A stretch of 64,000 nucleotides of DNA from Streptococcus cristatus AS 1.3089 (GTDB lineage: Bacteria; Bacillota; Bacilli; Lactobacillales; Streptococcaceae): assembly GCF_000385925.1 (NCBI RefSeq), contig NC_021175.1, positions 1,247,501 to 1,311,500 of the forward strand, given 5' to 3'. The position numbers were made by a program, and so were the translations under genes. Under the pieces are notes generated by a model. That model ran no database searches, was not told the DNA's origin, and was given only the letters and a program-made list of their open reading frames with translations. Below are positions 1-64,000 of the stretch, piece after piece (position 1 is the first letter of the stretch; every line of letters starts with the position of its first letter).

Positions 1-785
1 CCGTCTCGTTCATAGGTAATCGTTACTTCTGGATTTTTTCCTTTGTTACGGGTCGCCTTCTGGACAGAATCTGTCAACTCATCCCAGTTGGAGACCTTGT
101 ATTCATTGATTTGAACGATCTGGTCATTGTCTTTCAAACCAGCCTTAGCCACCACTCCTTGGGGAACGACTTGAACATGGTTGCTATAGTAGTCCACTGC
201 ACCTCCCTGCATAAAGGCAAGGAGAGAGTACACGACAATACTTAAGATAAAGTTGTTCATCGGACCAGCAAAATTGGTGATGAGACGTCCCCAGATCGTC
301 GCATTTTGATACTGGACATCCAGCGGGGCAATCCGAACTTCCGTTTCATCTTCCTCAACAATAGTCGCATCGTGATCGACAGAATAAGTCTTTCTTTCAT
401 CTAAGACTAGCCCAGTAATCTCCAGTTTTTCTTCAAAATCAAAACTGGTCACATTCATAGGCAGAGCCGTCTGATCGATTTTCTTGCCAGACAGATTGAT
501 GCGGACGACTTTTCCCTCTTCGTTCAGAGTTAGACTGACTGGCGTACCTGTTTTGATTTCTGTCGAATCCTCGCCCCAGCCAGCCATACGGACATATCCA
601 CCTAGCGGCAGAATCCGAATCGTGTAGGCTGTTCCGTCCTTGCCAATATGAGCAAAGATTTTCGGGCCCATCCCAATGGCAAACTCACGAACAAGAATAC
701 CTGATTTTTTGGCAAAGTAGAAATGTCCAAACTCATGAACCACCACGATGATCCCAAAAATAATAATAAATGTAATAATCTGCAT
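1..785 (-). CDS. rseP: RseP/Eep-type site-2 zinc metalloprotease (C-terminus beyond window)
   Basis: Membrane-embedded zinc protease that cleaves transmembrane segments, for example anti-sigma factors and, in streptococci and enterococci, lipoprotein signal-peptide remnants (Eep). About 261 residues are visible. The protein opens with a membrane helix carrying the zinc motif HEFGH at residues 17-21, followed by the conserved AIGMGPK and [11 protein letters not shown] segments. A second membrane segment carries NFAGPMNNF, and the start of the PDZ domain follows near the window edge. The gene lies 69 bp upstream of cdsA's stop on the same strand, in the usual Firmicutes order uppS-cdsA-rseP. 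The 3' end is missing only because the window starts here. Confidence 0.93.
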
Positions 786-854
786 AAGTGTAATCTTTCT
801 CTTAAGATTGTTCAGCTAAGCTAAAAACGCTTCGTTTGATGGCACTCAAGTTTC

Positions 855-1667
855 TTAGAACAAGCCGAAGAAGTGCATCAGTGGAAAGACAAAAAGCAAG
901 CTATCAAAGCGATCCAAAACGCCGCCGTGACCAGGAATAAACTTCCCTGAGTCTTTGACACCAAAGTGACGCTTGATGGCGCTCTCTACCAAGTCGCCGA
1001 ATTGGCCAGCAATACTAAAGACAACTGTCAAGAGCAGCATGGTCACAAAGCTATACGGAGTGGCAACTTGCGGACGAATAAACATAAAAATTGCAGAAAC
1101 CAGCACGGCTGATAGAATTCCTCCAATACTGCCTTCAATGGTTTTATTTGGTGACACTTTTGGCAATAATTTTCTCCGCCCGTAGCGAGTACCGACCAGA
1201 TAGGCTCCACTGTCTGTGGCCCAGACGATAAAGAGGGCCAGCAAAACCTTGTCTACATTCACCAAACGGGCATCGATCAAAGCATTAAAACCTAGACCAA
1301 CATAAAAACTAGAAGCAATCGGATAAGCCGCATCTTCAAAGCTATAAGAGGAACCTAAAACAGTCGCTCCTAGCAAGACGAAAACGACCAAGCCATAAGC
1401 GATCACATTGCCATCCACAGGTAAAAATTTTAGGTAGTTCTCAAGTGGCAGGGTTAAGACAAAAGCTGCCAGCATAGCCAATCCACCCTCTAAGGTAGCT
1501 GTCGGAAGCCCCTTCATCTTGAGCAATTCATGTACTGCCAGCATGGCTAGAAGGCCAACGCTGATCTGGAAGGGAATCCCTCCCATCTTCACTAAAGGAA
1601 TAAAAATAGCTAGTGCAATTCCTCCAAAAAGAAGACGTCTTTGTAAATCTAAACTCATCTTTTTCAT
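855..1667 (-). CDS. cdsA: Phosphatidate cytidylyltransferase
   Basis: Makes CDP-diacylglycerol from phosphatidic acid and CTP, the branch point for phosphatidylglycerol and cardiolipin. The protein has 270 residues and several hydrophobic helices, as expected for this integral membrane enzyme. The family signature is clear near the C-terminus: KDSGKFIPGHGGVLDRFDS, with the metal-binding DRxDS end, and ATDSGAYLVG sits earlier. It starts 6 bp after uppS stops, so the two are certainly cotranscribed, and rseP follows. Length and signature are normal for the family. Confidence 0.96.
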   Translation of the reverse strand: MKKMSLDLQRRLLFGGIALAIFIPLVKMGGIPFQISVGLLAMLAVHELLKMKGLPTATLEGGLAMLAAFVLTLPLENYLKFLPVDGNVIAYGLVVFVLLGATVLGSSYSFEDAAYPIASSFYVGLGFNALIDARLVNVDKVLLALFIVWATDSGAYLVGTRYGRRKLLPKVSPNKTIEGSIGGILSAVLVSAIFMFIRPQVATPYSFVTMLLLTVVFSIAGQFGDLVESAIKRHFGVKDSGKFIPGHGGVLDRFDSLLFVFPLMHFFGLF

Positions 1668-1673
1668 CCTCCT

Positions 1674-2423
1674 TTATACGCCGCCAAAGCGTCGATTGCG
1701 ACGATTATATTCTACAACCGCATCCTTCAAAGCCTTCTCATCGAAATCCGGCCAAAGGATATCTGTAAAATACAACTCGCTATATGCTGTCTGCCAAGGC
1801 AGAAAATTGCTAAGGCGCAGCTCGCCACTTGTACGAATGACCAAGTCAGGATCCCGTAAACCTACAGGCAGACTGCTGGTGTAGAGATAATCTCCAAGCA
1901 TTTCCTCTGTAATATCCGCTGGTTGGACTTTCGCATCTAAAACATCTTGGGCAAGCTTCTGAACCGCTTTATTGATTTCAGCTCGGCCGCCGTAGTTCAG
2001 GGCGAAATTCAAAATCAACCCCGTATTCAAGCGAGTCAGCTCCTCAGCCTTCTCCAAGGCCTCAAAGGTTGCTTTAGGAAGTCGCTTCGTGTCGCCAATC
2101 ATTTGAATTTTTACATTGTTTCTGTGTAATTCTGGCACATAGCGGTCATAAAACTCAACCGGCAAATTCATAATGAAGGACACTTCTTTTTCTGGTCGCG
2201 CCCAGTTTTCCGTTGAAAAGGCGTAGACAGTCAAAACCTGCACGCCCATCTCCTTGGCTGCAATCGTTACCTCTTGCAAGGCTTCCATGCCTGCCTTATG
2301 ACCGAAGACACGTGGCTGCATGCGTTTTTTTGCCCAACGACCATTGCCATCCATGATAATCCCTATATGCTTGGGAACAAGCAAGGCCTCATCGAGCTTT
2401 TCTTTTTTCTTAAAACTAAACAT
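1674..2423 (-). CDS. uppS: Isoprenyl transferase (undecaprenyl diphosphate synthase)
   Basis: Condenses isopentenyl diphosphate onto farnesyl diphosphate to make the C55 lipid carrier used for peptidoglycan and wall polymers. The 249-residue protein is a cis-prenyltransferase: HIGIIMDGNGRWAKKR near residue 20 contains the catalytic Asp, and RTSGELRLSNFLPWQ with SELYF near residues 200-220 forms the second conserved block. It is the first gene of the uppS-cdsA-rseP run. A 216-bp gap separates it from the terminator behind yajC. Confidence 0.97.
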   Translation of the reverse strand: MFSFKKKEKLDEALLVPKHIGIIMDGNGRWAKKRMQPRVFGHKAGMEALQEVTIAAKEMGVQVLTVYAFSTENWARPEKEVSFIMNLPVEFYDRYVPELHRNNVKIQMIGDTKRLPKATFEALEKAEELTRLNTGLILNFALNYGGRAEINKAVQKLAQDVLDAKVQPADITEEMLGDYLYTSSLPVGLRDPDLVIRTSGELRLSNFLPWQTAYSELYFTDILWPDFDEKALKDAVVEYNRRNRRFGGV

Positions 2424-2610
2424 ATTTTTATCCTATTTAAAGTTTTATCATTTCATTATATCATAAATCCTTTAAATGTGGGCAGGAGAGCTGATTTTTC
2501 GTCTATCAGAGCTGATGATAAATAGTTGGTAGTGATTACAAGCAGTTTTAGCTTATTTCGCACAACTATAATATTGTAAAAGATGAGCTTACAAAATGTC
2601 CTTAAAATAA

Positions 2611-2637
2611 AAAGGACAGCCTCTCGACTGTCCTATA
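2611..2637 (-). terminator. Rho-independent terminator behind yajC
   Basis: The arms AGGACAG (2613-2619) and CTGTCCT (2628-2634) form a perfect 7-bp hairpin. On the minus strand a T-rich run follows. It begins 3-6 nt after the yajC stop codon. Confidence 0.85.
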
Positions 2638-2639
2638 TC

Positions 2640-2975
2640 CTATTCTTCAATTGCAGTATCTTCATCAGACACAGCGATATCGCCTTCCACTCCCGCAGCA
2701 GCTGGGATGCCTTCTGTCAATGGCAAAACAGTCTTAATGGCTGCCAATTCAAATGTCAAGAAAACACCGTCTACGTCCAAGACAACTGTCTTACGCTCTG
2801 AATCAACTTCGTCAACAGTTCCGTAAAGACCACCAATGGTAATGACTTCATAGCCTTTTTGCAGTTTATTAAGGCTCTCCATCCGTTTTTCAGCTTGCTT
2901 TTTCTGTGTCCGTACTTGGAAATACATCATTCCTACTAGTACAACAAAAAAAATAATCATCATTGTTGGATTCAT
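2640..2975 (-). CDS. yajC: Preprotein translocase accessory subunit YajC
   Basis: Small single-span membrane protein associated with the SecYEG-SecDF translocase. The 111-residue protein begins with one hydrophobic helix (MIIFFVVLVGMMYFQ, residues 6-20). A basic stretch (RTQKKQAEKRMESL) and the family's beta-rich domain follow, with VITIGGLYGTVDEV near residues 45-58 and an acidic tail. It is monocistronic, with a terminator immediately after the stop and an intergenic repeat upstream. Confidence 0.93.
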   Translation of the reverse strand: MNPTMMIIFFVVLVGMMYFQVRTQKKQAEKRMESLNKLQKGYEVITIGGLYGTVDEVDSERKTVVLDVDGVFLTFELAAIKTVLPLTEGIPAAAGVEGDIAVSDEDTAIEE

Positions 2976-3060
2976 TTCTCTTCTCCTTTGGAATTCATAT
3001 CGTAACTACTATAGCAGATTTTGGCCATTTTGACAAGTTAGGAAAATGATTTCAAAAAAA

Positions 3061-3232
3061 GAGGCTGGGACAAAAGTCCTAGCCTCTCAATTGTCTTTGG
3101 ATTCTCGAGCAAGACGCAGTGGTTGAGTGGGCTCTACTAGGCTGATTTCATCAGCTTTTACAGCACTACTCAACTGTGCGGAGGTGGGACGACGAAATCG
3201 TAACGAATTACCGATTTCTGTTCCACTCTCTC
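3061..3232 (+). repeat. Dispersed ~170-bp intergenic repeat, type 1, copy A
   Basis: One of five copies in this window (others at 16981-17136, 35471-35646, 39981-40133 and 60178-60352). One end begins GAGGCTGGGACAAAAGTCC and the other ends GTTCCACTCTC, so the termini are imperfect inverted repeats of GAG(GC)TGGGACA. Inside are three hairpins: the GAGGCTGGGAC/GTCCTAGCCTC end hairpin, a nested TTGAGTGGGCT / CTACTCAA stem around GCTGATTTCATCAGC, and GGTGGGAC...GTTCCAC. This copy lacks the AATTC present in the others between CGAAATCG and TAACGAATT. It lies 10 bp from the transketolase stop and probably works as a terminator. Confidence 0.85.
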
Positions 3233-3241
3233 TATGTCTTT

Positions 3242-5218
3242 TTATTTAAGATTTTTAACAACTTCTGCTACGTGCTCAACTGTAAAGCCGTATTCTTCCA
3301 GAACTTTGCCTGCTGGAGCAGATGCACCGAACTGGTCGATTCCGATAACTGCGCCGTCCAAGCCGACATACTTGTACCAAGGCTGGCTAGCTGCCATTTC
3401 GATTGCTACGCGGCGACGAACTACATTTGGCAAAATTTCTTCTTTGTAGGCTGCATCTTGAGCGTCAAAAAGCTCTGTTGATGGCACGCTGACTACGCGG
3501 ATTTTAGCGCCTTCTGCTGCAAGTGCTTTAGCAGCTGCAACAGCCAAATTAACCTCAGAACCAGACGCTAGCAAGATAGTATCGAAATCTGCTCCCGTTT
3601 CGTAAACCACATAAGCTCCTTTAGCTACCTTGTCAAAGTCTGTACCTTCTTCGACTGTCAGATTCTGACGGGTCAAGACCAGAGCAGTTGGAGTTGATTG
3701 ACTCTTAAGGGCCAGGTACCAAGCCGCCTGAGTTTCACGCGCATCTGCTGGGCGAAGGACAGTCAGGTTTGGAATGGCACGCAGACCAGCCAAATGCTCA
3801 ATCGGTTCGTGAGTTGGGCCATCTTCACCAACTGCAATTGAGTCATGTGTGAAGACATAAGTCACTGGCAAGCTTTGAAGGGCAGACAAACGGACAGCTG
3901 CCTTGACATAGTCTGAGAAGACGAAGAAGGTACCACCGTAAACGCGAAGGCCACCATGAAGCGCCATACCGTTGAGAATTGTTCCCATAGCAAACTCGCG
4001 CACACCAAATTGGATGTTGCGGTTGAGACGGTGGGCATCATCCTGCAAGCCGTCTTCCTTGATGTAGGTCATATTGGAATGAGCTAAGTCAGCAGAACCG
4101 CCGAGGAAAGTTGGAAGGACCTTAGCTGCTGCATTGAGGGCATCCTGACTAGAATTACGAGTTGCTTGAGAGAAGCCATTTTCAAGCACTGGGAAGTCTT
4201 CTGGTTTGATTTCTACTGGATCCTGACCAGCAATGATGGCTGTTACTTCTGCTGCCAATTCTGGATGGGCTTGCTTGTAGTCCTCTACTAGCTGTTTCCA
4301 AGCATCGTAAGCCGCTGCACCACGCTCTGCTACATTTGTACGGTAGTCTGCATAGACTTCCTCAGGAATCTCAAATGGCGCATAATCCCAGCCCAAGGCT
4401 TTACGAGTAGCTTCTGCTTCTTCTGCTCCAAGAGGCGCACCGTGAACTGCATTAGTTCCTTGCTTGTTTGGAGAACCGTAACCGATAACCGTCTTAACTT
4501 CAATCAAAGATGGCTTGCCAGAAGCTTTCGCTTCATTGATAGCTGCATCAATAGCTACAAGATCTGTGCCGTCTTCTACCAAGGCAGTATGCCAACCGTA
4601 GGCTTCATAGCGGGCACGAACATTTTCTGTAAAGGAATCCTTGGTTTCCCCGTCCAAGTTGATATCATTTGAATCATAGAGAACAACCAGCTTGTCCAGC
4701 TTTTGCAATCCAGCGTAAGAAGCCGCCTCAGCTGAAACCCCCTCCATCAAATCACCATCACCACAGATGACGTAAGTGTAATGGTCGAAAATTGGATAGC
4801 CATCACGGTTGTACTTGGCAGCCAAGAAACGCTCTGCCTGAGCAAATCCAGTCGCTGTAGAAATCCCTTGTCCCAATGGTCCAGTCGTCGCATCAACTCC
4901 AGCCGTATGACCAAACTCTGGGTGACCTGGTGTCTTAGAGCCCCATTGGCGGAAGTTTTTGATTTCTTCCATGCTGACATCTTTAAAGCCAGACAGATGG
5001 AGCAAGGCATAAAGCAACATAGAGCCGTGTCCTGCAGACAAAACGAAGCGATCGCGGTTAATCCAATTTGGCTCTTCTGGATTGATACGCAGTTGTTTGG
5101 TAAATAGGTCGTAAGCCATTGGCGCAGCGCCCATGACTACGCCAGGGTGACCTGACTTAGACTTTTCAATCGCGTCAATTCCTAAAAAGCGAATGGCATT
5201 AACAGATAATTGTGACAT
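3242..5218 (-). CDS. tkt: Transketolase
   Basis: Thiamine-diphosphate enzyme of the pentose phosphate pathway, transferring two-carbon ketol units between sugar phosphates. The 658 residues match the usual bacterial length. The N-terminus has [16 protein letters not shown]. The ThDP/Mg motif [10 protein letters not shown] lies near residues 155-165, and the pyrimidine domain has [16 protein letters not shown] near residue 460. The C-terminal domain is complete. It is transcribed alone and ends at a type 1 repeat. Confidence 0.97.
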
Positions 5219-5414
5219 TGAATTCTCCTTATAAAAAATTTAGCGGGCTGCTACAACTAGCAGACATTCCGACGCTCATTTTTCTTATTTCCATTATATG
5301 AAATTTTTGCCTTTCCTGCAATAATGGAAAGGTCATTCTTTCCTTCAGTAAAAGAATCCCACAAGCAAGCACTCGTAGAATTCTAGTTATATATTTCCCT
5401 GTAAAATCGGCTAC

Positions 5415-5657
5415 TTATTGAATAGTAATGCCGTATTTTTCATGATTTTCTTCGTACCAATTAATCAGAGCAATAGCCGTTTGATAAGTAATATTTTTAA
5501 TTTTGCTGCTACCTTTGACAAGTGTCAAGATGCTCATTTTGCTGATGTTGGCATCTGTCGCCACACGATAGCTGGTCAAAACTCCATCGATTAGTAATTG
5601 AATAACAGCTTCTACCTTTTTATAATCAGACATTGTAGTAATATCCAATTTCTCCAT
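5415..5657 (-). CDS. Small helix-turn-helix-like protein of unknown function
   Basis: I do not recognise a named family. The start at 5657 (MEKLDITTMSDYKK, 80 residues) is chosen because AAGGA sits 8 nt upstream; the in-frame ATG seven codons earlier has no ribosome binding site. The protein is soluble and mostly helical. The segment VLTSYRVATDANISKMSILTL resembles the turn and recognition helix of a Cro/XRE-like fold, so DNA binding is possible. It stands alone between tkt and msrAB, with no partner gene that would make it an obvious antitoxin. Confidence 0.7.
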   Translation of the reverse strand: MEKLDITTMSDYKKVEAVIQLLIDGVLTSYRVATDANISKMSILTLVKGSSKIKNITYQTAIALINWYEENHEKYGITIQ

Positions 5658-5822
5658 TTTGCATTCCTTCCATAACATTTATCTTTTCCTAACCATTATA
5701 CACTTTTCTATGGTATTTACATATATAAATGCTTGGAGCGTTAAAAAAAGAGGAAATTGGCTGATTATTTCTGTCTAGTTTAGCTAGATTTTGAAAAGGT
5801 TGACAAGCGACAAAAGTGAGTA

Positions 5823-6758
5823 TTAGTCCATATAGGATAGCAGGTAGCCGTAGCCTTCCTCTTCCATTTGCTCTCTCGGGATAAATCGCAGAGCTGCTGA
5901 GTTGATGCAGTAGCGCAGGCCGCCTAATTCTTGAGGTCCGTCGGTAAAAACATGACCCAGATGGGCATTTCCTGAGCGACTCCGCACTTCGATTCGCTCC
6001 ATGCCATGGCTCAAATCTTGATAATACTTGATCACCTCGCGAGCGATAGGACGAGCAAAGCTAGGCCAGCCACAGCCAGATTCAAACTTGTCAGCCGCAA
6101 AAAAGAGTGGCTCCCCAGTCGTCACATCAACATAAATCCCTGCCTCAAAAGTGCTATTATAAGCATTATGGAAAGGGCGCTCCGTTGCGCTCTGCTGGGT
6201 CACCTGATATTGCTCCTCAGTCAACACAGCCTTAAGCTGCTGCTGGTTCGGCTTGGGATAATGACCCGCATCGACCAAGGGCTGCTCAGCATCCTTGACA
6301 TTGATATGGCAATAACCCGTCGGATTTTTCTTGAGATAGTCCTGATGATAATCCTCGGCCAAGATATAATGGCGCAAGGGCTCTAGCTCTACAGCCAACT
6401 TTTGTCCTAATTGCTCCTCCTGTTCAGCAAAAACCTGCTCGATAGTGGCGCGATCTTCCTCACGGACATAGTAAACACCTGTCCGATACTGACGGCCTAT
6501 ATCATTACCCTGTTTGTTGATAGATAAGGGGTCAATGACTCGGAAATAGTAGAGCAAAATTTCCCGCAGGCTGATTTTTTCTTCGTCATAAATCAAGTGC
6601 ACCGTCTCCGCGTGGTCGGTCTGGTGAATGAGCTGGTAGTTGGTGGACTCTACTTGCCCATTGGCATAGCCTACTGTCGTTTTCTCAACGCCTGCAATTC
6701 GAGAAAAATATTCCTCCAAGCCCCAGAAACAACCGCCTGCTAGATAAATTTCTGCCAT
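5823..6758 (-). CDS. msrAB: Fused peptide-methionine sulfoxide reductase MsrA-MsrB
   Basis: Repairs oxidised methionine: the MsrA half reduces the S and the MsrB half the R sulfoxide. MsrA (about 1-150) carries the GGCFWGLEE catalytic motif at the N-terminus. MsrB (about 170-311) carries [12 protein letters not shown] and [11 protein letters not shown], the latter with the catalytic Cys. The zinc-binding CxxC pairs of some MsrB proteins are absent. The start is placed at 6758 because GGAGGG lies 6 nt upstream; an ATG two codons earlier overlaps that site. There is no secretion signal, so it is probably cytoplasmic. It follows relS after 190 bp with a terminator between. Confidence 0.93.
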
Positions 6759-6894
6759 AAACATCCCTCCAATCTTTTCCTCTATTTTCTCATAAAAAGG
6801 GAAACTTTTATAGGATTTTGATTGGTACTTTCTTAGAAATCATACGAAATCCTGTTCTTCCCATCCTAGACAAAATCAATGCTTTCAAAAAGAT

Positions 6895-6933
6895 AAAAAT
6901 CGAAAGCTTCTCTTTTGGAAACTCTCGATTTTT
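6895..6933 (-). terminator. Terminator after relS
   Basis: AAAAATCGA (6895-6903) pairs with TCGATTTT (6925-6932). Read on the minus strand, the hairpin ends in a T run and sits 15 nt behind the relS stop, closing the relPRS transcript before msrAB. Confidence 0.8.
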
Positions 6934-6947
6934 AAAGCTCGGTCTGA

Positions 6948-8183
6948 CTAAATGAGAACGGTGAATGCAATCAAGCCTTTTTTATAACTGACTGCGATTT
7001 TCCCTTTAAAAAGATTGACCAGACTTTCGGCCATAGAGAGGCCGATTCCGTAGCCTGCCCGCTTGTGGTTATGGGACTCATCTTCGCGGTAAAAGCGGTC
7101 AAAGAAGCGGCTATAGTCGACATTTTCCCCATTAGCATAGCTATTGGAAACAATCAAGCGTGCCCGTTTTCTACGTTTGGCCTTGGTCAGGGTCACAAAA
7201 ATCTGACCGTCCTCATCGCAGTATTTGCAAGCATTGTCAATCAAAATACTAACCAATTCATAGAGTTCATCCTGACTGGCCTTGACATGGATGCCTTCCT
7301 GAACCTTAATCTGATAACCCTTCCCAGCTTGCTCAGCTACAGATTTAAAATCTTGGGCTGCCTTTTGGACTAGACTGGAAAAATCCACATCTACCAAGGC
7401 AATATCTGGTTGCTCCTCCAACCGAGCCAGACTGACCATTTGATTGATGAGATTGCTGAGGCGATTGACTTGATCCTTGGTACTTTCCGTCCACTCATTT
7501 TCTCCCGTCATCAGTTCTTGCAATTCCGTATTGGCCGAAATGATTGCCAGAGGCGTTTTCAATTCATGACCGGCATTGGTGATGAAGCGCTTCTGCTTCT
7601 CATAATTCCTGACATAGGGGCGAATGGCCCAGCTAGACACGATGGAAATGATGACAATAAAGAAAATGACGCTATAAAGAGCCGAACGAATGGAAACCCA
7701 CAAAAAGTCATTGTGATCCTCAAGGTATTTGGTCGAATCCAGCACGACAACCAAGTAACGCTTGGTCTTTGCATCCCGCGTTACCTGATAGGAGTAATAC
7801 TGGCTGCCGATAGTAAAAATCCCATTCTTGCGTTGCTGCTTGATGACTGATTTGGCCGATTTTAAGGCTTGCTCTTTAGACAGGTTAGAAATATTGTTCA
7901 GATTGGATGAGTAGACCGTCCCATCTTCATTAAATACAGCGCTATAATAGCGGTATTGATAAATAGTATCAATCGAGATATGGTCATTATCTAAAGCCTG
8001 AGCCGTGGCCTGAACGCTGGGAAATTCCCCCCGATTGTCTGACAGGATATTCAATACAGCTTGAATTTCTCCAGTCGTTTGAAGAAAACGGACTGAGTTG
8101 AGCGCCCCAACTAGAAAAAATAGAATGCCTGTGACAGCTACTGATGCGATGAGGATAAAGCGAATTCTAAGTTTCCGAAACAT
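6948..8183 (-). CDS. relS: Sensor histidine kinase of the relPRS operon
   Basis: Membrane sensor kinase of 411 residues. It has a transmembrane helix at about residues 9-30, an extracytoplasmic sensing region of roughly 130 residues, a second helix at about 165-185, then the kinase core. The H-box is ITNAGHELKTPLAIISAN (phospho-accepting His), the N-box SILIDNACKYCDED and the G-box GYGIGLSMAESLV. It overlaps the response regulator by 17 bp. The order relP-relR-relS matches the S. mutans operon in which this two-component pair accompanies a small alarmone synthetase. The symbol rests on that synteny; the signal sensed is unknown. Confidence 0.82.
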   Translation of the reverse strand: MFRKLRIRFILIASVAVTGILFFLVGALNSVRFLQTTGEIQAVLNILSDNRGEFPSVQATAQALDNDHISIDTIYQYRYYSAVFNEDGTVYSSNLNNISNLSKEQALKSAKSVIKQQRKNGIFTIGSQYYSYQVTRDAKTKRYLVVVLDSTKYLEDHNDFLWVSIRSALYSVIFFIVIISIVSSWAIRPYVRNYEKQKRFITNAGHELKTPLAIISANTELQELMTGENEWTESTKDQVNRLSNLINQMVSLARLEEQPDIALVDVDFSSLVQKAAQDFKSVAEQAGKGYQIKVQEGIHVKASQDELYELVSILIDNACKYCDEDGQIFVTLTKAKRRKRARLIVSNSYANGENVDYSRFFDRFYREDESHNHKRAGYGIGLSMAESLVNLFKGKIAVSYKKGLIAFTVLI

Positions 8184-8868
8184 ACTTGTCTCCTTCTACT
8201 GACACTAGGCAAAAGCTGCCATTTTCCTCACCTAAAATAGCCAGGTCTGCATTGATGGCCTTGAGCTTCTGGCGGAGATAGGAGATATAGATCCAGACAA
8301 AGCCTTCATCCAAGTCCTCGCTTTGCTCTCCCTTCCAAACATGCTGAAAAATTTCTTTTGTTGTCAGCTTTTTGCCACTATTTAGCATCAAAAATTCCAT
8401 CATTTTGGATTCCTTACTAGCCAGGCGGATGGAATTGGAGCTGGCTAATTCGTGCTCACCGACGTCCAGACTGGTCCGACCAACCTGCAACAGATTGGGA
8501 GTGAAAGCCTCCAAGCGACGGGACATGGAGCGCAGACGGGCTAAAAGTTCCTTGAGGGAGAAAGGCTTGGTCAGATAATCGTCCGCACCCGCATCTAGGC
8601 CTGTGACCTTGTCGTCAATTTCTGACATAGCCGTCAGCATGATGACCTGACTCGTATTTCCTGACTGACGGATTTCTCTTAGAGCTTCTAGACCCGTTTT
8701 CTTCGGCATCATAATATCTAAAATCATCAAGTCATAGGCATTTTCCAAAGCTAAGTCAACAGCCTTTTGTCCATCAAAAACCGCATCCACCTCGTAACCT
8801 TCGTGGATCATGGCTGTTTGTAAAACACGGGAGAGCTGCTCCTCATCTTCTGCTAACAAAATTTTCAT
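8167..8868 (-). CDS. relR: OmpR/PhoB-family response regulator of the relPRS operon
   Basis: A 233-residue regulator. The N-terminal receiver domain (1-115) has the acidic pocket EDEE, the phospho-acceptor Asp in LMILDIMMPKKTG (about residue 52), and Lys in YLTKPFSLKELLARL. The C-terminal winged-helix DNA-binding domain (about 130-230) has the family pattern ASKESKMMEFLMLNSG and WIYISYLRQKLKAI. It lies 5 bp after relP and overlaps relS. It most likely controls this operon and stress genes, but no target site could be recognised. Confidence 0.85.
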   Translation of the reverse strand: MKILLAEDEEQLSRVLQTAMIHEGYEVDAVFDGQKAVDLALENAYDLMILDIMMPKKTGLEALREIRQSGNTSQVIMLTAMSEIDDKVTGLDAGADDYLTKPFSLKELLARLRSMSRRLEAFTPNLLQVGRTSLDVGEHELASSNSIRLASKESKMMEFLMLNSGKKLTTKEIFQHVWKGEQSEDLDEGFVWIYISYLRQKLKAINADLAILGEENGSFCLVSVEGDKYVSET

Positions 8869-8873
8869 CTTTT

Positions 8874-9494
8874 CTACTCACTTTCTCGGATCAGATTACG
8901 GATGGTCTGCATAGTCACATCACAGGAAGCCAGCTCATCCGCACAGCGTTTCAGCTCTCGGACAATCCGCTTGGTATCTTTGATTTCATGCTTGTATTTC
9001 ATCTGATGCTCCAGACTAGCCCAAGAATCCATGGCAATGGTCCGCAGCTGGACTTCCACAAAATAAGAGCCAGGCTGATTGCCCAAACAGTCTTCGTAGG
9101 GCGTTTCCACTTCTAAAATCAAATGATAGGAGCGGTAGCCATTTGGCTTGGCCGACAGGATGTAGTCCTTCTCAAGGATAATCTTGCAGCCCTCCAGCCC
9201 CCGAATAACATCAATCGTCTGGTAAATATCGTCAATAAAGCCACAAACAATCCGAATCCCTATTGCATCACGGATTTTCTTAAGGGAAGACTCAGGTGTC
9301 TGGGGCAGATTTTTACGAGTACATTTTTCCAGCATGCTGGCCTCATCCTTGACACGAGCATTAAAATGCTCAAACAGCTTATGTCCCGTTTCCTGCTTTA
9401 TTTTTTTATTTTCAGCTTTGATACGCTGACTGATATCTTCTAGTATTTTGGGCAAATAGTCACCGTATTTGCCATAAATAGCTTGCTCGTGCAT
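8874..9494 (-). CDS. relP: Small alarmone synthetase RelP ((p)ppGpp synthetase)
   Basis: A 206-residue synthetase-only RelA/SpoT-type protein that makes (p)ppGpp from ATP and GDP/GTP. It lacks the hydrolase, TGS and ACT domains of long RSH proteins. Visible motifs are RDAIGIRIVCGFIDDIY, KPNGYRSYHL (nucleotide binding) and VEVQLRTIAMDSWASLEHQMKYKH (catalytic Glu and G-loop partner region). It leads an operon with a two-component system, as in S. mutans relPRS. The linkage suggests stress input to the alarmone level by transcription; that is inference from context. Confidence 0.88.
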   Translation of the reverse strand: MHEQAIYGKYGDYLPKILEDISQRIKAENKKIKQETGHKLFEHFNARVKDEASMLEKCTRKNLPQTPESSLKKIRDAIGIRIVCGFIDDIYQTIDVIRGLEGCKIILEKDYILSAKPNGYRSYHLILEVETPYEDCLGNQPGSYFVEVQLRTIAMDSWASLEHQMKYKHEIKDTKRIVRELKRCADELASCDVTMQTIRNLIRESE

Positions 9495-9673
9495 GGTTCT
9501 CTCCTCATTTTCCCTTTTTTATTATAACATATCTGTCTGTAGTTTCCCTACTTCTACCCTATTCTCCATCGGTGCTAGTGGTTCTCTTTGGCAGACTTAG
9601 CTTCATCATACACATCCTGACTTAAACAAAGCAAAATCAACAACTACATTTTTTTCTGCTCCATTAAAAAATA

Positions 9674-9698
9674 AAAAGACGGGAAATTTCCCATCTTT
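9674..9698 (-). terminator. Terminator behind the ArsC/Spx-like gene
   Basis: AAAGACGGGAAA pairs with TTTCCCATCTTT as a compact hairpin. On the minus strand it is followed by a T-rich stretch, directly after the stop at 9701. The 206 bp between 9494 and 9701 otherwise show nothing I can name. Confidence 0.75.
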
Positions 9699-9700
9699 GA

Positions 9701-10054
9701 CTAAAGATTTAGTTCTTTGTATTCGGTTCGGTAGCCGACTTGCACAATTCGACCATCTTGGACTAGCAGTGGCCGCTTGATGAGCATACCGTCTGTTGCC
9801 AAAAGCGCAGCTGCCTCCTCAGCAGAAAAATTAGGCACCTTGTCCTTGAGTCCCAATTCTCGGTACTTGATACCACTGGTATTAAAGAAAGACTTGATTT
9901 CCAAATCAGAATTAGTCATCCACTGCAGAAGCTCCTCTTGGCTGGGCGTTTCCTTGACAATGTCCACCGCTTCAAAGTCCAACCCCAATTGAATCAGCTC
10001 AGCCTTGGCCTTACGGCAAGTAGAACACTTAGGATATTCGATAAATTGCAACAT
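9701..10054 (-). CDS. ArsC/Spx-superfamily thioredoxin-fold protein (YffB/YusI-like)
   Basis: A 117-residue thioredoxin-fold protein with CSTCRKA at residues 10-16 (CxxC), then the ArsC-family layout YRELGLKD and IKRPLLVQDGRIVQVGYRTEYKEL at the end. The length and the KRPLL motif match the ArsC-like proteins often annotated as arsenate reductase, or as Spx relatives. No arsenic genes are nearby, and the Spx residues for RNA polymerase binding cannot be judged, so I leave the substrate open. It is 32 bp downstream of ogt and probably cotranscribed. Confidence 0.8.
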   Translation of the reverse strand: MLQFIEYPKCSTCRKAKAELIQLGLDFEAVDIVKETPSQEELLQWMTNSDLEIKSFFNTSGIKYRELGLKDKVPNFSAEEAAALLATDGMLIKRPLLVQDGRIVQVGYRTEYKELNL

Positions 10055-10086
10055 AGCTTACTCCTCTTCTTTTTGCTTCTTCTAGC

Positions 10087-10593
10087 TTAGAGGACTTTTG
10101 CGCTTCTGTCAAGCTGGACACCTTCATGTTCCAAAAGCCAAATTTTCTTATCGAGACCACCCGCATAACCTGTCAATTGCCCCTGACTCCCCAAAACTCG
10201 GTGGCAGGGAACTAGGATAGACAGGGGATTGCGCCCTACAGCCCCGCCCACAGCTTGGGCTGAGTTGACCTTCAATTCCTGAGCAAGCCGACCATAGGTC
10301 ACCGTTTGTCCATAGGGGATGGTCTGGAGATAGGCCCAAACTCGCTGCTGAAAGTCCGTTCCTTGGGCAGACAAGGGGAGGGCTGCTGGATCGGGCTGCT
10401 GACTGGAAAAATAGGCATCCAAAAAGTCGCTGGCCAAGTCCAGAAAAGGATGATTGCCTAAAATAGGAACTTCTGTCAAGCCTCGCTCAAAATACTTCTG
10501 TCCTAAAAACCAAGTACCGACAAGTCCAGACTCATCGGCAACTAAGGAAAGGTCCCCCAAGGGACTTTTGTAAATTTTCTTATAATAGGTCAT
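10087..10593 (-). CDS. ogt: Methylated-DNA--protein-cysteine methyltransferase
   Basis: Suicide DNA-repair protein that moves the methyl group from O6-methylguanine to its own cysteine. The active-site motif is IPVCHR-like: LVPCHRVLGSQGQLTGYAGG near residues 128-147. The helix-turn-helix YGRLAQEL and the GxNP motif (VGRNPLSI) precede it. The 168 residues fit the Ogt class without an Ada domain. Its start codon overlaps the serA stop by 4 bp, so it is translated from the serC-serA transcript. Confidence 0.94.
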   Translation of the reverse strand: MTYYKKIYKSPLGDLSLVADESGLVGTWFLGQKYFERGLTEVPILGNHPFLDLASDFLDAYFSSQQPDPAALPLSAQGTDFQQRVWAYLQTIPYGQTVTYGRLAQELKVNSAQAVGGAVGRNPLSILVPCHRVLGSQGQLTGYAGGLDKKIWLLEHEGVQLDRSAKVL

Positions 10594-11765
10594 TTCTTAA
10601 TCAAACGCACGCGCACGATATTGTCGCTATTTTCAAACTTATCCACCAACTCCTGAATCTTGCTTTCGTCCGACTCATCCAGATCCAGCAAAGTATAGGC
10701 ATAGTCGCCTTTAGAACGGTTGATGATATTATCAATATTGATATTTAAATCACTGACCGCTGTTGAAATCCGAGCCACAATATTGGGCACATTTTTGTTA
10801 ATCAGAGTAATCCGATAAGGAGCTGAGAGCGCCTGACGGACATTAGGGAAATTGACTGAGTTGATAATCTCGCCCGTTTCCATGAAGCGACGAATAGTCT
10901 TGCCGGCCATGATAGCACAGTTGAGCTCAGCTTCTTCGGTTGAGCCACCCAGATGCGGAAAGACGGTAATCTGAGGATGGTTGAGCAATTCCTCCACGCC
11001 GAAGTCTGTGATATAGCGTTTAACAACACCAGCTTCTAAGGCCTCAAAGAGGGCTGCATTGTCCACCAGCTCACCCCGGGCGAAATTGATAATTGTGGTA
11101 CCTTTTTGCATGGCTTCAAAAGCCGCTTGATTAAAGGTCTCACGAGTATCCTCAGTTAGAGGTACATGGATAGTGATGTAGTCGCTTTTTTCAAAAATTT
11201 CCTTGATGTCTGCTACCCGTTTGACATGACTAGAGATATTCCAAGCCGTCTCAATGGATACATACGGGTCATAGCCAAGGACATTCATTCCCAGACGGTA
11301 GGCATCATTAGCAATGCGTCCACCAATAGCTCCCAGACCGATGACACCCAAGGTTTTATTGGCAATTTCTGTACCCGCAAACTGCTTTTTGCCAGCTTCC
11401 ACTTGCTTGGGAACATCATCACCAGAAAGACCATTAGCCCAACTGTTAGCTGCGATATAGTCACGCGCAGACAGAAGAATGGAAGCCAAGACAGCTTCTT
11501 TCACCGCGTTGGCATTGGCTCCAGGCGTATTGAAGACCACGATTCCCTGAGCTGTTGCTTGGTCAACAGGAATATTATTGGTTCCTGCGCCTGCTCGCGC
11601 AATAGCTTTTAAATTACTTGGAAAATCCTGTCCATGCAGGTTTTGACTGCGCAGGATATAGGCATCTGGATTGTCAGACTTGTCTCCGTCAATCTGAAAA
11701 GCATTGCCCAGCTCCTTGAGTCCAATTTGATTGATATTGTTAAAGGTTTTGACACTAAAGACCAT
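10590..11765 (-). CDS. serA: D-3-phosphoglycerate dehydrogenase
   Basis: NAD-dependent first step of serine synthesis, oxidising 3-phosphoglycerate to 3-phosphohydroxypyruvate. The 391 residues comprise a D-2-hydroxyacid dehydrogenase core with Rossmann motif GVIGLGAIGGRIAND near residue 140, NFARGELVDN and the FPHLGGST catalytic His region. A C-terminal ACT domain (about 320-391, PNIVARISTAVSDLNINIDNI) may bind serine for feedback control. It lies 12 bp downstream of serC and overlaps ogt. Confidence 0.95.
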   Translation of the reverse strand: MVFSVKTFNNINQIGLKELGNAFQIDGDKSDNPDAYILRSQNLHGQDFPSNLKAIARAGAGTNNIPVDQATAQGIVVFNTPGANANAVKEAVLASILLSARDYIAANSWANGLSGDDVPKQVEAGKKQFAGTEIANKTLGVIGLGAIGGRIANDAYRLGMNVLGYDPYVSIETAWNISSHVKRVADIKEIFEKSDYITIHVPLTEDTRETFNQAAFEAMQKGTTIINFARGELVDNAALFEALEAGVVKRYITDFGVEELLNHPQITVFPHLGGSTEEAELNCAIMAGKTIRRFMETGEIINSVNFPNVRQALSAPYRITLINKNVPNIVARISTAVSDLNINIDNIINRSKGDYAYTLLDLDESDESKIQELVDKFENSDNIVRVRLIKK

Positions 11766-11777
11766 AGCTTCCCTCTC

Positions 11778-12869
11778 TTAAGAATTTTCTTCTTCAAATT
11801 TCTGCATAAAGGCGATCAAATCCTTGACACCTTGGAGCGGAAAGGCATTGTAGAGACTAGCTCTCATGCCGCCTACGCTGCGGTGCCCCTTGATATTCTT
11901 GAAGCCTGCCGCAGCAGCCTCTTTGTTAAACTTGGCATCCAGCTCTGGACTAGGAGACACAAAGGGAATATTGGCCACAGAGCGCTGCTCCTTATAACGG
12001 ACTGGACTGCGGTAAAAGTCAGACTGCTCAATGAAGTCGTACAAAAGGCCTGATTTTTCACGGTTGAGCTTTTCCATTTCTGCTACGCCACCCAGCTCCT
12101 TGACCCACTCAAAGACCAGCTTGGCCATATAGATGGCAAAAGTCGGTGGCGTATTGTAGAGAGAGCCATTGTCTGCCTGAATGCGGTAATCCAACATACT
12201 AGATAGAACTGGCTCATCATCCAGCAAGTCTTCTCGGATGATGACAACTGTCACCCCGGCAGGTCCGATATTCTTCTGAGCCCCAGCATAAATCAAACCA
12301 AAATCCTCTACTCGGTACTGAGCAGCCAGGATATTAGAAGACATGTCCGCCACAATCGGCACGCCATTGGTTGCTGGCAGATCATAAATAGCAGTTCCTT
12401 CGATAGTATTATTGGTGGTCAGATGCACATAAGCCGCCTGCGGATCAATCTCCTTTTCATCAAAAGAAGGAATTTCTGTGTAATTTAAATCCTCTGACGA
12501 AGCCAAAAGAATAGGCTCAAAAGGCACGGTCTTAGCTAGCTTGACTGCTTCTGTGTAGGCCTTCTTGCCCCAAGAACCAGCTACTAGATAGTAGGCCTTG
12601 CCGCCCTTAGCGAGATTGAGCGGAATCATAGAAAACTGAGTAGATGCCCCTCCCTGCAGGAAGAGTACGCGGTAATTGTCCGGAATAGCCATGAGCTCAC
12701 GCAGCAAACTCTCCGCTTCTTTGATAATATCGTCAAACTCCTTGGATCGGTGGGATAGCTCCATCACACTCATGCCACTTTGGGCATAGTCTAAAAACTC
12801 AGCCTGAGCTTTTTTCAAGACTTCCTTGGGCAATACTGCCGGTCCAGCAGAAAAATTGTAAATGGTCAT
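11778..12869 (-). CDS. serC: Phosphoserine aminotransferase
   Basis: PLP enzyme converting 3-phosphohydroxypyruvate and glutamate to phosphoserine, and also used in pyridoxal synthesis in some bacteria. The 363 residues start with [15 protein letters not shown], a hallmark of SerC. The PLP lysine lies in [12 protein letters not shown] near residue 195, and [14 protein letters not shown] closes the active site. It is the first gene of serC-serA-ogt. The third enzyme of the pathway, phosphoserine phosphatase, is not in this window. Confidence 0.96.
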
Positions 12870-12986
12870 ATCCTACCTCCAAAAATGTATTTTGTCTATC
12901 ATATCACAATGTTCAGAAAATTTCTATAATTCTTTCAAAGATATTTTTCTTTTTGGGAAATTCCCGAACAAAAGGAGGATTTTAGC

Positions 12987-13014
12987 AAAAAAACTAGCCC
13001 GATAGGACTAGTTT
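12987..13014 (-). terminator. Terminator overlapping the end of rsmI
   Basis: AAACTAG/CTAGTTT hairpin with a seven-base A tract on the plus strand, which reads as a T run on the minus strand. It overlaps the last codons of rsmI. Confidence 0.75.
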
Positions 13015-13874
13015 CTGCCTTCATCATGATAAAGGGCATAGAGCTGACTCTTATTGCGCCCGTATTTTTTGGCTACTTCTTTGATCGCCTGATTTTTCTT
13101 ACTACCGGATTGGACCAAGCTGTCAATTTCAGCCAAAAGATCCGCATCCGCTTTGTCTTCCTTCTCCAGACTTGCACCAGCCACAATCAGGAGGCACTCG
13201 CCCTTGAGTGCATTCTCTGACAGATAGTCTATCAACTCAGAAATCCTTCCTCTTTGGTATTCTTCGTAGATTTTGGTGAGCTCCCGAACCAAGACCACCG
13301 AGCGGTCGCCATAGACTTCCAGCATATTTTCGAGCGTAACCCTGACCCTGTGAGGAGATTCGTAAAAGATCTGTGTCTCTGGATAGGATTTTTTACTCTC
13401 AAAAAATTCCTTCTGCTGCCCTGACTTACGAGGCAAGAAACCATAAAAAATATGAGGCTGAGGCGCTAAACCACTGGCAATCAGAGCGGAAATCCCAGCA
13501 CTGGGACCCGGAACCGTCACCACAGCAATGTCCTCAGCAATAGCCGCTTTGACCAAATCATGCCCCGGATCCGAAATGCTTGGCAAGCCAGCATCCGACA
13601 CCTGAGCCAGATTTTGTCCTGACTTAAGCAAGTCCAGCAAGACCGGTATCTTTTCCTGAGCATTGTGCTCATGAAAGCTGATCTGCCGAGTCTCAATCCC
13701 AAAGTGCTTGAGTAAAAGTCCTGTATTTCTGGTATCTTCGGCCGCAATGACATCCACTTCCTTGAGGGTATTGACCATGCGAATGCTCATGTCGTCCATA
13801 TTTCCAATGGGAGTCGCCACCAAATACAGCTTACCGTAGGGCGACTGTCCCTTAAAACTCTTCTGAATCTGCAT
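13008..13874 (-). CDS. rsmI: 16S rRNA (cytidine-2'-O)-methyltransferase RsmI
   Basis: Methylates the ribose 2'-OH of C1402 in 16S rRNA. The 288-residue tetrapyrrole-methylase-fold protein begins its core with LYLVATPIGNMDDMSIR. It contains AAEDTRNTGLLL, SDAGLPSISDPGHDLV and the PGPSAGISALIASGL loop, all typical of RsmI. It follows yabA by 2 bp, giving the conserved tmk-holB-yabA-rsmI order. Confidence 0.96.
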   Translation of the reverse strand: MQIQKSFKGQSPYGKLYLVATPIGNMDDMSIRMVNTLKEVDVIAAEDTRNTGLLLKHFGIETRQISFHEHNAQEKIPVLLDLLKSGQNLAQVSDAGLPSISDPGHDLVKAAIAEDIAVVTVPGPSAGISALIASGLAPQPHIFYGFLPRKSGQQKEFFESKKSYPETQIFYESPHRVRVTLENMLEVYGDRSVVLVRELTKIYEEYQRGRISELIDYLSENALKGECLLIVAGASLEKEDKADADLLAEIDSLVQSGSKKNQAIKEVAKKYGRNKSQLYALYHDEGRN

Positions 13875-13876
13875 TT

Positions 13877-14194
13877 CTACTCCCTGAATAACAACTCATC
13901 ACAGAACATGCACTCCGCATCATTTTCTCGGCGCTGACCATAGAAATCTGTACACACATGAAAGCCATCGTAGTACAGTTTGCGGAGATTGTCCCGATTT
14001 TTATTGATTTTAACCGGTGCTACTTGCTCTACCTCACCTAGACGTTCTCTCAGCTTGTCATTTTCTAGCTGGAGGACGATATTTTCCTCCACGACACTCT
14101 TAAGATTTTTCTTGATGGCTTCTACCTCAGCAAGGGTCACTAAAAGCGTCTGAGAAAAATCATCTAAGGCATCAAATAGTTCTTTTTTATTCAT
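13877..14194 (-). CDS. yabA: Replication initiation control protein YabA
   Basis: Negative regulator of DnaA that also binds the beta clamp. The 105 residues form a long N-terminal coiled coil (about 1-60, used for tetramerisation). The C-terminal zinc-binding domain has its ligands in HVCTDFYG and CMFCDELL. It sits 9 bp after holB and 2 bp before rsmI. Confidence 0.93.
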
Positions 14195-14203
14195 TATCTG
14201 CTC

Positions 14204-15106
14204 CTATCTTGCTTGTACACTGGCTTTTAAAATCATGTATTCCAGAGCATTTTGAAAAGACACATTGGCTCGCCACATCTTCTTTGCTTCTAAGAGATCT
14301 TCCAGTTTCTTACGACCTGCCTCGCTTCCAAGTTCCTTGGCCAGCAAGACCTCCAAGATTTTAAAGATCTGCTCCTGCTTATCCTTGTCCTCAGCCAGTT
14401 TAGCCAGCTTGGCCACTTGGAGATAAGCCTGATTCTCATTGGTCAGGGCAGCCTTGACAAAGCGCTGACTCTCATTGACCAGCTCAAAGAAAGACTTGTT
14501 GGACACCAACTGATCGGCCTCTTCCTGGGTCTGGCTATATGCAGCCAGCAACTCAGCCTGACTTTTGATTAAGCCAGCCTCTTCCAGCTGGTGCTGGAGA
14601 ACATCCTGATTCTTCCGAAAGTGAAAAATCTGTGTTCGGCTCTTGATGGTGGGCAACATCAGATGCTCATCGGCTGTCAAAAGAAAGATGTAAATCTCAC
14701 TCTGGGGCTCTTCGATGACCTTGAGGAGAGAATTAGCGGCATTGACATGCATCTTATCCGCATCACAGATGATAAAGACCTGTCTGTTGCCCTCCATACC
14801 GCTCTGGGAAAAACTTCTCACCAGCTCACGAATGCGCTCCGTTTTGATAATGCCATTCACCGGTCGGACAACTGTCACATCTGAGAAATCCTCGCTCTCA
14901 ATCAAGCGACAAGCCCGACAAGTACCGCAAGGCCAAACTCCCTGACGATTCTCACAAAAGAGACTCTGGGATAAGGTCAAAGCCATGGCAAAACTGGAAA
15001 AATTCCCTGAAAATAAATAAGCATGATTGAGCCGTCCAGCTTCCAAAATTTGCTGAAAAGTTTCTGTAAGTTTAGGCTGAGCCTGACGTAAATCTTCTAC
15101 TGTCAT
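14204..15106 (-). CDS. holB: DNA polymerase III delta' subunit
   Basis: Clamp-loader subunit of the replicative polymerase. The 300-residue AAA+-fold protein shows the family's four-Cys zinc module ([17 protein letters not shown] near residues 52-68), the degenerate sensor region [19 protein letters not shown] and [13 protein letters not shown], and a helical C-terminal collar. It overlaps tmk by 4 bp. Confidence 0.94.
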
Positions 15107-15741
15107 TTTTCTTTGATAAACCGTTCTTTGATAGCTGCCAAACTGTCGGCCACTACTTGCTCCAGCGGCTGACTAGCATCTATCTTGACGACACGTTCTG
15201 GTTCCTTTTCTAAAATAGTCAGATAGCCTTGACGCACGCGTTCATGCAGGTCGAGACCCTCCAGATCCAAACGATTGACCTCGCGATCCTTATTTCGAGC
15301 AATGCGAGCCAGACCTTCCTTGATATCAATATCGAAATAAAGGGTCAAATCTGGCTTGAGTCCATCAGTCGCAAACTGGTTGAGCCATTCCACATCGTCA
15401 ACTGCCAAGCCCCGGCCATAGCCTTGATAAGCCACCGAGCTATCAATAAACCGATCTTGCAAGACCCATGTCCCTTGCTCTAGGGCAGGCAGAACTTTCT
15501 CCGCCAGATGCTGACGTCGGCTAGCAATATAAAGCAGCAACTCGGTCTTAGCATCCATGGCTGTGTGCCCCTTATCCAAAATTACCTCGCGGATTTTTTC
15601 AGAAATAACCACACCGCCAGGCTCTCTCGTTGTTAGCAACTCACAGCCCATCTCTTTCAACTGAGGAAGCAAAGCCTCTAAGACACTGGTCTTCCCAGCA
15701 CCTTCTGGCCCTTCTAGCGATATAAAAATACCTTTTTTCAT
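15103..15741 (-). CDS. tmk: Thymidylate kinase
   Basis: Phosphorylates dTMP to dTDP. The 212-residue P-loop kinase has [18 protein letters not shown] near residues 8-25, the DRY-like [17 protein letters not shown], and [14 protein letters not shown]. It heads the tmk-holB-yabA-rsmI operon. Confidence 0.97.
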
Positions 15742-15921
15742 CGTTTTCCTTTTACATTCATTCTGCCAATGGATACAGAAATTCCTATTTTAGTCTATGC
15801 TTTATTGTACCAAAAATTATTCCAAAAGCCCATAGAAGAATTTCTCGAAAACTATTTCATATTATTTTCAAAAATGAAAACTTTTGATAAAATAGAGTCA
15901 GAAAATTCTTAGGAGAGTCTG

Positions 15922-16809
15922 ATGTTTAAATTTAAAAATATACTGGCCATCATTCTGGGGGCTGGAATTTTTTCTTTTGGGATTCATTATTTAGTAATTC
16001 CTTTTCACTTATATGAGGGTGGAGCAACGGGGATCACCTTGATTGTCTACTACCTCTTCAAGATTCCTGTATCAACCACCAACTTGGTCATCAATATTCC
16101 ACTCTTTATTCTCGCTTGGAAATTACTGGGAAATCGCACCCTTTATCTCAGCATTTTAGGCACCTTCTCTGTATCAGCCTGGCTTAAATTATTCGAGCTG
16201 CTACCTGCTTCCAAACACTTGCAAGACTATTTCTTTTCTGCCTTGGATGGCGACGTTTTGCTAGCCTGCCTTGGAACGGGAATCATTTTGGGAGTCGGAT
16301 TAGGCATTATTTTTAATGCTGGGGGGACGACTGGTGGTACCGATATTGTAGCTCGTATCTTCAATAAATATACCAGCATCTCCATGGGACGACTCATGCT
16401 GACAGTGGACTTTATCGTGATCTCTCTGGTTCTTTTAGTCTTCAAAGATCTGCGCATGGTTTCTTATACGCTCATGTTTGTCTTTATCACTTCCCGTGTT
16501 ATTGACTTGATTGCCGAGGGTGGCTTCGCGGGCAAAGGCTTCCTGATTGTCACCAGCAAACCAATAGAACTAGCTGAAGCCATCAATGAAAAACTTGGAA
16601 GAGGGGTTACCTATCTGCAAGGACAGGGCTTCTATAGTAAGCAAGATTTGCAAATCGTTTATTGCGTTGTCTCTCGTAACGAAATGCAGCAAATGAAGAA
16701 ACTCATCAATGACATCGATCCATTTGCCTTTACAACCATTACAGAAGCCCATGAAATCTTGGGAGAAGGCTTTACCTTAGACTCTAATAAACAGCCTATC
16801 GTCAAATAG
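15922..16809 (+). CDS. YitT-family membrane protein (DUF161 + DUF2179)
   Basis: A 295-residue integral membrane protein of unknown substrate. Roughly six hydrophobic helices occupy residues 1-205, including GGTTGGTDIVARI, a glycine-rich signature of the YitT family. A C-terminal cytoplasmic DUF2179 domain (about 215-290) has EKLGRGVTYLQGQGFYS. AGGAGA precedes the ATG by 8 nt, and TAAAAT upstream is a plausible -10. It is the first plus-strand gene in the window and is monocistronic; a repeat block follows. Confidence 0.85.
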   Translation: MFKFKNILAIILGAGIFSFGIHYLVIPFHLYEGGATGITLIVYYLFKIPVSTTNLVINIPLFILAWKLLGNRTLYLSILGTFSVSAWLKLFELLPASKHLQDYFFSALDGDVLLACLGTGIILGVGLGIIFNAGGTTGGTDIVARIFNKYTSISMGRLMLTVDFIVISLVLLVFKDLRMVSYTLMFVFITSRVIDLIAEGGFAGKGFLIVTSKPIELAEAINEKLGRGVTYLQGQGFYSKQDLQIVYCVVSRNEMQQMKKLINDIDPFAFTTITEAHEILGEGFTLDSNKQPIVK

Positions 16810-16825
16810 AGTTATCATACACAAA

Positions 16826-16980
16826 AAGAGTGTGGGACAGAAGTCCGACCTCAATATAAAAAGCGAACAAAACTAGTTTTCTGGTAATCAGAATTGTGTC
16901 TTGTTCGCTTTTTTGTCTAATCTATCGATTTTAAAAATTTATAATAAAGAATTCCTAAAATCAAAATCTTTTTGTCCCAG
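16826..16980 (+). repeat. Dispersed ~155-bp intergenic repeat, type 2, copy 1
   Basis: Begins GTGTGGGACAGAAGTCC and ends CTTTTTGTCCCAGCC, so it has TGGGACA-type inverted termini like the type 1 repeat but a different interior. The core is a long hairpin, AAAAGCGAACAAAA / TTGTTCGCTTTT, followed by AT-rich sequence. A second copy lies at 39826-39980. Both copies are joined directly to a type 1 repeat. Confidence 0.8.
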
Positions 16981-17136
16981 CCTCCTCAATTGTCTTTGGA
17001 TTGTCGAGCAAGACGCAGTGGTTGAGTGGACTCTACTAGGCTGATTTCATCAGTTTTTACAGCCCTACTCAACTATGCGGAGGTGGGACGACGATATCGA
17101 ATTCTAACGAATTACCGATTTCTGTCACACTCTCTT
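16981..17136 (+). repeat. Dispersed ~170-bp intergenic repeat, type 1, copy B
   Basis: Same element as at 3061-3232 but missing the first GAGGCTGGGAC arm, which is supplied by the adjoining type 2 repeat. It ends 3 bp before the mtnN stop. It contains GACGATATCGAATTC where the other copies have GACGAAATCG, and one terminus reads GTCACACTCTC rather than GTCCCACTCTC. Confidence 0.8.
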
Positions 17137-17138
17137 TT

Positions 17139-17831
17139 TTAGTCTAAGTTATTCAATAATTGAATGAGGGTTTCAGCTGAGCGCTTACCTGCTTCTAGGA
17201 TAAATTCATCAAAAGTGATATTGGCATCATGGCTGGCTGTATCGCTCATCGCACGAATGACCATAAAAGGCAAGCCAAGAGAATGCGCGGCTTGAGCAAT
17301 GGCTGCTCCCTCCATCTCGACTGCCAAAACATCAGGAAAATGAGCTTTAATTTGGTCAATCTTGTCCTGTCCAGCGATAAAGCTATCTCCCGTCGCAATC
17401 AAGCCGACTCGGCTCGTCTGCTGGGTCTTTTCCAGCACTGCTTTCATCTCCTCAACTAAGTAGCGACTGGCTTCATAGTAGAGGGGTTGCCGTGCCATTT
17501 GACCATAGTCATAGCCAAAAGCTGTCACATCCACATCATGGTAGACCAAACGATCTGCCACCACTACATCTCCAATTTCTAGACCTGGAGCCACTGCTCC
17601 AGCGGAACCTGTATTGATGACCGCCGTCACCTCAAAGTCATTGGCTAAGACAGCCACACTCATGGCTGACATGACTTTGCCGATTCCACTTTCCACCAGG
17701 ACAACCTCATGATGGCCAATTCGACCAGTATAGTAAACATGCCCTAGGCGCTGGTGTTTTTCAGCCATTTCCAGATGCTCTACCAGCAGCTTCAACTCCT
17801 CAGGCATAGCCGCGATAATTCCGATTTTCAT
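17139..17831 (-). CDS. mtnN: 5'-methylthioadenosine/S-adenosylhomocysteine nucleosidase
   Basis: Cleaves adenine from methylthioadenosine and S-adenosylhomocysteine, feeding methionine salvage and the LuxS/AI-2 route. The 230 residues show the nucleosidase start MKIGIIAAMPEELKLL, the VINTGSAGAVAP loop, the active-site stretch LAVEMEGAAIAQAA with the ribose-binding Glu, and RAMSDTASHDA with the catalytic Asp. It is the last gene of glmU-nudix-macP-mtnN. Confidence 0.96.
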   Translation of the reverse strand: MKIGIIAAMPEELKLLVEHLEMAEKHQRLGHVYYTGRIGHHEVVLVESGIGKVMSAMSVAVLANDFEVTAVINTGSAGAVAPGLEIGDVVVADRLVYHDVDVTAFGYDYGQMARQPLYYEASRYLVEEMKAVLEKTQQTSRVGLIATGDSFIAGQDKIDQIKAHFPDVLAVEMEGAAIAQAAHSLGLPFMVIRAMSDTASHDANITFDEFILEAGKRSAETLIQLLNNLD

Positions 17832-17911
17832 GATTTATTCTTTCCTTTTACATTAAAAAGAGGGAGAGGAAGCAGAGTTTCATCTTCTCGTCTCCCTTAC
17901 TCCCCTCTTTA

Positions 17912-18223
17912 TCATAGCCAGATAATGGCCGCAATTAGTCCAATCAAGAGAAGCACAATCCAGAATAGGATTTTGTTTAATTTAGCCTGAAAAATACTTC
18001 GTTTTTGATTTTCGATTCGACGACTTTTGATAACTGTCGGTTCAACTTCAATCTGCAGAGTGTCCTGAGTGACAGCTTGCCGTGGAGCAGCATAGCCGAA
18101 AGTTCCTTTTCTAGCAATAGAAATGACCTTAGTTTCTTCATCGTCCATCAGCAAGGGACCATCGATATGTTCTCCACGATTGGCCCGCTCAATGATTTCA
18201 TCTGTTAATAAAGCTTTTCCCAT
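17912..18223 (-). CDS. macP: MacP, membrane cofactor of class A PBP2a
   Basis: A 103-residue protein with a soluble N-terminal region and one C-terminal membrane helix ([19 protein letters not shown]). The start [18 protein letters not shown] and the position between the Nudix gene and mtnN match pneumococcal macP, whose product is phosphorylated by StkP and activates PBP2a. Identity is by synteny and N-terminal character rather than a catalytic motif. Thr residues in the N-terminal half (for example [11 protein letters not shown]) could be phosphorylation sites; that is inference. Confidence 0.82.
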
Positions 18224-18239
18224 TGATCTACGTTCCTAT

Positions 18240-18788
18240 TTATTCAGATTTTTTTTGTTGCCAGTACTGAAGAGCCATGATGGTCTTGGCATCGCAGATG
18301 TCACCGTTTTGCAGCAACTGCTCCGCCTCCTCCAGACTGACCTCAAAAAGTTCCAATGTTTCATCCTCGTCTTGGGGACGAGGGTTTTCGACCTTTGTCA
18401 AATGGCTAGCGCTGTAGAGTTTGATTTTCTCATTGCAAAAACCGATGGCAGAGTAAAAATCATAAACCAGCTCCAACTGGCCAGTGTAGCCCGTCTCTTC
18501 TTCCAATTCGCGCAGGGCAGCTGCATGAGGATCTGCGTTCTCTCCTACTTCTAGCTTACCAGCTGGAATCTCATAAGAAGTCGCTTCAATGGCCTTGCGG
18601 TACTGCTTGACCAAAATCATTTTGTTTTCCGAGGTGATGGCAATCACAGCCACCGCGCCATTATGGAAAATCAAATCTCGTTGAGCTTGACCCTTACCAT
18701 CTGGCAGTTCCACCTGATCCTGAACCACTTTGAAAATCGGTCCTTGATAAATCTCCGTCCGTTGGACGGTTTTTTCTTCAAATTCCAT
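18240..18788 (-). CDS. Nudix hydrolase, ADP-ribose pyrophosphatase type
   Basis: A 182-residue Nudix protein. The box is complete: GKLEVGENADPHAAALRELE continuing to EETGYTG, with REL..EE present. EIPAGK just before it is typical of the ADP-ribose pyrophosphatase branch, as is the N-terminal segment on the input nucleotide side. It sits between glmU (8 bp upstream) and macP (16 bp downstream). Substrate is inferred from the subfamily motif only. Confidence 0.9.
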   Translation of the reverse strand: MEFEEKTVQRTEIYQGPIFKVVQDQVELPDGKGQAQRDLIFHNGAVAVIAITSENKMILVKQYRKAIEATSYEIPAGKLEVGENADPHAAALRELEEETGYTGQLELVYDFYSAIGFCNEKIKLYSASHLTKVENPRPQDEDETLELFEVSLEEAEQLLQNGDICDAKTIMALQYWQQKKSE

Positions 18789-18796
18789 GACTACAC

Positions 18797-20488
<1,692 letters not shown>

Positions 20489-20517
20489 TTGATATTCAAA
20501 AAAATATTTGCTATAAT
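20489..20517 (+). promoter_or_regulatory. Sigma-A promoter TTGATA-17-TATAAT
   Basis: TTGATA (20489-20494) and TATAAT (20512-20517) are separated by exactly 17 bp. It is the only strong plus-strand promoter in this region and would start transcription near 20524, leaving a leader of about 175 nt before the gene at 20700. Confidence 0.8.
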
Positions 20518-20610
20518 GACCTAAGGACAAATGTTCGCTCCTACCTTATGAAGTGCAGAAAACTCTATAAATCTGCTGGGACAATACTATTGTGACCCAT
20601 TTTGTGATGA

Positions 20611-20628
20611 TACAATCCAAGGATTGTA
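20611..20628 (+). promoter_or_regulatory. Inverted repeat TACAATCC-AA-GGATTGTA in the leader
   Basis: Perfect 8-bp arms around AA, about 70 nt upstream of the start codon. It could be an operator for a dimeric regulator. As RNA the 2-nt loop is too tight to close fully, so the outer 6-7 pairs would form. No T run follows, so it is not a terminator. Confidence 0.5.
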
Positions 20629-20699
20629 AGCTCTACTTTCTAGTTTTCTTGTTTTTACCTGACCAATTATATATTTAAAGTTTTGAGGAGGTCTTGGTT

Positions 20700-20984
20700 A
20701 TGCTTTTTACTAAAAATCGCAAGAAGAGAGATGAATACTACCAACAGATTGATAGGATCTATAATAACGATAGTATCATCATTAGCTCAAAGTTACGGGA
20801 AGAGCTCCTAACTAGTGCCAAAGGGCTACAAAAGGGGGACCAAATCAGTTATTTGGCATTTAAGTTGTATCCTTTTGTGTGTGACGAGGTGCTCAAGAAT
20901 AAGTCCGATGAATTAATCTCATTTAAAAAATATCTTGAAAAAACAAGATGGAAATATTATTGGGGAAGTGTCGTTAGGGCATAA
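20700..20984 (+). CDS. Small charged protein, possible bacteriocin-immunity-like
   Basis: A 94-residue protein starting MLFTKNRKKRDEYYQQ. The ATG at 20700 is chosen because GAGGAGGT (20685-20692) is 7 nt upstream; a TTG two codons earlier overlaps it. The sequence is helical and charged with a basic end (EKTRWKYYWGS). The pattern LLTSAKGLQKGDQISYLAFKL recalls the four-helix enterocin-A immunity family, but the resemblance is weak. No bacteriocin gene is adjacent. Strong promoter and RBS argue that it is expressed. Confidence 0.6.
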   Translation: MLFTKNRKKRDEYYQQIDRIYNNDSIIISSKLREELLTSAKGLQKGDQISYLAFKLYPFVCDEVLKNKSDELISFKKYLEKTRWKYYWGSVVRA

Positions 20985-21053
20985 GTTGCAACTGGCACTT
21001 TTGAAAGCATTCAAGATGAATACGCAAATCATCTTCCAATATGATAAGACGAT

Positions 21054-21137
21054 AAAAACTCATAGAATCTCCTAGTGGAGCTGGTGGTCTAGTGACTTAC
21101 AGCTTACACTAGTTGAGGCTCTGTGAGTTTTTTTGCA
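21054..21137 (+). terminator. Long hairpin terminator after the small gene
   Basis: AAAAACTCATAGA pairs with TCTGTGAGTTTTT (one mismatch), enclosing an inner CTAGTG/CACTAG stem and ending in a T run. It serves the gene at 20700. Confidence 0.75.
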
Positions 21138-21162
21138 TGATATTTACAAGCTAGGCATAAAA

Positions 21163-21197
21163 AAGAGGCTAGGACTCTTTTGTCCCAACCTCCTGAA
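21163..21197. terminator. Short relic of the TGGGACA repeat acting as a terminator
   Basis: GAGGCTAGGAC-TCTTTT-GTCCCAACCTC is the end hairpin of the type 1 repeat without the rest of the element. It is preceded by AAAAAA, so on the minus strand it ends in a T run. It lies between two convergent genes, about 70 bp past the stop of the surface protein. Confidence 0.65.
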
Positions 21198-21265
21198 TAT
21201 AGGTACTGTTAGCTCACTAAAATGTGCTAAAGTCCCCTATAATTTGCTTTGTGACCAGCTGCAAT

Positions 21266-24200
21266 CTAAGCTCTCACAGAGATAAACGGTGAACCTTCTG
21301 TATTATCTTCAGGCGCTCCACTCTTTGAACCAAAGATATAATCCACTGAGTACCAACCGTTATTATTCGCATTATAAGGATCATAGACCTGTGTTTGACC
21401 ATTTTGATAGCCCTTCAAGACTATCTCATGGGTAACAAAATGGCTGGCAAAGACACTGCTACCAACGGCCGCCATGACATGATGGCCTGCTGCCAAAGCT
21501 TCTTTAAGCGCTGCTGATGAATGCAAGACGTCTGTTGTCAGTCCCCAGTTCTGCGCCCCTTGGACAATACCCTTACTTGATGTTCCAAATAGACCATTTT
21601 TGTTAAAGGAGTCTGTATGATGATAAAGGAAGTCCGCTACGGTTGTTGGTAAAACAGTTTGACCTGTAATACCAGAAATAGTCATTGCTAATGTAGTAGG
21701 AACACAGCCAGAAGCTGCTAAATTATATTTCCCATAATATAAACCAGCCCATCTAGGATCACGTTGTGAATAATATGGTGTGTCATAAACTCCTCTGTTG
21801 ACTGTTGTAGTCGTTCCACCAACGCCTACCAAACTACCATCATTTTGAACATAGTAGAGATGAATATTGTATTCGCCCGTAGAATATTTATGGCTAGAGG
21901 TGCGTACCAAGGCCTTATAACTACCATCAGCTTGCCTTTGAGCCCGATACCAAACAATGTCATCCTGACCATTGACACTTGACCAAGTCGGCAGGCTGAC
22001 TTCCTTGACTCCTTTTGGACTATAAACATTCGTTACTACAACTTCGAATGTGCCTAATCTAGGATTATTATTTTTAATGGTGATTTGACCCGTTGGTTTA
22101 ATGTACTCTGAAGCTACATTCGCTGTTGTCTTCGTGCCTCCAACTCCGACCATACGGCCGTCATTCTGAACATAGTAGAGGTGGATATTATATTCGCCTG
22201 TAGAATACTTGTGGTCACGTAGATTGACCTGTGCCTTGTAAGTACCATCGGATTGCTTGACTGCGGTGTACCAAATAATGTCGTCCTGACCATTAGCACT
22301 TGACCAGGTTGGCAATTTGACTTCCTTGACACCATAAGCATTCTCAACCTCAGAAACCACCACTTCAAAAGTACCTGTCTGTTGATTATTATTCTGGATA
22401 GTCAACTTACCTTTGGGAGTTCCTAGAGATACGGTCGTCTTGGTTCCTCCAACTCCGACCAACTGACCATTATTCCCTACATAATAGAGATGGACATTGT
22501 ACTCACCTGTAGAATATTTATGGTCACTCGCCTTGATATTCATCTTGTAGGTACCATCAGACTGCTTGGCAGCTCGATACCAGATAATATCATCTCCACC
22601 ATTGACGCTAGACCAAGTTGGCAGAAGCACTTCACGAACTCCCTCTGGACTACTCACCCCGCTCACGACAACATCAAAACTACCTGTTGTTGGATTGTTA
22701 TTAGCAATCGCGAGAGTTCCCTTTGGTTTAGCAACAGAAACAGTGGTTGTTGTACCACTAACCCCAATCATCTGACCATTATCTTGAAGGTAGTAAAGGT
22801 GGATATGATACTCACCAGTGGACATCTTATGGTTGCGGGCTTGAATGCTAGCCCTGTAGGTACCATCGGACTGCTTGGTCGCTGTGTACCAAATAAGGTC
22901 ATCTCCACCCTTATCACTAGACCAAATCGGCAGATGTACACTCTTGACGCCAAAAGGACTGACAACACCAGACACAACAACATCGAAGCTGCCCGTATCC
23001 GGGTTATTGTTCTCAATTTTCAAAGTTCCTTTAGGCTTAGCTGCTAAACTGAACTGGGTGCCTGCTACACCGACTAGTTGGCCGTCATCTTGGACATAGT
23101 AAAGGTGAACAGTGTAATCTCCCAAAGAATATTTGTGATCGCGAGCCTGGATGCGAGCTCGATAGGTGCCATCAGTCTGCTTGATTGCTGTATGCCAGAC
23201 TAGGTCATCTTGACCTTTATCGTTAGACCAAGTCGGCAGCTTGATTTCCTTAACACCAAAAGGATTGGAAACGTTAGAGACAACGACATCAAAGCTACCA
23301 GTAGCTGGATCGTTGTTTTCAATTTTCAAGGTTCCTTTAGGTCGAGATAGGCTAACTGTTGTTCGAGTGCCACCTACACCAACCAGCTGACCATCATATT
23401 GAATATAGTAGAGATGGACATTGTATTCGCCTATTGATTTCTTATGATTTACTGCTTTGACAGTTGCTCGATAAGTACCATCCGCCTGTTTGACTGCTGT
23501 GTACCAGATCAGGTCATCACCACCTTTGTCGCTGGACCAAGTTGGTAACTTGACTTCCTTGACGCCATAAGGACTGGAAACACCAGAAACAACAACATCG
23601 AAACTACCTGTATCTGGATTATTGTTTTCAATTTTCAGCGTTCCTTTAGGCTGAGCCTTAGAAACTGTGGTCGTTGTACCACCTACACCGACCAACTGGC
23701 CATTATCCTGAACATAATAGAGATGGATATTGTACTCACCTAGAGAGTTCTTGTGGTGAGAAGCTTTGACTGTGACAGTGTAGTTGCCATTGGTCTGGCG
23801 CTGCGCCTCGTACCAGACTAGATCGTCTTGACCATTGACACTAGACCAAACAGGAACAACAACTTTTTTCACACCATAAGGATTAGAAACTCCTGAGACA
23901 ACAACATCGAAACTGCCTGTGTCTGGATTATTATTTACAATATCAATTTTTCCTTGTGGTTTGCCGATGGTAACAGTTGTTTTTGTACCGCCTACACCGA
24001 CCAACTGATTATCTTCCAATAGATAATAGAGGTGGATATTGTACTCACCTGTGGACATCTTATGGTCACGAGCTGTAACACTAATTTTATAGGTGCCATC
24101 CACTTGTCGTTTAGCATCGTACCAGATAATATCATCCTGACCATTCACGCTGGACCAAGTTGGTAGGGCGACTTTTTTGATAGGCTTAGGGGATGAGATA

Positions 24201-24718
24201 TTGGTTACATGCACATCGAAGGTACCAGCATTTGGATCGACATTTGTAATATTGATAGTGCCTTGAGGCTTGTCATCAACTGCACGAGAAACTCTCGCTT
24301 TTGGCTCAGATGCTCCCCTTGCTTCTGTCTCTTGTGGCTTATCAGAAGCAGCTGTCGCAGATCTAAATGAGGCTCTCCCTGAAGAAATGTTTTCAGAAGA
24401 GACTGATGCTAAATCATTCTTAGGCTGTTCAAGCGACGAGTTACCATCCTTTTCAGAGGAAGTTGAAGCGACTGTTTTATCTTTACCTAAAGAAATCTCC
24501 TGTGTACTGCTATCTTTCTTTGTCTCAGAATCTACTTCTGAAGGCTTGCTAGCTAGATCCGCCTGTTTGCCAGCATCTCGATTAGTCACAGCAACTGAGG
24601 GCTCCGTCTGCTGCCTATCATTTACTGCTTGATTTATCTCGTCAGCAAAAACACTATTAGCACTGGCTGCTAATAAAATAGCTGTACTAGCTAAATAAAC
24701 TAATCCTTTTGTTTTCAT
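21266..24718 (-). CDS. Secreted protein with eight GBS-Bsp-like repeats and a C39-like peptidase domain
   Basis: A 1150-residue secreted protein. Residues 1-25 are a signal peptide (LVYLASTAILLAASANSVFA). Residues about 26-155 are a low-complexity Ser/Glu/Lys linker. Eight repeats of about 97 residues follow, each opening P(K/Q)G(T/K)LxIxNNNPxTGSFDV and carrying LPTWSS-xxGxDDxxW and GEYNxHLYY, the GBS Bsp-like pattern. The last about 165 residues resemble the papain-like Peptidase_C39_2 fold: YYSQRDPRW, ASGCVPTTLAM (Cys), THEIVLKGY (His) and VYDPYN (acid). There is no LPXTG and no choline- or LysM-type anchor, so it is released or held by the repeats. A role in wall cleavage or adhesion is inference. 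Confidence 0.88.
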   Translation of the reverse strand: MKTKGLVYLASTAILLAASANSVFADEINQAVNDRQQTEPSVAVTNRDAGKQADLASKPSEVDSETKKDSSTQEISLGKDKTVASTSSEKDGNSSLEQPKNDLASVSSENISSGRASFRSATAASDKPQETEARGASEPKARVSRAVDDKPQGTINITNVDPNAGTFDVHVTNISSPKPIKKVALPTWSSVNGQDDIIWYDAKRQVDGTYKISVTARDHKMSTGEYNIHLYYLLEDNQLVGVGGTKTTVTIGKPQGKIDIVNNNPDTGSFDVVVSGVSNPYGVKKVVVPVWSSVNGQDDLVWYEAQRQTNGNYTVTVKASHHKNSLGEYNIHLYYVQDNGQLVGVGGTTTTVSKAQPKGTLKIENNNPDTGSFDVVVSGVSSPYGVKEVKLPTWSSDKGGDDLIWYTAVKQADGTYRATVKAVNHKKSIGEYNVHLYYIQYDGQLVGVGGTRTTVSLSRPKGTLKIENNDPATGSFDVVVSNVSNPFGVKEIKLPTWSNDKGQDDLVWHTAIKQTDGTYRARIQARDHKYSLGDYTVHLYYVQDDGQLVGVAGTQFSLAAKPKGTLKIENNNPDTGSFDVVVSGVVSPFGVKSVHLPIWSSDKGGDDLIWYTATKQSDGTYRASIQARNHKMSTGEYHIHLYYLQDNGQMIGVSGTTTTVSVAKPKGTLAIANNNPTTGSFDVVVSGVSSPEGVREVLLPTWSSVNGGDDIIWYRAAKQSDGTYKMNIKASDHKYSTGEYNVHLYYVGNNGQLVGVGGTKTTVSLGTPKGKLTIQNNNQQTGTFEVVVSEVENAYGVKEVKLPTWSSANGQDDIIWYTAVKQSDGTYKAQVNLRDHKYSTGEYNIHLYYVQNDGRMVGVGGTKTTANVASEYIKPTGQITIKNNNPRLGTFEVVVTNVYSPKGVKEVSLPTWSSVNGQDDIVWYRAQRQADGSYKALVRTSSHKYSTGEYNIHLYYVQNDGSLVGVGGTTTTVNRGVYDTPYYSQRDPRWAGLYYGKYNLAASGCVPTTLAMTISGITGQTVLPTTVADFLYHHTDSFNKNGLFGTSSKGIVQGAQNWGLTTDVLHSSAALKEALAAGHHVMAAVGSSVFASHFVTHEIVLKGYQNGQTQVYDPYNANNNGWYSVDYIFGSKSGAPEDNTEGSPFISVRA

Positions 24719-24868
24719 ACGCTTTCTCCATCCTTTTTAGAGTTGCACACCTTTATTGTAGCATAATATAGCAATTATTACAAATTGGTAACAAATTTGT
24801 CTCGTTTAATCCGAAACTGATTTGAAACCTATTCTTTCTCTTATTTCATTCGTAAACAAAAATAAAAA

Positions 24869-24925
24869 AGAGCTGGGACAGACCAAAAAATGATTCATTT
24901 TTTGGTCTTATTCCCAACCTCTTCC
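24869..24925. terminator. Bidirectional terminator between trxB and the surface protein gene
   Basis: AGACCAAAAAATGA and TTTTTTGGTCT form a long stem inside outer GGGA/TCCC arms reminiscent of the TGGGACA repeats. It begins 4 bp after the trxB stop (24929) and would end its transcript before the surface protein promoter. Confidence 0.75.
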
Positions 24926-24928
24926 TGT

Positions 24929-25843
24929 TTAATGCTCTGTGATGTATTTATAAACTTCTTGGCCTGCGACTGCTCCGTCTCCAACTGCTGTGGTGATTTG
25001 ACGCAGGTCTTTCTGACGGACATCACCAATGGCATAAATGCCGTCAATAGCCGTTTTCATATGTTGATCTGTGACAATCCAGCCAGCTTCATCGCAAATC
25101 CCTAAGTCTTTGACAAAGTCGCTAACAGGATCTAGGCCGACATAAACAAAGACGCCGCCAAAGTCTGACTCGCTGCTTTGCCCCGTTTTGACATTTTCAA
25201 AAACCACACTGGTTACCCTGCGGTCGTCTCCTTTGATTTCTTTTACGACGGAATCCCAAATAAAGCTGATTTTTTCATTGGCAAAGGCCCGCTCCTGCAA
25301 GAGCTGCTGCGCCCGCAGTTGGTCACGACGGTGAACAATGGTCACAGACTTTGCAAAGCGCGTAAGGAAAATTGCTTCTTCAACGGCAGAATCGCCGCCT
25401 CCGACCACTAAGAGATCTTCATCACGGAAAAAAGCACCATCGCAGACCGCACAGTAGGAAACACCGCGGCTATTGTATTCTTCCTCGCCAGGAACTCCTA
25501 GATGACGATGGTTGGCACCAGAAGCCAAAACCACTGTCTTGGTCTCAAAGACTTCATCCTCAGTAATGATTTTCTTATAGTCGCCATGGTCTTCAATCTT
25601 TTCAACCTGACCAAATAGATGCTCTACACCTAGATTTTCTAAGGGTTCAAACATTTTCTCAGCCAGCTCTGGTCCGCTGATACGGGCATACCCGGGATAA
25701 TTTTCAATCTCCGCAGTATTATTCATCTGGCCGCCGTAAATACCGCGTTCAAGCAGGGCCACTTTAAGATTACTTCTAGCTGCATAGAGGGCTGCTGTCA
25801 TTCCCGCAGGACCAGCTCCAATAATCATTGTATCGTACATCAT
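24929..25843 (-). CDS. trxB: Thioredoxin-disulfide reductase
   Basis: FAD/NADPH enzyme that keeps thioredoxin reduced. The 304 residues contain the FAD motif GAGPAGMTAALYAAR at the N-terminus, the redox pair in SYCAVCDGAFF near residues 133-143, the NADPH motif VGGGDSAVEEAIFL and the C-terminal GIYAIGDVR. It precedes a DUF4059 gene and an amino-acid transporter on the same strand, in a gene order resembling S. mutans. Confidence 0.96.
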   Translation of the reverse strand: MMYDTMIIGAGPAGMTAALYAARSNLKVALLERGIYGGQMNNTAEIENYPGYARISGPELAEKMFEPLENLGVEHLFGQVEKIEDHGDYKKIITEDEVFETKTVVLASGANHRHLGVPGEEEYNSRGVSYCAVCDGAFFRDEDLLVVGGGDSAVEEAIFLTRFAKSVTIVHRRDQLRAQQLLQERAFANEKISFIWDSVVKEIKGDDRRVTSVVFENVKTGQSSESDFGGVFVYVGLDPVSDFVKDLGICDEAGWIVTDQHMKTAIDGIYAIGDVRQKDLRQITTAVGDGAVAGQEVYKYITEH

Positions 25844-25908
25844 CTTTTTCCTTTCTCTTTGTTGTAACTACTGTTATTCTAACAAACTAACTAATCTTTT
25901 ACAAGTAT

Positions 25909-26133
25909 TTAAGCTTTAAGAACAACCAGTAAGCCAAAAATCGCAAAAGACAAGATTGGAATCGTCATAATTGTAATCAAAAGAAGATCGTAAATTTGGC
26001 TTTGGCCTACCGCAAGAGTTCGATCCTTGCGACCGAGTCTCTGCAATAAAAGCCACAAGCCATCGGTAAGGCCTACCAGAATCGTCGTATAGATGAGACT
26101 TTGGATATAGAGAGAAAAAATCTTAATTAACAT
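25909..26133 (-). CDS. DUF4059-family small membrane protein
   Basis: A 74-residue protein with two hydrophobic helices (about 5-28 and 48-72) joined by a basic loop, RLGRKDRTLAVGQSQ. This is the streptococcal DUF4059 pattern, usually found between an amino-acid ABC transporter and trxB, as here. Function unknown; linkage suggests a role with the transporter or redox enzyme, without direct evidence. Confidence 0.78.
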   Translation of the reverse strand: MLIKIFSLYIQSLIYTTILVGLTDGLWLLLQRLGRKDRTLAVGQSQIYDLLLITIMTIPILSFAIFGLLVVLKA

Positions 26134-26227
26134 GTCAGCTCCTCAATAATCAGTTGCCTTAAAAAGGTTTTAGTCGAAAACAAACCCAGCTGGTCTAGCC
26201 AACTGAGCTTTCACTTTTTCTATTATA

Positions 26228-26974
26228 TCAAATATAAGTCCGTTTGTAACTAGCAAAGAATTCTTTGGTTCTAGCTTCCTTGGGATGATTGATGATCTCC
26301 TCTGGACTGCCTGACTCGATAATATGCCCCTTATCCAAGAAAAGCACCCGATCTGCCACTTGGGAAACAAAAGATATATCATGGCTGACCAGAATCATGG
26401 TTTGTCCTGCTTTGGCAGCGTCAGCAATGGATTTCTCTACCTCACCGACTAGCTCTGGGTCAAGGGCTGAGGTCGGCTCATCCAGCAAGAGAACATCTGG
26501 CTTCATGGCCAAGGCCCGTGCCAAAGCCACCCGCTGTTTTTGACCGCCTGATAAATGCTTGGGATAATGATTCTCACGGTCAGACAGGCCAACCTTTGCC
26601 AACTCTTCCTTGGCGATTTTAGTCGCTTCTTGGTCAGACAAGTTCTTAACTACCAGCAGACCTTCCTTGACATTTTCCAGAGCCGTTCGACGGGAAAATA
26701 AATTAAACTGTTGGAAAACCATGGCCAATTTTCGACGCAGCGTCAAGATTTCATCTGGTGAAATAGTTGAAAAATCCACCTTGAAGTTATCAATTTCAAT
26801 CCTTCCGCTGTCTGGCTGTTCCAGATAGTTGAGGCTGCGCAGGAAAGTTGATTTACCAGCACCTGAGGAGCCTATTAGAGCAATGACTTCGCCTTTTTGA
26901 ATTTCCAAACTTAGATTATCCAAGACCTTTTGGCCAGAAAATTCCTTACTTAACTGGGAAATTTTAATCATCAA
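26228..26974 (-). CDS. Polar amino-acid ABC transporter ATPase
   Basis: A 248-residue ATP-binding subunit. Walker A is IGSSGAGKSTFLRSL near residues 35-49, the signature is HLSGGQKQRVALARALAM, Walker B is DVLLLDEPTSALDPE, and the H-loop is LVSHDISFV. The sequence is typical of the HisP/GlnQ/TcyN class for polar amino acids. It overlaps the permease start region by 4 bp. The first codons MMIKISQL offer two adjacent ATGs. Confidence 0.93.
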   Translation of the reverse strand: MMIKISQLSKEFSGQKVLDNLSLEIQKGEVIALIGSSGAGKSTFLRSLNYLEQPDSGRIEIDNFKVDFSTISPDEILTLRRKLAMVFQQFNLFSRRTALENVKEGLLVVKNLSDQEATKIAKEELAKVGLSDRENHYPKHLSGGQKQRVALARALAMKPDVLLLDEPTSALDPELVGEVEKSIADAAKAGQTMILVSHDISFVSQVADRVLFLDKGHIIESGSPEEIINHPKEARTKEFFASYKRTYI

Positions 26975-27777
26975 ATCCTACCTCCTTGCGCTTGCTCCAT
27001 TTTTTCCAGATTGGCTGGCGCCTTGATATCCATAGCCTTTTCAATCGCACGACCGATTTGCTCAATCACGATATTGACAATCCAGTAAATAATCGAAACG
27101 GAAATGAAGCGCTCAAAATAACGATAATCCGAACCACCGATAGCCTGAGCCTTGGCAAAGACTTCTACCACACCTGCACTAAAGGCCAGAGAAGTTCCCT
27201 TGGTCAAGCCGATGAGGGAGTTAATCAGAGTCGGTGTTGCCACAACTGCTGCATTAGGAATGATGACCCGCAGATAGACTTGGCGATTGGTCATTCCCAG
27301 ACTGCGAGCTGCTTCAATCTCACCCGGATCCACCGAAAGAATGGCTGCCCGAATCGTCTCGCTGGCATAGGCCGCTTCATTGAAGGCAAAGGCGATAATG
27401 GCAAAGACTGAGGCAGGGATGGCATTGATATTAAAGGCCGTCCCATATTTTTGATTGATAGCTTTCAGCAGGAGTGGAATCCCAAAATAAGTCAACATGA
27501 GCTGAACTAAAAGGGGCGTCCCACGGAGGAAGCTCACAAAGACAGACTGAATAGGATACAGAATTCTCGTGCGGTTAATCTTGACTACTGCAAAAATCAT
27601 GGCCAAGATGATGCCAAAAAATGCCCCACCCAGCGTCAACAAAAGTGTGACAGGCAAGGTTTTCAGAATCGCTGGAATGGCATCAAAAACAGCCCGTAGA
27701 CTAAACAGTTTGCCATCTGGAAGGAGCTTCAAGAGCTCTTCATACCAGTTTGCAGCTAGGATGTAAGTTGTAAACAT
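26971..27777 (-). CDS. Polar amino-acid ABC transporter permease
   Basis: About 268 residues and five or six membrane helices. The ABC-ATPase docking EAA loop reads GEIEAARSLGMTNRQVYLRV near residue 180, as in HisM/GlnP-type permeases. I place the start at 27777 (MFTTYILAANW); the longer in-frame start at 27807 adds a charged peptide with no ribosome binding site. The matching substrate-binding protein is absent from this locus, so the transporter must borrow one encoded elsewhere or have lost it. Confidence 0.88.
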   Translation of the reverse strand: MFTTYILAANWYEELLKLLPDGKLFSLRAVFDAIPAILKTLPVTLLLTLGGAFFGIILAMIFAVVKINRTRILYPIQSVFVSFLRGTPLLVQLMLTYFGIPLLLKAINQKYGTAFNINAIPASVFAIIAFAFNEAAYASETIRAAILSVDPGEIEAARSLGMTNRQVYLRVIIPNAAVVATPTLINSLIGLTKGTSLAFSAGVVEVFAKAQAIGGSDYRYFERFISVSIIYWIVNIVIEQIGRAIEKAMDIKAPANLEKMEQAQGGRI

Positions 27778-27900
27778 TTCAATTACTTCTCTTTCTCGAT
27801 AATGCATTATTCTATCATAATTTGGCCCAGATGAAAACTATTTGGCATCAAGAATAGCCAATCTCTGAATCTCTGGTAGGTAGCTGGTAAATGACAATAA

Positions 27901-27945
27901 AATAGACCAGTAATCCTAGTCTATCATAGTTTCACTGGTCTTTAA
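27901..27945 (-). terminator. Terminator behind the DEAD-box helicase gene
   Basis: AGACCAGT (27904-27911) pairs with ACTGGTCT (27934-27941), followed on both strands by A/T-rich ends. It lies 40-80 bp past the helicase stop. The rest of 27778-27985 holds the ABC transporter promoter region and no gene. Confidence 0.65.
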
Positions 27946-27985
27946 AATATAATTTTTCTATATCGTCCATAGAAAGAATTTATGG

Positions 27986-29329
27986 CTAAAAAGTCTGGCG
28001 CTTAGCCTTGCGTTCTGCCCGACCACGTGCGCGGTTCTCGGCCCGCTTGGTCTTGCGGCGTTTTTCATTAACTGCCCACTGAATTTTCTTCTTATAGCCT
28101 GGTTTGATTTTTTTCTTTTTCTTCTTGACCAGACCAATCATTTCTGTGTCCAGCTTTTCCTTGGTCTTCTCCCGATTGGCACGGCGATCCCGGTCGTAGG
28201 TATCTTGAAATTCGCCATTTTTGATCATCTTAGGAGTAAACTTGATGCCCAGCTTTTCCAACTCACGAATATCTGAGTCGTCACTCGGTTGATAGAGGGT
28301 AATGGCTGTGCCGGGAAGGCCATTTCGTCCCGTCCGACCAACCCGGTGGACAAAGAAAGACAAATCCTGCGGAATCGCATCATTGATGACATGGCTGACA
28401 CCCTCGATGTCAATCCCCCGAGCCGCCAAGTCTGTTGCTACGATGTATTCAAAATCCAGATTCTTGACCTGATTCATGATACGCTTGCGCTCCCGCGGCG
28501 GGATATCACCGTGAATCTTAGCCACTTTTAGCCCTTGCGCAGTCAGATAGGCCTGCAATTCATCCGCCCGAGTCTTGGTATTGACAAAAATCATCGCCAG
28601 ATAAGGCTGGAGGAGCTGACTAATCTCATAAATCTGGGCATTTTTATCCCGCCCCTTGGTTGACAGGAGCCAATTATCAATGGTATCAGCAATCACTGTC
28701 TTGGTCTTAATCTGCTCCATGACTGGATTAGACAGGTATTTTTTCAAGAAAGGCTGGAGCTTTTGCGGAATGGTAGCCGAGAAGACTAAAAACTGCAAGT
28801 CTTTAGGCAAGCGAGCCGCAATCCGGTCTACCGTCTCCAAAAAGCCCATATCAAGCGTCATATCAGCCTCGTCCACGACAAAGGTATGAGCCTTGTGGAT
28901 AGCCAAATCACCTGACTCAACCAAATCGTAAATCCGCCCCGGCGTTCCAATGACGATATGGGGCTGGCTGGACTCTAGCTTGCCAATCTGACGAGCCTTG
29001 TCAGTTCCGCCGACATAGTTGGCCACCCGAATCTCTTGCTCAGAAAAGCTAGCTAGCTGACGGGCAGCCTGATAGATCTGGGTTGCTAATTCTCGGCTGG
29101 GTGCTGTAATCACTGCTTGGACACTGTCAGCCTCTTCGTCCAGCTCTTGGAAGATAGGCAGCAAGAAGGTATGCGTCTTGCCTGATCCTGTTTTGGACTC
29201 CCCGACCAAGTCTCGGCCAGACAACACCACTGGAATCAGCTTTTCTTGAACCTCTGTCGCCTCCACAAAGTTTAGGTCCTTAAGGGCTTCCTGGATATAA
29301 TCTTTAAAGTTAAATTCTGTAAATTTCAT
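27986..29329 (-). CDS. DEAD-box ATP-dependent RNA helicase
   Basis: A 447-residue helicase. The Q-motif region is followed by motif I GESKTGSGKTHTFLLP, motif Ib TPGRIYDL, motif II VVDEADMTLD, motif III VFSATIP, motif V ATDLAARGIDIEGV and motif VI HRVGRTGRNG. The C-terminal 70 residues are strongly basic (KKKKKKIKPGYKKKIQW and further Arg/Lys runs), likely for RNA binding. It resembles the CshB class in Firmicutes, and a place beside mraY is also seen in S. mutans. The subclass is inferred. Confidence 0.93.
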   Translation of the reverse strand: MKFTEFNFKDYIQEALKDLNFVEATEVQEKLIPVVLSGRDLVGESKTGSGKTHTFLLPIFQELDEEADSVQAVITAPSRELATQIYQAARQLASFSEQEIRVANYVGGTDKARQIGKLESSQPHIVIGTPGRIYDLVESGDLAIHKAHTFVVDEADMTLDMGFLETVDRIAARLPKDLQFLVFSATIPQKLQPFLKKYLSNPVMEQIKTKTVIADTIDNWLLSTKGRDKNAQIYEISQLLQPYLAMIFVNTKTRADELQAYLTAQGLKVAKIHGDIPPRERKRIMNQVKNLDFEYIVATDLAARGIDIEGVSHVINDAIPQDLSFFVHRVGRTGRNGLPGTAITLYQPSDDSDIRELEKLGIKFTPKMIKNGEFQDTYDRDRRANREKTKEKLDTEMIGLVKKKKKKIKPGYKKKIQWAVNEKRRKTKRAENRARGRAERKAKRQTF

Positions 29330-29401
29330 TTTTTCCTCTGTTTACTCTTAATCTTATCTATTATACCAGAAAAATATCTTTTCTGCTCGGCTCAGGACAG
29401 G

Positions 29402-29424
29402 AAAAGGCGGGCTTACACCCACCT
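29402..29424 (-). terminator. Terminator after mraY
   Basis: On the minus strand GGTGGG-TGTAAG-CCCGCC followed by TTTTCC forms a short G/C stem just after the mraY stop at 29430. Confidence 0.65.
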
Positions 29425-29429
29425 TCATA

Positions 29430-30413
29430 TCACAAATATAGAATGGCCAAAGTCAGCAAGCTAGCTAAGAGACCTACGCCCCAAAAGAAGAAGTCAACCT
29501 TCCATTCGCTCCAAGGCTGGCCATGCCCAGAAAAGCCACCCAGTTCAAAGTGGTGATGGACTGGCGTCATACGGAAAATCCGCTTGCCACCCGTCAACTT
29601 GAAATAAGTCACCTGCATCATAACAGAAGTCGTTTCAAAGACATAGACGATTCCGATGAGGAGCAAGGTCCACTCTTGGTGCAAGGCAATGGAGAGGGCT
29701 GCGAGCATACCGCCCAAGGCAAGACTCCCCACGTCCCCCATAAAGATTTTAGCTGGCTTATGGTTAAAGACAAAGAAGCCTAGCAAACCACCAATCATGC
29801 TGATAATGACAATCAGAAGGTCAAAGCGCTTCTGCTCCAGAGCAATGACCCCGTAAGCCACCAAGCTAATCGCAACGGAGATACTAGCCAAGCCATCAAT
29901 TCCATCGGTCAGATTGACAGCGTTGGAGAAACCAACCAGCCAAAAGAGGACGAAGAAAATATAGAGGAAGCCTAGCTGCACTGGAATCGTAAAGACATTG
30001 AGAGAGTCTCCTGCCCCGTGCTGATTGTAGAAGAAATAAAAGATAACTCCCCCTACCAGCTGCAGAGCTAGTTTCTGTTTAGGATTCAGTCCTTCGTTAA
30101 TCTTACGGAAGACCTTGAGGAAATCATCCAAAAAGCCAACAATGCCGTAGAGAACCAAGATAAAGAGAATCATAACCAAGCCGTTGGACAGCTGTTGGGA
30201 AAGCAAAGCTGTCACAAAACTAGCCAAAACAGAAGCAACCAGAAAGACGGTTCCCCCCATCGTCGGCGTTCCAGCCTTAGCCTGATGCTGCTTGACATCC
30301 TCATGCATCTGCTGACCTGATATATGAGCCTTGTGATAAAAACGGATAAAGGCAGGAATCCCAACAATCGTTAGGATAAAGGTCAGAATTCCTGCAATAA
30401 TTGCTGTTAACAT
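29430..30413 (-). CDS. mraY: Phospho-N-acetylmuramoyl-pentapeptide transferase
   Basis: Transfers phospho-MurNAc-pentapeptide to undecaprenyl phosphate, giving lipid I. The 327 residues contain about ten membrane helices. The catalytic motifs are [16 protein letters not shown] near residue 95, [13 protein letters not shown] near 165, and the HHHFE loop [14 protein letters not shown] near 290. It follows pbp2x by one base, in the rsmH-ftsL-pbp2x-mraY cluster. Confidence 0.97.
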
Positions 30414-30414
30414 G

Positions 30415-32700
30415 CTAGTCTCCCAATGTAACGGTTATTTTTTTCAATTTTTTCAGGTCTGTATTGACCTTCTCCTTCTGCTTGACAACCTTTGAGCCTT
30501 TGCCTTTAAAATTGACTTCCAGCCCTTGCCATTCAGCAAATTGCTCCACATTTTCCTTGGTCCAGCCATACATATCCGGCAAATCTTCAAAGTTATCACT
30601 TAAAATCAAAATCTGTTGATTGGCTTTCAGTTCTTGGCCTTCTTTTACAGAAACCTTCTTGATTTCACTGCCTGTTCCTAAGATGACTGGCTGTACCAGA
30701 TTGCGGCGAAGCTCGTCAGCCAAGCCTCCTGGGCTGATTTGATTTTTCAGCTTCAGTTGCTTGGTCAAACCATCGATAGATGGCATTTTATAGGTTGTTT
30801 CTTTTTCAACCAATTCCAAAGCAGGACTATCTCCAGTCAGATTTAAACTGTCTTTAAGCGCCACAGCTTCTTCCAAGACTGGATTGACAACTTCCTGCCA
30901 GAAAAGAGGGGAGAATTTCTCTTCGGGCTGCTGAACAGTGACATACATAATGAAATCTGGACTTTCTGCCGGCGTCATGGCTACTACGGAGTAAATGTTA
31001 TTATTCTCCCCTTCCAAATAGCCCTTATCTGTCGCAATTTGGGCTGTTCCGGATTTTACGGCCACATCTTGCCCAGCAACTTGGATAACCGGCTCACCAC
31101 CGATATTCAGGGTTCCATAGTAAGGAACGGTTCCGACCTGAATCATATAATTTCGAGTCGTTTTCGCTGCTTTTTCTGAAACTGGATGACCGACAATTTC
31201 TGGCTGAGATTTACGAGCGCTACCCGTTTTTGAGTCATAGATGGCAGAGATAAATTTCGGCTCTAACATGACACCATCATTTGACACAGCTGAAAAGGCA
31301 CGTAGCATCTGTACTTGGGTTACCCCAATCCCTTGTCCAAAGGAACTCATGGCAATGGTTACAGCATTATCTGCCGGCAGGGCACCATATTCTTCATAGC
31401 CCATCCCAAAACGAGTCGGTAAGCCAAATTTGAACTTCGATAGATAATCGATCCACTTGGCATTGCCCATATCCTGCTCAATGCGTGTCATACCAACGTT
31501 ACTTGAGAAAATAAAGCCTTGAGCATAGGTCAGGACTTGTCCTGTTGATAACCCCATGTTCACATCCCAGTCACGAATAGTAGCATCTGCGACCTTATAT
31601 TCTGAGTTATCGTATGTTCCGGTTGGGTTAAAGGACCCATTATCAATCGCTGAAGCCAGAGTCATAACTTTCATCGTTGAACCAGGCTCATACTGTGTCT
31701 GATAGAGGAGGGTATTCCAAGTTTTCAAATGCTCAGCATTCAATCCATCTTTGGTATCCGCATTATAAGTCGGACGCTGGGTCGTTGCTAAAATTTCACC
31801 TGTCTTAGCACTGACCAAAGTCGCACTGACAAATTTACCCTTAGCTTTTTCTTGGAAGGCATCCATTCGCGTTTCCAAGTAGGTCTGCAGCTGGGCAGAA
31901 AGGGTTGTGTAAACATCTTTTCCATCCTCTGTCTTGACAGAAACTTCCTCTGAGCCTGGTATGATGTTCCCATTGCGGTCTTTTTCGTAAGTAACAATAC
32001 CATTCTGACCACCCAAGATACGGTCTAGCGACTCCTCCATACCAGATTTCCCTACAAGCGTTTTATTGCCGTCCTTATCCTCTTGCATCTGAGCCTGACC
32101 GATGAATTGGGAAGCAAAGATTCCGTTATTGTAGCTACGGTTGGGGCTGGTTGTAAAGCCAATCCCCTCTATCTTCGCTTCCTCCATGGCCTGACGGATG
32201 GAACTCATGGTGCTGTAAGTAATCCCGTTTCCTTGAGAACCAAAAGATACCTGTTTTAAATCCTTTTGCGAAAGTTGTTGCTTAACATAATCCTTATCCA
32301 TTTCCAGATATTGGTTGAAAATATCAGCCACCTTATCATACTGGGATTCCTCTACATAGAGGACTTTACCAGAGGCAGACTTATAATTCTTGTCAATGAT
32401 AGCATAAACGTTATAGGTTGTCGCATCTTCCGCAATGGGTACACCATTTCGGTCATAGATGGTTCCCCGCTTGGCAGCAACGACGACTGTCTTCTGGTGC
32501 ACTTGTTTAGCACCTTTTGACAAATTAACACCAAATTTCTGATCTGTTCCGATAATGGTCGCAAAATTAATCAAGAAAATGAAAAAAAGAAAGACTGCCA
32601 AGGCACTCATGCTTTTTCCAACTTTTCGTCGATTGTATTCCGGGTTTTGTCTATTTTTTAAAGCATATCGCTGAATTTTTTTAAAAAATCTATTACTCAT
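30415..32700 (-). CDS. pbp2x: Penicillin-binding protein 2X (division transpeptidase)
   Basis: Class B PBP that crosslinks septal peptidoglycan with FtsW; a main beta-lactam resistance determinant in streptococci. The 761 residues begin with one membrane anchor (about 30-50) and a pedestal domain. The transpeptidase motifs are STMK near residue 340, SSN in FIFSSNVGM, and KSG in VKSGTAQ near 547. Two PASTA domains close the protein (about 640-760). The motifs are unaltered here. Its start overlaps ftsL by 8 bp. Confidence 0.96.
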
Positions 32701-33013
32701 TGGTTGTACTCACTGTCTTACGATTTCCCTTTTGGAGCTTCATATCCTGAGAGCTAGCCAGCTGGGATAGCCTTTCATAACGTGTCAATTCATTTACTTC
32801 TTGCTTGATATCATCCAGTTCAGCCTGCTCCGACTCAATCTGAGCGTTGATTTCAGTCAAATCATGGTTGACCTGCAGCAGCTTGGTCTGCATAAACACA
32901 ATACTGACTGCAAGGATAATCGCTGTTAAAATAATGGAGCCATAGAAGGCTTTTTCGACTCGAGAAAATTTCCGAATCCGTTTTTGAATAGGGTGTTGCT
33001 TTCTTTCTGCCAT
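32693..33013 (-). CDS. ftsL: Cell division protein FtsL
   Basis: A 106-residue bitopic protein with a basic cytoplasmic head ([18 protein letters not shown]), one membrane helix (about 27-48) and an extracytoplasmic coiled coil ([20 protein letters not shown]). It works with DivIB and FtsB at the septum. It lies 5 bp after rsmH and overlaps pbp2x. Confidence 0.92.
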
Positions 33014-33018
33014 GAAAC

Positions 33019-33969
33019 TTACTCATGCACCTTCCTAGCCACGCGCAATTTCGCAGAATGGGCGCGATTATTGGCTTCTAATTCTTCTTTGCTTGGTAAA
33101 ATGGGTTTGCGTGAAACTAACTCCAGCTTGGGCTGCAAATCATCTGGAATGAAAGGCAGACCTTTGGGAACATCTACGGTTGAAGCTTCTTTAAACAGTT
33201 GCTTGGTCAGACGATCTTCCAGCGAATGAAAGGTAATCACTGAAATACGCCCACCTACTGCCAACAAATCAATGGCCTGCTGAATGGATTCGTCAGCCGC
33301 TCCCAACTCGTCATTGACTTCAATCCGAATAGCCTGAAAAATCTGCTTAGCTGGATGACCTTTTTTCTTCAGTTCCTTAGCAGGTTTGGCCGATTTAATA
33401 ATCTCAGCCAGCTCTGTTGTTGTTTCGATAGGCTTGATTTCTCTTGCCTGCTCGATCTTACGGGCAATCTGCTTGGAAAACTTATCTTCACCATATTTGA
33501 AAAAAATACGGACTAAATCGTTGTAAGGATATTGATTCACAACTTGGTAAGCTGTCAAGGCAGCTTCTTGATTCATCCGCATATCCAACGGTGCGTCCTG
33601 CTTATAAGAAAAACCACGCTCCCGCTCATCTAGCTGCGGACTAGATACGCCCAAGTCGTAACAAATTCCATCAATCTTCTCGACCCCTACTTCATTCAAA
33701 CAAGTCTTGAGATTGCGGAAATTATCCTTGATAAAGGTCACCATGCCCCGCTCAATATAGGGAGCCAGACGTTTTTTGGCATTATCAATCGCAGTCTGAT
33801 CCTGGTCAAAAGCATACAAATGCCCCTTGTCTCCCAGCTTGCTCAAAAGATACTCGCTATGACCAGCTCCGCCCAAGGTTGCATCAACATAGATGCCATC
33901 TGGCTGAACATCAAGCTGGTCAATCGTTTCATGAAGAAGTACGGTAATGTGATGAAATTCTTTTGTCAT
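33019..33969 (-). CDS. rsmH: 16S rRNA (cytosine-N4)-methyltransferase RsmH
   Basis: Methylates N4 of C1402 in 16S rRNA, the same base that RsmI (also in this window) modifies on the ribose. The 316 residues show the SAM motif [16 protein letters not shown] near residue 28, [18 protein letters not shown], and the C-terminal [16 protein letters not shown]. It opens the division cluster. Confidence 0.97.
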
Positions 33970-34114
33970 ATCCTATCTATTATATCACATTCATGTATAA
34001 AAAAAAATTTAAAAGAATATGTCAGTTTTTGATAGGTTGACTTATAGCTTTTGCAAGTCACTTTCAGATATTTACCACTTGGCCTACGAGCCTCTACCAG
34101 TCAGCGAAAAGCCC

Positions 34115-34142
34115 TTGCGGGCATGCCACATTTTGCTATAAT
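34115..34142 (+). promoter_or_regulatory. Promoter TTGCGG-16-TATAAT for the MFS gene
   Basis: TTGCGG (34115-34120) and TATAAT (34137-34142), spacer 16 bp. The leader contains a small GGAATG/CATTCC hairpin before the ribosome binding site AAAGGAG at 34202-34208. Confidence 0.7.
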
Positions 34143-34215
34143 CATAACTACCAATGCATTGCGAGTTGGAATGCCTTCACATTCCGAAATTGATACATCC
34201 CAAAGGAGATTTATT

Positions 34216-35439
34216 ATGAAACTTGCTTTAAGAAATAGACTATTTGCCTTTATCAGTCTGTCACGGATATTTAATATCTTAGGCTCTTCTATCTATAATA
34301 TCGTTTTTATCGTATTTGCTTCTAGCATGCCCCAGCCCAAGTTTGCAGTCGGTATTGCCAACTTTATCGTTCTTATCCCTACCTTTTTCACAGTCTTTGT
34401 CGGGATGCAAGCTGATAAAACCCATCAAAAGGCTCGCTGGCTTATTCATCTAGGTTACCTGCAAGCCTTCCTCTTCATCCTAGTCGCCCTCCTGACCAAG
34501 TCTGCCTCCTACCTCGCCTTTGCTACCGTCTGCTTTCTCAATATCTTTTCTGATATTATCAGCGACTATCGCAGTGGCCTACAGATGCCTATCTTACAGA
34601 AAAATATAGAAGAGAAAGATTTGATGGAAGCTTACTCCTTTACTCAACTTCTTACTTTTTTAGGAAATTTTGCTGGGCAAGCCTTGGGTGTCTGGCTACT
34701 TAGTATCAGCCAGCAGAATTTCGCTATGGTCGCCCTCATCAACGCCCTCTGCTTCCTACTCTCCTCAAGTACCCTCTATCTGATTCGCCAAAAACTCACT
34801 CATGACGCCCCAGCTATTGCAGAGCAAAAGCTTCCTTTCAAAAAACAAATGAAAGACCTTTACCAGAATGTCCAAATGATTTTTGAACAAGAAAAAATCG
34901 GAAACTTCCTGCTAGTGTTGCTTCAAGTCCTCCTCTTAAACGCATTGGCCGGCTCCATCATGGGACTCTACAATCTCTACTTATTGGATCACCCATTTTG
35001 GGGACTAAACCTGAGCCAGTCTCTGCTCATTATCGAGTCCTGCACAGTGATTGGGATTATCTCCGCCAGTGCCTTCTCAAATGATTATTTTTCCAAGCTC
35101 TCTCTGATGCGACTCGTCGTTTGGTGCTCGCTAGCTCTGCTCCTCCTAGGACTCAGCAATTTACTCCAAGCTCCTGCTCTCTTAGGAATTTTCTTTCTTA
35201 CCTTTCTCATGTATATCTCTGGAAAAATCAATCCTAAAATCAACAGCATGCTGCTGAGTAAACTTCCCGCGGAAGTATTGGCCCAAACCTCCAACTTTCT
35301 TACCATGCTCTTTACCTTTTCCATTCCACTGGGAAGCATGATTTTTACCAGCCTCGGTCTGTGGAATATGGGAAGCGCTTGGTTGGTCTTCTCTCTGCTT
35401 GCTGGTGTCTGCCTTCTGCTCAGCTTCAAAAACAACTAG
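34216..35439 (+). CDS. Major facilitator superfamily exporter
   Basis: A 407-residue, twelve-helix transporter. The start at 34216 (MKLALRNRLFAFISLSR) is supported by AAAGGAG 7 nt upstream; the open frame extends further up but crosses the promoter. GMQADKTHQKARWLIHLGYL between helices 2 and 3 is the MFS loop motif, and the layout is like macrolide-efflux type exporters. The substrate cannot be told. Monocistronic, with a type 1 repeat as its apparent terminator. Confidence 0.85.
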   Translation: MKLALRNRLFAFISLSRIFNILGSSIYNIVFIVFASSMPQPKFAVGIANFIVLIPTFFTVFVGMQADKTHQKARWLIHLGYLQAFLFILVALLTKSASYLAFATVCFLNIFSDIISDYRSGLQMPILQKNIEEKDLMEAYSFTQLLTFLGNFAGQALGVWLLSISQQNFAMVALINALCFLLSSSTLYLIRQKLTHDAPAIAEQKLPFKKQMKDLYQNVQMIFEQEKIGNFLLVLLQVLLLNALAGSIMGLYNLYLLDHPFWGLNLSQSLLIIESCTVIGIISASAFSNDYFSKLSLMRLVVWCSLALLLLGLSNLLQAPALLGIFFLTFLMYISGKINPKINSMLLSKLPAEVLAQTSNFLTMLFTFSIPLGSMIFTSLGLWNMGSAWLVFSLLAGVCLLLSFKNN

Positions 35440-35470
35440 AGTAAAAACCGTCACAATTCCATACAAAAAA

Positions 35471-35646
35471 GAGGCTGGGACTTTTGTCCTAGCCTCTCAA
35501 TTGGCTTTGGATTGTCAAGCAAGACGCAGTGGTTGAGTAGGCTCTACTAGGCTGATTTCATCAGCTTTTACAGCCCTACTCAACTGTGCGGAGGTGAGAC
35601 GACGAAATCGAATTCTAACGAATTACCGATTTCTGTCCCACTCTCT
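35471..35646 (+). repeat. Dispersed ~170-bp intergenic repeat, type 1, copy C
   Basis: Full copy beginning GAGGCTGGGACTTTTGTCC and ending TGTCCCACTCTCT. It lies between the convergent MFS and htpX genes and ends 2 bp from the htpX stop. Variants here are GGTGAGACGACG and a TTGTCAAGCAAG segment. Confidence 0.85.
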
Positions 35647-35647
35647 C

Positions 35648-36544
35648 TTACATATTTTTCAATCTTTCTATCCGATCAGAAATTGGTGGGTGAGTATAAA
35701 AGAGCTTTTGTAAGCCACCCTTTTTCTTCGGGTCATTGATGTAGAGCGCTGCACTAGCATCATCTACATGGTGCTCCATAGGCTGGCTATTGTCTAGCTT
35801 CAGCAGGGCATTGATCATGCCCTTAGGATTTCGGGTCAACTCAACACTTGAAGCGTCTGCCAAATACTCACGTTGACGGGAAATGGCCAATTGCACCAAT
35901 GTTGCAGCAAGCGGCGCCAAGAGAAGAGCCAGCAGAGAGACAATCATCAAAATAATTCCTAAGCCATTGTCATTGTCCCGATCGTTTCTTCGACGGCCAC
36001 CACCGCCATACCACATCATGCGCCCAGCCATGCTAGATAGCATCGTGACAGCACTTGTAAGTGCCACGGCGATTGTCGAAATGCGAATATCATAATTGCG
36101 AATGTGACTGACTTCATGCCCCATTACACTTTCAAGCTCCTCTCGATTCATGAGAGCAAGTAATCCAGTTGTCGCAGCCACGGCCGCATTCTCAGGCTTT
36201 GAGCCAGTCGCAAAGGCATTGGGCGAGGCATCTTCTACTATGTAGACCCGAGGCATAGGAATCTGTGCCACCATGGCCATATCCTGCACAACGTGATAGA
36301 GTTCAGGCGCTTCCTGCTCGGACACTTCCCTCGCACCATTCATCGACATGACAATCTCTGTGGACTGAAAAATCATACTGACAGCATAAATGCCACCGAT
36401 AATAAAGGCAATGGCCATCCCACCAAAGGGAGAATCGAGCCAAAGATAGCCGACAGCTGCTCCAATCAAAGCTAAAAGAGCAAAGAAGGCGACGAGGAGA
36501 ACCCAAGTACGCCTTTTATTGCTGGCAATTTGGTCAAACAACAT
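35648..36544 (-). CDS. htpX: HtpX-type zinc metalloprotease
   Basis: Membrane protease for quality control of membrane proteins. About 298 residues with two N-terminal helices, then the zinc motif [11 protein letters not shown] (HExxH), two more helices, and the third ligand region [16 protein letters not shown]. The start at 36544 ([14 protein letters not shown]) has AGGTGG just upstream; a GTG three codons earlier overlaps the lemA stop and is less likely. It forms an operon with lemA. Confidence 0.94.
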
Positions 36545-36553
36545 AGTGGCCAC

Positions 36554-37117
36554 CTACCCCAAATCGCTAAAATCCACTTTAGGAACAGCCTTTTCTTCCT
36601 CTGGTGTCTCCAAGAAATCTGCTGCTTTAAAGCCAAACATACCTGCAATGACATTACTTGGGAAAGTTTCCATTTTGACATTGTAGTTGCTGGTTACTGA
36701 ATTGTAAAGCTGACGAGAATAAGCAATCTTATTTTCTGTATTTGTCAACTCTTCCTGAAGTTTCAAGTAGTTTGTATTTGCCTTAAGGTCTGGGTAATTT
36801 TCAGCAACCGCAAAGATACCAGAAATTGAACGAGTCAGGGCATCACTAGCCTCCATAGCTTGGGCAGGTGATGAGGCAGCAGCTACTTGGTTACGCAATC
36901 GAGTAACATTTTCCAAGGTTGATTTCTCATATTTTCCATAACCTTTAACCGTCTCCAAAAGGTTGGGAATCAGGTCATTTCGGCGCTTGAGCTGGACATC
37001 AATCTGACTCCAAGCCTCTTGAGTTTGCATACGGCTTTTAACAAGACCATTGTAAACAGAAATCACGAAAATAGCTACAACTGCCACAACCGCAAGAATA
37101 ATAAAAAACATGGACAT
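36554..37117 (-). CDS. lemA: LemA family protein
   Basis: A 187-residue protein with one N-terminal membrane helix (about 3-22) followed by a long helical bundle, including [20 protein letters not shown] and [17 protein letters not shown], the LemA hallmark. It usually pairs with htpX, as here with 9 bp between them. Molecular function is not established. Confidence 0.92.
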
Positions 37118-37181
37118 AATAAAGATACTCCTTATGATTTGATCCCATTTATTATAACAAAAAAAGCTCGACCTGTCTTTC

Positions 37182-37238
37182 TTGACAATTCATCCTAAAA
37201 GGAATATTCTTTACTTGGAAATAGACCGACTGTCGGTC
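37182..37238 (+). promoter_or_regulatory. Promoter TTGACA-17-TATTCT with a TetR-type operator
   Basis: TTGACA (37182-37187) and TATTCT (37205-37210) have a 17-bp spacer. Just downstream, 37224-37238 reads GACCGAC-T-GTCGGTC, a perfect 7-bp-arm palindrome of the kind bound by TetR-family repressors. The gene behind it is broken, so this control region is an orphan. Confidence 0.7.
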
Positions 37239-37275
37239 GAATAGATTTTGACAAAAAAGAAACCATCATGGTCAG

Positions 37276-37542
37276 TAAAGGGGAACCATTGGAATTATCT
37301 CCCAATTGGGCTATGTCATCTCCTATGCCTCTATGGGCTGGATTGCAGATCATATTTTCAAGCCCTTGCTCACTCCAACAGGGAGTCTGGCAACAAGCCT
37401 AGGAAAAATACTTGGAACTGGTAGCGGCCGAGGCTACGGTCTGCTCTTTATCCTATCCGGTATCTCTATCAGCGTCGGTGCTTATCTGCTGTCCCGCCAG
37501 AAATCTGTCAAAGAACTAGAGCAAGCTTCTTCACCTGCCTAG
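37276..37542 (+). pseudogene. C-terminal remnant of an MFS efflux transporter
   Basis: The frame reads IGIISQLGYVISYASMGWIA and continues through a GYGLLFILSGISISVGAYLL membrane helix to a hydrophilic end. This is the last two or three helices of an MFS exporter. It has no proper start: TAA precedes it in frame, and the ATG at 37269 enters another frame. The promoter and TetR-type operator just upstream are intact. I read it as an efflux gene removed by internal deletion, leaving control region and tail. Confidence 0.7.
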
Positions 37543-37670
37543 AAAATAAAATATAGAAATCAAGGCAAGTCAGTATCTAATCCTTGGAGACACAAGAATC
37601 CAATCGTCAGAAACACCTTGCCACGTTTTATGATATAATAGAATGAATACTGACAAACAAGGATAAAACT

Positions 37671-38534
37671 ATGACACCGCAAGAATTTTACCGGCTCTTG
37701 GCCCAGCAGGGAATTGAGCTGACTGACCCCCAGAAAGACCAGTTTGAGCGTTATTTTGAGCTTTTGGTCGAATGGAATGAAAAAATCAATCTGACAGCTA
37801 TCACGGAGAAAAACGAAGTCTATCTCAAGCATTTCTATGATTCAATTGCGCCCGTTTTGCAAGGCCTGATTGATAATCAAGAGCTTAAGCTACTGGATAT
37901 CGGAGCAGGTGCAGGCTTTCCCAGCCTCCCCATGAAAATCATCTGCCCTCAGCTGGATGTAACTATCATTGACTCCCTCAACAAACGGATCAACTTCCTC
38001 AAACTGCTGGCAGAGGAGCTCGAGCTAGACAAGGTTCACTTCTACCACGGCCGCGCAGAAGACTTCGCTCAGGACAAGACTTTTAGGGCTCAATTTGACT
38101 TAGTCACCGCCCGTGCGGTTGCTCGCATGCAAGTTTTATCTGAACTGACCATCCCCTATCTAAAAGTAGGTGGCAAGCTCCTAGCGCTCAAGGCTTCAAA
38201 TGCTCCAGAAGAACTGGACGAAGCCAAAAATGCCTTGAACCTACTATTTAGCAAGGTCCAAGACAATCTCAGCTATGCCCTACCAAACGGCGACCCCCGC
38301 TTTATCACAGTGGTGGAAAAGAAGAAAGAAACACCAAATAAATACCCCCGCAAAGCCGGCATGCCAAACAAAGACCATTATAAGACGAAGACATTCGTCA
38401 GTCTTGTCAATAACTTCCAAGACATTAATTTGGGCAATGCCATCTATGATGATCGAGTATTTAAAATTTTATACACCAACTATTTTCGAAAAGCTTTCAT
38501 GCTTTTCAAGCCTCTTACAATCACTTTGCTATAA
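37671..38534 (+). CDS. rsmG: 16S rRNA (guanine-N7)-methyltransferase RsmG with a frameshifted, extended tail
   Basis: Methylates N7 of G527 in 16S rRNA; loss gives low-level streptomycin resistance in many bacteria. The SAM-binding motif [16 protein letters not shown] near residue 75 and the catalytic core are normal. The family ends in [14 protein letters not shown] at 237 residues. Here residues 231-234 are MPNK, but then the frame continues DHYKTKTF for about 50 unrelated residues to 287. One extra A after AACAAA would restore K-R-P-L-stop exactly at the ancestral site (about 38383). An extended -10 (TGATATAAT, 37631-37639) lies upstream. Confidence 0.92.
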
Positions 38535-38593
38535 ATCAACTCTATCTTTTGGTATAATAAACTCAGGAAATTTCTACTAGAAAAGGACATTTT

Positions 38594-39421
38594 ATGAAAC
38601 TCATTTCTTGGAACATTGACTCTCTCAACGCTGCCTTAACCAGTGATTCTGCCCGCGCTAAGCTCTCTCAGGCTGTCCTTCAGACCTTGCAAGCAGAAAA
38701 TGCAGATATTATCGCTATTCAGGAAACAAAGCTATCTGCTAAAGGCCCTACTAAAAAACATCTTGAGATTTTGGAAGAACTCTTCCCAGGCTATGAAAAT
38801 ACTTGGCGCTCGTCTCAAGAGCCAGCTCGCAAGGGCTATGCAGGAACCATGTTCCTCTACAAAAAAGAACTGACGCCAATCGTAACTTTCCCTGAAATCG
38901 GCGCTCCGTCAACCATGGATGTCGAAGGTCGCATCATTACGCTGGAGTTTGACAATTTCTTCGTCACTCAGGTCTATACGCCCAATGCTGGCGATGGTCT
39001 TAAACGCTTGGAAGAACGTCAGGTCTGGGATGTCAAATACGCTGAATACTTGGCATCACTGGATGAACAAAAACCAGTCCTCGCTACTGGTGATTACAAT
39101 GTAGCCCACAAGGAAATCGACTTGGCCAATCCTGCCAGCAACCGCCGTTCACCAGGCTTTACCGATGAAGAGCGTGCCGGTTTCACCAACCTGCTGGCTA
39201 AAGGCTTTACCGATACCTTCCGCCATTTGCACGGTGATATCCCTAACCAATACACTTGGTGGGCGCAACGCAGCAAGACCTCTAAAATCAACAATACAGG
39301 CTGGAGAATCGACTACTGGCTGACCAGCAACCGCGTAGCTGATAAGGTAACCAAGTCTGATATGATCGACTCTGGTGCACGCCAAGACCATACACCGATT
39401 GTCATGGAAATTGAACTTTAA
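38594..39421 (+). CDS. xth: Exodeoxyribonuclease III / AP endonuclease
   Basis: DNA-repair nuclease of the exonuclease III family (ExoA in pneumococcus). The 275 residues include MKLISWNIDSLNAAL, the metal ligand motif IQETKLS, the TGDYNVAHKEIDLANP catalytic loop and the end RQDHTPIVMEIEL with the active His. An extended -10 TGGTATAAT (38550-38558) precedes it. The gene after it starts 12 bp downstream. Confidence 0.95.
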   Translation: MKLISWNIDSLNAALTSDSARAKLSQAVLQTLQAENADIIAIQETKLSAKGPTKKHLEILEELFPGYENTWRSSQEPARKGYAGTMFLYKKELTPIVTFPEIGAPSTMDVEGRIITLEFDNFFVTQVYTPNAGDGLKRLEERQVWDVKYAEYLASLDEQKPVLATGDYNVAHKEIDLANPASNRRSPGFTDEERAGFTNLLAKGFTDTFRHLHGDIPNQYTWWAQRSKTSKINNTGWRIDYWLTSNRVADKVTKSDMIDSGARQDHTPIVMEIEL

Positions 39422-39432
39422 GGAGGAATCCG

Positions 39433-39819
39433 ATGGACTATCAAGCTGTCATTCCTGAATTTGTGGTTTCTGACATCGAAAAATCACGCCACTTCTACTG
39501 CGACTTGCTGGGATTCTCTGTCGAATACGAGCGTCCCGAGGAGAAATTCCTCTTCCTCTCACTTGAAGACTGCCAGCTCATGTTAGAAGAAGGCAGCGCC
39601 GAAGAGTTAGACCAACTGACCTATCCTTTCGGCCGTGGTGTCAATATTTCCTTTGGCATTAAGGATGTCCCCCAGCTCTACCAAAAACTGCAGGAAGTTG
39701 ATTATCCCATCCATCGTCCCCTGACGAAAAGAGAATTTCGCGTAGGAGATAGCTTTATTTATCCTCATGAATTTGCGCTTTTGGATCCGGATGGATATTT
39801 TCTACGATTTAGTGAATAA
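39433..39819 (+). CDS. Glyoxalase/bleomycin-resistance-fold protein
   Basis: A 128-residue vicinal-oxygen-chelate protein: two beta-alpha-beta-beta-beta units, with IPEFVVSDIEKSRHFYCDLLG at the front and FALLDPDGYFLRFSE at the end. It may bind a metal and a small ligand or antibiotic. The start has AAGGAGG 5 nt upstream, and it is cotranscribed with the exonuclease gene. Substrate unknown. Confidence 0.82.
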   Translation: MDYQAVIPEFVVSDIEKSRHFYCDLLGFSVEYERPEEKFLFLSLEDCQLMLEEGSAEELDQLTYPFGRGVNISFGIKDVPQLYQKLQEVDYPIHRPLTKREFRVGDSFIYPHEFALLDPDGYFLRFSE

Positions 39820-39825
39820 GAAGAG

Positions 39826-39980
39826 TCTGGGACAAAAGTCCGACCTCAAATATAAAAAGCGAACAAAACTAGTTTTCTGGTAATCAGAATTCTGCTTTGT
39901 TCGCTTTTCGCATTTAATTATAGATTTGAAGGGCTTAATAATTAAGATTTTTAAAAATTGAAATCTTTTTGTCTCAAACT
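39826..39980 (+). repeat. Dispersed ~155-bp intergenic repeat, type 2, copy 2
   Basis: GTCTGGGACAAAAGTCCGACC to CTTTTTGTCTCAAACT, nearly the same as 16826-16980, with the AAAAGCGAACAAAA / TTTGTTCGCTTTT hairpin conserved. It begins 7 bp after the glyoxalase-like gene and probably terminates it. Confidence 0.8.
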
Positions 39981-40133
39981 CTCTCAATTGTCTTTGGATT
40001 GTCGAGCAAGACGCAGTGGTTGAGTGGGCTCTACTACGCTGATTTCATCAGCTTTTACAGCCCTACTCAACTGTGCGGAGGTGGGACGACGAAATCGAAT
40101 TCTAACGAATTACCGATTTCTGTCCCACTCTCT
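39981..40133 (+). repeat. Dispersed ~170-bp intergenic repeat, type 1, copy D
   Basis: Joined head to tail with the preceding type 2 copy, as in the pair at 16826-17136. It lacks the first end hairpin and ends TGTCCCACTCTCT, 36 bp before the tmcAL stop. Confidence 0.8.
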
Positions 40134-40168
40134 ATTTACAAGTAAATTTCTCAAATCTATCTATACTA

Positions 40169-41263
40169 TCAGAGGGGATTTTTTAGTGGAAAGCGTCCAA
40201 AATTCTGCTCCGTCAGTACAGGATTGCCCAGCTGATAAACTTTATCAGCCTGCTGGGTCAGACTATCCCATGGCTCCTTGCCGATACGGCTGACGAGTTC
40301 AACCTTTCCCTTAAATCTGGCCAAATGCTGGCGCCCCTGCTCGGAAAAGCCTAAGATATGGATTCTTGATGGAAGCTCTTCTTGTCTAGCTCCGACCAGG
40401 ATATAGGTCAGCAGACGCCGAACCCGAGCCTTGGTATAGCGCTTGGTCACCACCTGCTCAACTAGCTCTTCTATGGTCTCACTGCTTTTCAAGGCCTCTC
40501 TAATCCTGACGGCCAACTCCTGATTGACCTGATAAAAGTCTGTCAAATCCGGACTTGTCACTATCTGGTAACGGAGATAAGGAAAGAGGTCTGACCAGGT
40601 CACCTTGGGTGCCATGTCAAGCAAGTGATAGGCTGGGGTGAATTTTTTGAGAAAGTCTGGCTGATCCAAATTCTGACGAAGGGCAGTTGCGGAGGCGAAT
40701 TTCTGATTAGCAGCCAAAGAATGATAGCCAGCCCCCTGACGTTGAATGGGACAAAGCGTGATTGCCTTTCCTGCCACAGCCTTGGCATAGGCCAAGCCCA
40801 AGATATGATTGGGAGTAGAGCCTGAGAAATTGAGCCCTGCAAACTCCTGCCACATGGCCTGTGTCTTCTGAGGATAAGATAGGGAGTCAGGCAAGCCAGC
40901 CAGATAAGCCTCCATCTGCTCTGCCTTCTCGCCATAGACACTCGAAATACTCTCATAGTCCAACACTTCCTCAGTTCCAAAAGTCAGATGCTCAATGCCC
41001 AGTCTCTCTAAGATGTCTACTGCCCCCTTAGCGAAAAAGTCTGCCGCCTGAACGCTGATCAAGAAAGGTAGCTCGAGAACCAGATCCGCTCCAGCTTCCA
41101 AAGCCATCTGCGCCCGAGTCCACTTGTCCACGATAGCCGGCTCCCCTCGCTGAACAAAATTGCCGCTCATAGCGATAATTTTCAGGCCAGAAGATTGATC
41201 CAGCAGATATTTGTGCCCATTATGAAAAGGATTAAACTCTGCGATAATACCGGTGACTGTCAT
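40169..41263 (-). CDS. tmcAL: tRNA(Met) cytidine acetate ligase
   Basis: Acetylates C34 of elongator tRNA-Met using acetate and ATP, by a nucleotidyltransferase mechanism. The 364 residues start [20 protein letters not shown] with the HxGH nucleotidyltransferase motif. I place the start at 41263, with GGAG 7 nt upstream; the longer open frame runs into the methyltransferase gene. It is the last gene of the yqeG cluster. Confidence 0.92.
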
Positions 41264-41264
41264 C

Positions 41265-41999
41265 TCATTTCTCCGCCACAAAGAACCAGCGAGCGCTCTT
41301 GTCGGTTGGCTCCTTGTCCTCAAAGTCTGCGTAAACCTTGACATTCTTAAAGCCAGCCTGCTCCAGCAAGATATCATAGGTCAGAATCTCATAGGTCCGC
41401 TCCTCATGCACCTCATCATGGCGCGTGAAGCGCCCATCCTCGTCTTGGACAAAGAAAGTCAGCTCATGCACGATGGAATGAGGCGGTTCGTCCGCATAGG
41501 AATCCCAGACCATGGCAAAAGTTTCAGCATTTTCATGATAAGAATAGCCTGGAAAAACCTCATCAATCTGGTAAATCGAGTGCACGTCAAAGATAAAGCG
41601 ACCGCCCTCATTTAGATGCTGGTAAACTTCTACGAAGACCTGACCAACATCCACTTCGTCCTCCATATAGCAAATCGAGTCTGAATAACAAGTCACCAAG
41701 TCAAATTGACCGATGCCACTCAAATCCAGCATATTGCCCTGAATAAAAGGAATATCCAAACCGGCCTCTCTGCTACGCTTCTCTGCCAACTCCAGCATTT
41801 CCTGACTCAGATCCAGCCCCGTTACATCAAAACCGGCCTTCTTAAAATAAATGGACTGGATGCCCGTACCACAGGCCAGCTCCAGCAGCTTTTTCTTATC
41901 CTTGGGAAAATGGCGCAGACTGAACTCCGTCCACTTCTCATACAAAGAATCATCCATAATCGCATCGTAAACCGATGCGAAGGTTTCATAAGTTGCCAT
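41265..41999 (-). CDS. Class I SAM-dependent methyltransferase
   Basis: A 244-residue methyltransferase with [15 protein letters not shown] near residues 38-52 (SAM loop), [15 protein letters not shown] and [14 protein letters not shown]. This is the protein usually found between rsfS and tmcAL in streptococci. Its substrate is not known. It stops one base before the tmcAL start codon. Confidence 0.88.
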
Positions 42000-42074
42000 A
42001 CTTTTCCTTTCAAAAATAGCCCAGCCAGCAGGCTGACTGAGCCGAATTCTGCTTTCTTGCCTAAGGGCAAAAAA

Positions 42075-42440
42075 TCACTTGTTTTTTTCTTCCAATAAGG
42101 CTGCAACATCCACACCAGTTGCTTCGTGCCAGAGTTTTTCAAGATTATAGTGCGCCCGCATTTCCTCAGAAAAGACATGGACAACGATGCCACCCAAGTC
42201 TAGAAGCACCCAACCGCCAGCTGCGTCACCCTCAACATGGCCAGCAGAAACACCAGCCGCAGCAGCTTTCTCACGGATATTTTCAGCTACCGCATCCAGC
42301 TGACGGCTGTTCATAGAGCTGACGATAACAAAATAATCTGTCACAGTAGTCAGACCTTGCAAGTCCAAAGCCACAATATTTTCTGCACGCTTCTCATCGG
42401 CCGCCTTCACGACCAGTTCCAATAATTCTTGTTCTTTCAT
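42075..42440 (-). CDS. rsfS: Ribosome silencing factor RsfS
   Basis: Binds uL14 and prevents subunit joining in starvation. The 121 residues show the family motifs [20 protein letters not shown] and [21 protein letters not shown]. The gene lies 9 bp after the isochorismatase-like gene. Confidence 0.95.
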
Positions 42441-42449
42441 AGTTCCTCT

Positions 42450-42953
42450 TTAATTAAAAATGTTTTTGTAATCTAGAACATCCGCAAAACGTCCGTCCCA
42501 AATTTTTTGATAAAAAGTATTTATTTTTTCTGCCGAAGCATCTTCCCCATCAAAAGTTGTAAAAGCACCCTCTGGAATAACAAGTTTATAATCAAATTCA
42601 AATCCAACTTTAATCGATGCATCTACACAATATTCCGTCTGCATTCCACATAAAACTAGACGACCAATATCTTCTTTATACAAATAGTCTTTTAAACCAG
42701 TCTCTTTAAATATACTATTATACTTCTTCTGAAAGACCTTTTCGTCTGATTTTCGATTCAAGAGAGGAGACAGCTGCCAATCTTCCAATTCACTATCTTC
42801 TGGATTTTCAATATGCTGAATATAGATAATTTCGACACCTTTACTCCTAGCTTGATGTTGCAGAAAGGAAATTTTATCCATCATTTTATCAGACTGAAAA
42901 CCTGTCTCCACTAAGATATTTTGTACATCTATAATGATTAGAGCTGTTTTCAT
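42450..42953 (-). CDS. Cysteine hydrolase of the isochorismatase family
   Basis: A 167-residue protein with [13 protein letters not shown] (catalytic Asp) at the N-terminus and [19 protein letters not shown] with the nucleophilic Cys near residue 117. This gives the Asp-Lys-Cys arrangement of the family. Base composition is more AT-rich than its neighbours. It overlaps yqeK by 4 bp, and its position between yqeK and rsfS is usual in streptococci. Its proximity to nadD makes a nicotinamide-type substrate conceivable; that is inference. Confidence 0.85.
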
Positions 42954-43549
42954 TCTTCTATTTCCTTCAAATACCCTACAAAGGCATTGTAGGTCTCCAA
43001 GGTCTGCGGATAGATGGGCATCCCCTTATGGGCTAGATGCTCCACCGTCCTTGCTGTTTCATAGGCCACAGCTTGATTGAGCGACTGCTGGGCTAACTCT
43101 CTGGCCTTATCCACTCCCGGAAAATCTCGGTTGTGCTCAATATAGTCGGCGACATAGACGACCTTGTCCAGCTCAGACATGGTGCCACTGCCTACTGTAT
43201 GAATCTCGATAGCTCGCAGAATCTCAGCATCTTCGATCCCTAAGTCTTCCTGAATCTTGTAAATACCCACCATGCCGTGCCAGACATTGTTGCCCCAATT
43301 TTTCAGGTCAGGATCCAGCTGGTATTTGTCAATCAAGGCCAGAAATTCCTCATCCGAGACCTTTTTCGCATAGTCGTGCAGGAGTCCTGCCAGACCCGCT
43401 TTTTCGACGTCAAGACCGAAGCGCTCCGCTAACTCACGGGCAGCTTTTTCCACACCTAGGCAATGCCGCAGGCGTTTCTCGGGCATGACTGTTTCCATCT
43501 TAGCCAGCAAGGCCTCACGGCTCATGCGGATATAGCTTTCATAGGTCAT
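42950..43549 (-). CDS. yqeK: YqeK HD-domain hydrolase (Ap4A type)
   Basis: A 199-residue HD-superfamily phosphohydrolase. [20 protein letters not shown] begins the metal site, [16 protein letters not shown] carries the HD pair, and [16 protein letters not shown] and [18 protein letters not shown] complete it. Members of this family split diadenosine tetraphosphate symmetrically. It overlaps nadD by 4 bp. Confidence 0.92.
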
Positions 43550-44178
43550 CGGTAAAGCCCTTCTTTCTCGATATAGTCTAAAACTGGCTGCGGAAGCAGA
43601 AAGTTAGGGGTTCGTCCCTGAGCCAAAAAATCCCTTACCATACTGGAGGAAATATCCATAAGGGGCACATCCACCCAGATGACAGGGTAAGAAGTCCCCG
43701 CCTTGTAGCGCGGTCGCTGAACACCGACAAACTGAACCAGCTCAACCAGCTCATCAATGCGGTACCACTTGGGCAGATAGTCCACCATATCCGCACCGAT
43801 GATAAAATAATAGTCCGTATCTGGATGTTGCTCTGTCAGCAGCTTCATAGTGTCGTAGGTGTAGGAAATTCCCTTGCGCTCCAGTTCAATGGTTTCAATC
43901 CCTAGGCCTTCAATACCCTCGATAGCGAGCTCCAGCATCTTCAGCCGATGCTTTTCATCGATGGTCTCTTTCTTGTCCACATGGGGTGGCTCGTACTCTG
44001 GCATGAGCAAAACCTGATCCAAGCCCAACTGTTGGCGAACCTGATCCGCCACAACCAAATGAGCATGGTGGACAGGGTTGAAATTCCCACCTAAAATGCC
44101 AATCTGCTTGCGTTTTTTATCTTTAACTTCTGGTTCTAATTCCACCTTGGTAAAAGGGGTCAGTAATTCAATAGCCAT
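43546..44178 (-). CDS. nadD: Nicotinate-nucleotide adenylyltransferase
   Basis: Joins ATP and nicotinate mononucleotide in NAD synthesis. The 210 residues contain [19 protein letters not shown] with the (H/T)xGH-class nucleotidyltransferase motif, [14 protein letters not shown], and [11 protein letters not shown] near the end. The start has a modest RBS, 28 bp after yhbY. Confidence 0.95.
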
Positions 44179-44206
44179 AGGCTGATATCTCCACAGAAAT
44201 TTTTCC

Positions 44207-44518
44207 TTAAATTTGCTTGACTTTAACAGAGAGTTTACGATTTTCCTTCTTGCTGGACTGCTTGAAGAGAATCAAGATCCGGCCAATCTTCTGTACCGTA
44301 TCCACTCCGATTTCTTCTTCCAAAATCTCAGCAACTTCATGGATGTTCTCATCCGTATTCTGCAAGAGCGTGACCTTAATCAGCTCGCGTGCGTCCAGAG
44401 CCTGACGGACGCTGGTTTTGATTTGGTCGTTGAGTCCATTTTTCCCAATCTGAATGATAGGTTTGAGACTATGTGCCTGACTGTTGAGAAAGGCGCGTTG
44501 TTTTGATGTTAGTGTCAT
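44207..44518 (-). CDS. yhbY: YhbY (CRS1-YhbY) RNA-binding protein
   Basis: A 103-residue RNA-binding protein of ribosome assembly. It starts MTLTSKQRAFLNSQAHSLKP and has the loop IQIGKNGLNDQIKTSV, the GxxG-type RNA contact of CRM domains. It lies in the conserved yqeH-yhbY-nadD order. Confidence 0.94.
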   Translation of the reverse strand: MTLTSKQRAFLNSQAHSLKPIIQIGKNGLNDQIKTSVRQALDARELIKVTLLQNTDENIHEVAEILEEEIGVDTVQKIGRILILFKQSSKKENRKLSVKVKQI

Positions 44519-44617
44519 GTTTTTCTATAAGGCTTGAGATAGTGAGGATTTTCCTCCTTGACTCATGGCCTTTTCCTTCCTTATTTTAAGGGTTTTGTTC
44601 CCTTGGTTTTTAAATAA

Positions 44618-45724
44618 TTAAATGATAGCTTTCCGAGTGACAACCGCCACACCCTCTGGCGCCCAGCCGACTACGCGGGCAGGACCACTGACACGAATCC
44701 AACCCAGACCAGAGAAGACGATATCTGTCTTGTCCTTGATGGTAAATTCATGTTTGACCAAGGCTGGAAATTCTTCCTTTTCCTTGCCAACCGGTGGCAC
44801 TAAGAGACTGCCGACATGCTTGTCATAAAAGTCACTGGCACCTTCCAACTTGGTCCGGTGGAGCTTGAGCTCATTGTCAAAATAAGCCGTAAAACCCTGC
44901 TTGTCACCTGCCACAAAGTCAAAACGACCTAGGCCACCCAAAAAGAGAGTTTGATTTGGATTGAGCTGATAGGTTTTGGGCTTAATTTCCTTTTTGGGGC
45001 TGACATATTTGAGATTCTTAGCAGAAAGATAATGAGCCATCTGGTGACGATGGATAATGCCCGGTGTATCATAGATATGACTGCCGTCCGCCAAAGGAAT
45101 CTCGATTTTGTCCAGAGTTGTTCCGGGGAAGCGCGAAGTCGTAATGACATCCTTATCACCCGTGATTTCCTGAATGATGGCGTTAATCAAAGTGGACTTA
45201 CCCACATTGGTCACGCCGACCACATACACATCACGTCCCTTGCGGCAATGCTCGATTTTGTCAATCAAATCCTTAATTGCCTGCTTGTTTTGAGCTGAGG
45301 TCAGAATGACATCAACTGGACGCAGACCTTCTTCGTGAGCTCGCTCCGTCAGCCATTGGGTCACCTTACCATCCTTGACCGACTTAGGTAAAATGTCCTT
45401 TTTATTCCCGACTAAGAGCACGTCATTTCCTGCGACAAAGCGAGGCAGGCCAGGGATGACCGAGCCATTAAAGTCAAAAATATCGACAACATTGACGACC
45501 AAGGCGTCGCTATCCCCAACCTCATGCAGAAGTCGCAGAAAGTCATCATCCGTCAGCTGAACGTCGCTGATTTCATTATAATGGCGCAGGCGGAAACAGC
45601 GCTGGCAATAGAGTTCGCCTGTCTCCAAGCCTTTTTCTAGGGCCGACTGAGGCGTGTAGCCTAGCTGGCTCTTGTCTTCTGTCTGAATAGTGGCTCCGCA
45701 GCCGATACAGAGAAGTTCTTCCAT
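44618..45724 (-). CDS. yqeH: Ribosome biogenesis GTPase YqeH
   Basis: Circularly permuted GTPase required for 30S assembly. The 368 residues begin with a zinc knuckle, CIGCGATIQ and YCQRCFRLRH (CxxC twice). The GTPase motifs come in permuted order: G4 VGNKKDILP, G5 LTSAQNK, then G1 GVTNVGKSTLINA and G3 YDTPGIIH. A C-terminal beta-rich domain follows. It starts 2 bp after yqeG. Confidence 0.96.
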   Translation of the reverse strand: MEELLCIGCGATIQTEDKSQLGYTPQSALEKGLETGELYCQRCFRLRHYNEISDVQLTDDDFLRLLHEVGDSDALVVNVVDIFDFNGSVIPGLPRFVAGNDVLLVGNKKDILPKSVKDGKVTQWLTERAHEEGLRPVDVILTSAQNKQAIKDLIDKIEHCRKGRDVYVVGVTNVGKSTLINAIIQEITGDKDVITTSRFPGTTLDKIEIPLADGSHIYDTPGIIHRHQMAHYLSAKNLKYVSPKKEIKPKTYQLNPNQTLFLGGLGRFDFVAGDKQGFTAYFDNELKLHRTKLEGASDFYDKHVGSLLVPPVGKEKEEFPALVKHEFTIKDKTDIVFSGLGWIRVSGPARVVGWAPEGVAVVTRKAII

Positions 45725-45726
45725 GC

Positions 45727-46254
45727 TTAAATTCCTTTTTTGTATTGAATTGGGCCGTATTTTTCAGTGATTTTCTTGAGCACACGGCGTTCACGCGCTC
45801 GGTTGATCTGAGTCTTGATAGAGTCGTGCTCGACCAGCGGTTTGACCAAAATCGAGCGAATCCCAGCCCGATGCGCTGCCCGAATATCTGTCATGAGCTG
45901 ATCGCCCACCATGACCACTTCCTTTTTTTCAAAATGAAAAAGCTTGAGCGCCCGATCAATTCCCCAAGTGAAGGGTTTCATGGCCCAGTAGATATAGTCA
46001 ATTTCAAACTTTTCAACAGCTCGCTTGACCCGTTTTTGGTTGTTATTGGACACCACGATAATCCGAATGCCTGCGTCCCGCAAATCATGGAGCCATTTCT
46101 TCATCTCTGGGGTTCCGTCAGGATTATTCCAAGCAATCAGGGTATTATCCAAATCCACCAAAACCGCTTTGATGCCCTGTCTTTTCAAACTCTCTACTGT
46201 CAAATCGTAAACCGCCTCGACCGCAAAGTCGGGCATGTAATCTTCAATCGCCAC
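45727..46254 (-). CDS. yqeG: YqeG-family HAD phosphatase (class IIIA)
   Basis: A 175-residue HAD hydrolase: motif I VLVDLDNTLIAWN (both Asp), motif II IIVVSNNN and motif III VVMVGDQLMTDIRAA. I place the start at a GTG at 46254 (VAIEDYMPDFAVE) because GGAGAG lies 5-6 nt upstream and the family begins there; an upstream ATG would add 19 atypical residues. It is the first gene of the cluster. The 142 bp upstream run into the integrated element. Confidence 0.92.
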   Translation of the reverse strand: MAIEDYMPDFAVEAVYDLTVESLKRQGIKAVLVDLDNTLIAWNNPDGTPEMKKWLHDLRDAGIRIIVVSNNNQKRVKRAVEKFEIDYIYWAMKPFTWGIDRALKLFHFEKKEVVMVGDQLMTDIRAAHRAGIRSILVKPLVEHDSIKTQINRARERRVLKKITEKYGPIQYKKGI

Positions 46255-46380
46255 ATCTCTCTCCAAAAATCGTATTCGCACTATTATAGCATAAAATAGG
46301 CTTTTTGGCACCTATAACCCCATTTCTTCCAAGAGCCATTGGTAGATTCTCCCTTTTCTATTTTCCAAGCAAATGAAAAC

Positions 46381-46425
46381 AGCTCCCCAAGAGCCGACCT
46401 GACACACAGCAGTTTAGTTATTTGG
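46381..46425. other. attL: left junction of the integrated element
   Basis: The chromosome side is AGCTCCCCAAGAGCCG (46381-46396), the proposed crossover dinucleotide AC is 46397-46398, and the element side begins CTGACACACAGCAGTTTA (46399-46416). The element side is the inverted counterpart of 58576-58593 at the right end (16 of 18 positions). That is the layout expected of two halves of a serine-integrase attP. Confidence 0.75.
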
Positions 46426-46432
46426 ATTAATA

Positions 46433-48139
46433 TTAGCGAGCCAAGTTGTTTGGCTCGCTTTTTTCGTTGTTTAATTTCCCAATAAAATTGTAGTAAATAT
46501 CAATCTGAATGATACGATTGCGTTTCGTGCCAGTTGGTTTATGAATCACAATCTTGTCAATCAACTCATTCACTATTTCAACGGTTAGTTCTGGTAGCTC
46601 TGTATATTTAGAAATTCTCACCATAAACTTGGAGATATTCAAGCTATCTTCTTGTTGTTTGGCGAGTTTTTCGGTTAAGTCAGAAATGGAAGTTTGAAGT
46701 TGTTTCTGTTCTTCTTCATAGCTCTGACTTAACTTCACAAAGCGTTCATCTGAAATTTTACCAAGTAGATTATCTTCATAGAGCTTCTGAATGATGCCGT
46801 CAATCTCTTTAGAACGGTGTTCATCTTTTTGGAGTTGCTGGCGCTGACGTTTGTTATCTTTGCTGAATTGAGCTTGGCTTTGCTGTTCTAGCTTCTTCAA
46901 AAAGGTTTCTTGGTCTAATTGGCACTCGTGGATAGTTTGACGAAGTTTGTCGCTTACAATCTCAATCAGGGCGGATTTTTGAATGTAGTGTGGATTTTCG
47001 CAACCATCAATCGGTTTGCGGTAGCCGGAACACTTGTAATGGTCGTGATTGAGTCCTGTTTTACTTTGAAATGGGCAGAAATAGTGTTTTCTTCCACAAG
47101 TTCCACAAAAAACTAAACCTGCAAACAAGTTTTCATGACCAGCCCGATTTTTATACCGTTGATTAGACCGCTTGTGGCTCCTCATCTTCTGAACAATATC
47201 GAAAGTTTCTTGGTCGATAATCGCTTCATGTGTATTCTTGAAAACTAACCAATCCTCCTTCAGGTTATCCACCTTACGCTTGTCTTTATAAGATTTTGTC
47301 CGTGTTCGAAGATTGACAGTATGTCCAAGATATTCTTCACGCCCTAAGATAGCGCTTAGGGTTTCTCGCGTCCAAAAATAAGGCAAAGTTTCCACATTTG
47401 GACTGGAAGAAATAGACTTCAAACCGATTTCTATTCGGTGGCGGTCTGGTTTAAAAATTTTGTCATTTTCTAACCCTTTCGAAATTTCTGAAAGACTTTT
47501 TCCGCTTTTCGCTTCCTGAAAAATCCGCTTCACCACTTCGCTGGCAACTGGGTCAATAATCCAATTTTTAGGGTTGTTTGAATCTTTGAGATAGCCGTAA
47601 GGTGGGTTAGTAGTTACTCGCTCGCCAGCTTTGGCTTTAGCTTGCACCACCGCGCGAATTTTCTTGCTAGTATCCGCCGCATACATTTCGTCCATTAGAC
47701 TCTTGATGGGTAAGAAAATTGAGTTAGTTTCATTAGGCTTATTCGAATCTACGCCATCATTTAGGGCGATAAAGCGAACATCAAAGCTCGGAAAAGTAAT
47801 TTCCGTTAGTTGACCAACCTTGATATAAGACCGACCCAAACGGCTCAAATCCTTTACAATAAAGTTTGAAACTTGCCGATTTTCTACCAACCGCAAAGCT
47901 TCCAAAATAGCTGGACGGTCAAAATTTGTGCCACTAAAGCCATCATCGACAAACAAAATAGGATTAGGGAGATTTTCTTTTGTAACTACATCAAGCAGAA
48001 TTTTCTTCTGATTGATAATTGAGTTACTATCTCCGTCCAGCCCGTCGTCTTGACTTAGGCGACAATAAACCACCGTTATATCTGAAAGTTTTGAAGTATC
48101 TACTTGTCTATAATCTGAAATTGTCAAAGTTCTGTTCAT
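46433..48139 (-). CDS. Large serine recombinase (TnpX-like integrase)
   Basis: Excises and integrates the element. The 568 residues comprise a resolvase catalytic domain (about 20-165) with VVYCRLSQDDG, where Ser29 is the expected nucleophile, NQK, and VKDLSRLGRS. A recombinase domain follows (about 190-300, NPPYGYLKDSNNP). The zinc ribbon has Cys pairs in LVFCGTCGRKHYFC and YKCSGYRKPIDGC, and a long coiled coil (about 395-500) precedes a C-terminal domain. It is complete; AAGGAGA is 8 nt before the ATG. The stop overlaps a hairpin (46436-46458). Position at the element edge fits its role. Confidence 0.93.
   Translation of the reverse strand: MNRTLTISDYRQVDTSKLSDITVVYCRLSQDDGLDGDSNSIINQKKILLDVVTKENLPNPILFVDDGFSGTNFDRPAILEALRLVENRQVSNFIVKDLSRLGRSYIKVGQLTEITFPSFDVRFIALNDGVDSNKPNETNSIFLPIKSLMDEMYAADTSKKIRAVVQAKAKAGERVTTNPPYGYLKDSNNPKNWIIDPVASEVVKRIFQEAKSGKSLSEISKGLENDKIFKPDRHRIEIGLKSISSSPNVETLPYFWTRETLSAILGREEYLGHTVNLRTRTKSYKDKRKVDNLKEDWLVFKNTHEAIIDQETFDIVQKMRSHKRSNQRYKNRAGHENLFAGLVFCGTCGRKHYFCPFQSKTGLNHDHYKCSGYRKPIDGCENPHYIQKSALIEIVSDKLRQTIHECQLDQETFLKKLEQQSQAQFSKDNKRQRQQLQKDEHRSKEIDGIIQKLYEDNLLGKISDERFVKLSQSYEEEQKQLQTSISDLTEKLAKQQEDSLNISKFMVRISKYTELPELTVEIVNELIDKIVIHKPTGTKRNRIIQIDIYYNFIGKLNNEKSEPNNLAR
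46436..46466 (+). terminator. Inward-facing terminator at the left end of the element
   Basis: GCGAGCCAA (46436-46444) pairs perfectly with TTGGCTCGC (46450-46458), followed by TTTTTT. The T run is on the plus strand, so it stops transcripts entering from the left, antisense to the recombinase. The hairpin also encodes the last codons of that gene. Confidence 0.75.
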
Positions 48140-48200
48140 GTGTTTTTCTCCTTTTGGAGTTCACACACCTTATACTTCTATTATACCATTTTTACTACTG

Positions 48201-48368
48201 TTAAAACAGTGATTTATCGCTTAAAATCAACCTTTCTAGGACATTTTCAAGATTACGATTTCCAGTAAAACGGTGACGGATTAAGTAAGTCGTTCGACCA
48301 ATTCGACAAATTTCATCGGCGGTGCGTGAGGGCTGGTTTGAGTCTCTATCTTGATTCTTTTGATTCAT
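48201..48368 (-). CDS. TnpW-like small transposon protein
   Basis: A 55-residue protein, MNQKNQDRDSNQPSRTADEI at the start and ICRIGRTTYLIRHRFTGN in the middle, ending in ENVLERLILSDKSLF. The IGRTTYxxxxxF...L...RLI pattern is that of the TnpW family carried by TnpX-type conjugative and mobilizable elements. Its function is not established. GGGAGG precedes the ATG, and it overlaps the relaxase gene's end by 23 bp, so translation is coupled. Recognised by pattern only. Confidence 0.72.
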   Translation of the reverse strand: MNQKNQDRDSNQPSRTADEICRIGRTTYLIRHRFTGNRNLENVLERLILSDKSLF

Positions 48369-49149
48369 TAGCTATTCCTCCCTTAATATAATCTGGGTAT
48401 TCTTCAAGTGTTATTACAGTGAACAGTTCCCAAAAGTTATATAGTTCTTTTTGAATCGCTTTCGAAATCGCCAGCTTTCGCTTGTCATCTGGCACAACCC
48501 ACAAAACATAGGGGAAAACTTCCTTTTGTCGCTGTTCAATACCTGAGCGATAATATTCAATATATTTTTTACAAGTGTTCACAATTCTAGATAAGCTTTC
48601 GGTGCTTCGGTCTATTTCCAGAAAATAATGGTCTTCGTAATCGTGATTAACCAGCTCCAAATAAGCGTCTGGTTTCAAAGTCATTCCAATACCAGAGAGT
48701 TTTTGGTAGCTTCGCCAAGAGTTCGGCTCAAAGGAAAAAGTTTCAAGCGATAGCTTTTCTGAATTTCGAACGGTCTCCAGTGTCTCAACAAAGATTTCCG
48801 TAATTGCTAAAGTATGTTCAACGTGGTGCTGAGTTGGCTCATATTGATTTTTATAGCGTAAGGTGATACTGTCATCTTGACTTTTAAGGAGCTTTAGCCC
48901 TTGAAAAGTAATTTGCCAGACATAGGAAGACGAGCCCCTACGCACACCACCAATTCTACGTTTCAAGTGCGAAATTAGGCCAGCTTGTTTGAGACTTTGC
49001 GCGGTAAAATTAGCTCGGCGAATAGCGGTTTCAAATCGAACGCTATCTGCGAAAAAGAGTCTAGCTAGTTGGTTGGTAGTCGCAAATCTTGCTTGACTCA
49101 AAAAGTAAAGAATTTGCGTATCTTCATTTGTTAATTGATTCCATTTCAT
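48346..49149 (-). CDS. Replication-relaxation (Replic_Relax) family protein, putative relaxase
   Basis: A 267-residue protein. Residues 1-75 are a winged helix (TNEDTQILYFLSQARFATTN, then ARLFF and RRANFTAQSLKQAGLI). Residues about 105-240 contain KPDAYLEL and, near 177, FLEIDRSTESL, then KYIEYYRSG and FPYVLWVVPDD. The D...ExD arrangement looks like a PD-(D/E)xK nuclease core, as in Replic_Relax proteins of plasmids and integrative elements. I infer nicking or DNA processing at oriT. It pairs with the coupling ATPase 93 bp upstream. Confidence 0.8.
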   Translation of the reverse strand: MKWNQLTNEDTQILYFLSQARFATTNQLARLFFADSVRFETAIRRANFTAQSLKQAGLISHLKRRIGGVRRGSSSYVWQITFQGLKLLKSQDDSITLRYKNQYEPTQHHVEHTLAITEIFVETLETVRNSEKLSLETFSFEPNSWRSYQKLSGIGMTLKPDAYLELVNHDYEDHYFLEIDRSTESLSRIVNTCKKYIEYYRSGIEQRQKEVFPYVLWVVPDDKRKLAISKAIQKELYNFWELFTVITLEEYPDYIKGGIANESKESR

Positions 49150-49242
49150 CTGTTTTGTTCTCCATTAAAATTTAAAGGGTGTTCTCCCGCAAAATGTGCT
49201 TAGTTACGGAGTAAGTCGTGTGAGTAAAAATCCTGAAAACCT

Positions 49243-51462
49243 TTATTTGCCAGAGGCGGACGAATTTTCTTCATCAACACGATCCGAAGAGCGATTGGAA
49301 CGCTTTTTCCTCCCTAAATCTGTTAATTTCTGGTTAGAATTTTCATTTTTTGAAGTAGATTTTTCAAAAATGTAGTTTTCGAATTGACTTTCAATTTCTG
49401 AAATATCTTGTCCGTATCGGCTCAAGCTATTCAAAAGAGGCATGCGACTATCTCTAATTTTTGGTTTAGGTGGGTAGGTTTTACCGATAATCCATCGATA
49501 AGCATTAGGTGAAACTTCTGTTCTAATATATGCCCAAAATAGCGGTAAGCTATAAAAATCTTCTTTATCAATCTCCAGAGTATATTTTGCCATTTCGCGG
49601 GCTTCATCAAGATTCAAGCCAAAAACAATTTTATTCGCAACATTGGATTCAATTCCAGCTTTTAGCTGAGGCGACATCTGGGCGAGGTGTTGGAAGCCAA
49701 TATTCCAGCCAACATTAAATTGGCGAGATTGCGAAAGTGCTTCGTCTAAGTTAGAATTGGGGATTCCTAAGAAACTCGGTGTTTCATCAATATAGATAAA
49801 GACCGATTGGCGTTTGCTTGGCTCAACCGAAGATTGGCGCAAAATTAACATCCAGAGCATGGAAGTGATTAGGCTACCAATTAGTCTCGCAGACTCTGAA
49901 CCAATCACGGCTTTATTAAGGGGAATCAATACAATCTTTCTAGATTGAAAAATTTCCACTAAACTAAAACTAGGTTTACTTTGTCCAAGCATAGCTCGAA
50001 GTTGCGGGCGAAGCAAAAACTGTCGGAATTTATTCAAAATGGGGTTTAACATCTGGTGACGTTGGGCTTCACTGAGTAGCTCAAACCAGTTCCAGAAACT
50101 TTCCAGCCCGATTGGGTCTTTCAGCTCTTTCAGTAGTTTATTGCGAAACTGCTTGTTAGTGAGTAAGCTCGGTAGCATGACTAAAGAAGTGTTTGGAATC
50201 CTAGCAAGAGTTAAAAAACTATGCGACAGAATATCCAGCGAGTAAATTCCAAAGTGTTCAGGATAAAGCCCTTTAAATAGCTCCAACAGATAGTCTGCAA
50301 TAACTTCGGGTTCAATGCCATATTTGGTGAGCTCAAAAGGGTTTATACCAACAATTCGTTTGGCGGTTGGCGAGATAACTACTATATCTTCATCATGTTC
50401 ATCTGGTGTGCGTTCTAAAAGTTCATGAGTTAGCTGACCTTTGGCATCTACCACAACTACACTATGATGTTTAGATTTTATATCTGATAAAATCAAGTGA
50501 CTCATGGCGGTGGTTTTCCCACAACCTGTTGAGCCGATAAAGACAGTGTGCTTTTTACCAGCTTGGGCTGAAATTTGAATTGGTCTTGGTTGACTTTCAA
50601 CCGTTTGCGCCAGACTTCGCTGAATCTTCCGACTAACATTGTAGCCCAAAGGCGGAGTTACTAATTTAGGGTGAACATTTGGCACACCTGCAATATTTTC
50701 TTCCCCAATAGGTAAAAGCATGAAACAGGCTAAGTCTGAGACAGATAAACTATATGGGAAAGACCAAGAGGGTTGTGCTTGATTAAGTTTTTGGATAGCT
50801 AACGGTTTTAATTCAATGGTTGCATTTGATTCCATCATGCGAAAACTACTAAGTAGGCTGTCCAAAAATTCTTTTGTTCGTAAAATACTGCGAGATTGGA
50901 CACCAAGACGAATTTCACACTTAAAAGTAGATTGATTCAATTTTTGGCGCATAAGCTTCTTGGAGCTTTCAGATAGCTCAGGAACATTATTTGTAATCAC
51001 TTGATACCATTTAGCGGATAAATTCGGCAAGTCTTTTGGCTGTGGGCGAGGTGGTGAGCCTACACCAATGACCAACTGAATAACCACTGTCTCATCTGGC
51101 TGAAGTATTTTTGAAATTGCAAGGCTTGAACGTATCATGTTTTCTACAGAGTCCGTTTTTAAAGCATAGTGAGACTCTTTGATGCTCACTAACCGCGCAA
51201 CTGAAATTTTTTCACGCTTTGTAGCTCTTGAAAACTGAATAGCTCGGTGCGATTGAATTAGTTGGCTGATATGTCGCTTGTCTTGTTCTTCTGTTCCTAA
51301 CAGATAGCGCACGCGATTTTTAGATAATCGAATTTCAAAAATAACCGCTTTGCGCCGACTTAGCCCCACCAGTTGACCCAACATAGATTTCACATCATCT
51401 ATCTCAAACGGGCGCATCCAGTTGAATTCGCTCCAAGATAAGGCTTCAAACTTATGTCTCAT
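49243..51462 (-). CDS. Conjugative DNA-transfer ATPase (TraG/VirD4/FtsK-like coupling protein)
   Basis: A 739-residue ATPase. The N-terminal about 280 residues are a mixed domain of unclear fold. Walker A is TVFIGSTGCGKTTAMSHL near residue 311, VVVVDAKGQLTHEL follows, and Walker B is FIYIDETPSFLG near residue 557. A further arginine- and glutamine-containing stretch, SQSRQFNVGWNIGFQHLAQM, matches the sensor motif of VirD4-type proteins. The start at 51462 is chosen over one four codons upstream because GGAGGT is 5 nt before it. No strong N-terminal membrane helix is visible, unlike classic VirD4; the adjacent 55-residue membrane protein may supply the anchor (inference). Confidence 0.85.
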   Translation of the reverse strand: MRHKFEALSWSEFNWMRPFEIDDVKSMLGQLVGLSRRKAVIFEIRLSKNRVRYLLGTEEQDKRHISQLIQSHRAIQFSRATKREKISVARLVSIKESHYALKTDSVENMIRSSLAISKILQPDETVVIQLVIGVGSPPRPQPKDLPNLSAKWYQVITNNVPELSESSKKLMRQKLNQSTFKCEIRLGVQSRSILRTKEFLDSLLSSFRMMESNATIELKPLAIQKLNQAQPSWSFPYSLSVSDLACFMLLPIGEENIAGVPNVHPKLVTPPLGYNVSRKIQRSLAQTVESQPRPIQISAQAGKKHTVFIGSTGCGKTTAMSHLILSDIKSKHHSVVVVDAKGQLTHELLERTPDEHDEDIVVISPTAKRIVGINPFELTKYGIEPEVIADYLLELFKGLYPEHFGIYSLDILSHSFLTLARIPNTSLVMLPSLLTNKQFRNKLLKELKDPIGLESFWNWFELLSEAQRHQMLNPILNKFRQFLLRPQLRAMLGQSKPSFSLVEIFQSRKIVLIPLNKAVIGSESARLIGSLITSMLWMLILRQSSVEPSKRQSVFIYIDETPSFLGIPNSNLDEALSQSRQFNVGWNIGFQHLAQMSPQLKAGIESNVANKIVFGLNLDEAREMAKYTLEIDKEDFYSLPLFWAYIRTEVSPNAYRWIIGKTYPPKPKIRDSRMPLLNSLSRYGQDISEIESQFENYIFEKSTSKNENSNQKLTDLGRKKRSNRSSDRVDEENSSASGK

Positions 51463-51464
51463 CT

Positions 51465-51632
51465 TTACCTCCATTCTTTAGATTTAATAATCCGAAAGGT
51501 AAACCAGCCAACAAAGATAAGGATAGCTCCTATAAATAAGACTTGCCAAACTTCCATTAGAAGTTTAACTGCCCAGTTGATAAGCCAAGCACAAGCAACA
51601 AATCCAAGAATATATGCCATTAGTTTTTTCAT
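51465..51632 (-). CDS. Two-helix small membrane protein of the transfer operon
   Basis: A 55-residue protein, MKKLMAYILGFVACAWLINW, with two membrane helices (about 5-25 and 29-48) and a basic tail ending KSKEWR. AAGGAG lies about 10 nt before the ATG. Its stop overlaps the ribosome binding site of the coupling ATPase, so the two are translationally linked. It could be the missing membrane anchor of that ATPase. No named family is recognised. Confidence 0.78.
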   Translation of the reverse strand: MKKLMAYILGFVACAWLINWAVKLLMEVWQVLFIGAILIFVGWFTFRIIKSKEWR

Positions 51633-51778
51633 AGCTGGTCTCCTTTCTGCTTTATTTATACAAGAAAATTAGGTAAAAGTTAAATTTCGCTGCCTTCAGT
51701 TTTTAGAGCGATTGGAATGAATTTTAAGCAATGAAACAGTAGTATATTTCAACATATTTTTCCTTTTGTCTAGTCCAA

Positions 51779-51988
51779 TCAAGGCTTTTGTTTTCTTTCG
51801 AATTTTCTCAATTCGGATTTTGCAACCAAGAAAAGTTGATTGATTTCTTGCTGTTTTTCCAGAAATTCCGCTAGGGCGATTTCTTCTTCGCTACAGTGCT
51901 TTTTATTTGCTTGTTTTGGTTTTTCGAACCAATCCCAAAGAAATACGGCAACAACGATAATTATAAAAGCTATAAAGTAATCCATCAT
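51779..51988 (-). CDS. Single-span small membrane protein
   Basis: A 69-residue protein with one N-terminal helix (YFIAFIIIVVAVFLWDWF) and a charged helical cytoplasmic part (SEEEIALAEFLEKQQEINQL) ending in basic residues. GAGGT is 6 nt before the first of two ATGs. Unrecognised. It lies 9 bp after the 86-residue gene in the same operon. The 146 bp between it and the 55-residue gene contain no frame I could support. Confidence 0.72.
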   Translation of the reverse strand: MMDYFIAFIIIVVAVFLWDWFEKPKQANKKHCSEEEIALAEFLEKQQEINQLFLVAKSELRKFERKQKP

Positions 51989-51997
51989 AAAGCTACC

Positions 51998-52258
51998 TCA
52001 TTTCATCTTTTCAGTAGCATAATAAGTGAACGCTTTTAGAATATAATCTGTATATGCTTTAGCTTCTGGCGTATTTTTGAGTATTTCAGACTGAGTAAGC
52101 GCCAGATTACCCACTTTATATAAAATATCGCTAGCGAGAAGCTCCAGAGCTTGATTATCTGCCATCGCTTCACTTAGTGTTTTAGCCACTTCTAACTGAT
52201 AGGGGCTAACAAGTTGAGGAAGGTCTACTTTTGGAATTGATTTTTGAATGTGATTCAT
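51998..52258 (-). CDS. Helical cytoplasmic protein, first gene of the transfer operon
   Basis: An 86-residue soluble protein (MNHIQKSIPKVDLPQLVSPY...) with predicted helices and no recognised domain. AAGGAG precedes the ATG. As the first gene behind the divergent promoter it may be a transfer accessory or regulator. Function unknown. Confidence 0.72.
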   Translation of the reverse strand: MNHIQKSIPKVDLPQLVSPYQLEVAKTLSEAMADNQALELLASDILYKVGNLALTQSEILKNTPEAKAYTDYILKAFTYYATEKMK

Positions 52259-52283
52259 GAGATTTCTCCTTTGATTTTGGTAT

Positions 52284-52319
52284 AATTGTTTTAAGTTAGC
52301 TAACTTATGGCTTTATTAT
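52284..52319. promoter_or_regulatory. Divergent promoter region with a 16-bp operator
   Basis: TAAGTTAGCTAACTTA (52292-52307) is a perfect 16-bp palindrome. On the plus strand it lies between TTAAGT (52291-52296) and TATTAT (52314-52319), spaced 17 bp. On the minus strand it covers the -35 zone of a promoter whose -10-like TATACC lies near 52279-52284. A dimeric repressor bound here could shut both directions. Confidence 0.65.
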
Positions 52320-52386
52320 AGAAAAGCCCAAGCGTGATTTGTTGCCAATAATTGTGCTAAAATCTTGCCGATTTCGGAGGTGCTTG

Positions 52387-53397
52387 ATGTTTGATATTCC
52401 TAGTCTATTTTCTATTATTTTAAAACATGCCAATAAAACGACTTGGTCTGATAGAAAGAAAGTTAGTGTAGGCTTATCACTTGCCTTACACGAAGACTCT
52501 TTGGCATATCTAGCGGACACAACTTTCAATAAATTATTTACAGGACAAAATAAAGGACGAACCCTTTACTGGAACGTCCAAGATGAGATAACAGAAAAAG
52601 CCTTTTCCAGCTACATCTTTCAAGCTGAGAAGCGACTAAGCGACACCAATTATAAAGAAAATAAGTTTTTGTTGGCTGATACATTAGAAGATTTTTTTGA
52701 ACTAATAGAAGAATCGCAAAATCTGTCAAAGTCTGTTTTATTAGGTTTAAAGCAGTCTTACAAGCTAAATCACCAAGACCGACCTTATCTTTTTCTGGCC
52801 GAATGTTTATTTTATGCATTAGCTTGCCAGCACAACAAACAGCAACAGTATATTGAGCCAGATTTTAGCCAAGAAACAGAAGTTGTCTCAAAACCATTAG
52901 AAGAACTTGTGTCACGAGCTAACGGTTATTCGAAGCGAATTACTCAAGACTTAAACCGTTTTTCAGAAGAAGAACTTCAACTGTTCAGAAAAATAGCACC
53001 ATTTACTTTTTATGACAATTCCTTTGACGAGTTTTCAGGCGAAGCTGTTTTTGATCACTACTTAATCTCACACGCTGACTTTTTAGATTTGTTCACTAAA
53101 TATGGCGTTAAAGGCAACGAAGTTTCACGCCTGATTGAATATGGTTTAATTTCTGGCGGTGGTAGACATGAGATAATTGTGGAAAAAGGAGAACTATCTG
53201 GCTTCCAGAATGATAACCTAGTTTTAACTTTCACTACTGATTCTGACGAAAGAATAACATTCGAATATAGCGCCTTCCACTTAACAGATACCGCCAAAGC
53301 TTTGATTGAGATTTTGGAGATTGAGACTAATGATGAGTTTTTTAGGGAGTTGGGAGATAAATTTAAAATAAAGTTAAAGGATTACCTATTGATATAG
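52387..53397 (+). CDS. Unknown 336-residue protein divergent from the transfer operon
   Basis: Starts MFDIPSLFSIILKHANKTTW, with GGAGG upstream of the ATG at 52387; the frame opens 16 codons earlier without an RBS. It is soluble and mostly helical. Part of the C-terminal half (FDHYLISHADFLDLFTKYGV, VSRLIEYGLIS, YSAFHLTDTAKALIEIL) resembles the end of DUF2806-type proteins, a weak call. The GVKGNEVSRLIEYGLI segment could be a winged helix. Placement across a shared operator suggests a regulator or a cargo protein; neither is shown. Confidence 0.7.
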   Translation: MFDIPSLFSIILKHANKTTWSDRKKVSVGLSLALHEDSLAYLADTTFNKLFTGQNKGRTLYWNVQDEITEKAFSSYIFQAEKRLSDTNYKENKFLLADTLEDFFELIEESQNLSKSVLLGLKQSYKLNHQDRPYLFLAECLFYALACQHNKQQQYIEPDFSQETEVVSKPLEELVSRANGYSKRITQDLNRFSEEELQLFRKIAPFTFYDNSFDEFSGEAVFDHYLISHADFLDLFTKYGVKGNEVSRLIEYGLISGGGRHEIIVEKGELSGFQNDNLVLTFTTDSDERITFEYSAFHLTDTAKALIEILEIETNDEFFRELGDKFKIKLKDYLLI

Positions 53398-53535
53398 AAA
53401 TATTGGGTGTAGATGATTTTTAAATTAAATACTATCCATACGCTATTTTTATTACAAAAATGTTTCGATACTATAAAGTATATGACAAAAAATATAAAGA
53501 TTTTTTAAAATTAACTAAATTATTCAGATAAAAGA

Positions 53536-53590
53536 TTGCTTATTTATTTGAATATGTGGTATAATGAATCTGAAAGATATTTTATCTTTT
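53536..53590 (+). promoter_or_regulatory. Upstream promoter and attenuator-like hairpin
   Basis: TTGCTT-18-TATAAT (extended -10, TGGTATAAT, ending 53565). A few bases into the predicted transcript there is a perfect hairpin AAAGATA-TTT-TATCTTT followed by T/A bases (53573-53590). It could end most transcripts at once. Confidence 0.5.
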
Positions 53591-53610
53591 AAAAACGTCT
53601 AATTTTAATA

Positions 53611-53639
53611 TTGACAAGTTAGAATGTTTTTGCTATAAT
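53611..53639 (+). promoter_or_regulatory. Consensus promoter TTGACA-17-TATAAT
   Basis: TTGACA (53611-53616) and TATAAT (53634-53639) with exactly 17 bp between: a perfect sigma-A consensus in AT-rich noncoding DNA. No gene of useful size follows on that strand. Confidence 0.85.
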
Positions 53640-53645
53640 CGAACG

Positions 53646-53750
53646 GTTATCATTTATTGAAAATTTATTCAGTTTGAATACAGAAACATCTGTTATTTAC
53701 GTATGGCAGATTAATTTTATACATCGTCTGCGCTTTTCTGAATTTTTTGA
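53646..53750 (+). ncRNA. Candidate small RNA with a three-way junction
   Basis: Predicted from the consensus promoter to a T-rich end. Closing stem ATTCAG (53667-53672) with CTGAAT (53738-53743), then TTTTTT. Inside are the hairpin ACAGA-AACA-TCTGT (53680-53693) and the stem GCAGA (53706-53710) / TCTGC (53727-53731). No open frame above about 16 codons. It resembles no RNA family I can name. Prediction only. Confidence 0.5.
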
Positions 53751-53776
53751 CAATTTAATAAAATGGTAACTCAAAT

Positions 53777-53852
53777 AAAAAACCACTTCCGAAAAACGAA
53801 AGTAGTTCTTTAACCGAGTAGTTTTATAAACTATTGCCGTAGTTTATAAAAT
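53777..53852. terminator. Terminator and hairpins behind the 147-residue gene
   Basis: On the minus strand, a perfect hairpin TTTATAAACTA / TAGTTTATAAA (about 53822-53852) is followed by AACTACTTTCG-TTTTT-CGGAAGTGGTT, then TTTTTTATTT. Between the two lies AACTACTCGGT, complementary to the mRNA leader (see 54368-54378). The remaining bases of 53398-53880 show no gene. Confidence 0.65.
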
Positions 53853-53879
53853 GAATCACATCTCCACCAGTGAGATTAA

Positions 53880-54323
53880 CTATTTATTACGGTTACGCTT
53901 ATCCTTGCGTAGCCGTTTTTTACTGCCTTTACATGGCGGTTCTTTATTTGAATTCTTCATAAACAATTCAATCAGAACTTCCAAAATTGGATAAGCTTTT
54001 TCAAAAACACTCATCAAAAGCAAATCAATATTTGGAGGATGAAGCACCAAAATCAGAATAATACTAATTGACAAGAATAACGCTTGTCGTATAGCTTTTT
54101 GTTTCTTCGTACCAGTTGTATCTAGCAATTTTTCCGAAGAACCCCACTTCTTTCGCAAAATCATATAAATGGATTCAAGAATTGAAGGAATCCTGATAAT
54201 GGATTGAGAATACAGAGCCTCTGGAGATTTTTGCCAAGCAGCAACTAGAGCAAAAGCATCTTTGCAGATACTACTCAGCTGATCTATGTGTGATACAGAG
54301 TCGCTTTTTCTAAAAAACAACAT
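53880..54323 (-). CDS. Small membrane protein with a basic tail, behind a structured leader
   Basis: A 147-residue protein, start MLFFRKSDSVSHIDQLSSIC. I choose 54323 because AAGGAGGTGG lies 6 nt upstream; the open frame continues further but without an RBS. Residues 1-80 are soluble and helical. A hydrophobic pair of segments covers about 80-125 (LFLSISIILILVLHPP and IDLLLMSVF...). The last 25 residues are strongly basic (GSKKRLRKDKRNRNK). No family is recognised. The long leader, hidden RBS and membrane location suggest a tightly held, possibly toxic product (inference). Confidence 0.68.
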   Translation of the reverse strand: MLFFRKSDSVSHIDQLSSICKDAFALVAAWQKSPEALYSQSIIRIPSILESIYMILRKKWGSSEKLLDTTGTKKQKAIRQALFLSISIILILVLHPPNIDLLLMSVFEKAYPILEVLIELFMKNSNKEPPCKGSKKRLRKDKRNRNK

Positions 54324-54328
54324 TGTAA

Positions 54329-54355
54329 CCACCTCCTTCTCAATAAAAGAGGTGG
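54329..54355 (-). promoter_or_regulatory. Shine-Dalgarno-sequestering hairpin
   Basis: On the mRNA, CCACCTC (54355-54349) is a perfect complement to GAGGTGG (54335-54329), with a 13-nt loop. GAGGTGG is the core of the ribosome binding site for the gene starting at 54323, so translation should be blocked unless the hairpin is opened. Confidence 0.7.
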
Positions 54356-54367
54356 AGAAAGTGACAC

Positions 54368-54378
54368 AACTACTCGGT
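54368..54378 (-). repeat. 11-bp inverted repeat across the 147-residue gene
   Basis: ACCGAGTAGTT on the minus strand here is matched by ACCGAGTAGTT on the plus strand at 53813-53823. In the mRNA this places perfectly complementary 11-mers in the 5' leader and the 3' trailer. Confidence 0.7.
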
Positions 54379-54395
54379 AGGAATAATAAAAGAAA

Positions 54396-54567
54396 GAGGA
54401 AACGCATTACATAGTAGCGCCCCAAAATTAGATGCGCACACATCAAAATCAGATTCATAGTTCCACAAGCCTAACTATACTAAATAGCAGGCGCTGCCAT
54501 GAGAAATGATTTTTAATGTATGGCTTCATCTAAATCTCAGAGCAATCTTTATATAATGCATTTCCTC
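54396..54567 (-). ncRNA. Structured leader RNA (~172 nt)
   Basis: Two stacked helices: 54396-54409 with 54554-54567 (14 pairs, one G-U on the minus-strand RNA) and 54410-54421 with 54490-54501 (12 positions, one G-U, one mismatch). The left arms are contiguous and the right arms are separated by a 52-nt side domain. Inside are hairpins ATAGTT/AACTAT (54457-54478) and GATG/CATC. It lies in the predicted 5' leader of the 147-residue gene. I cannot match it to a known riboswitch class. Confidence 0.6.
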
Positions 54568-54622
54568 GTTTTCTAACCTAGGAATATTTTAATGGTATAT
54601 ACCCCTAGAATTCCTTAATTTA

Positions 54623-54651
54623 ATTATTGCATAAGTTTGTCGTAATGTCAA
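54623..54651 (-). promoter_or_regulatory. Promoter TTGACA-17-AATAAT for the structured leader
   Basis: On the minus strand -35 TTGACA (54651-54646) and -10 AATAAT (54628-54623), spacer 17. Start near 54616 gives a leader of about 290 nt. Just downstream lies the palindrome GGTATATACC (54595-54604), a possible operator. Confidence 0.7.
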
Positions 54652-54823
54652 GATTGAATATATTACTTTCTAATGAAAATTTTATCTTTATTTCAATTTA
54701 ATTTTCTATTTTCTATGCTTTTTTCTTGTAACTTTCACTAAAATTCAAAGAAACACTATTTTGGGGACAAGAGAAAGCTCATAAGCATACTAAAATATTT
54801 AAATCCAAAGGACATATAGAATA

Positions 54824-54832
54824 TGATATAAT
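54824..54832 (+). promoter_or_regulatory. Extended -10 promoter for the DUF6161-like gene
   Basis: TGATATAAT with no clear -35. The leader of about 75 nt ends in AAGGAG 9 nt before the ATG. The stretch 54652-54823 shows nothing else I can name. Confidence 0.55.
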
Positions 54833-54914
54833 GAGTGTAAATAGGTATTCTTCTAGCTAATACTAATTAAGAGTCAATTTATTAATAGAAAGATAAAGCA
54901 GACAAGGAGTTTGA

Positions 54915-56207
54915 ATGGTCAAAAAAACTAACGCCCAAATTTCCAATTTTATGGATGAATATTTCTTATTCCAAATTAATAATAGTAACTATAGTCTAAA
55001 TTATGATCAACCAGAGATAACATTTTCTGATTTAGAGTCTATAATTCAATCTAATTATAAATACTGGAAACAAAAAAATGAGGAGAATGATCTAGCAACT
55101 CCTATTCTTGAAGAATGGACGAATTGGAAGACAAAATTTGAACAATTAAAAGATTTTCTCAAGAATAAGGACGAATTTAATTATCAAGAAATAGCTAATT
55201 TCTTATATAACTATTTCAGTTCGGATTATTCAAGTGAAGGTTCAACAGAAATAAGAATATATCGAATAGATGTTGATAGTCCAATCAATAAAGATAAAGA
55301 TATAGTAAGTATAAGATTGTTTATAGATTTTTACTTAAAAAGCTGGGCTACAAACTACCTGCTGGATGCTATAAGAAGTTATATTGAGATTGAAAAGAAT
55401 AAGAACAATATTGGTTACTATCTCTCATCTACTGAATCATATCGAAATTTGCCTGCTTTGTTTGTCCTCAACAGAGAAATACCTAAACTCAAAATTCCTA
55501 TCAAAGATATTCAAAATAAGCTAGTCCAGCCTGTTTCGGAATCTATAGACAATATAGCCAAAGAAACTGAAGAACACTTTAAACAAACAGCTAACTTAGT
55601 TGATAAAAATGATGAAAAAATTAGAGAAATTTTCATAGAACATTCTCGTGAAGTAGATGAATTTAAACACAATCTTGAACAATGGCAAAATAACAAAGAG
55701 ACATCTATAAAGATTTTAGAAGATACCTATGAGAAAAAACTACAGCTTGAAGTTCCCGAAAGATTATGGAAAGAGCGTTCAAAAAATTACAAAGTCAAAA
55801 CTAGGTGGTGGATGGGTGGTCTTGGAGTTTTTATCGTTGGACTGATATTTTCGGCAGGTAATTTATTGATTAGCATACATAACTATCTACAAGGAACGGA
55901 AAAAGATATTCCATTTATTTCACGATCCTTTATCTATGTCGCACTGATTTCTTTTTTGATATACCTTATTAGAATTATTATTAAGATTATTATTTCAAGT
56001 CAACATATGGCAATGGAATATGAACAAAAAGAAGCTTTAACAAGATTTTATCAAGCATTAGTTTATAATGGTAAAGATGTAGACAAGGAAGAACGCTTGA
56101 TAATTTTTAATGCTTTATTCAGTAAAACAGAAACAGGCCTTGTTAAGACAGATAACTCTGGAGAATCTGAAGCATTAATGGCCTTACTTTCTAAGACTAT
56201 AAAATAG
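54915..56207 (+). CDS. DUF6161-like membrane protein
   Basis: A 430-residue protein: a soluble N-terminal part (about 1-200), a coiled coil (about 205-290, EETEEHFKQTANLVDKNDEK and on), then two membrane helices (about 297-322 and 338-362). The C-terminal cytoplasmic tail includes MAMEYEQKEALTRFYQALVY. This layout matches my knowledge of DUF6161 proteins, but the call is by pattern. The function of that family is unknown to me. As cargo on a mobile element with a membrane effector-like design, a role in phage defence or exclusion is possible but unproven. Very AT-rich. Confidence 0.7.
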   Translation: MVKKTNAQISNFMDEYFLFQINNSNYSLNYDQPEITFSDLESIIQSNYKYWKQKNEENDLATPILEEWTNWKTKFEQLKDFLKNKDEFNYQEIANFLYNYFSSDYSSEGSTEIRIYRIDVDSPINKDKDIVSIRLFIDFYLKSWATNYLLDAIRSYIEIEKNKNNIGYYLSSTESYRNLPALFVLNREIPKLKIPIKDIQNKLVQPVSESIDNIAKETEEHFKQTANLVDKNDEKIREIFIEHSREVDEFKHNLEQWQNNKETSIKILEDTYEKKLQLEVPERLWKERSKNYKVKTRWWMGGLGVFIVGLIFSAGNLLISIHNYLQGTEKDIPFISRSFIYVALISFLIYLIRIIIKIIISSQHMAMEYEQKEALTRFYQALVYNGKDVDKEERLIIFNALFSKTETGLVKTDNSGESEALMALLSKTIK

Positions 56208-56249
56208 AGATAGTTATTTTAGCCGTCTTTTAATGTTTAAAGATATATA

Positions 56250-56282
56250 AACTCAGATTGTTTAGACTATTAGGTGTCACAC
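56250..56282. other. Internal copy of the right att half-site
   Basis: ACTCAGATTGTTTAGACT continuing ATTAGGTGTCAC then AC, in the same orientation as 58562-58595 (ACTCAGATTATTTTTAGACT, GCTGAGTGTCAG, AC). It suggests that an earlier right end of the element lay here and that 56283-58595 is a later addition. Confidence 0.6.
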
Positions 56283-56363
56283 TGTTTTTTCTTTTTTTGT
56301 AATTCATGGCAACATCGTGCACTAAACAATATACTATCAATACGAACATTACATAACCTATCA

Positions 56364-56394
56364 GACTTGCGAAAACCGCGAGTCTTTTCTTTTA
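56364..56394 (+). terminator. Terminator before the small recombinase gene
   Basis: GACTTGCG (56364-56371) pairs with CGCGAGTC (56377-56384, one G-U), followed by TTTTCTTTTA. It isolates the DUF6161-like transcript from the next module. Confidence 0.8.
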
Positions 56395-56421
56395 TCTAAG
56401 TTTTCTTCTAAAATATAGCTA

Positions 56422-56435
56422 CCCTGCTACAATAG
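56422..56435 (+). repeat. 14-bp inverted repeat bracketing the recombinase cassette (left)
   Basis: CCCTGCTACAATAG here, and its exact reverse complement CTATTGTAGCAGGG at 57299-57312. The left copy contains an extended -10 (TGCTACAAT) for the recombinase gene. The bracketed segment is 891 bp end to end. Confidence 0.7.
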
Positions 56436-56452
56436 TAAAGAAAGGAGAAATT

Positions 56453-57097
56453 TTGACAAATCATCACAAGAACAAATTAGAAAATATCAAAACTATAACT
56501 ATCGGCTATGCTCGCGTTAGCTCAACAGATAATCGGCAAGAATTGGGTTTGTCTGTTCAAAAAGAAGCACTCAGCTTTTGCGACAAGCTCTATATCGAGA
56601 AAGATTCGGGCGGAAATCAGGAGCGACCGAAACTTGATAAGGCGTTAAAATTAGCTAAAAATTATGCTAAACAAGGGGTTAAAACAAATTTTGTCGTATA
56701 CAAATTGGATAGGCTTACCAGAAAGATGTTTCACCTCTCCGCTATTATTGAAGATTTAACCAATCATGGCATTAGCCTTCAATCTCTTCATGAAAATATT
56801 GAGACGGCTTCTTTAACTGGTAAATTCTTTTGCTTAATGCTGGGATATGTGGCGGAATGGGAGCTTCAAGCCATTTCTGAACGCACAAAAGATGGATTAC
56901 GCAAAGCTAAAGAGCGAGGCGTAAAACTAGGAAATAAAGGGTTACCTAAAGATACCGAAAAACAAATAATCGAGCAATACCTACGAAAAGAATTATCTGT
57001 GCGAAATATTGCGAATCAGCTGAATATTTCCACCGCAACCATATATAATGTGCTAAAGCGCAATGGTGTCCAGATAAATAGAAGAAATAACCTATAA
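56453..57097 (+). CDS. Small serine recombinase (resolvase/invertase)
   Basis: A 214-residue recombinase. ITIGYARVSSTDNRQELG carries the nucleophile Ser23, and FVVYKLDRLTRKMFHLS and AEWELQAISERTKDGLRKAK mark the E-helix. The C-terminal helix-turn-helix (about 165-208) is VRNIANQLNISTATIYNVLK. The start is a TTG at 56453 with AAAGGAG 7 nt before it. It is a different, shorter family from the integrase at the element's other end and probably acts on the palindromic sites behind it. Confidence 0.9.
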   Translation: MTNHHKNKLENIKTITIGYARVSSTDNRQELGLSVQKEALSFCDKLYIEKDSGGNQERPKLDKALKLAKNYAKQGVKTNFVVYKLDRLTRKMFHLSAIIEDLTNHGISLQSLHENIETASLTGKFFCLMLGYVAEWELQAISERTKDGLRKAKERGVKLGNKGLPKDTEKQIIEQYLRKELSVRNIANQLNISTATIYNVLKRNGVQINRRNNL

Positions 57098-57143
57098 ATT
57101 ATTGACAAATCTCTAAAAAAATAGTAAATTAAACTCATCAATA

Positions 57144-57287
57144 GTTTTAGTAAACGGTCGTTTGTTAAAACAATCAAAGTTATCAATAAAAAATATTTAA
57201 AATGCTGATTTGACAAGGTTTAGAGGCTCTGTCAGGTTGGCATTTTTTGATTTTTCATTGTTTTAGTTGACGACCGTTCACTAAAAC
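57144..57287. promoter_or_regulatory. Two 28-bp palindromic recombinase sites flanking a terminator
   Basis: Sites at 57144-57171 and 57260-57287 each have 12-bp arms starting GTTTTAGT and ending (T/C)TAAAAC around a 4-bp centre (GGTC and GACC). This 12-4-12 form is that of Tn3-type res site I. Because the centres are reverse complements, the two sites lie in inverted orientation. Between them 57199-57215 pairs with 57230-57246 (17 pairs including G-U) followed by TTTTTT, a strong terminator for the recombinase gene. Confidence 0.65.
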
Positions 57288-57298
57288 AAGCTCAAACC

Positions 57299-57312
57299 CT
57301 ATTGTAGCAGGG
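57299..57312 (-). repeat. 14-bp inverted repeat bracketing the recombinase cassette (right)
   Basis: CTATTGTAGCAGGG, exact inverse of 56422-56435. Its own extended -10 would point left, back toward the recombinase gene. Confidence 0.65.
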
Positions 57313-57344
57313 ATTTTTGTAGATATAACAAAAAGAGGTGATCT

Positions 57345-57814
57345 ATGGAGGGGATAGTCAAAAATATTGCTAAAGTTACGATACTTTTGTTTACTTTCAT
57401 AAGTTTGAACGCTTGTACTCCGGAAAAAGATTTGTAGGTACTTGGACTACAGATATATTTAACCAAGGAAACACAAGAGAAGATGCCAAAAGCATAATAA
57501 ATTCATTAGCAGGCAATGAGCTAAGCGGTAGTATCTTATCTACGCTTATGAATGAGTTACATTTTAACGCTACTATGGAAATTAAAGAAGATGGAACTTT
57601 AGTTATGGATAGTGGAATGCTATTTGATGCAACTTGGAAAAAAGATGGGGATAAGATAATCATTGATGGCGCTAATATCTATGGAGTTGCTACTCTTTCT
57701 GAAGACCAAAATACACTATATTTTGAAAATATCATAGATAAAAACGCGGAGCCTGCTAATGGTATTACTATTGGTAGCAACTCAATAACATTTGAGTTCA
57801 AACGTGTTAAATAG
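57345..57814 (+). pseudogene. Frameshifted lipoprotein gene
   Basis: The first frame encodes MEGIVKNIAKVTILLFTFIS followed by LNAC, a clear lipoprotein signal with lipobox, and stops at TAG (57435-57437) after 30 codons. The +1 frame carries the mature domain GKRFVGTWTTDIFNQG to 57814, about 130 residues of lipocalin-like beta pattern ending SNSITFEFKRVK. Adding one A to the five-A run after CCGG would join them as ACTPEKRFVGTW. RBS AGAGGTG. A signal-less product from an internal start is unlikely. Confidence 0.75.
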
Positions 57815-57826
57815 ATGGAGGAATAT

Positions 57827-58321
57827 ATGGAAAATAGTTGGAGTATGGTTGTGTTTGGTTTTGCAATTATAGCCCTACCGTTCCTACTTATAGTGAGTGT
57901 AGCAACTAAGTTTTCGGGGGTCCAATCATTTGGAAGAGCACGCTCTAAAGGTAATAAAACAATCTCAGAAAGCGAGGCAAGTAGCACCACTATGAATTAT
58001 ATTCATCCGAAATTAAAACCTAGATTAGTGATTTTAGCTCTTTGTGTTATATCTTTCCTATTCTTTGGATTTAAAGGAAATGGTGAAGTAAATTACTATG
58101 GAGCAAATTTTGAAGTAGGTTCGGTATTTTATCCTGAGTCGTATACTTCTTATGGTTTGTTTAAGGGGTTATCAAATGAGCTAAATAAGTTGGTAGCAAA
58201 AAAGAGACATTCTAGTTTAGTAGGTGTATTAGTTTCTTTTTCTATAGGCGGAATAGTCTCTTATTCTCTATGGAAAGATGATGAATTTAAGGAGTTACTC
58301 ATTGAGTTACGAAAATCTTAG
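57827..58321 (+). CDS. Three-helix membrane protein of unknown function
   Basis: About 164 residues, start MENSWSMVVFGFAIIALPFL; GGAGG lies 5 nt upstream, while an ATG four codons earlier overlaps the previous stop. Hydrophobic helices lie at about 6-28, 68-84 and 138-155, with a charged loop between the first two. No family is recognised. It is in one operon with the lipoprotein gene and the next small gene. Confidence 0.72.
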   Translation: MENSWSMVVFGFAIIALPFLLIVSVATKFSGVQSFGRARSKGNKTISESEASSTTMNYIHPKLKPRLVILALCVISFLFFGFKGNGEVNYYGANFEVGSVFYPESYTSYGLFKGLSNELNKLVAKKRHSSLVGVLVSFSIGGIVSYSLWKDDEFKELLIELRKS

Positions 58322-58334
58322 ATAGGAGAAAATA

Positions 58335-58499
58335 ATGGAAATTATTATTGGATTGGTTATGCTTTTCATACTTGCTTACTTTTATGGAAAATTTGAAGAT
58401 TTCCTGAATTTTATTTTTAGTGGTATCTTTGGATTTATATCAGGAAAATATAATGACAGTCTAGATGAATACGAAAAGAAGAAAAATGACGATAAATAA
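58335..58499 (+). CDS. Small single- or two-span membrane peptide
   Basis: A 54-residue protein starting MEIIIGLVMLFILAYFYGKF. The hydrophobic N-terminus and FLNFIFSGIFGFISG make one or two spans; the tail DEYEKKKNDDK is charged. TAGGAG is 8 nt before the ATG. Last gene of the element; unrecognised. Confidence 0.7.
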   Translation: MEIIIGLVMLFILAYFYGKFEDFLNFIFSGIFGFISGKYNDSLDEYEKKKNDDK

Positions 58500-58504
58500 G
58501 ATAG

Positions 58505-58540
58505 TTTAAAAGCTAAGACTGGTTTTGTCTTAGCTTTTTA
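58505..58540 (+). terminator. Terminator at the right end of the element
   Basis: AAAGCTAAGAC-TGGTTTT-GTCTTAGCTTT perfect hairpin followed by T's, 5-10 nt after the last gene. Confidence 0.85.
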
Positions 58541-58561
58541 TCATTATTATAAGGTATGCGA

Positions 58562-58611
58562 ACTCAGATTATTTTTAGACTGCTGAGTGTCAGACTATCT
58601 AGCGGGAAGCT
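58562..58611. other. attR: right junction of the integrated element
   Basis: Element side TAGACTGCTGAGTGTCAG (58576-58593), dinucleotide AC (58594-58595), chromosome side TATCTAGCGGGAAGCT (58596-58611). Joined with the left flank it gives AGCTCCCC...AC...GGGAAGCT, a palindromic attB different from attP. Confidence 0.75.
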
Positions 58612-58640
58612 TTATTTTTAAATGGAACAAAAATTCATGC

Positions 58641-59378
58641 TCACAGTTTAGGCCCGTGACCATTTTTTTCTTTCCATAATTTTAATTCATAAAAATTTTG
58701 AAGTCTATAAATAATACTGGTAGCACCCTCTGCTTCACCTTTTTTAATATGAAGAACCTTAGAAAATTTCTGAAAATCCTTCTCCTCAACACCTGGGGCA
58801 ATGCGAATGTCAACAGATTGCCATTTACCATTTCTCTCTTCGTAGCCTACTAAAGCAACTAGAAAATTTGTCCCTACCCTCCACTCGTCTACTAAAAAAG
58901 GTGCTATACCACCAAATAAACTATCATAATATGTAGGATTAGATGCCGCAAATACTAAAATATCTTCTCTCTTAAGCTCTCCATCAATACTAGCTAAGGG
59001 GATTTCATCTACATGCTTAAATATCGGTAGAGCTCTTTCATTCTTTAATGAAGCGACCATTAAAGAATCGTTGTATATTGAAGCTGGATTCATAATTTTA
59101 TCATAACTGTAGGCATACTCCGCAACCATACAAAGAAGGAAAATGAAACACAACGGAATACATGTAAGTGATAATACGAGCTTTTTTCTTTTGACCAAAA
59201 AGTCAAATGAAATATAGATAGGAAAAATGGATAGAACCAACAAAAAGACGAAAAAAACGCCAAATACTTTCTCAACATGACCGAAAGCAATCTCCCACAT
59301 TTTTTGATGATATAAGTTTAAATATTCTTCCACTATAACTCTCCCAACGTATAGACTTCTAAGTCCTAGCACAAGCAT
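58641..59378 (-). CDS. Membrane protein of unknown function outside the element
   Basis: About 245 residues from 59378 (MLVLGLRSLYVGRV). The frame opens at a GTG at 59423, but TATAAT lies only 7 nt before that GTG, so a start at 59378 after AGGAA is likelier. Two membrane helices (about 35-60 and 68-90) are followed by an extracytoplasmic domain with IDGELKREDILVFAASNPTY and GGIAPFLVDEWRVGTNF. Not recognised. AT-rich, so possibly itself acquired. It is codirectional with yqeG, its neighbour before the element inserted. Confidence 0.65.
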   Translation of the reverse strand: MLVLGLRSLYVGRVIVEEYLNLYHQKMWEIAFGHVEKVFGVFFVFLLVLSIFPIYISFDFLVKRKKLVLSLTCIPLCFIFLLCMVAEYAYSYDKIMNPASIYNDSLMVASLKNERALPIFKHVDEIPLASIDGELKREDILVFAASNPTYYDSLFGGIAPFLVDEWRVGTNFLVALVGYEERNGKWQSVDIRIAPGVEEKDFQKFSKVLHIKKGEAEGATSIIYRLQNFYELKLWKEKNGHGPKL

Positions 59379-59529
59379 GCTTCCTGATTTTTGAATGCTC
59401 ATAGATGATTGCTCGCTAGTCACATCATTATATCATCTTTTATATTTTTTAGCACCTACAGCTTCAAAGCTTACAAAAATGGTAAAAGATGCTATAGTAG
59501 ATATAAGAACAATTCTCTTGGAGGTGCCT

Positions 59530-60156
59530 ATGGTAAGCAAGGATCGAGAAATGAAAGCTGTTTCTCCCTTTTTGCAAAAAATCATCAACTGGTCGTCCAT
59601 CATCGGAGCTGTGGGGACAGTGGCCTTTTGCATCTGGGCTTACTATGCAGGAATCCTCCAGTCCAAGGAAACCTTGTCTGCCTTTATCAAACAAGCAGGC
59701 GTCTGGGGCCCACCTCTGTTTATCTTCCTGCAAATCTTGCAGACTGTTGTGCCCATTATCCCTGGTGCCTTGACCTCTGTAGCAGGTATCTTTATCTACG
59801 GACATATCGTTGGCACTATCTACAACTATATCGGCATCGTCATCGGCTGTGCCATCATCTTCTATCTGGCTCGCACCTACGGACCAGCCTTTGTCCAGTC
59901 CGTCGTCAGTAAGCGGACCTATGACAAGTATGTAGGCTGGCTGGATGAGGGCAATCGCTTTGAGCGTTTCTTTATCTTTATGATGATTTGGCCTATCAGC
60001 CCCGCTGATTTCCTCTGTATGCTGGCTGCTCTGACCAAGATGACCTTCAAAAAGTACATGCTGATTATCCTTCTCTGCAAGCCTATCACTCTCGTCATCT
60101 ATACTTATGGCCTGACCTATATCATTGATTTCTTCTGGAAGTTGCTAACAAAATAA
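59530..60156 (+). CDS. DedA/TVP38-type membrane protein (SNARE-associated family)
   Basis: A 208-residue polytopic protein. The start at 59530 (MVSKDREMKAV) has GGAGGTG just upstream; the frame opens earlier in noncoding sequence. The family core includes GPPLFIFLQILQTVVPIIPG, AGIFIYG and a later FIFMMIWPISPADFLCMLAA. Such proteins are linked to lipid scrambling or proton-dependent homeostasis. It points away from the element. A TATAGT -10 lies near 59494. Confidence 0.82.
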   Translation: MVSKDREMKAVSPFLQKIINWSSIIGAVGTVAFCIWAYYAGILQSKETLSAFIKQAGVWGPPLFIFLQILQTVVPIIPGALTSVAGIFIYGHIVGTIYNYIGIVIGCAIIFYLARTYGPAFVQSVVSKRTYDKYVGWLDEGNRFERFFIFMMIWPISPADFLCMLAALTKMTFKKYMLIILLCKPITLVIYTYGLTYIIDFFWKLLTK

Positions 60157-60177
60157 AACTCAAAGACATTAAAAATC

Positions 60178-60352
60178 GAGAGTGGGACAGAAATCGGTAA
60201 TTCGTTAGAATTCGATTTCGTCGTCCCACCTCCGCACAGTTGATTAGGGATGTAAAAGCTGATGAGATCAGCGTAGTAGAGCCCGCTCAACCACTGCGTC
60301 TTGCTCGACAATCCAAAGACAATTGAGAGGCTAGGACTTTTGTCCCAGCCTC
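60178..60352 (-). repeat. Dispersed ~170-bp intergenic repeat, type 1, copy E
   Basis: Full copy in the opposite orientation: GAGAGTGGGACAGAAATCGG at the left and TTTTGTCCCAGCCTC at the right, 8 bp from the lytR stop. Variants are TTGATTAGGGATG and GATGAGATCAGC. Confidence 0.85.
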
Positions 60353-60359
60353 GATTTGT

Positions 60360-61589
60360 TTATTCTGAAGATGTTGGAGTCGAGGGCTGAACAGCAGAAG
60401 ATACTGATGGTGTCGGATCTGGTGTAGGTGCAGGCGTAGAGCTTGCTGGCGGTTCACTGCTAGCGCTCGGCTCAGGAGGAGCTGGAGTAGAATTACTATT
60501 ATTAGCACTTCCATAATTGCTCTCCGTCGGTGAACTGTAAACTGGCTCATCCTGCTGATAAGCTGTTGAAGACCCAGAATTAGACGCACGCAGGCTTCTG
60601 CCTCCCATCAAATCTTCATACAGTACGGCATTGGTTTTCAAACTCTTGACTGTGGACAAGCCCAAGCTTTTCCGAATGAGGTTTTGCATTTCTAGCAAAT
60701 GCTCAGACGTAACCAGCTGGTAGCTACCGCCATCTGCCAAGGTCGCATCTTCTCCGCGCAACTGCTCAGACTGGATATTTCTAAAGGCATCTTTGTAACC
60801 TAATAACTGAGGAATACTTCCGGAATCCAGCGCTACATTGGTCTGCATATTCTTGCTGACTGCTCGTAAGATTGCTTGATAATGGCTAATACTATTGAGA
60901 CTGAGCACTTTTTCAACAACTTTTCGAATCACTTCACGCTGGCGTTTCTGACGACCATAGTCACCTTCTGGATCCTGATAACGCATGCGGGCATAGACTA
61001 AAGCCTGGTCTCCGTTGATCAAATGCTTGCCTGGCTCGACAGTTGCAGTGTATTCTGGTTCATTTTCTTCGATGGAGATCGGAAAATCAAAGGTATTATT
61101 GACCTCAATGCCGCCAACTGCATCGACCAGCTGAACCAAACCCTGCATATTGATCATGACATAGCGGTCAATGTGGATATTCATCATTTTCTCAATGGTC
61201 GCGATGGCTAATTTTGCGCCGCCATAAGCATAGGCTGCGTTTAGCTTGGCTTCTGTCGTTTCGCCTTTTTCATCGATTTGAGTCAGAATGTCCCGCTCCA
61301 GACTCATCATGACCGTCTTTTTAGTCTGAGGATTGACAGACAGAAGAAGCATGGAGTCGCTATTTCCCTGCCAAGTATCAGACCGCGAGCCACTCCCTGT
61401 ATCGACCCCCATCAGCAAAATCGTCAGGGGCTTGGTTTCGGCAATAACGTTCGTTTCATTCCCAAAACCTTTGTAGGTACGGGACAAGGCATCCGTTGAC
61501 TGATTGTAAATGGTCCAAGCATAGCCTCCTACTCCAATGGCTGTTACAAGGAACAGACTCAAAAACATTCGTACAATTTTTTTAAACAT
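60360..61589 (-). CDS. lytR: LytR-CpsA-Psr family glycopolymer transferase
   Basis: Attaches teichoic acid or polysaccharide to peptidoglycan. The 409 residues have a short cytoplasmic head, one membrane helix (about 8-28) and the LCP domain (LLMGVDTGSGSRSDTWQGNS, TVMMSLERDILTQI, DAVGGIEVNNTFDF, ALVYARMRYQDPEGDYGRQ). A tail of about 70 residues is rich in Pro, Ser and Thr (PAPPEPSASSEPPASSTPAP). The order tsaE-GNAT-lytR matches pneumococcus. The tail looks like a flexible wall spacer. Confidence 0.92.
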   Translation of the reverse strand: MFKKIVRMFLSLFLVTAIGVGGYAWTIYNQSTDALSRTYKGFGNETNVIAETKPLTILLMGVDTGSGSRSDTWQGNSDSMLLLSVNPQTKKTVMMSLERDILTQIDEKGETTEAKLNAAYAYGGAKLAIATIEKMMNIHIDRYVMINMQGLVQLVDAVGGIEVNNTFDFPISIEENEPEYTATVEPGKHLINGDQALVYARMRYQDPEGDYGRQKRQREVIRKVVEKVLSLNSISHYQAILRAVSKNMQTNVALDSGSIPQLLGYKDAFRNIQSEQLRGEDATLADGGSYQLVTSEHLLEMQNLIRKSLGLSTVKSLKTNAVLYEDLMGGRSLRASNSGSSTAYQQDEPVYSSPTESNYGSANNSNSTPAPPEPSASSEPPASSTPAPTPDPTPSVSSAVQPSTPTSSE

Positions 61590-61595
61590 ATTTCA

Positions 61596-62117
61596 TCAAT
61601 CTATCAGTTTTCCCATCAGGTAAACATCCAGAAATATCCCTTCTCTTAAATAGGCCCCTCTTTTTTGCAGGCCTTCGATTTCAAATCCTAATTCTTTATA
61701 GAGATGAACAGCTCGCTCATTTCTGACCTGAACAGTCAGCTCCAAACGGCGAAGACTGCTTCCATTTTCTGCCCAGTCCACAGCCTCTTCTAGCAAGATA
61801 CGACCGAGGCCTTGATTCCAAAAGGCTTTTTTGACAACGATAAAGACTTGCCCAATGTGACGAATCCGCTCATGAAAATCCGCTGTGATACTGACAATCC
61901 CAGCGATTTCATTATCAAGCAAGGCTAAGAGATAAAGCTGATTATCCGAATCAGCTTGACGCTGAATGAACTGAGCCATCTGATCTTCGTCCATCAAAAT
62001 CCCTGCCTCATCCAAGGTCATGTAGTCTGACTCGGCACCGACTTGATTTAAAAAGCGAATCAAGTCAGCAGCATCCGTCTTTTCTGCCTCCCGCAAGGCC
62101 AATTCAAACTCAGCCAT
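61596..62117 (-). CDS. GNAT-family N-acetyltransferase
   Basis: A 173-residue acetyltransferase with the acetyl-CoA pocket FWNQGLGRILLEEAVDWA and the C-terminal VRNERAVHLYKELGFEIEG. The start at 62117 (MAEFELALREAEK) uses GGAGG within the end of tsaE and overlaps it by 8 bp; the longer frame opens within tsaE. In the order tsaE-GNAT-lytR the substrate is not known; a RimI-like role is conceivable. Confidence 0.88.
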   Translation of the reverse strand: MAEFELALREAEKTDAADLIRFLNQVGAESDYMTLDEAGILMDEDQMAQFIQRQADSDNQLYLLALLDNEIAGIVSITADFHERIRHIGQVFIVVKKAFWNQGLGRILLEEAVDWAENGSSLRRLELTVQVRNERAVHLYKELGFEIEGLQKRGAYLREGIFLDVYLMGKLID

Positions 62118-62550
62118 GCAGCAATTCCTCCAGTAATTCCTGAGAACGACGCCCCTGACTTTCAAAGACTAGCTCGCGGCCGTCTTCTTTCTTTAGAAGA
62201 GTCAGCTTCAGATAATCATCTGGTAAACTCTCACCAAGCAATTCTCCCCACTCGATGACCGTAACTCCCTCACCAAAGAGAAAATCATCCAAGTCAATCG
62301 AGTCTGGATCTTCACCAATCCGATATACATCTAAGTGATAAAGCGGCAAACGTCCTTCATACTCGCGAACAATGGTATAGGTCGGACTTTTGATCATCTG
62401 CTTGATGCCCAGACCTTGAGCCAATCCCTTGGTAAAAGTTGTCTTGCCTGCACCCAAGTCTCCTGTCAAAACCAAAACATCTTGCTCCTGAAGCAAGCTT
62501 CCGAGACGCTGGCCCCAGTTGATTAATTCTTCCTCATTATGACTAAACAT
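62110..62550 (-). CDS. tsaE: tRNA threonylcarbamoyladenosine ATPase TsaE
   Basis: ATPase needed with TsaB and TsaD for the t6A37 tRNA modification. The 146 residues contain Walker [21 protein letters not shown] near residue 34, SPTYTIVREYEG and YHLDVYRIG, and VIEWGELL with the Walker B-like Glu. First gene of the tsaE-GNAT-lytR run. Confidence 0.95.
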   Translation of the reverse strand: MFSHNEEELINWGQRLGSLLQEQDVLVLTGDLGAGKTTFTKGLAQGLGIKQMIKSPTYTIVREYEGRLPLYHLDVYRIGEDPDSIDLDDFLFGEGVTVIEWGELLGESLPDDYLKLTLLKKEDGRELVFESQGRRSQELLEELLHG

Positions 62551-62715
62551 TCTTTTATTATACCAGAAGATTTGCGTTTGCGCTCAATTTTCTAATAGAG
62601 AGAGCAAAATGTTTGAAAAAAATTAGATGAGCCCTCCAAATCCTCCGATCAAAGCAGTTCACTCACTTCTATATTGAAAGATAACTAGGACATTTCCCAA
62701 AAACTTTTCCTACAA

Positions 62716-62744
62716 AAAAGAAGCTGGAAGATCCAACTTCTTAG
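62716..62744 (-). terminator. Terminator after the purine permease gene
   Basis: On the minus strand AAGAAGTTGG-ATCT-TCCAGCTTCTT followed by TTTT, a few bases past the stop at 62750. The region 62551-62715 holds the tsaE promoter side and no gene. Confidence 0.8.
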
Positions 62745-62749
62745 TGTTC

Positions 62750-64000
62750 TTAAGATAAAGCTAGGCTGATAAAGTTAAGGATGAAGAGCAGGTTTAAGAT
62801 CCAAATCATTGGATGCACATCCTTAGCTTGACCTTTGATAACTTTCACAAGAGCATACATGATAAAGCCTGCTGCAATCCCGTTCGTGATACTGTAAGTG
62901 AAGCCCATGAAGATAGAGGTGAAGAAAGCTGGAACAGCTTCTGCCATATCATCCCACTGGATATTTTTCAGACTGCCAAGCATCATGATCCCTACGACAA
63001 TCAAAATTGGCGCAGTTGCTGCTGTTGGAACGATGGCCAACAGCGGGCTAAAGAAGCTAGATACCGCAAAGCAGACCGCTACAACCAAGGCTGTCAAACC
63101 AGTCCGTCCGCCAGCACCGATACCAGCTGCAGACTCTACATAAGTAGTAACGTTAGATGTTCCGGCAATCGCACCAATAGTTGTCCCGATCAAGTCTGAG
63201 TACAAAGCCTTGTCCAAACCTTCTGACTCATGATTTTCACCAGAGCTTGCGACGATCCCCACTTTTTCACCAGTTCCGATCAAGGTACCGATGGTATCAA
63301 AAATATCAGTCAGAGAGAAGGCTAGGATGGCCATAAATGTTTGAGGCAGACGCGCCGTATCAGCAAAGAGAGCTCCCAAGCCTTCTGGACCAACCGCAAC
63401 CCCGAACACTTGTCCAAGTTCTTTCAGAGCTGTTGACAGATTGTGCTGACCGAAGTCAATCGCAGACAGGTTTACCAAGCCAACAGCAATCGCTACGACT
63501 GTTGTTGTAAAGATAGACAAGATAATGCCGCCTTTGATACCCTTGATTACAAAGAAAACTGTAATCGCTAGACCAAGTAAAGCGAGTAAAACTGCTGGAT
63601 TATTAAAATCAACTAATCCCGGAGTTGCAGCTGAGTTTGCTGTAATAGCAGCTTTGGCTTGGTCAGCTCCCTTACCGGCTACTACATAGTTGCCTGGATC
63701 GATTGAAAACTTCAAAAGTCCGGCATTTTTAATCCCTACATAAGCTAGAAAGACACCGATACCTGCCGAAATAGCTGAACGAAGTGCTGATGGAATAGAC
63801 TCAATAATAGCCTTCCGAATCTTGGTCAGGGTAATGAAGAGCGAGATCAGACCACAGATGAAGACCATACCCAGAGCCTCTTGCCAAGTATAGCCCAGAC
63901 TAAAGACGACCGTGAAAGTAAAGAAAGCATTGAGCCCCATACCTGGCGCCTGTGCGTAAGGGAGGTTGGCATAAAAGGCCATCATGAGCGTTCCAGCAAC
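62750..64000 (-). CDS. NCS2-family purine permease (N-terminus beyond window)
   Basis: Polytopic transporter of the AzgA/PbuG-like branch (hypoxanthine, guanine or adenine). About 417 residues are visible; the frame runs without a stop to the window edge, where VAGTL precedes MMAFYANLPYAQAPGMGLNA, the family's conserved substrate motif. Later motifs include FSLTDIFDTIGTLIGTGE and GTTIGAIAGTSNVTTYVESAAG. The start is about 60 residues beyond the window, judging from the family's usual length. Substrate inferred from the subfamily. Confidence 0.92.
   Translation of the reverse strand, partial: VAGTLMMAFYANLPYAQAPGMGLNAFFTFTVVFSLGYTWQEALGMVFICGLISLFITLTKIRKAIIESIPSALRSAISAGIGVFLAYVGIKNAGLLKFSIDPGNYVVAGKGADQAKAAITANSAATPGLVDFNNPAVLLALLGLAITVFFVIKGIKGGIILSIFTTTVVAIAVGLVNLSAIDFGQHNLSTALKELGQVFGVAVGPEGLGALFADTARLPQTFMAILAFSLTDIFDTIGTLIGTGEKVGIVASSGENHESEGLDKALYSDLIGTTIGAIAGTSNVTTYVESAAGIGAGGRTGLTALVVAVCFAVSSFFSPLLAIVPTAATAPILIVVGIMMLGSLKNIQWDDMAEAVPAFFTSIFMGFTYSITNGIAAGFIMYALVKVIKGQAKDVHPMIWILNLLFILNFISLALS

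Follow-up and report, generated by a model that had tools for sequence, protein, structure and literature searches.

IMEs that combine a MobC relaxase (PF13814), a VirD4-type coupling protein, and a serine integrase were grouped as IME_class_8 by Coluzzi et al. (2017; PMC5357655), who termed MobC "canonical" and in whose account VirD4-type coupling proteins pair with FATA channels. Twelve such serine-integrase IMEs were reported from S. salivarius in a survey that put their insertion sites only as "promoters or terminators" (PMC7563491), and MOBC IMEs with VirD4 are found in S. suis (PMC7168690). Strain CCHSS3 of S. salivarius is that of the published example IME_SsalCCHSS3_ND (PMC5704250), and the borrowing of only the channel was previously proposed in the same paper (section 3.3). 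A comparable arrangement is known from CloDF13, a mobilizable Gram-negative plasmid with a MOBC relaxase (MobC), a coupling protein of its own (MobB), and a borrowed channel (PMC7431656, PMC12857230).

Two described inversion systems come closest to the switch reported below. RecV is a tyrosine recombinase. It is the recombinase of the cwpV switch of Clostridioides difficile, in which the promoter lies outside an inverted segment, the OFF state of a surface protein gene is modelled as an intrinsic terminator in the transcript, and the hairpin arises where repeat and segment meet (PMC2784873). The SZO08560 region of S. zooepidemicus, a recombinase-linked inversion before an LPXTG gene, was read as an invertible promoter (PMC2654543). 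The remaining reports, as far as the parts drawn on here go, deal with inversions of other kinds (pneumococcal hsdS, chromosome-scale) or are off-topic (PMC12324116, PMC5903667, PMC6722419, PMC8406281).

The window analysed, a stretch of 64,000 nucleotides from Streptococcus cristatus AS 1.3089, contains an integrated mobile element with defined ends (Table 1). It is a member of IME_class_8 (IME_PF13814; MobC, VirD4, and serine integrase) and not a new type, and the whole is probably a 12.2-kb IME of this kind whose right arm carries a phase-variation cassette. The flanks were found joined without the element in 9/9 related loci (L033-L041), the junction 46391|58601 being exact in seven of them (L033, L034, L036, L037, L038, L040, and L041) and the matches in L039 and L035 stopping up to ~55 bases from the element ends. 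The element had originally been placed at 46397..58595; its existence was confirmed and its ends were moved to 46392 and 58600 by these empty sites. One relative (L024) has identical left and right ends in different flanks, and relatives of the element occupy other flanks as well. A survey of streptococcal genomes for the same gene set, suggested at the outset, did find relatives: relaxase matches occur in 19 of the 284 genus genomes, host included, the one in G238 being weak (E=4e-4, 25% identity), and the order integrase, 55-aa ORF, relaxase, ATPase, p55, p69, and p86 is common, with gaps, to the fetched loci. A vestigial right-end-like sequence also lies inside the element, at ~56252-56290.

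Table 1. Coordinates of the element and its features in the window.
Feature	Position	Strand	Remarks
Whole element	46392..58600	.	ends within 2-3 bases; ~12.2 kb
Left end	46392..46412	.	has CTGACACACAGCAG; inverted partner CTGCTGAGTGTCAG at right end
Large serine integrase, 568 aa	46433..48139	-	Pfam PF00239, PF07508, PF13408, PF14287
55-aa ORF in excisionase position	48201..48368	-	in 14/20 integrase-bearing loci
MOBC-type relaxase, 267 aa	48346..49149	-	PF13814; winged-helix N-terminal part and predicted restriction-endonuclease-like part
Coupling ATPase, 743 aa	49243..51474	-	PF10412; without transmembrane segment
p55, 55 aa, two membrane helices	51465..51632	-	overlaps ATPase start by 10 nt; in 18/20 integrase-bearing loci
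p69, 69-aa one-helix membrane protein	51779..51988	-	
p86, 86-aa protein	51998..52258	-	
336-aa protein, divergent	52387..53397	+	present in part of family
192-aa ORF	53880..54458	-	
DUF6161/AbiZ-like anti-phage cargo, 430 aa	54915..56207	+	PF19658 6.2e-54; PADLOC AbiZ 9.7e-44
Small serine recombinase, 214 aa, proposed invertase	56453..57097	+	PF00239 4.7e-32 and helix-turn-helix
Fixed promoter-like sequence TTGACA-17-TAAATT	57102..57130	+	reads into switch
Crossover site 1	57144..57171	+	core ACGGTCGT
17-bp one-way hairpin, proposed terminator	57199..57246	+	four G.U pairs
Crossover site 2	57260..57287	-	core ACGACCGT; inverted to site 1
Genes putatively under switch control	57345..58499	+	lipoprotein-like ORF, 168-aa and 54-aa membrane proteins
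Right end	58580..58600	.	carries CTGCTGAGTGTCAG, inverted partner of left-end CTGACACACAGCAG

These features of the class are present: integration, with defined ends and with empty sites in relatives; a serine integrase, a PF13814 relaxase, and a VirD4-type coupling protein; the compact order coupling protein, relaxase, excisionase, and integrase (PMC5357655), the excisionase being assigned by position only; and no VirB4 or T4SS genes in the ORFs scanned, the fold of the ATPase being tied between TrwB and VirB4. IME_SsalCCHSS3_ND likewise has the serine integrase, MobC (PF13814), VirD4, compact order, and intergenic site, whereas the descriptions of IME_class_8 drawn on here (Coluzzi 2017, Guedon 2017) mention no flip switch or two-protein motor, and the present element shows a terminator-like hairpin target. 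Profile scans bore out the original prediction of a mobilizable element that encodes both a Replic_Relax relaxase and a coupling ATPase, and they recognised no secretion-channel family in the ORFs scanned. The left part, from the integrase to the small ORFs up to 52258, has the gene set, order, and common minus strand described there. Its "unusual IME type" had already been published as IME_class_8, which answers the earlier question about the transfer part, and its "non-canonical relaxase" is at odds with the term used by Coluzzi et al. (PMC5357655). Nor are the genes all codirectional, those described to the right of 52387 lying on the plus strand save the 192-aa ORF.

The domains of the integrase are Resolvase, Recombinase, Zn_ribbon, and DUF4368, of which the PF00239 and PF07508 matches mark it as a serine integrase. 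The neighbouring 55-aa ORF had been termed TnpW-like; it gave no family match in profile searches, Pfam included, and PF14202 (TnpW) had no match anywhere in this genome at E<=10, so that the TnpW identity was dropped. Its position alone would make the ORF the counterpart of the excisionase in the published class. The 267-aa protein matched PF13814 (Replic_Relax) at E=2.3e-37 (129.4 bits, cut-off 25.3), and its predicted D...ExD core (D161, E178, and D180) proved invariant across 26 aligned sequences. In its structure model (pLDDT 88.5), residues 1-96 match a MarR-type winged helix. Foldseek returned three matches at E<=0.001, all of them FokI (best 1.3e-4, TM 0.25-0.28), followed by N.BspD6I, PaqCI, and XisH at low TM-scores; this weak superposition is supportive rather than strong evidence for a restriction-endonuclease-related catalytic fold. 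A second list of structure matches was crowded by MarR winged helices, such that the absence of nucleases from it is uninformative, and the best hit of the relaxase profile against solved structures by sequence had E 0.072, none being credible.

The ATPase, assigned earlier as TraG/VirD4-like, matched the TrwB-like family PF10412 at E=7.1e-14 (51.9 bits, cut-off 20.5). It measures 743 aa from an upstream ATG, most listed relatives being 739 aa, and shares 93% identity with cluster P0122, whose name is SALIVB_1480 of S. salivarius CCHSS3; we infer that this is the coupling protein encoded by the published CCHSS3 element. Its profile against solved structures found RecA (2.9e-8) and then TrwB (5.5e-8), and by fold VirB4 and DndH are as near to the motor as TrwB. 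A defence role of the core was considered and rejected, the mad8/HerA matches on the ATPase looking like generic motor matches. In addition to what has been published for the class, a tiny two-helix protein, p55, lies beside this membrane-free ATPase, and it is proposed to be its membrane anchor. The MobB of CloDF13 differs in having its own, essential membrane domain (PMC7431656, PMC12857230). TraI/TraJ of pIP501 similarly pair a VirD4-like ATPase with a membrane-associated protein whose gene lies directly upstream (PMC4981023); pIP501 itself is conjugative with a full channel, while p55 is small and its partner role a proposal.

Taken as an IME_class_8 element, the integrase would excise it as a circle, the MOBC relaxase, with its DNA-binding winged helix and restriction-endonuclease-like nuclease, would nick oriT, and the TrwB-like motor, tethered by p55, would pass the DNA strand to a channel supplied by a conjugative element resident in the cell. 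Scans of the ORFs (the 54-aa ORF at 58335-58499 not among them) brought up no family of secretion-channel proteins, VirB3, VirB6, VirB8, and pilus families included. In the host, the channel ATPase is part of a Tn916-type element, whose coupling protein is FtsK-type, whereas the partners of VirD4-type coupling proteins are FATA channels, and thus no helper can be named. A search of 51400-52420 for oriT gave only short weak repeats and no iteron set; the best-conserved non-coding stretch, 48140-48200 (0.974 over nine relatives), is the integrase leader and was taken as the integrase promoter, so no oriT is named.

It is very improbable that the relaxase and tethered motor constitute a minimal self-sufficient system of conjugation or DNA donation, with no separate channel and perhaps relying on recipient competence. 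Such a system would fit the want of a recognised channel gene in the ORFs scanned, the two-helix partner of an ATPase that lacks a membrane segment, and the finding that 8/11 element-bearing genomes searched have no AAA_10 match over cut-off; a Thermus DNA-donation ATPase system has been published, as known here from part of that literature. The ATPase also aligns at full length to R388 VirB4 (model residues 5 to 684) and might merge VirB4-like and VirD4-like roles, but the rmsd of 15.5 indicates domains arranged differently, the sequence profiles of the relatives favour coupling proteins (TrwB_AAD_bind 26/27 and TraG-D_C 16/27 vs AAA_10 14/27), the VirB3, VirB6, VirB8, and pilus families went unmatched, and the positive evidence is limited to a structural hint.

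As for the insertion target, intrinsic-terminator-like hairpins were found in nine of ten elements, the set comprising 11 elements and the count omitting L045, whose left end was not found. Placing the junctions by eye may have favoured hairpins, and the shuffles used preserve base content but not dinucleotide content. The serine integrase would thus insert the element at the apex of such hairpins, which narrows the target beyond the wording of the S. salivarius survey. That the window copy has become an immobile relic is decidedly unlikely: its lipoprotein frame is interrupted and it harbours the internal right-end-like sequence mentioned above, yet the frames of integrase, relaxase, and ATPase are all intact and the flanks are clean when compared with the empty relatives.

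The region 56453-57287, absent from the original prediction, comprises the gene of a small serine recombinase, followed by a fixed promoter-like sequence and a one-way hairpin flanked by two sites in inverted orientation, and is read, from sequence, as a putative phase-variation switch. Across 45 loci (L054-L083, L090-L098, L028, L047, L050, L106, L114, and L116; L099-L102 and L084-L089 are not counted), paired inverted sites occur in 41, of which 37 are tabulated; among the eight loci outside the table, L090, L095, L097, and L098 have a near pair, while L076, L091, L094, and L096 have no such core pair. Same-place duplicates were left out of the 37 (L024, L025, L029, L042, L043, L045, L048, L049, L051, L103-L105, L107-L113, and L115), and the true pairs in L066 and L078, where automatic core centring was off, come from a separate site comparison. 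The two cores differ by one base in five clade-1 loci (L062, L068, L069, L071, and L072).

The segment is seen in both orientations, two of the 37 tabulated loci being inverted (L028 and L080), in assembled sequences only. The identity of the inner segment of L028 to that of the window rises from 0.52 to 1.00 once inverted, exactly between both site centres. L028 is a metagenome contig that ends seven bases past site 2; in it and in the window the two sites share just one 9-base exact word, which makes assembly error unlikely. For L080, identity to L082 rises from 0.59 to 0.97 once inverted, but on its right side lies a 36-base inverted copy of the left flank. L081-L083 and L092 have just 11-base words there in place of such a copy, so L080 is no one-step inversion, and an assembly artefact is possible. 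Layouts of res sites resemble two 28-bp dimeric sites beside a serine recombinase gene. The small recombinase might accordingly be a resolvase, with the two sites, ~145 bp in extent and adjoining its gene, as its res site and the hairpin incidental; this is highly unlikely in view of the exact inversion in L028 (and that in L080, with its complication), the matching alternative centres (TT/AA) in both cores of L064, L106, L075, and L077, and the recurrence of promoter-like sequence and hairpin at similar positions across loci.

In all but two of the 37 tabulated loci (35/37), the transcribed strand forms the stronger hairpin. In 17 distinct hairpins, which have 66 G.U and 6 A.C pairs on the transcribed strand, 282/289 pairs are kept on that strand vs 222/289 on the opposite one (the clade-1 alignment covers 25/27, L059 and L060 being missed by the pattern). 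Pairing holds in 97.5% of cells vs 33-53% when slid by 1-3 columns, a value reached by 2/500 shuffles whose mean is already 96.4%; only two pairs show double changes, a number equalled or exceeded in 185/500 shuffles, and further pair types are no more frequent than in shuffles (476/500). Folding and strand bias agree with a hairpin inside the segment, while a simple terminator scanner flagged no terminator at the switch and the promoter match is no rarer than in shuffles (two sites vs 2.1 in shuffles of the region; in 10/37 loci, at least 10% of shuffles score as well). The interpretation given to SZO08560, that of an invertible promoter (PMC2654543), is rather unlikely for this region: termination at the hairpin rests on prediction, but in neither the window nor inverted L028 did a consensus scan place a promoter within the segment, whichever strand was read; the promoter-like match lies outside it, and the strand bias of the hairpin is conserved. 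The S. zooepidemicus region has another repeat sequence, and no IME is mentioned in the part of its description used here (PMC2654543).

Under the preferred reading, an invertible terminator, the recombinase would flip the segment between the two inverted sites. In the common orientation, the transcript would form a long hairpin and stop (OFF); in the flipped one, the G.U pairs would become A.C mismatches, the weakened hairpin would let transcription pass, and surface-protein or lipoprotein genes would be expressed (ON). By analogy, the switch may work like that of cwpV, which likewise has its promoter outside the inverted segment, but it is not filed in the same family: a PF00239 serine recombinase adjoins it in place of RecV, its hairpin lies within the segment, and it resides on an IME, a location not seen in the account of cwpV drawn on here (PMC2784873). 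No description of such a cassette on an IME, nor the term "invertible terminator", was found in open-licence literature, which leaves novelty unproven. If the switch works in this way, a directional terminator would arise from RNA-pairing asymmetry, in which G.U holds and A.C fails, a DNA flip would turn genes on, phase variation of streptococcal surface proteins would be tied to mobile elements, and the "invertible promoters" of this genus may need re-reading.

More tentatively, a portable cassette of serine invertase, fixed promoter, and invertible one-way terminator directed by G.U pairs may have spread through streptococci on IMEs and on loci without IME core genes, often before surface proteins; on IMEs, it could make stochastic a cargo possibly altering surface or mating behaviour, and at any time only part of the carrier population would then pay for or benefit from the element. 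Viral contigs gave no match to the site pattern, and plasmid and phage collections none to the recombinase plus switch. LPxTG proteins lie downstream in 8/21 loci, with an LPKTN variant in L067, and lipoproteins or membrane proteins, judged by eye, in several others.

The element is almost certainly an integrative and mobilizable element (IME) of a known class, IME_class_8, defined by Coluzzi 2017 (PMC5357655) and comprising 2 of its 144 IMEs. The ORFs named in the original prediction are present where it placed them, and a Pfam profile search upheld its Replic_Relax relaxase (PF13814, E=2.3e-37), its coupling ATPase (TrwB_AAD_bind, E=7.1e-14) and its large serine integrase; against NCBIfam, all three proteins gave matches under that library's cut-offs. 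The further proposal of an unusual IME type was not borne out, as the published class, with its MobC (PF13814), VirD4 and serine integrase, already fits. IME_SsalCCHSS3_ND is among the elements listed by Guedon 2017 (PMC5704250), where it is proposed that elements of this kind substitute their own coupling protein for that of the helper. The element ATPase shares 93% identity with a cluster named SALIVB_1480 from S. salivarius strain CCHSS3, which we infer to be the published coupling protein of the CCHSS3 element.

The streptococcal survey envisaged with the original prediction found relaxase relatives in 19 of 284 genus genomes (host counted in), 18 of them convincing and a few with stops or split. 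Among the matches listed in protein searches, relaxase relatives bear the names S. suis, S. salivarius, S. mitis, S. cristatus, S. anginosus and Aerococcaceae, with Blastococcus and many metagenome proteins at about 36-45% identity, while the listed ATPase relatives (query, the relative at L050) include Coriobacteriia and Saccharibacteria; an ATPase scan of named genomes gave eight loci, seven streptococcal and one from a metagenome bacterium. Twenty integrase-bearing loci share, with gaps, the order integrase, 55-aa ORF (14/20), relaxase, ATPase and the small ORFs p55 (18/20; lacking in L049 and the cut L031), p69 and p86. The non-coding integrase leader shows a conservation of 0.974, above that of the coding genes, and the 336-aa protein, where present, ranges from 26 to 95% identity across the family.

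A possible helper was sought through AAA_10 in 11 of the 18 element-bearing genomes and in 14 control genomes. Six of the 11 gave a match, three above the cut-off, the host of the window being one of these three; matches also occurred in 10 of the 14 controls, and AAA_10 is therefore not specific. The host match falls within a Tn916-type element (G000:C1, about 1590000-1611000; loci L119 and L120) encoding an FtsK/SpoIIIE-type protein, a Rep_trans relaxase, the AAA_10 protein, an EF-G-like protein that we take to be TetM, and an integrase that carries the Tn916 DNA-binding domain.

Since both flanks adjoin without the element in all nine relatives' loci compared (the tenth being the window's own), its ends can be placed to within 2-3 bases. 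Both carry inverted CTGACAC..AGCAG motifs, the left flank has matches in 282 of 284 genus genomes, and the G+C content runs from about 45-49% in the left flank through 29-41% within the element to 40-46% in the right flank. When the left and right flanks of ten elements were joined (junctions set by eye; the window was represented by the genuine empty site found in L033), a hairpin, usually with a T run and thereby resembling an intrinsic terminator, spanned the junction in nine, with z of -2.4 to -6.0 against mononucleotide shuffles; the joined flanks of L027 gave no such hairpin (z -0.3). Promoters or terminators are suggested as targets of the same IME class in an S. salivarius survey (PMC7563491). 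A right-end-like sequence also lies inside the element, at a place equivalent to the right end of L044, and suggests that the right arm was assembled from two related elements.

Features of the element and its proposed switch, in window positions
Feature	Position	Remarks
Left flank	45727-46396	
Element	46392-58600	
Integrase leader	48140-48200	non-coding
336-aa protein	52387-53397	divergent from transfer genes
Cargo gene, DUF6161	54915-56207	strong match to AbiZ, a phage-defence protein (PADLOC 9.7e-44)
Right-end-like sequence	56252-56290	3' of AbiZ-like gene
Serine recombinase, 214 aa	56453-57097	3' of cargo
Promoter-like TTGACA-17-TAAATT	57102-57130	directly 3' of recombinase
Two 28-bp sites, inverted to each other	57144-57171 and 57260-57287	cores ACGGTCGT/ACGACCGT
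17-bp hairpin		between the two 28-bp sites
Folded segment	57174-57262	
Conserved stretch with CTATTGTAGCAGGG	57297-57318	3' of site 2
Lipoprotein-like frame	57345-57814	broken after 30 codons

The segment between the two inverted sites is very probably invertible. In L028, the inner segment once turned is 100% identical to the window, the two sites have just a 9-base word in common, and the outer flanks match the window (left, 93%; right, identical across the 17 bases present), which together identify a clean inversion. The turned inner segment of L080 is 97% identical to L082, and L080 repeats 36 bases of its left (promoter-side) flank, in inverted form, on the right (gene) side, compared with just 11 bases common to the two sides in L081-L083 and L092; this arrangement could still be an artefact. 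Each principle has a precedent, in cwpV (PMC2784873) and SZO08560 (PMC2654543).

At E<=1e-30, 43 of the 284 genus genomes contain the recombinase; at E<=1e-55, 17 of 395 order genomes do, seven of these beyond the genus. Of 45 loci inspected, 37 were tabulated, four more had a near pair of sites and four no pair. Recombinase and paired sites accompany 12 of the 20 integrase-bearing loci; in 12 others (L103-L114), the switch is present and the core genes are absent within the 11.5-20 kb examined. For a second recombinase clade (L075-L083, L090-L098; 47-60% identity), which extends to further genera within the order, 14 of the 18 loci inspected also contain inverted cores close by. The CTATTGTAGCAGGG stretch, possibly a second weak hairpin, is conserved in 12 of 13 copies, L028 stopping short.

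Control by the switch is likely to be terminator-based, termination being predicted from the hairpin. The folded segment reaches -26.4 kcal/mol on the transcribed strand versus -18.0 on the opposite one, far below shuffles on both (z -4.65 and -4.61, respectively), and the transcribed strand holds the stronger hairpin in 35 of 37 tabulated loci. Across 17 distinct hairpins, that strand has 66 G.U pairs versus 6 A.C pairs, and the opposite strand forms fewer pairs in every one. Column pairing is 97.5%, with 33-53% in a slid-column control and a mean of 96.4% in a shuffle control that reached the observed value in 2 of 500; double changes are few. A consensus terminator scan, limited to loops of 3-8, flagged none, and a promoter scan of the window's switch region found 2 versus 2.1 in shuffles. 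The promoter-like match ends 22-26 bases 5' of the first core in 36 of 37 tabulated loci (the exception, L066, is mis-centred), at least 10% of shuffles reaching an equal score in 10 of the 37.

Downstream genes lying no more than about 1.3 kb away, as classified by eye, include an LPxTG protein in 8 of 21 loci, an LPKTN variant in one further locus (L067), and lipoprotein-like or membrane proteins in several others. The lipoprotein-like frame broken in the window is intact in the L055 copy.
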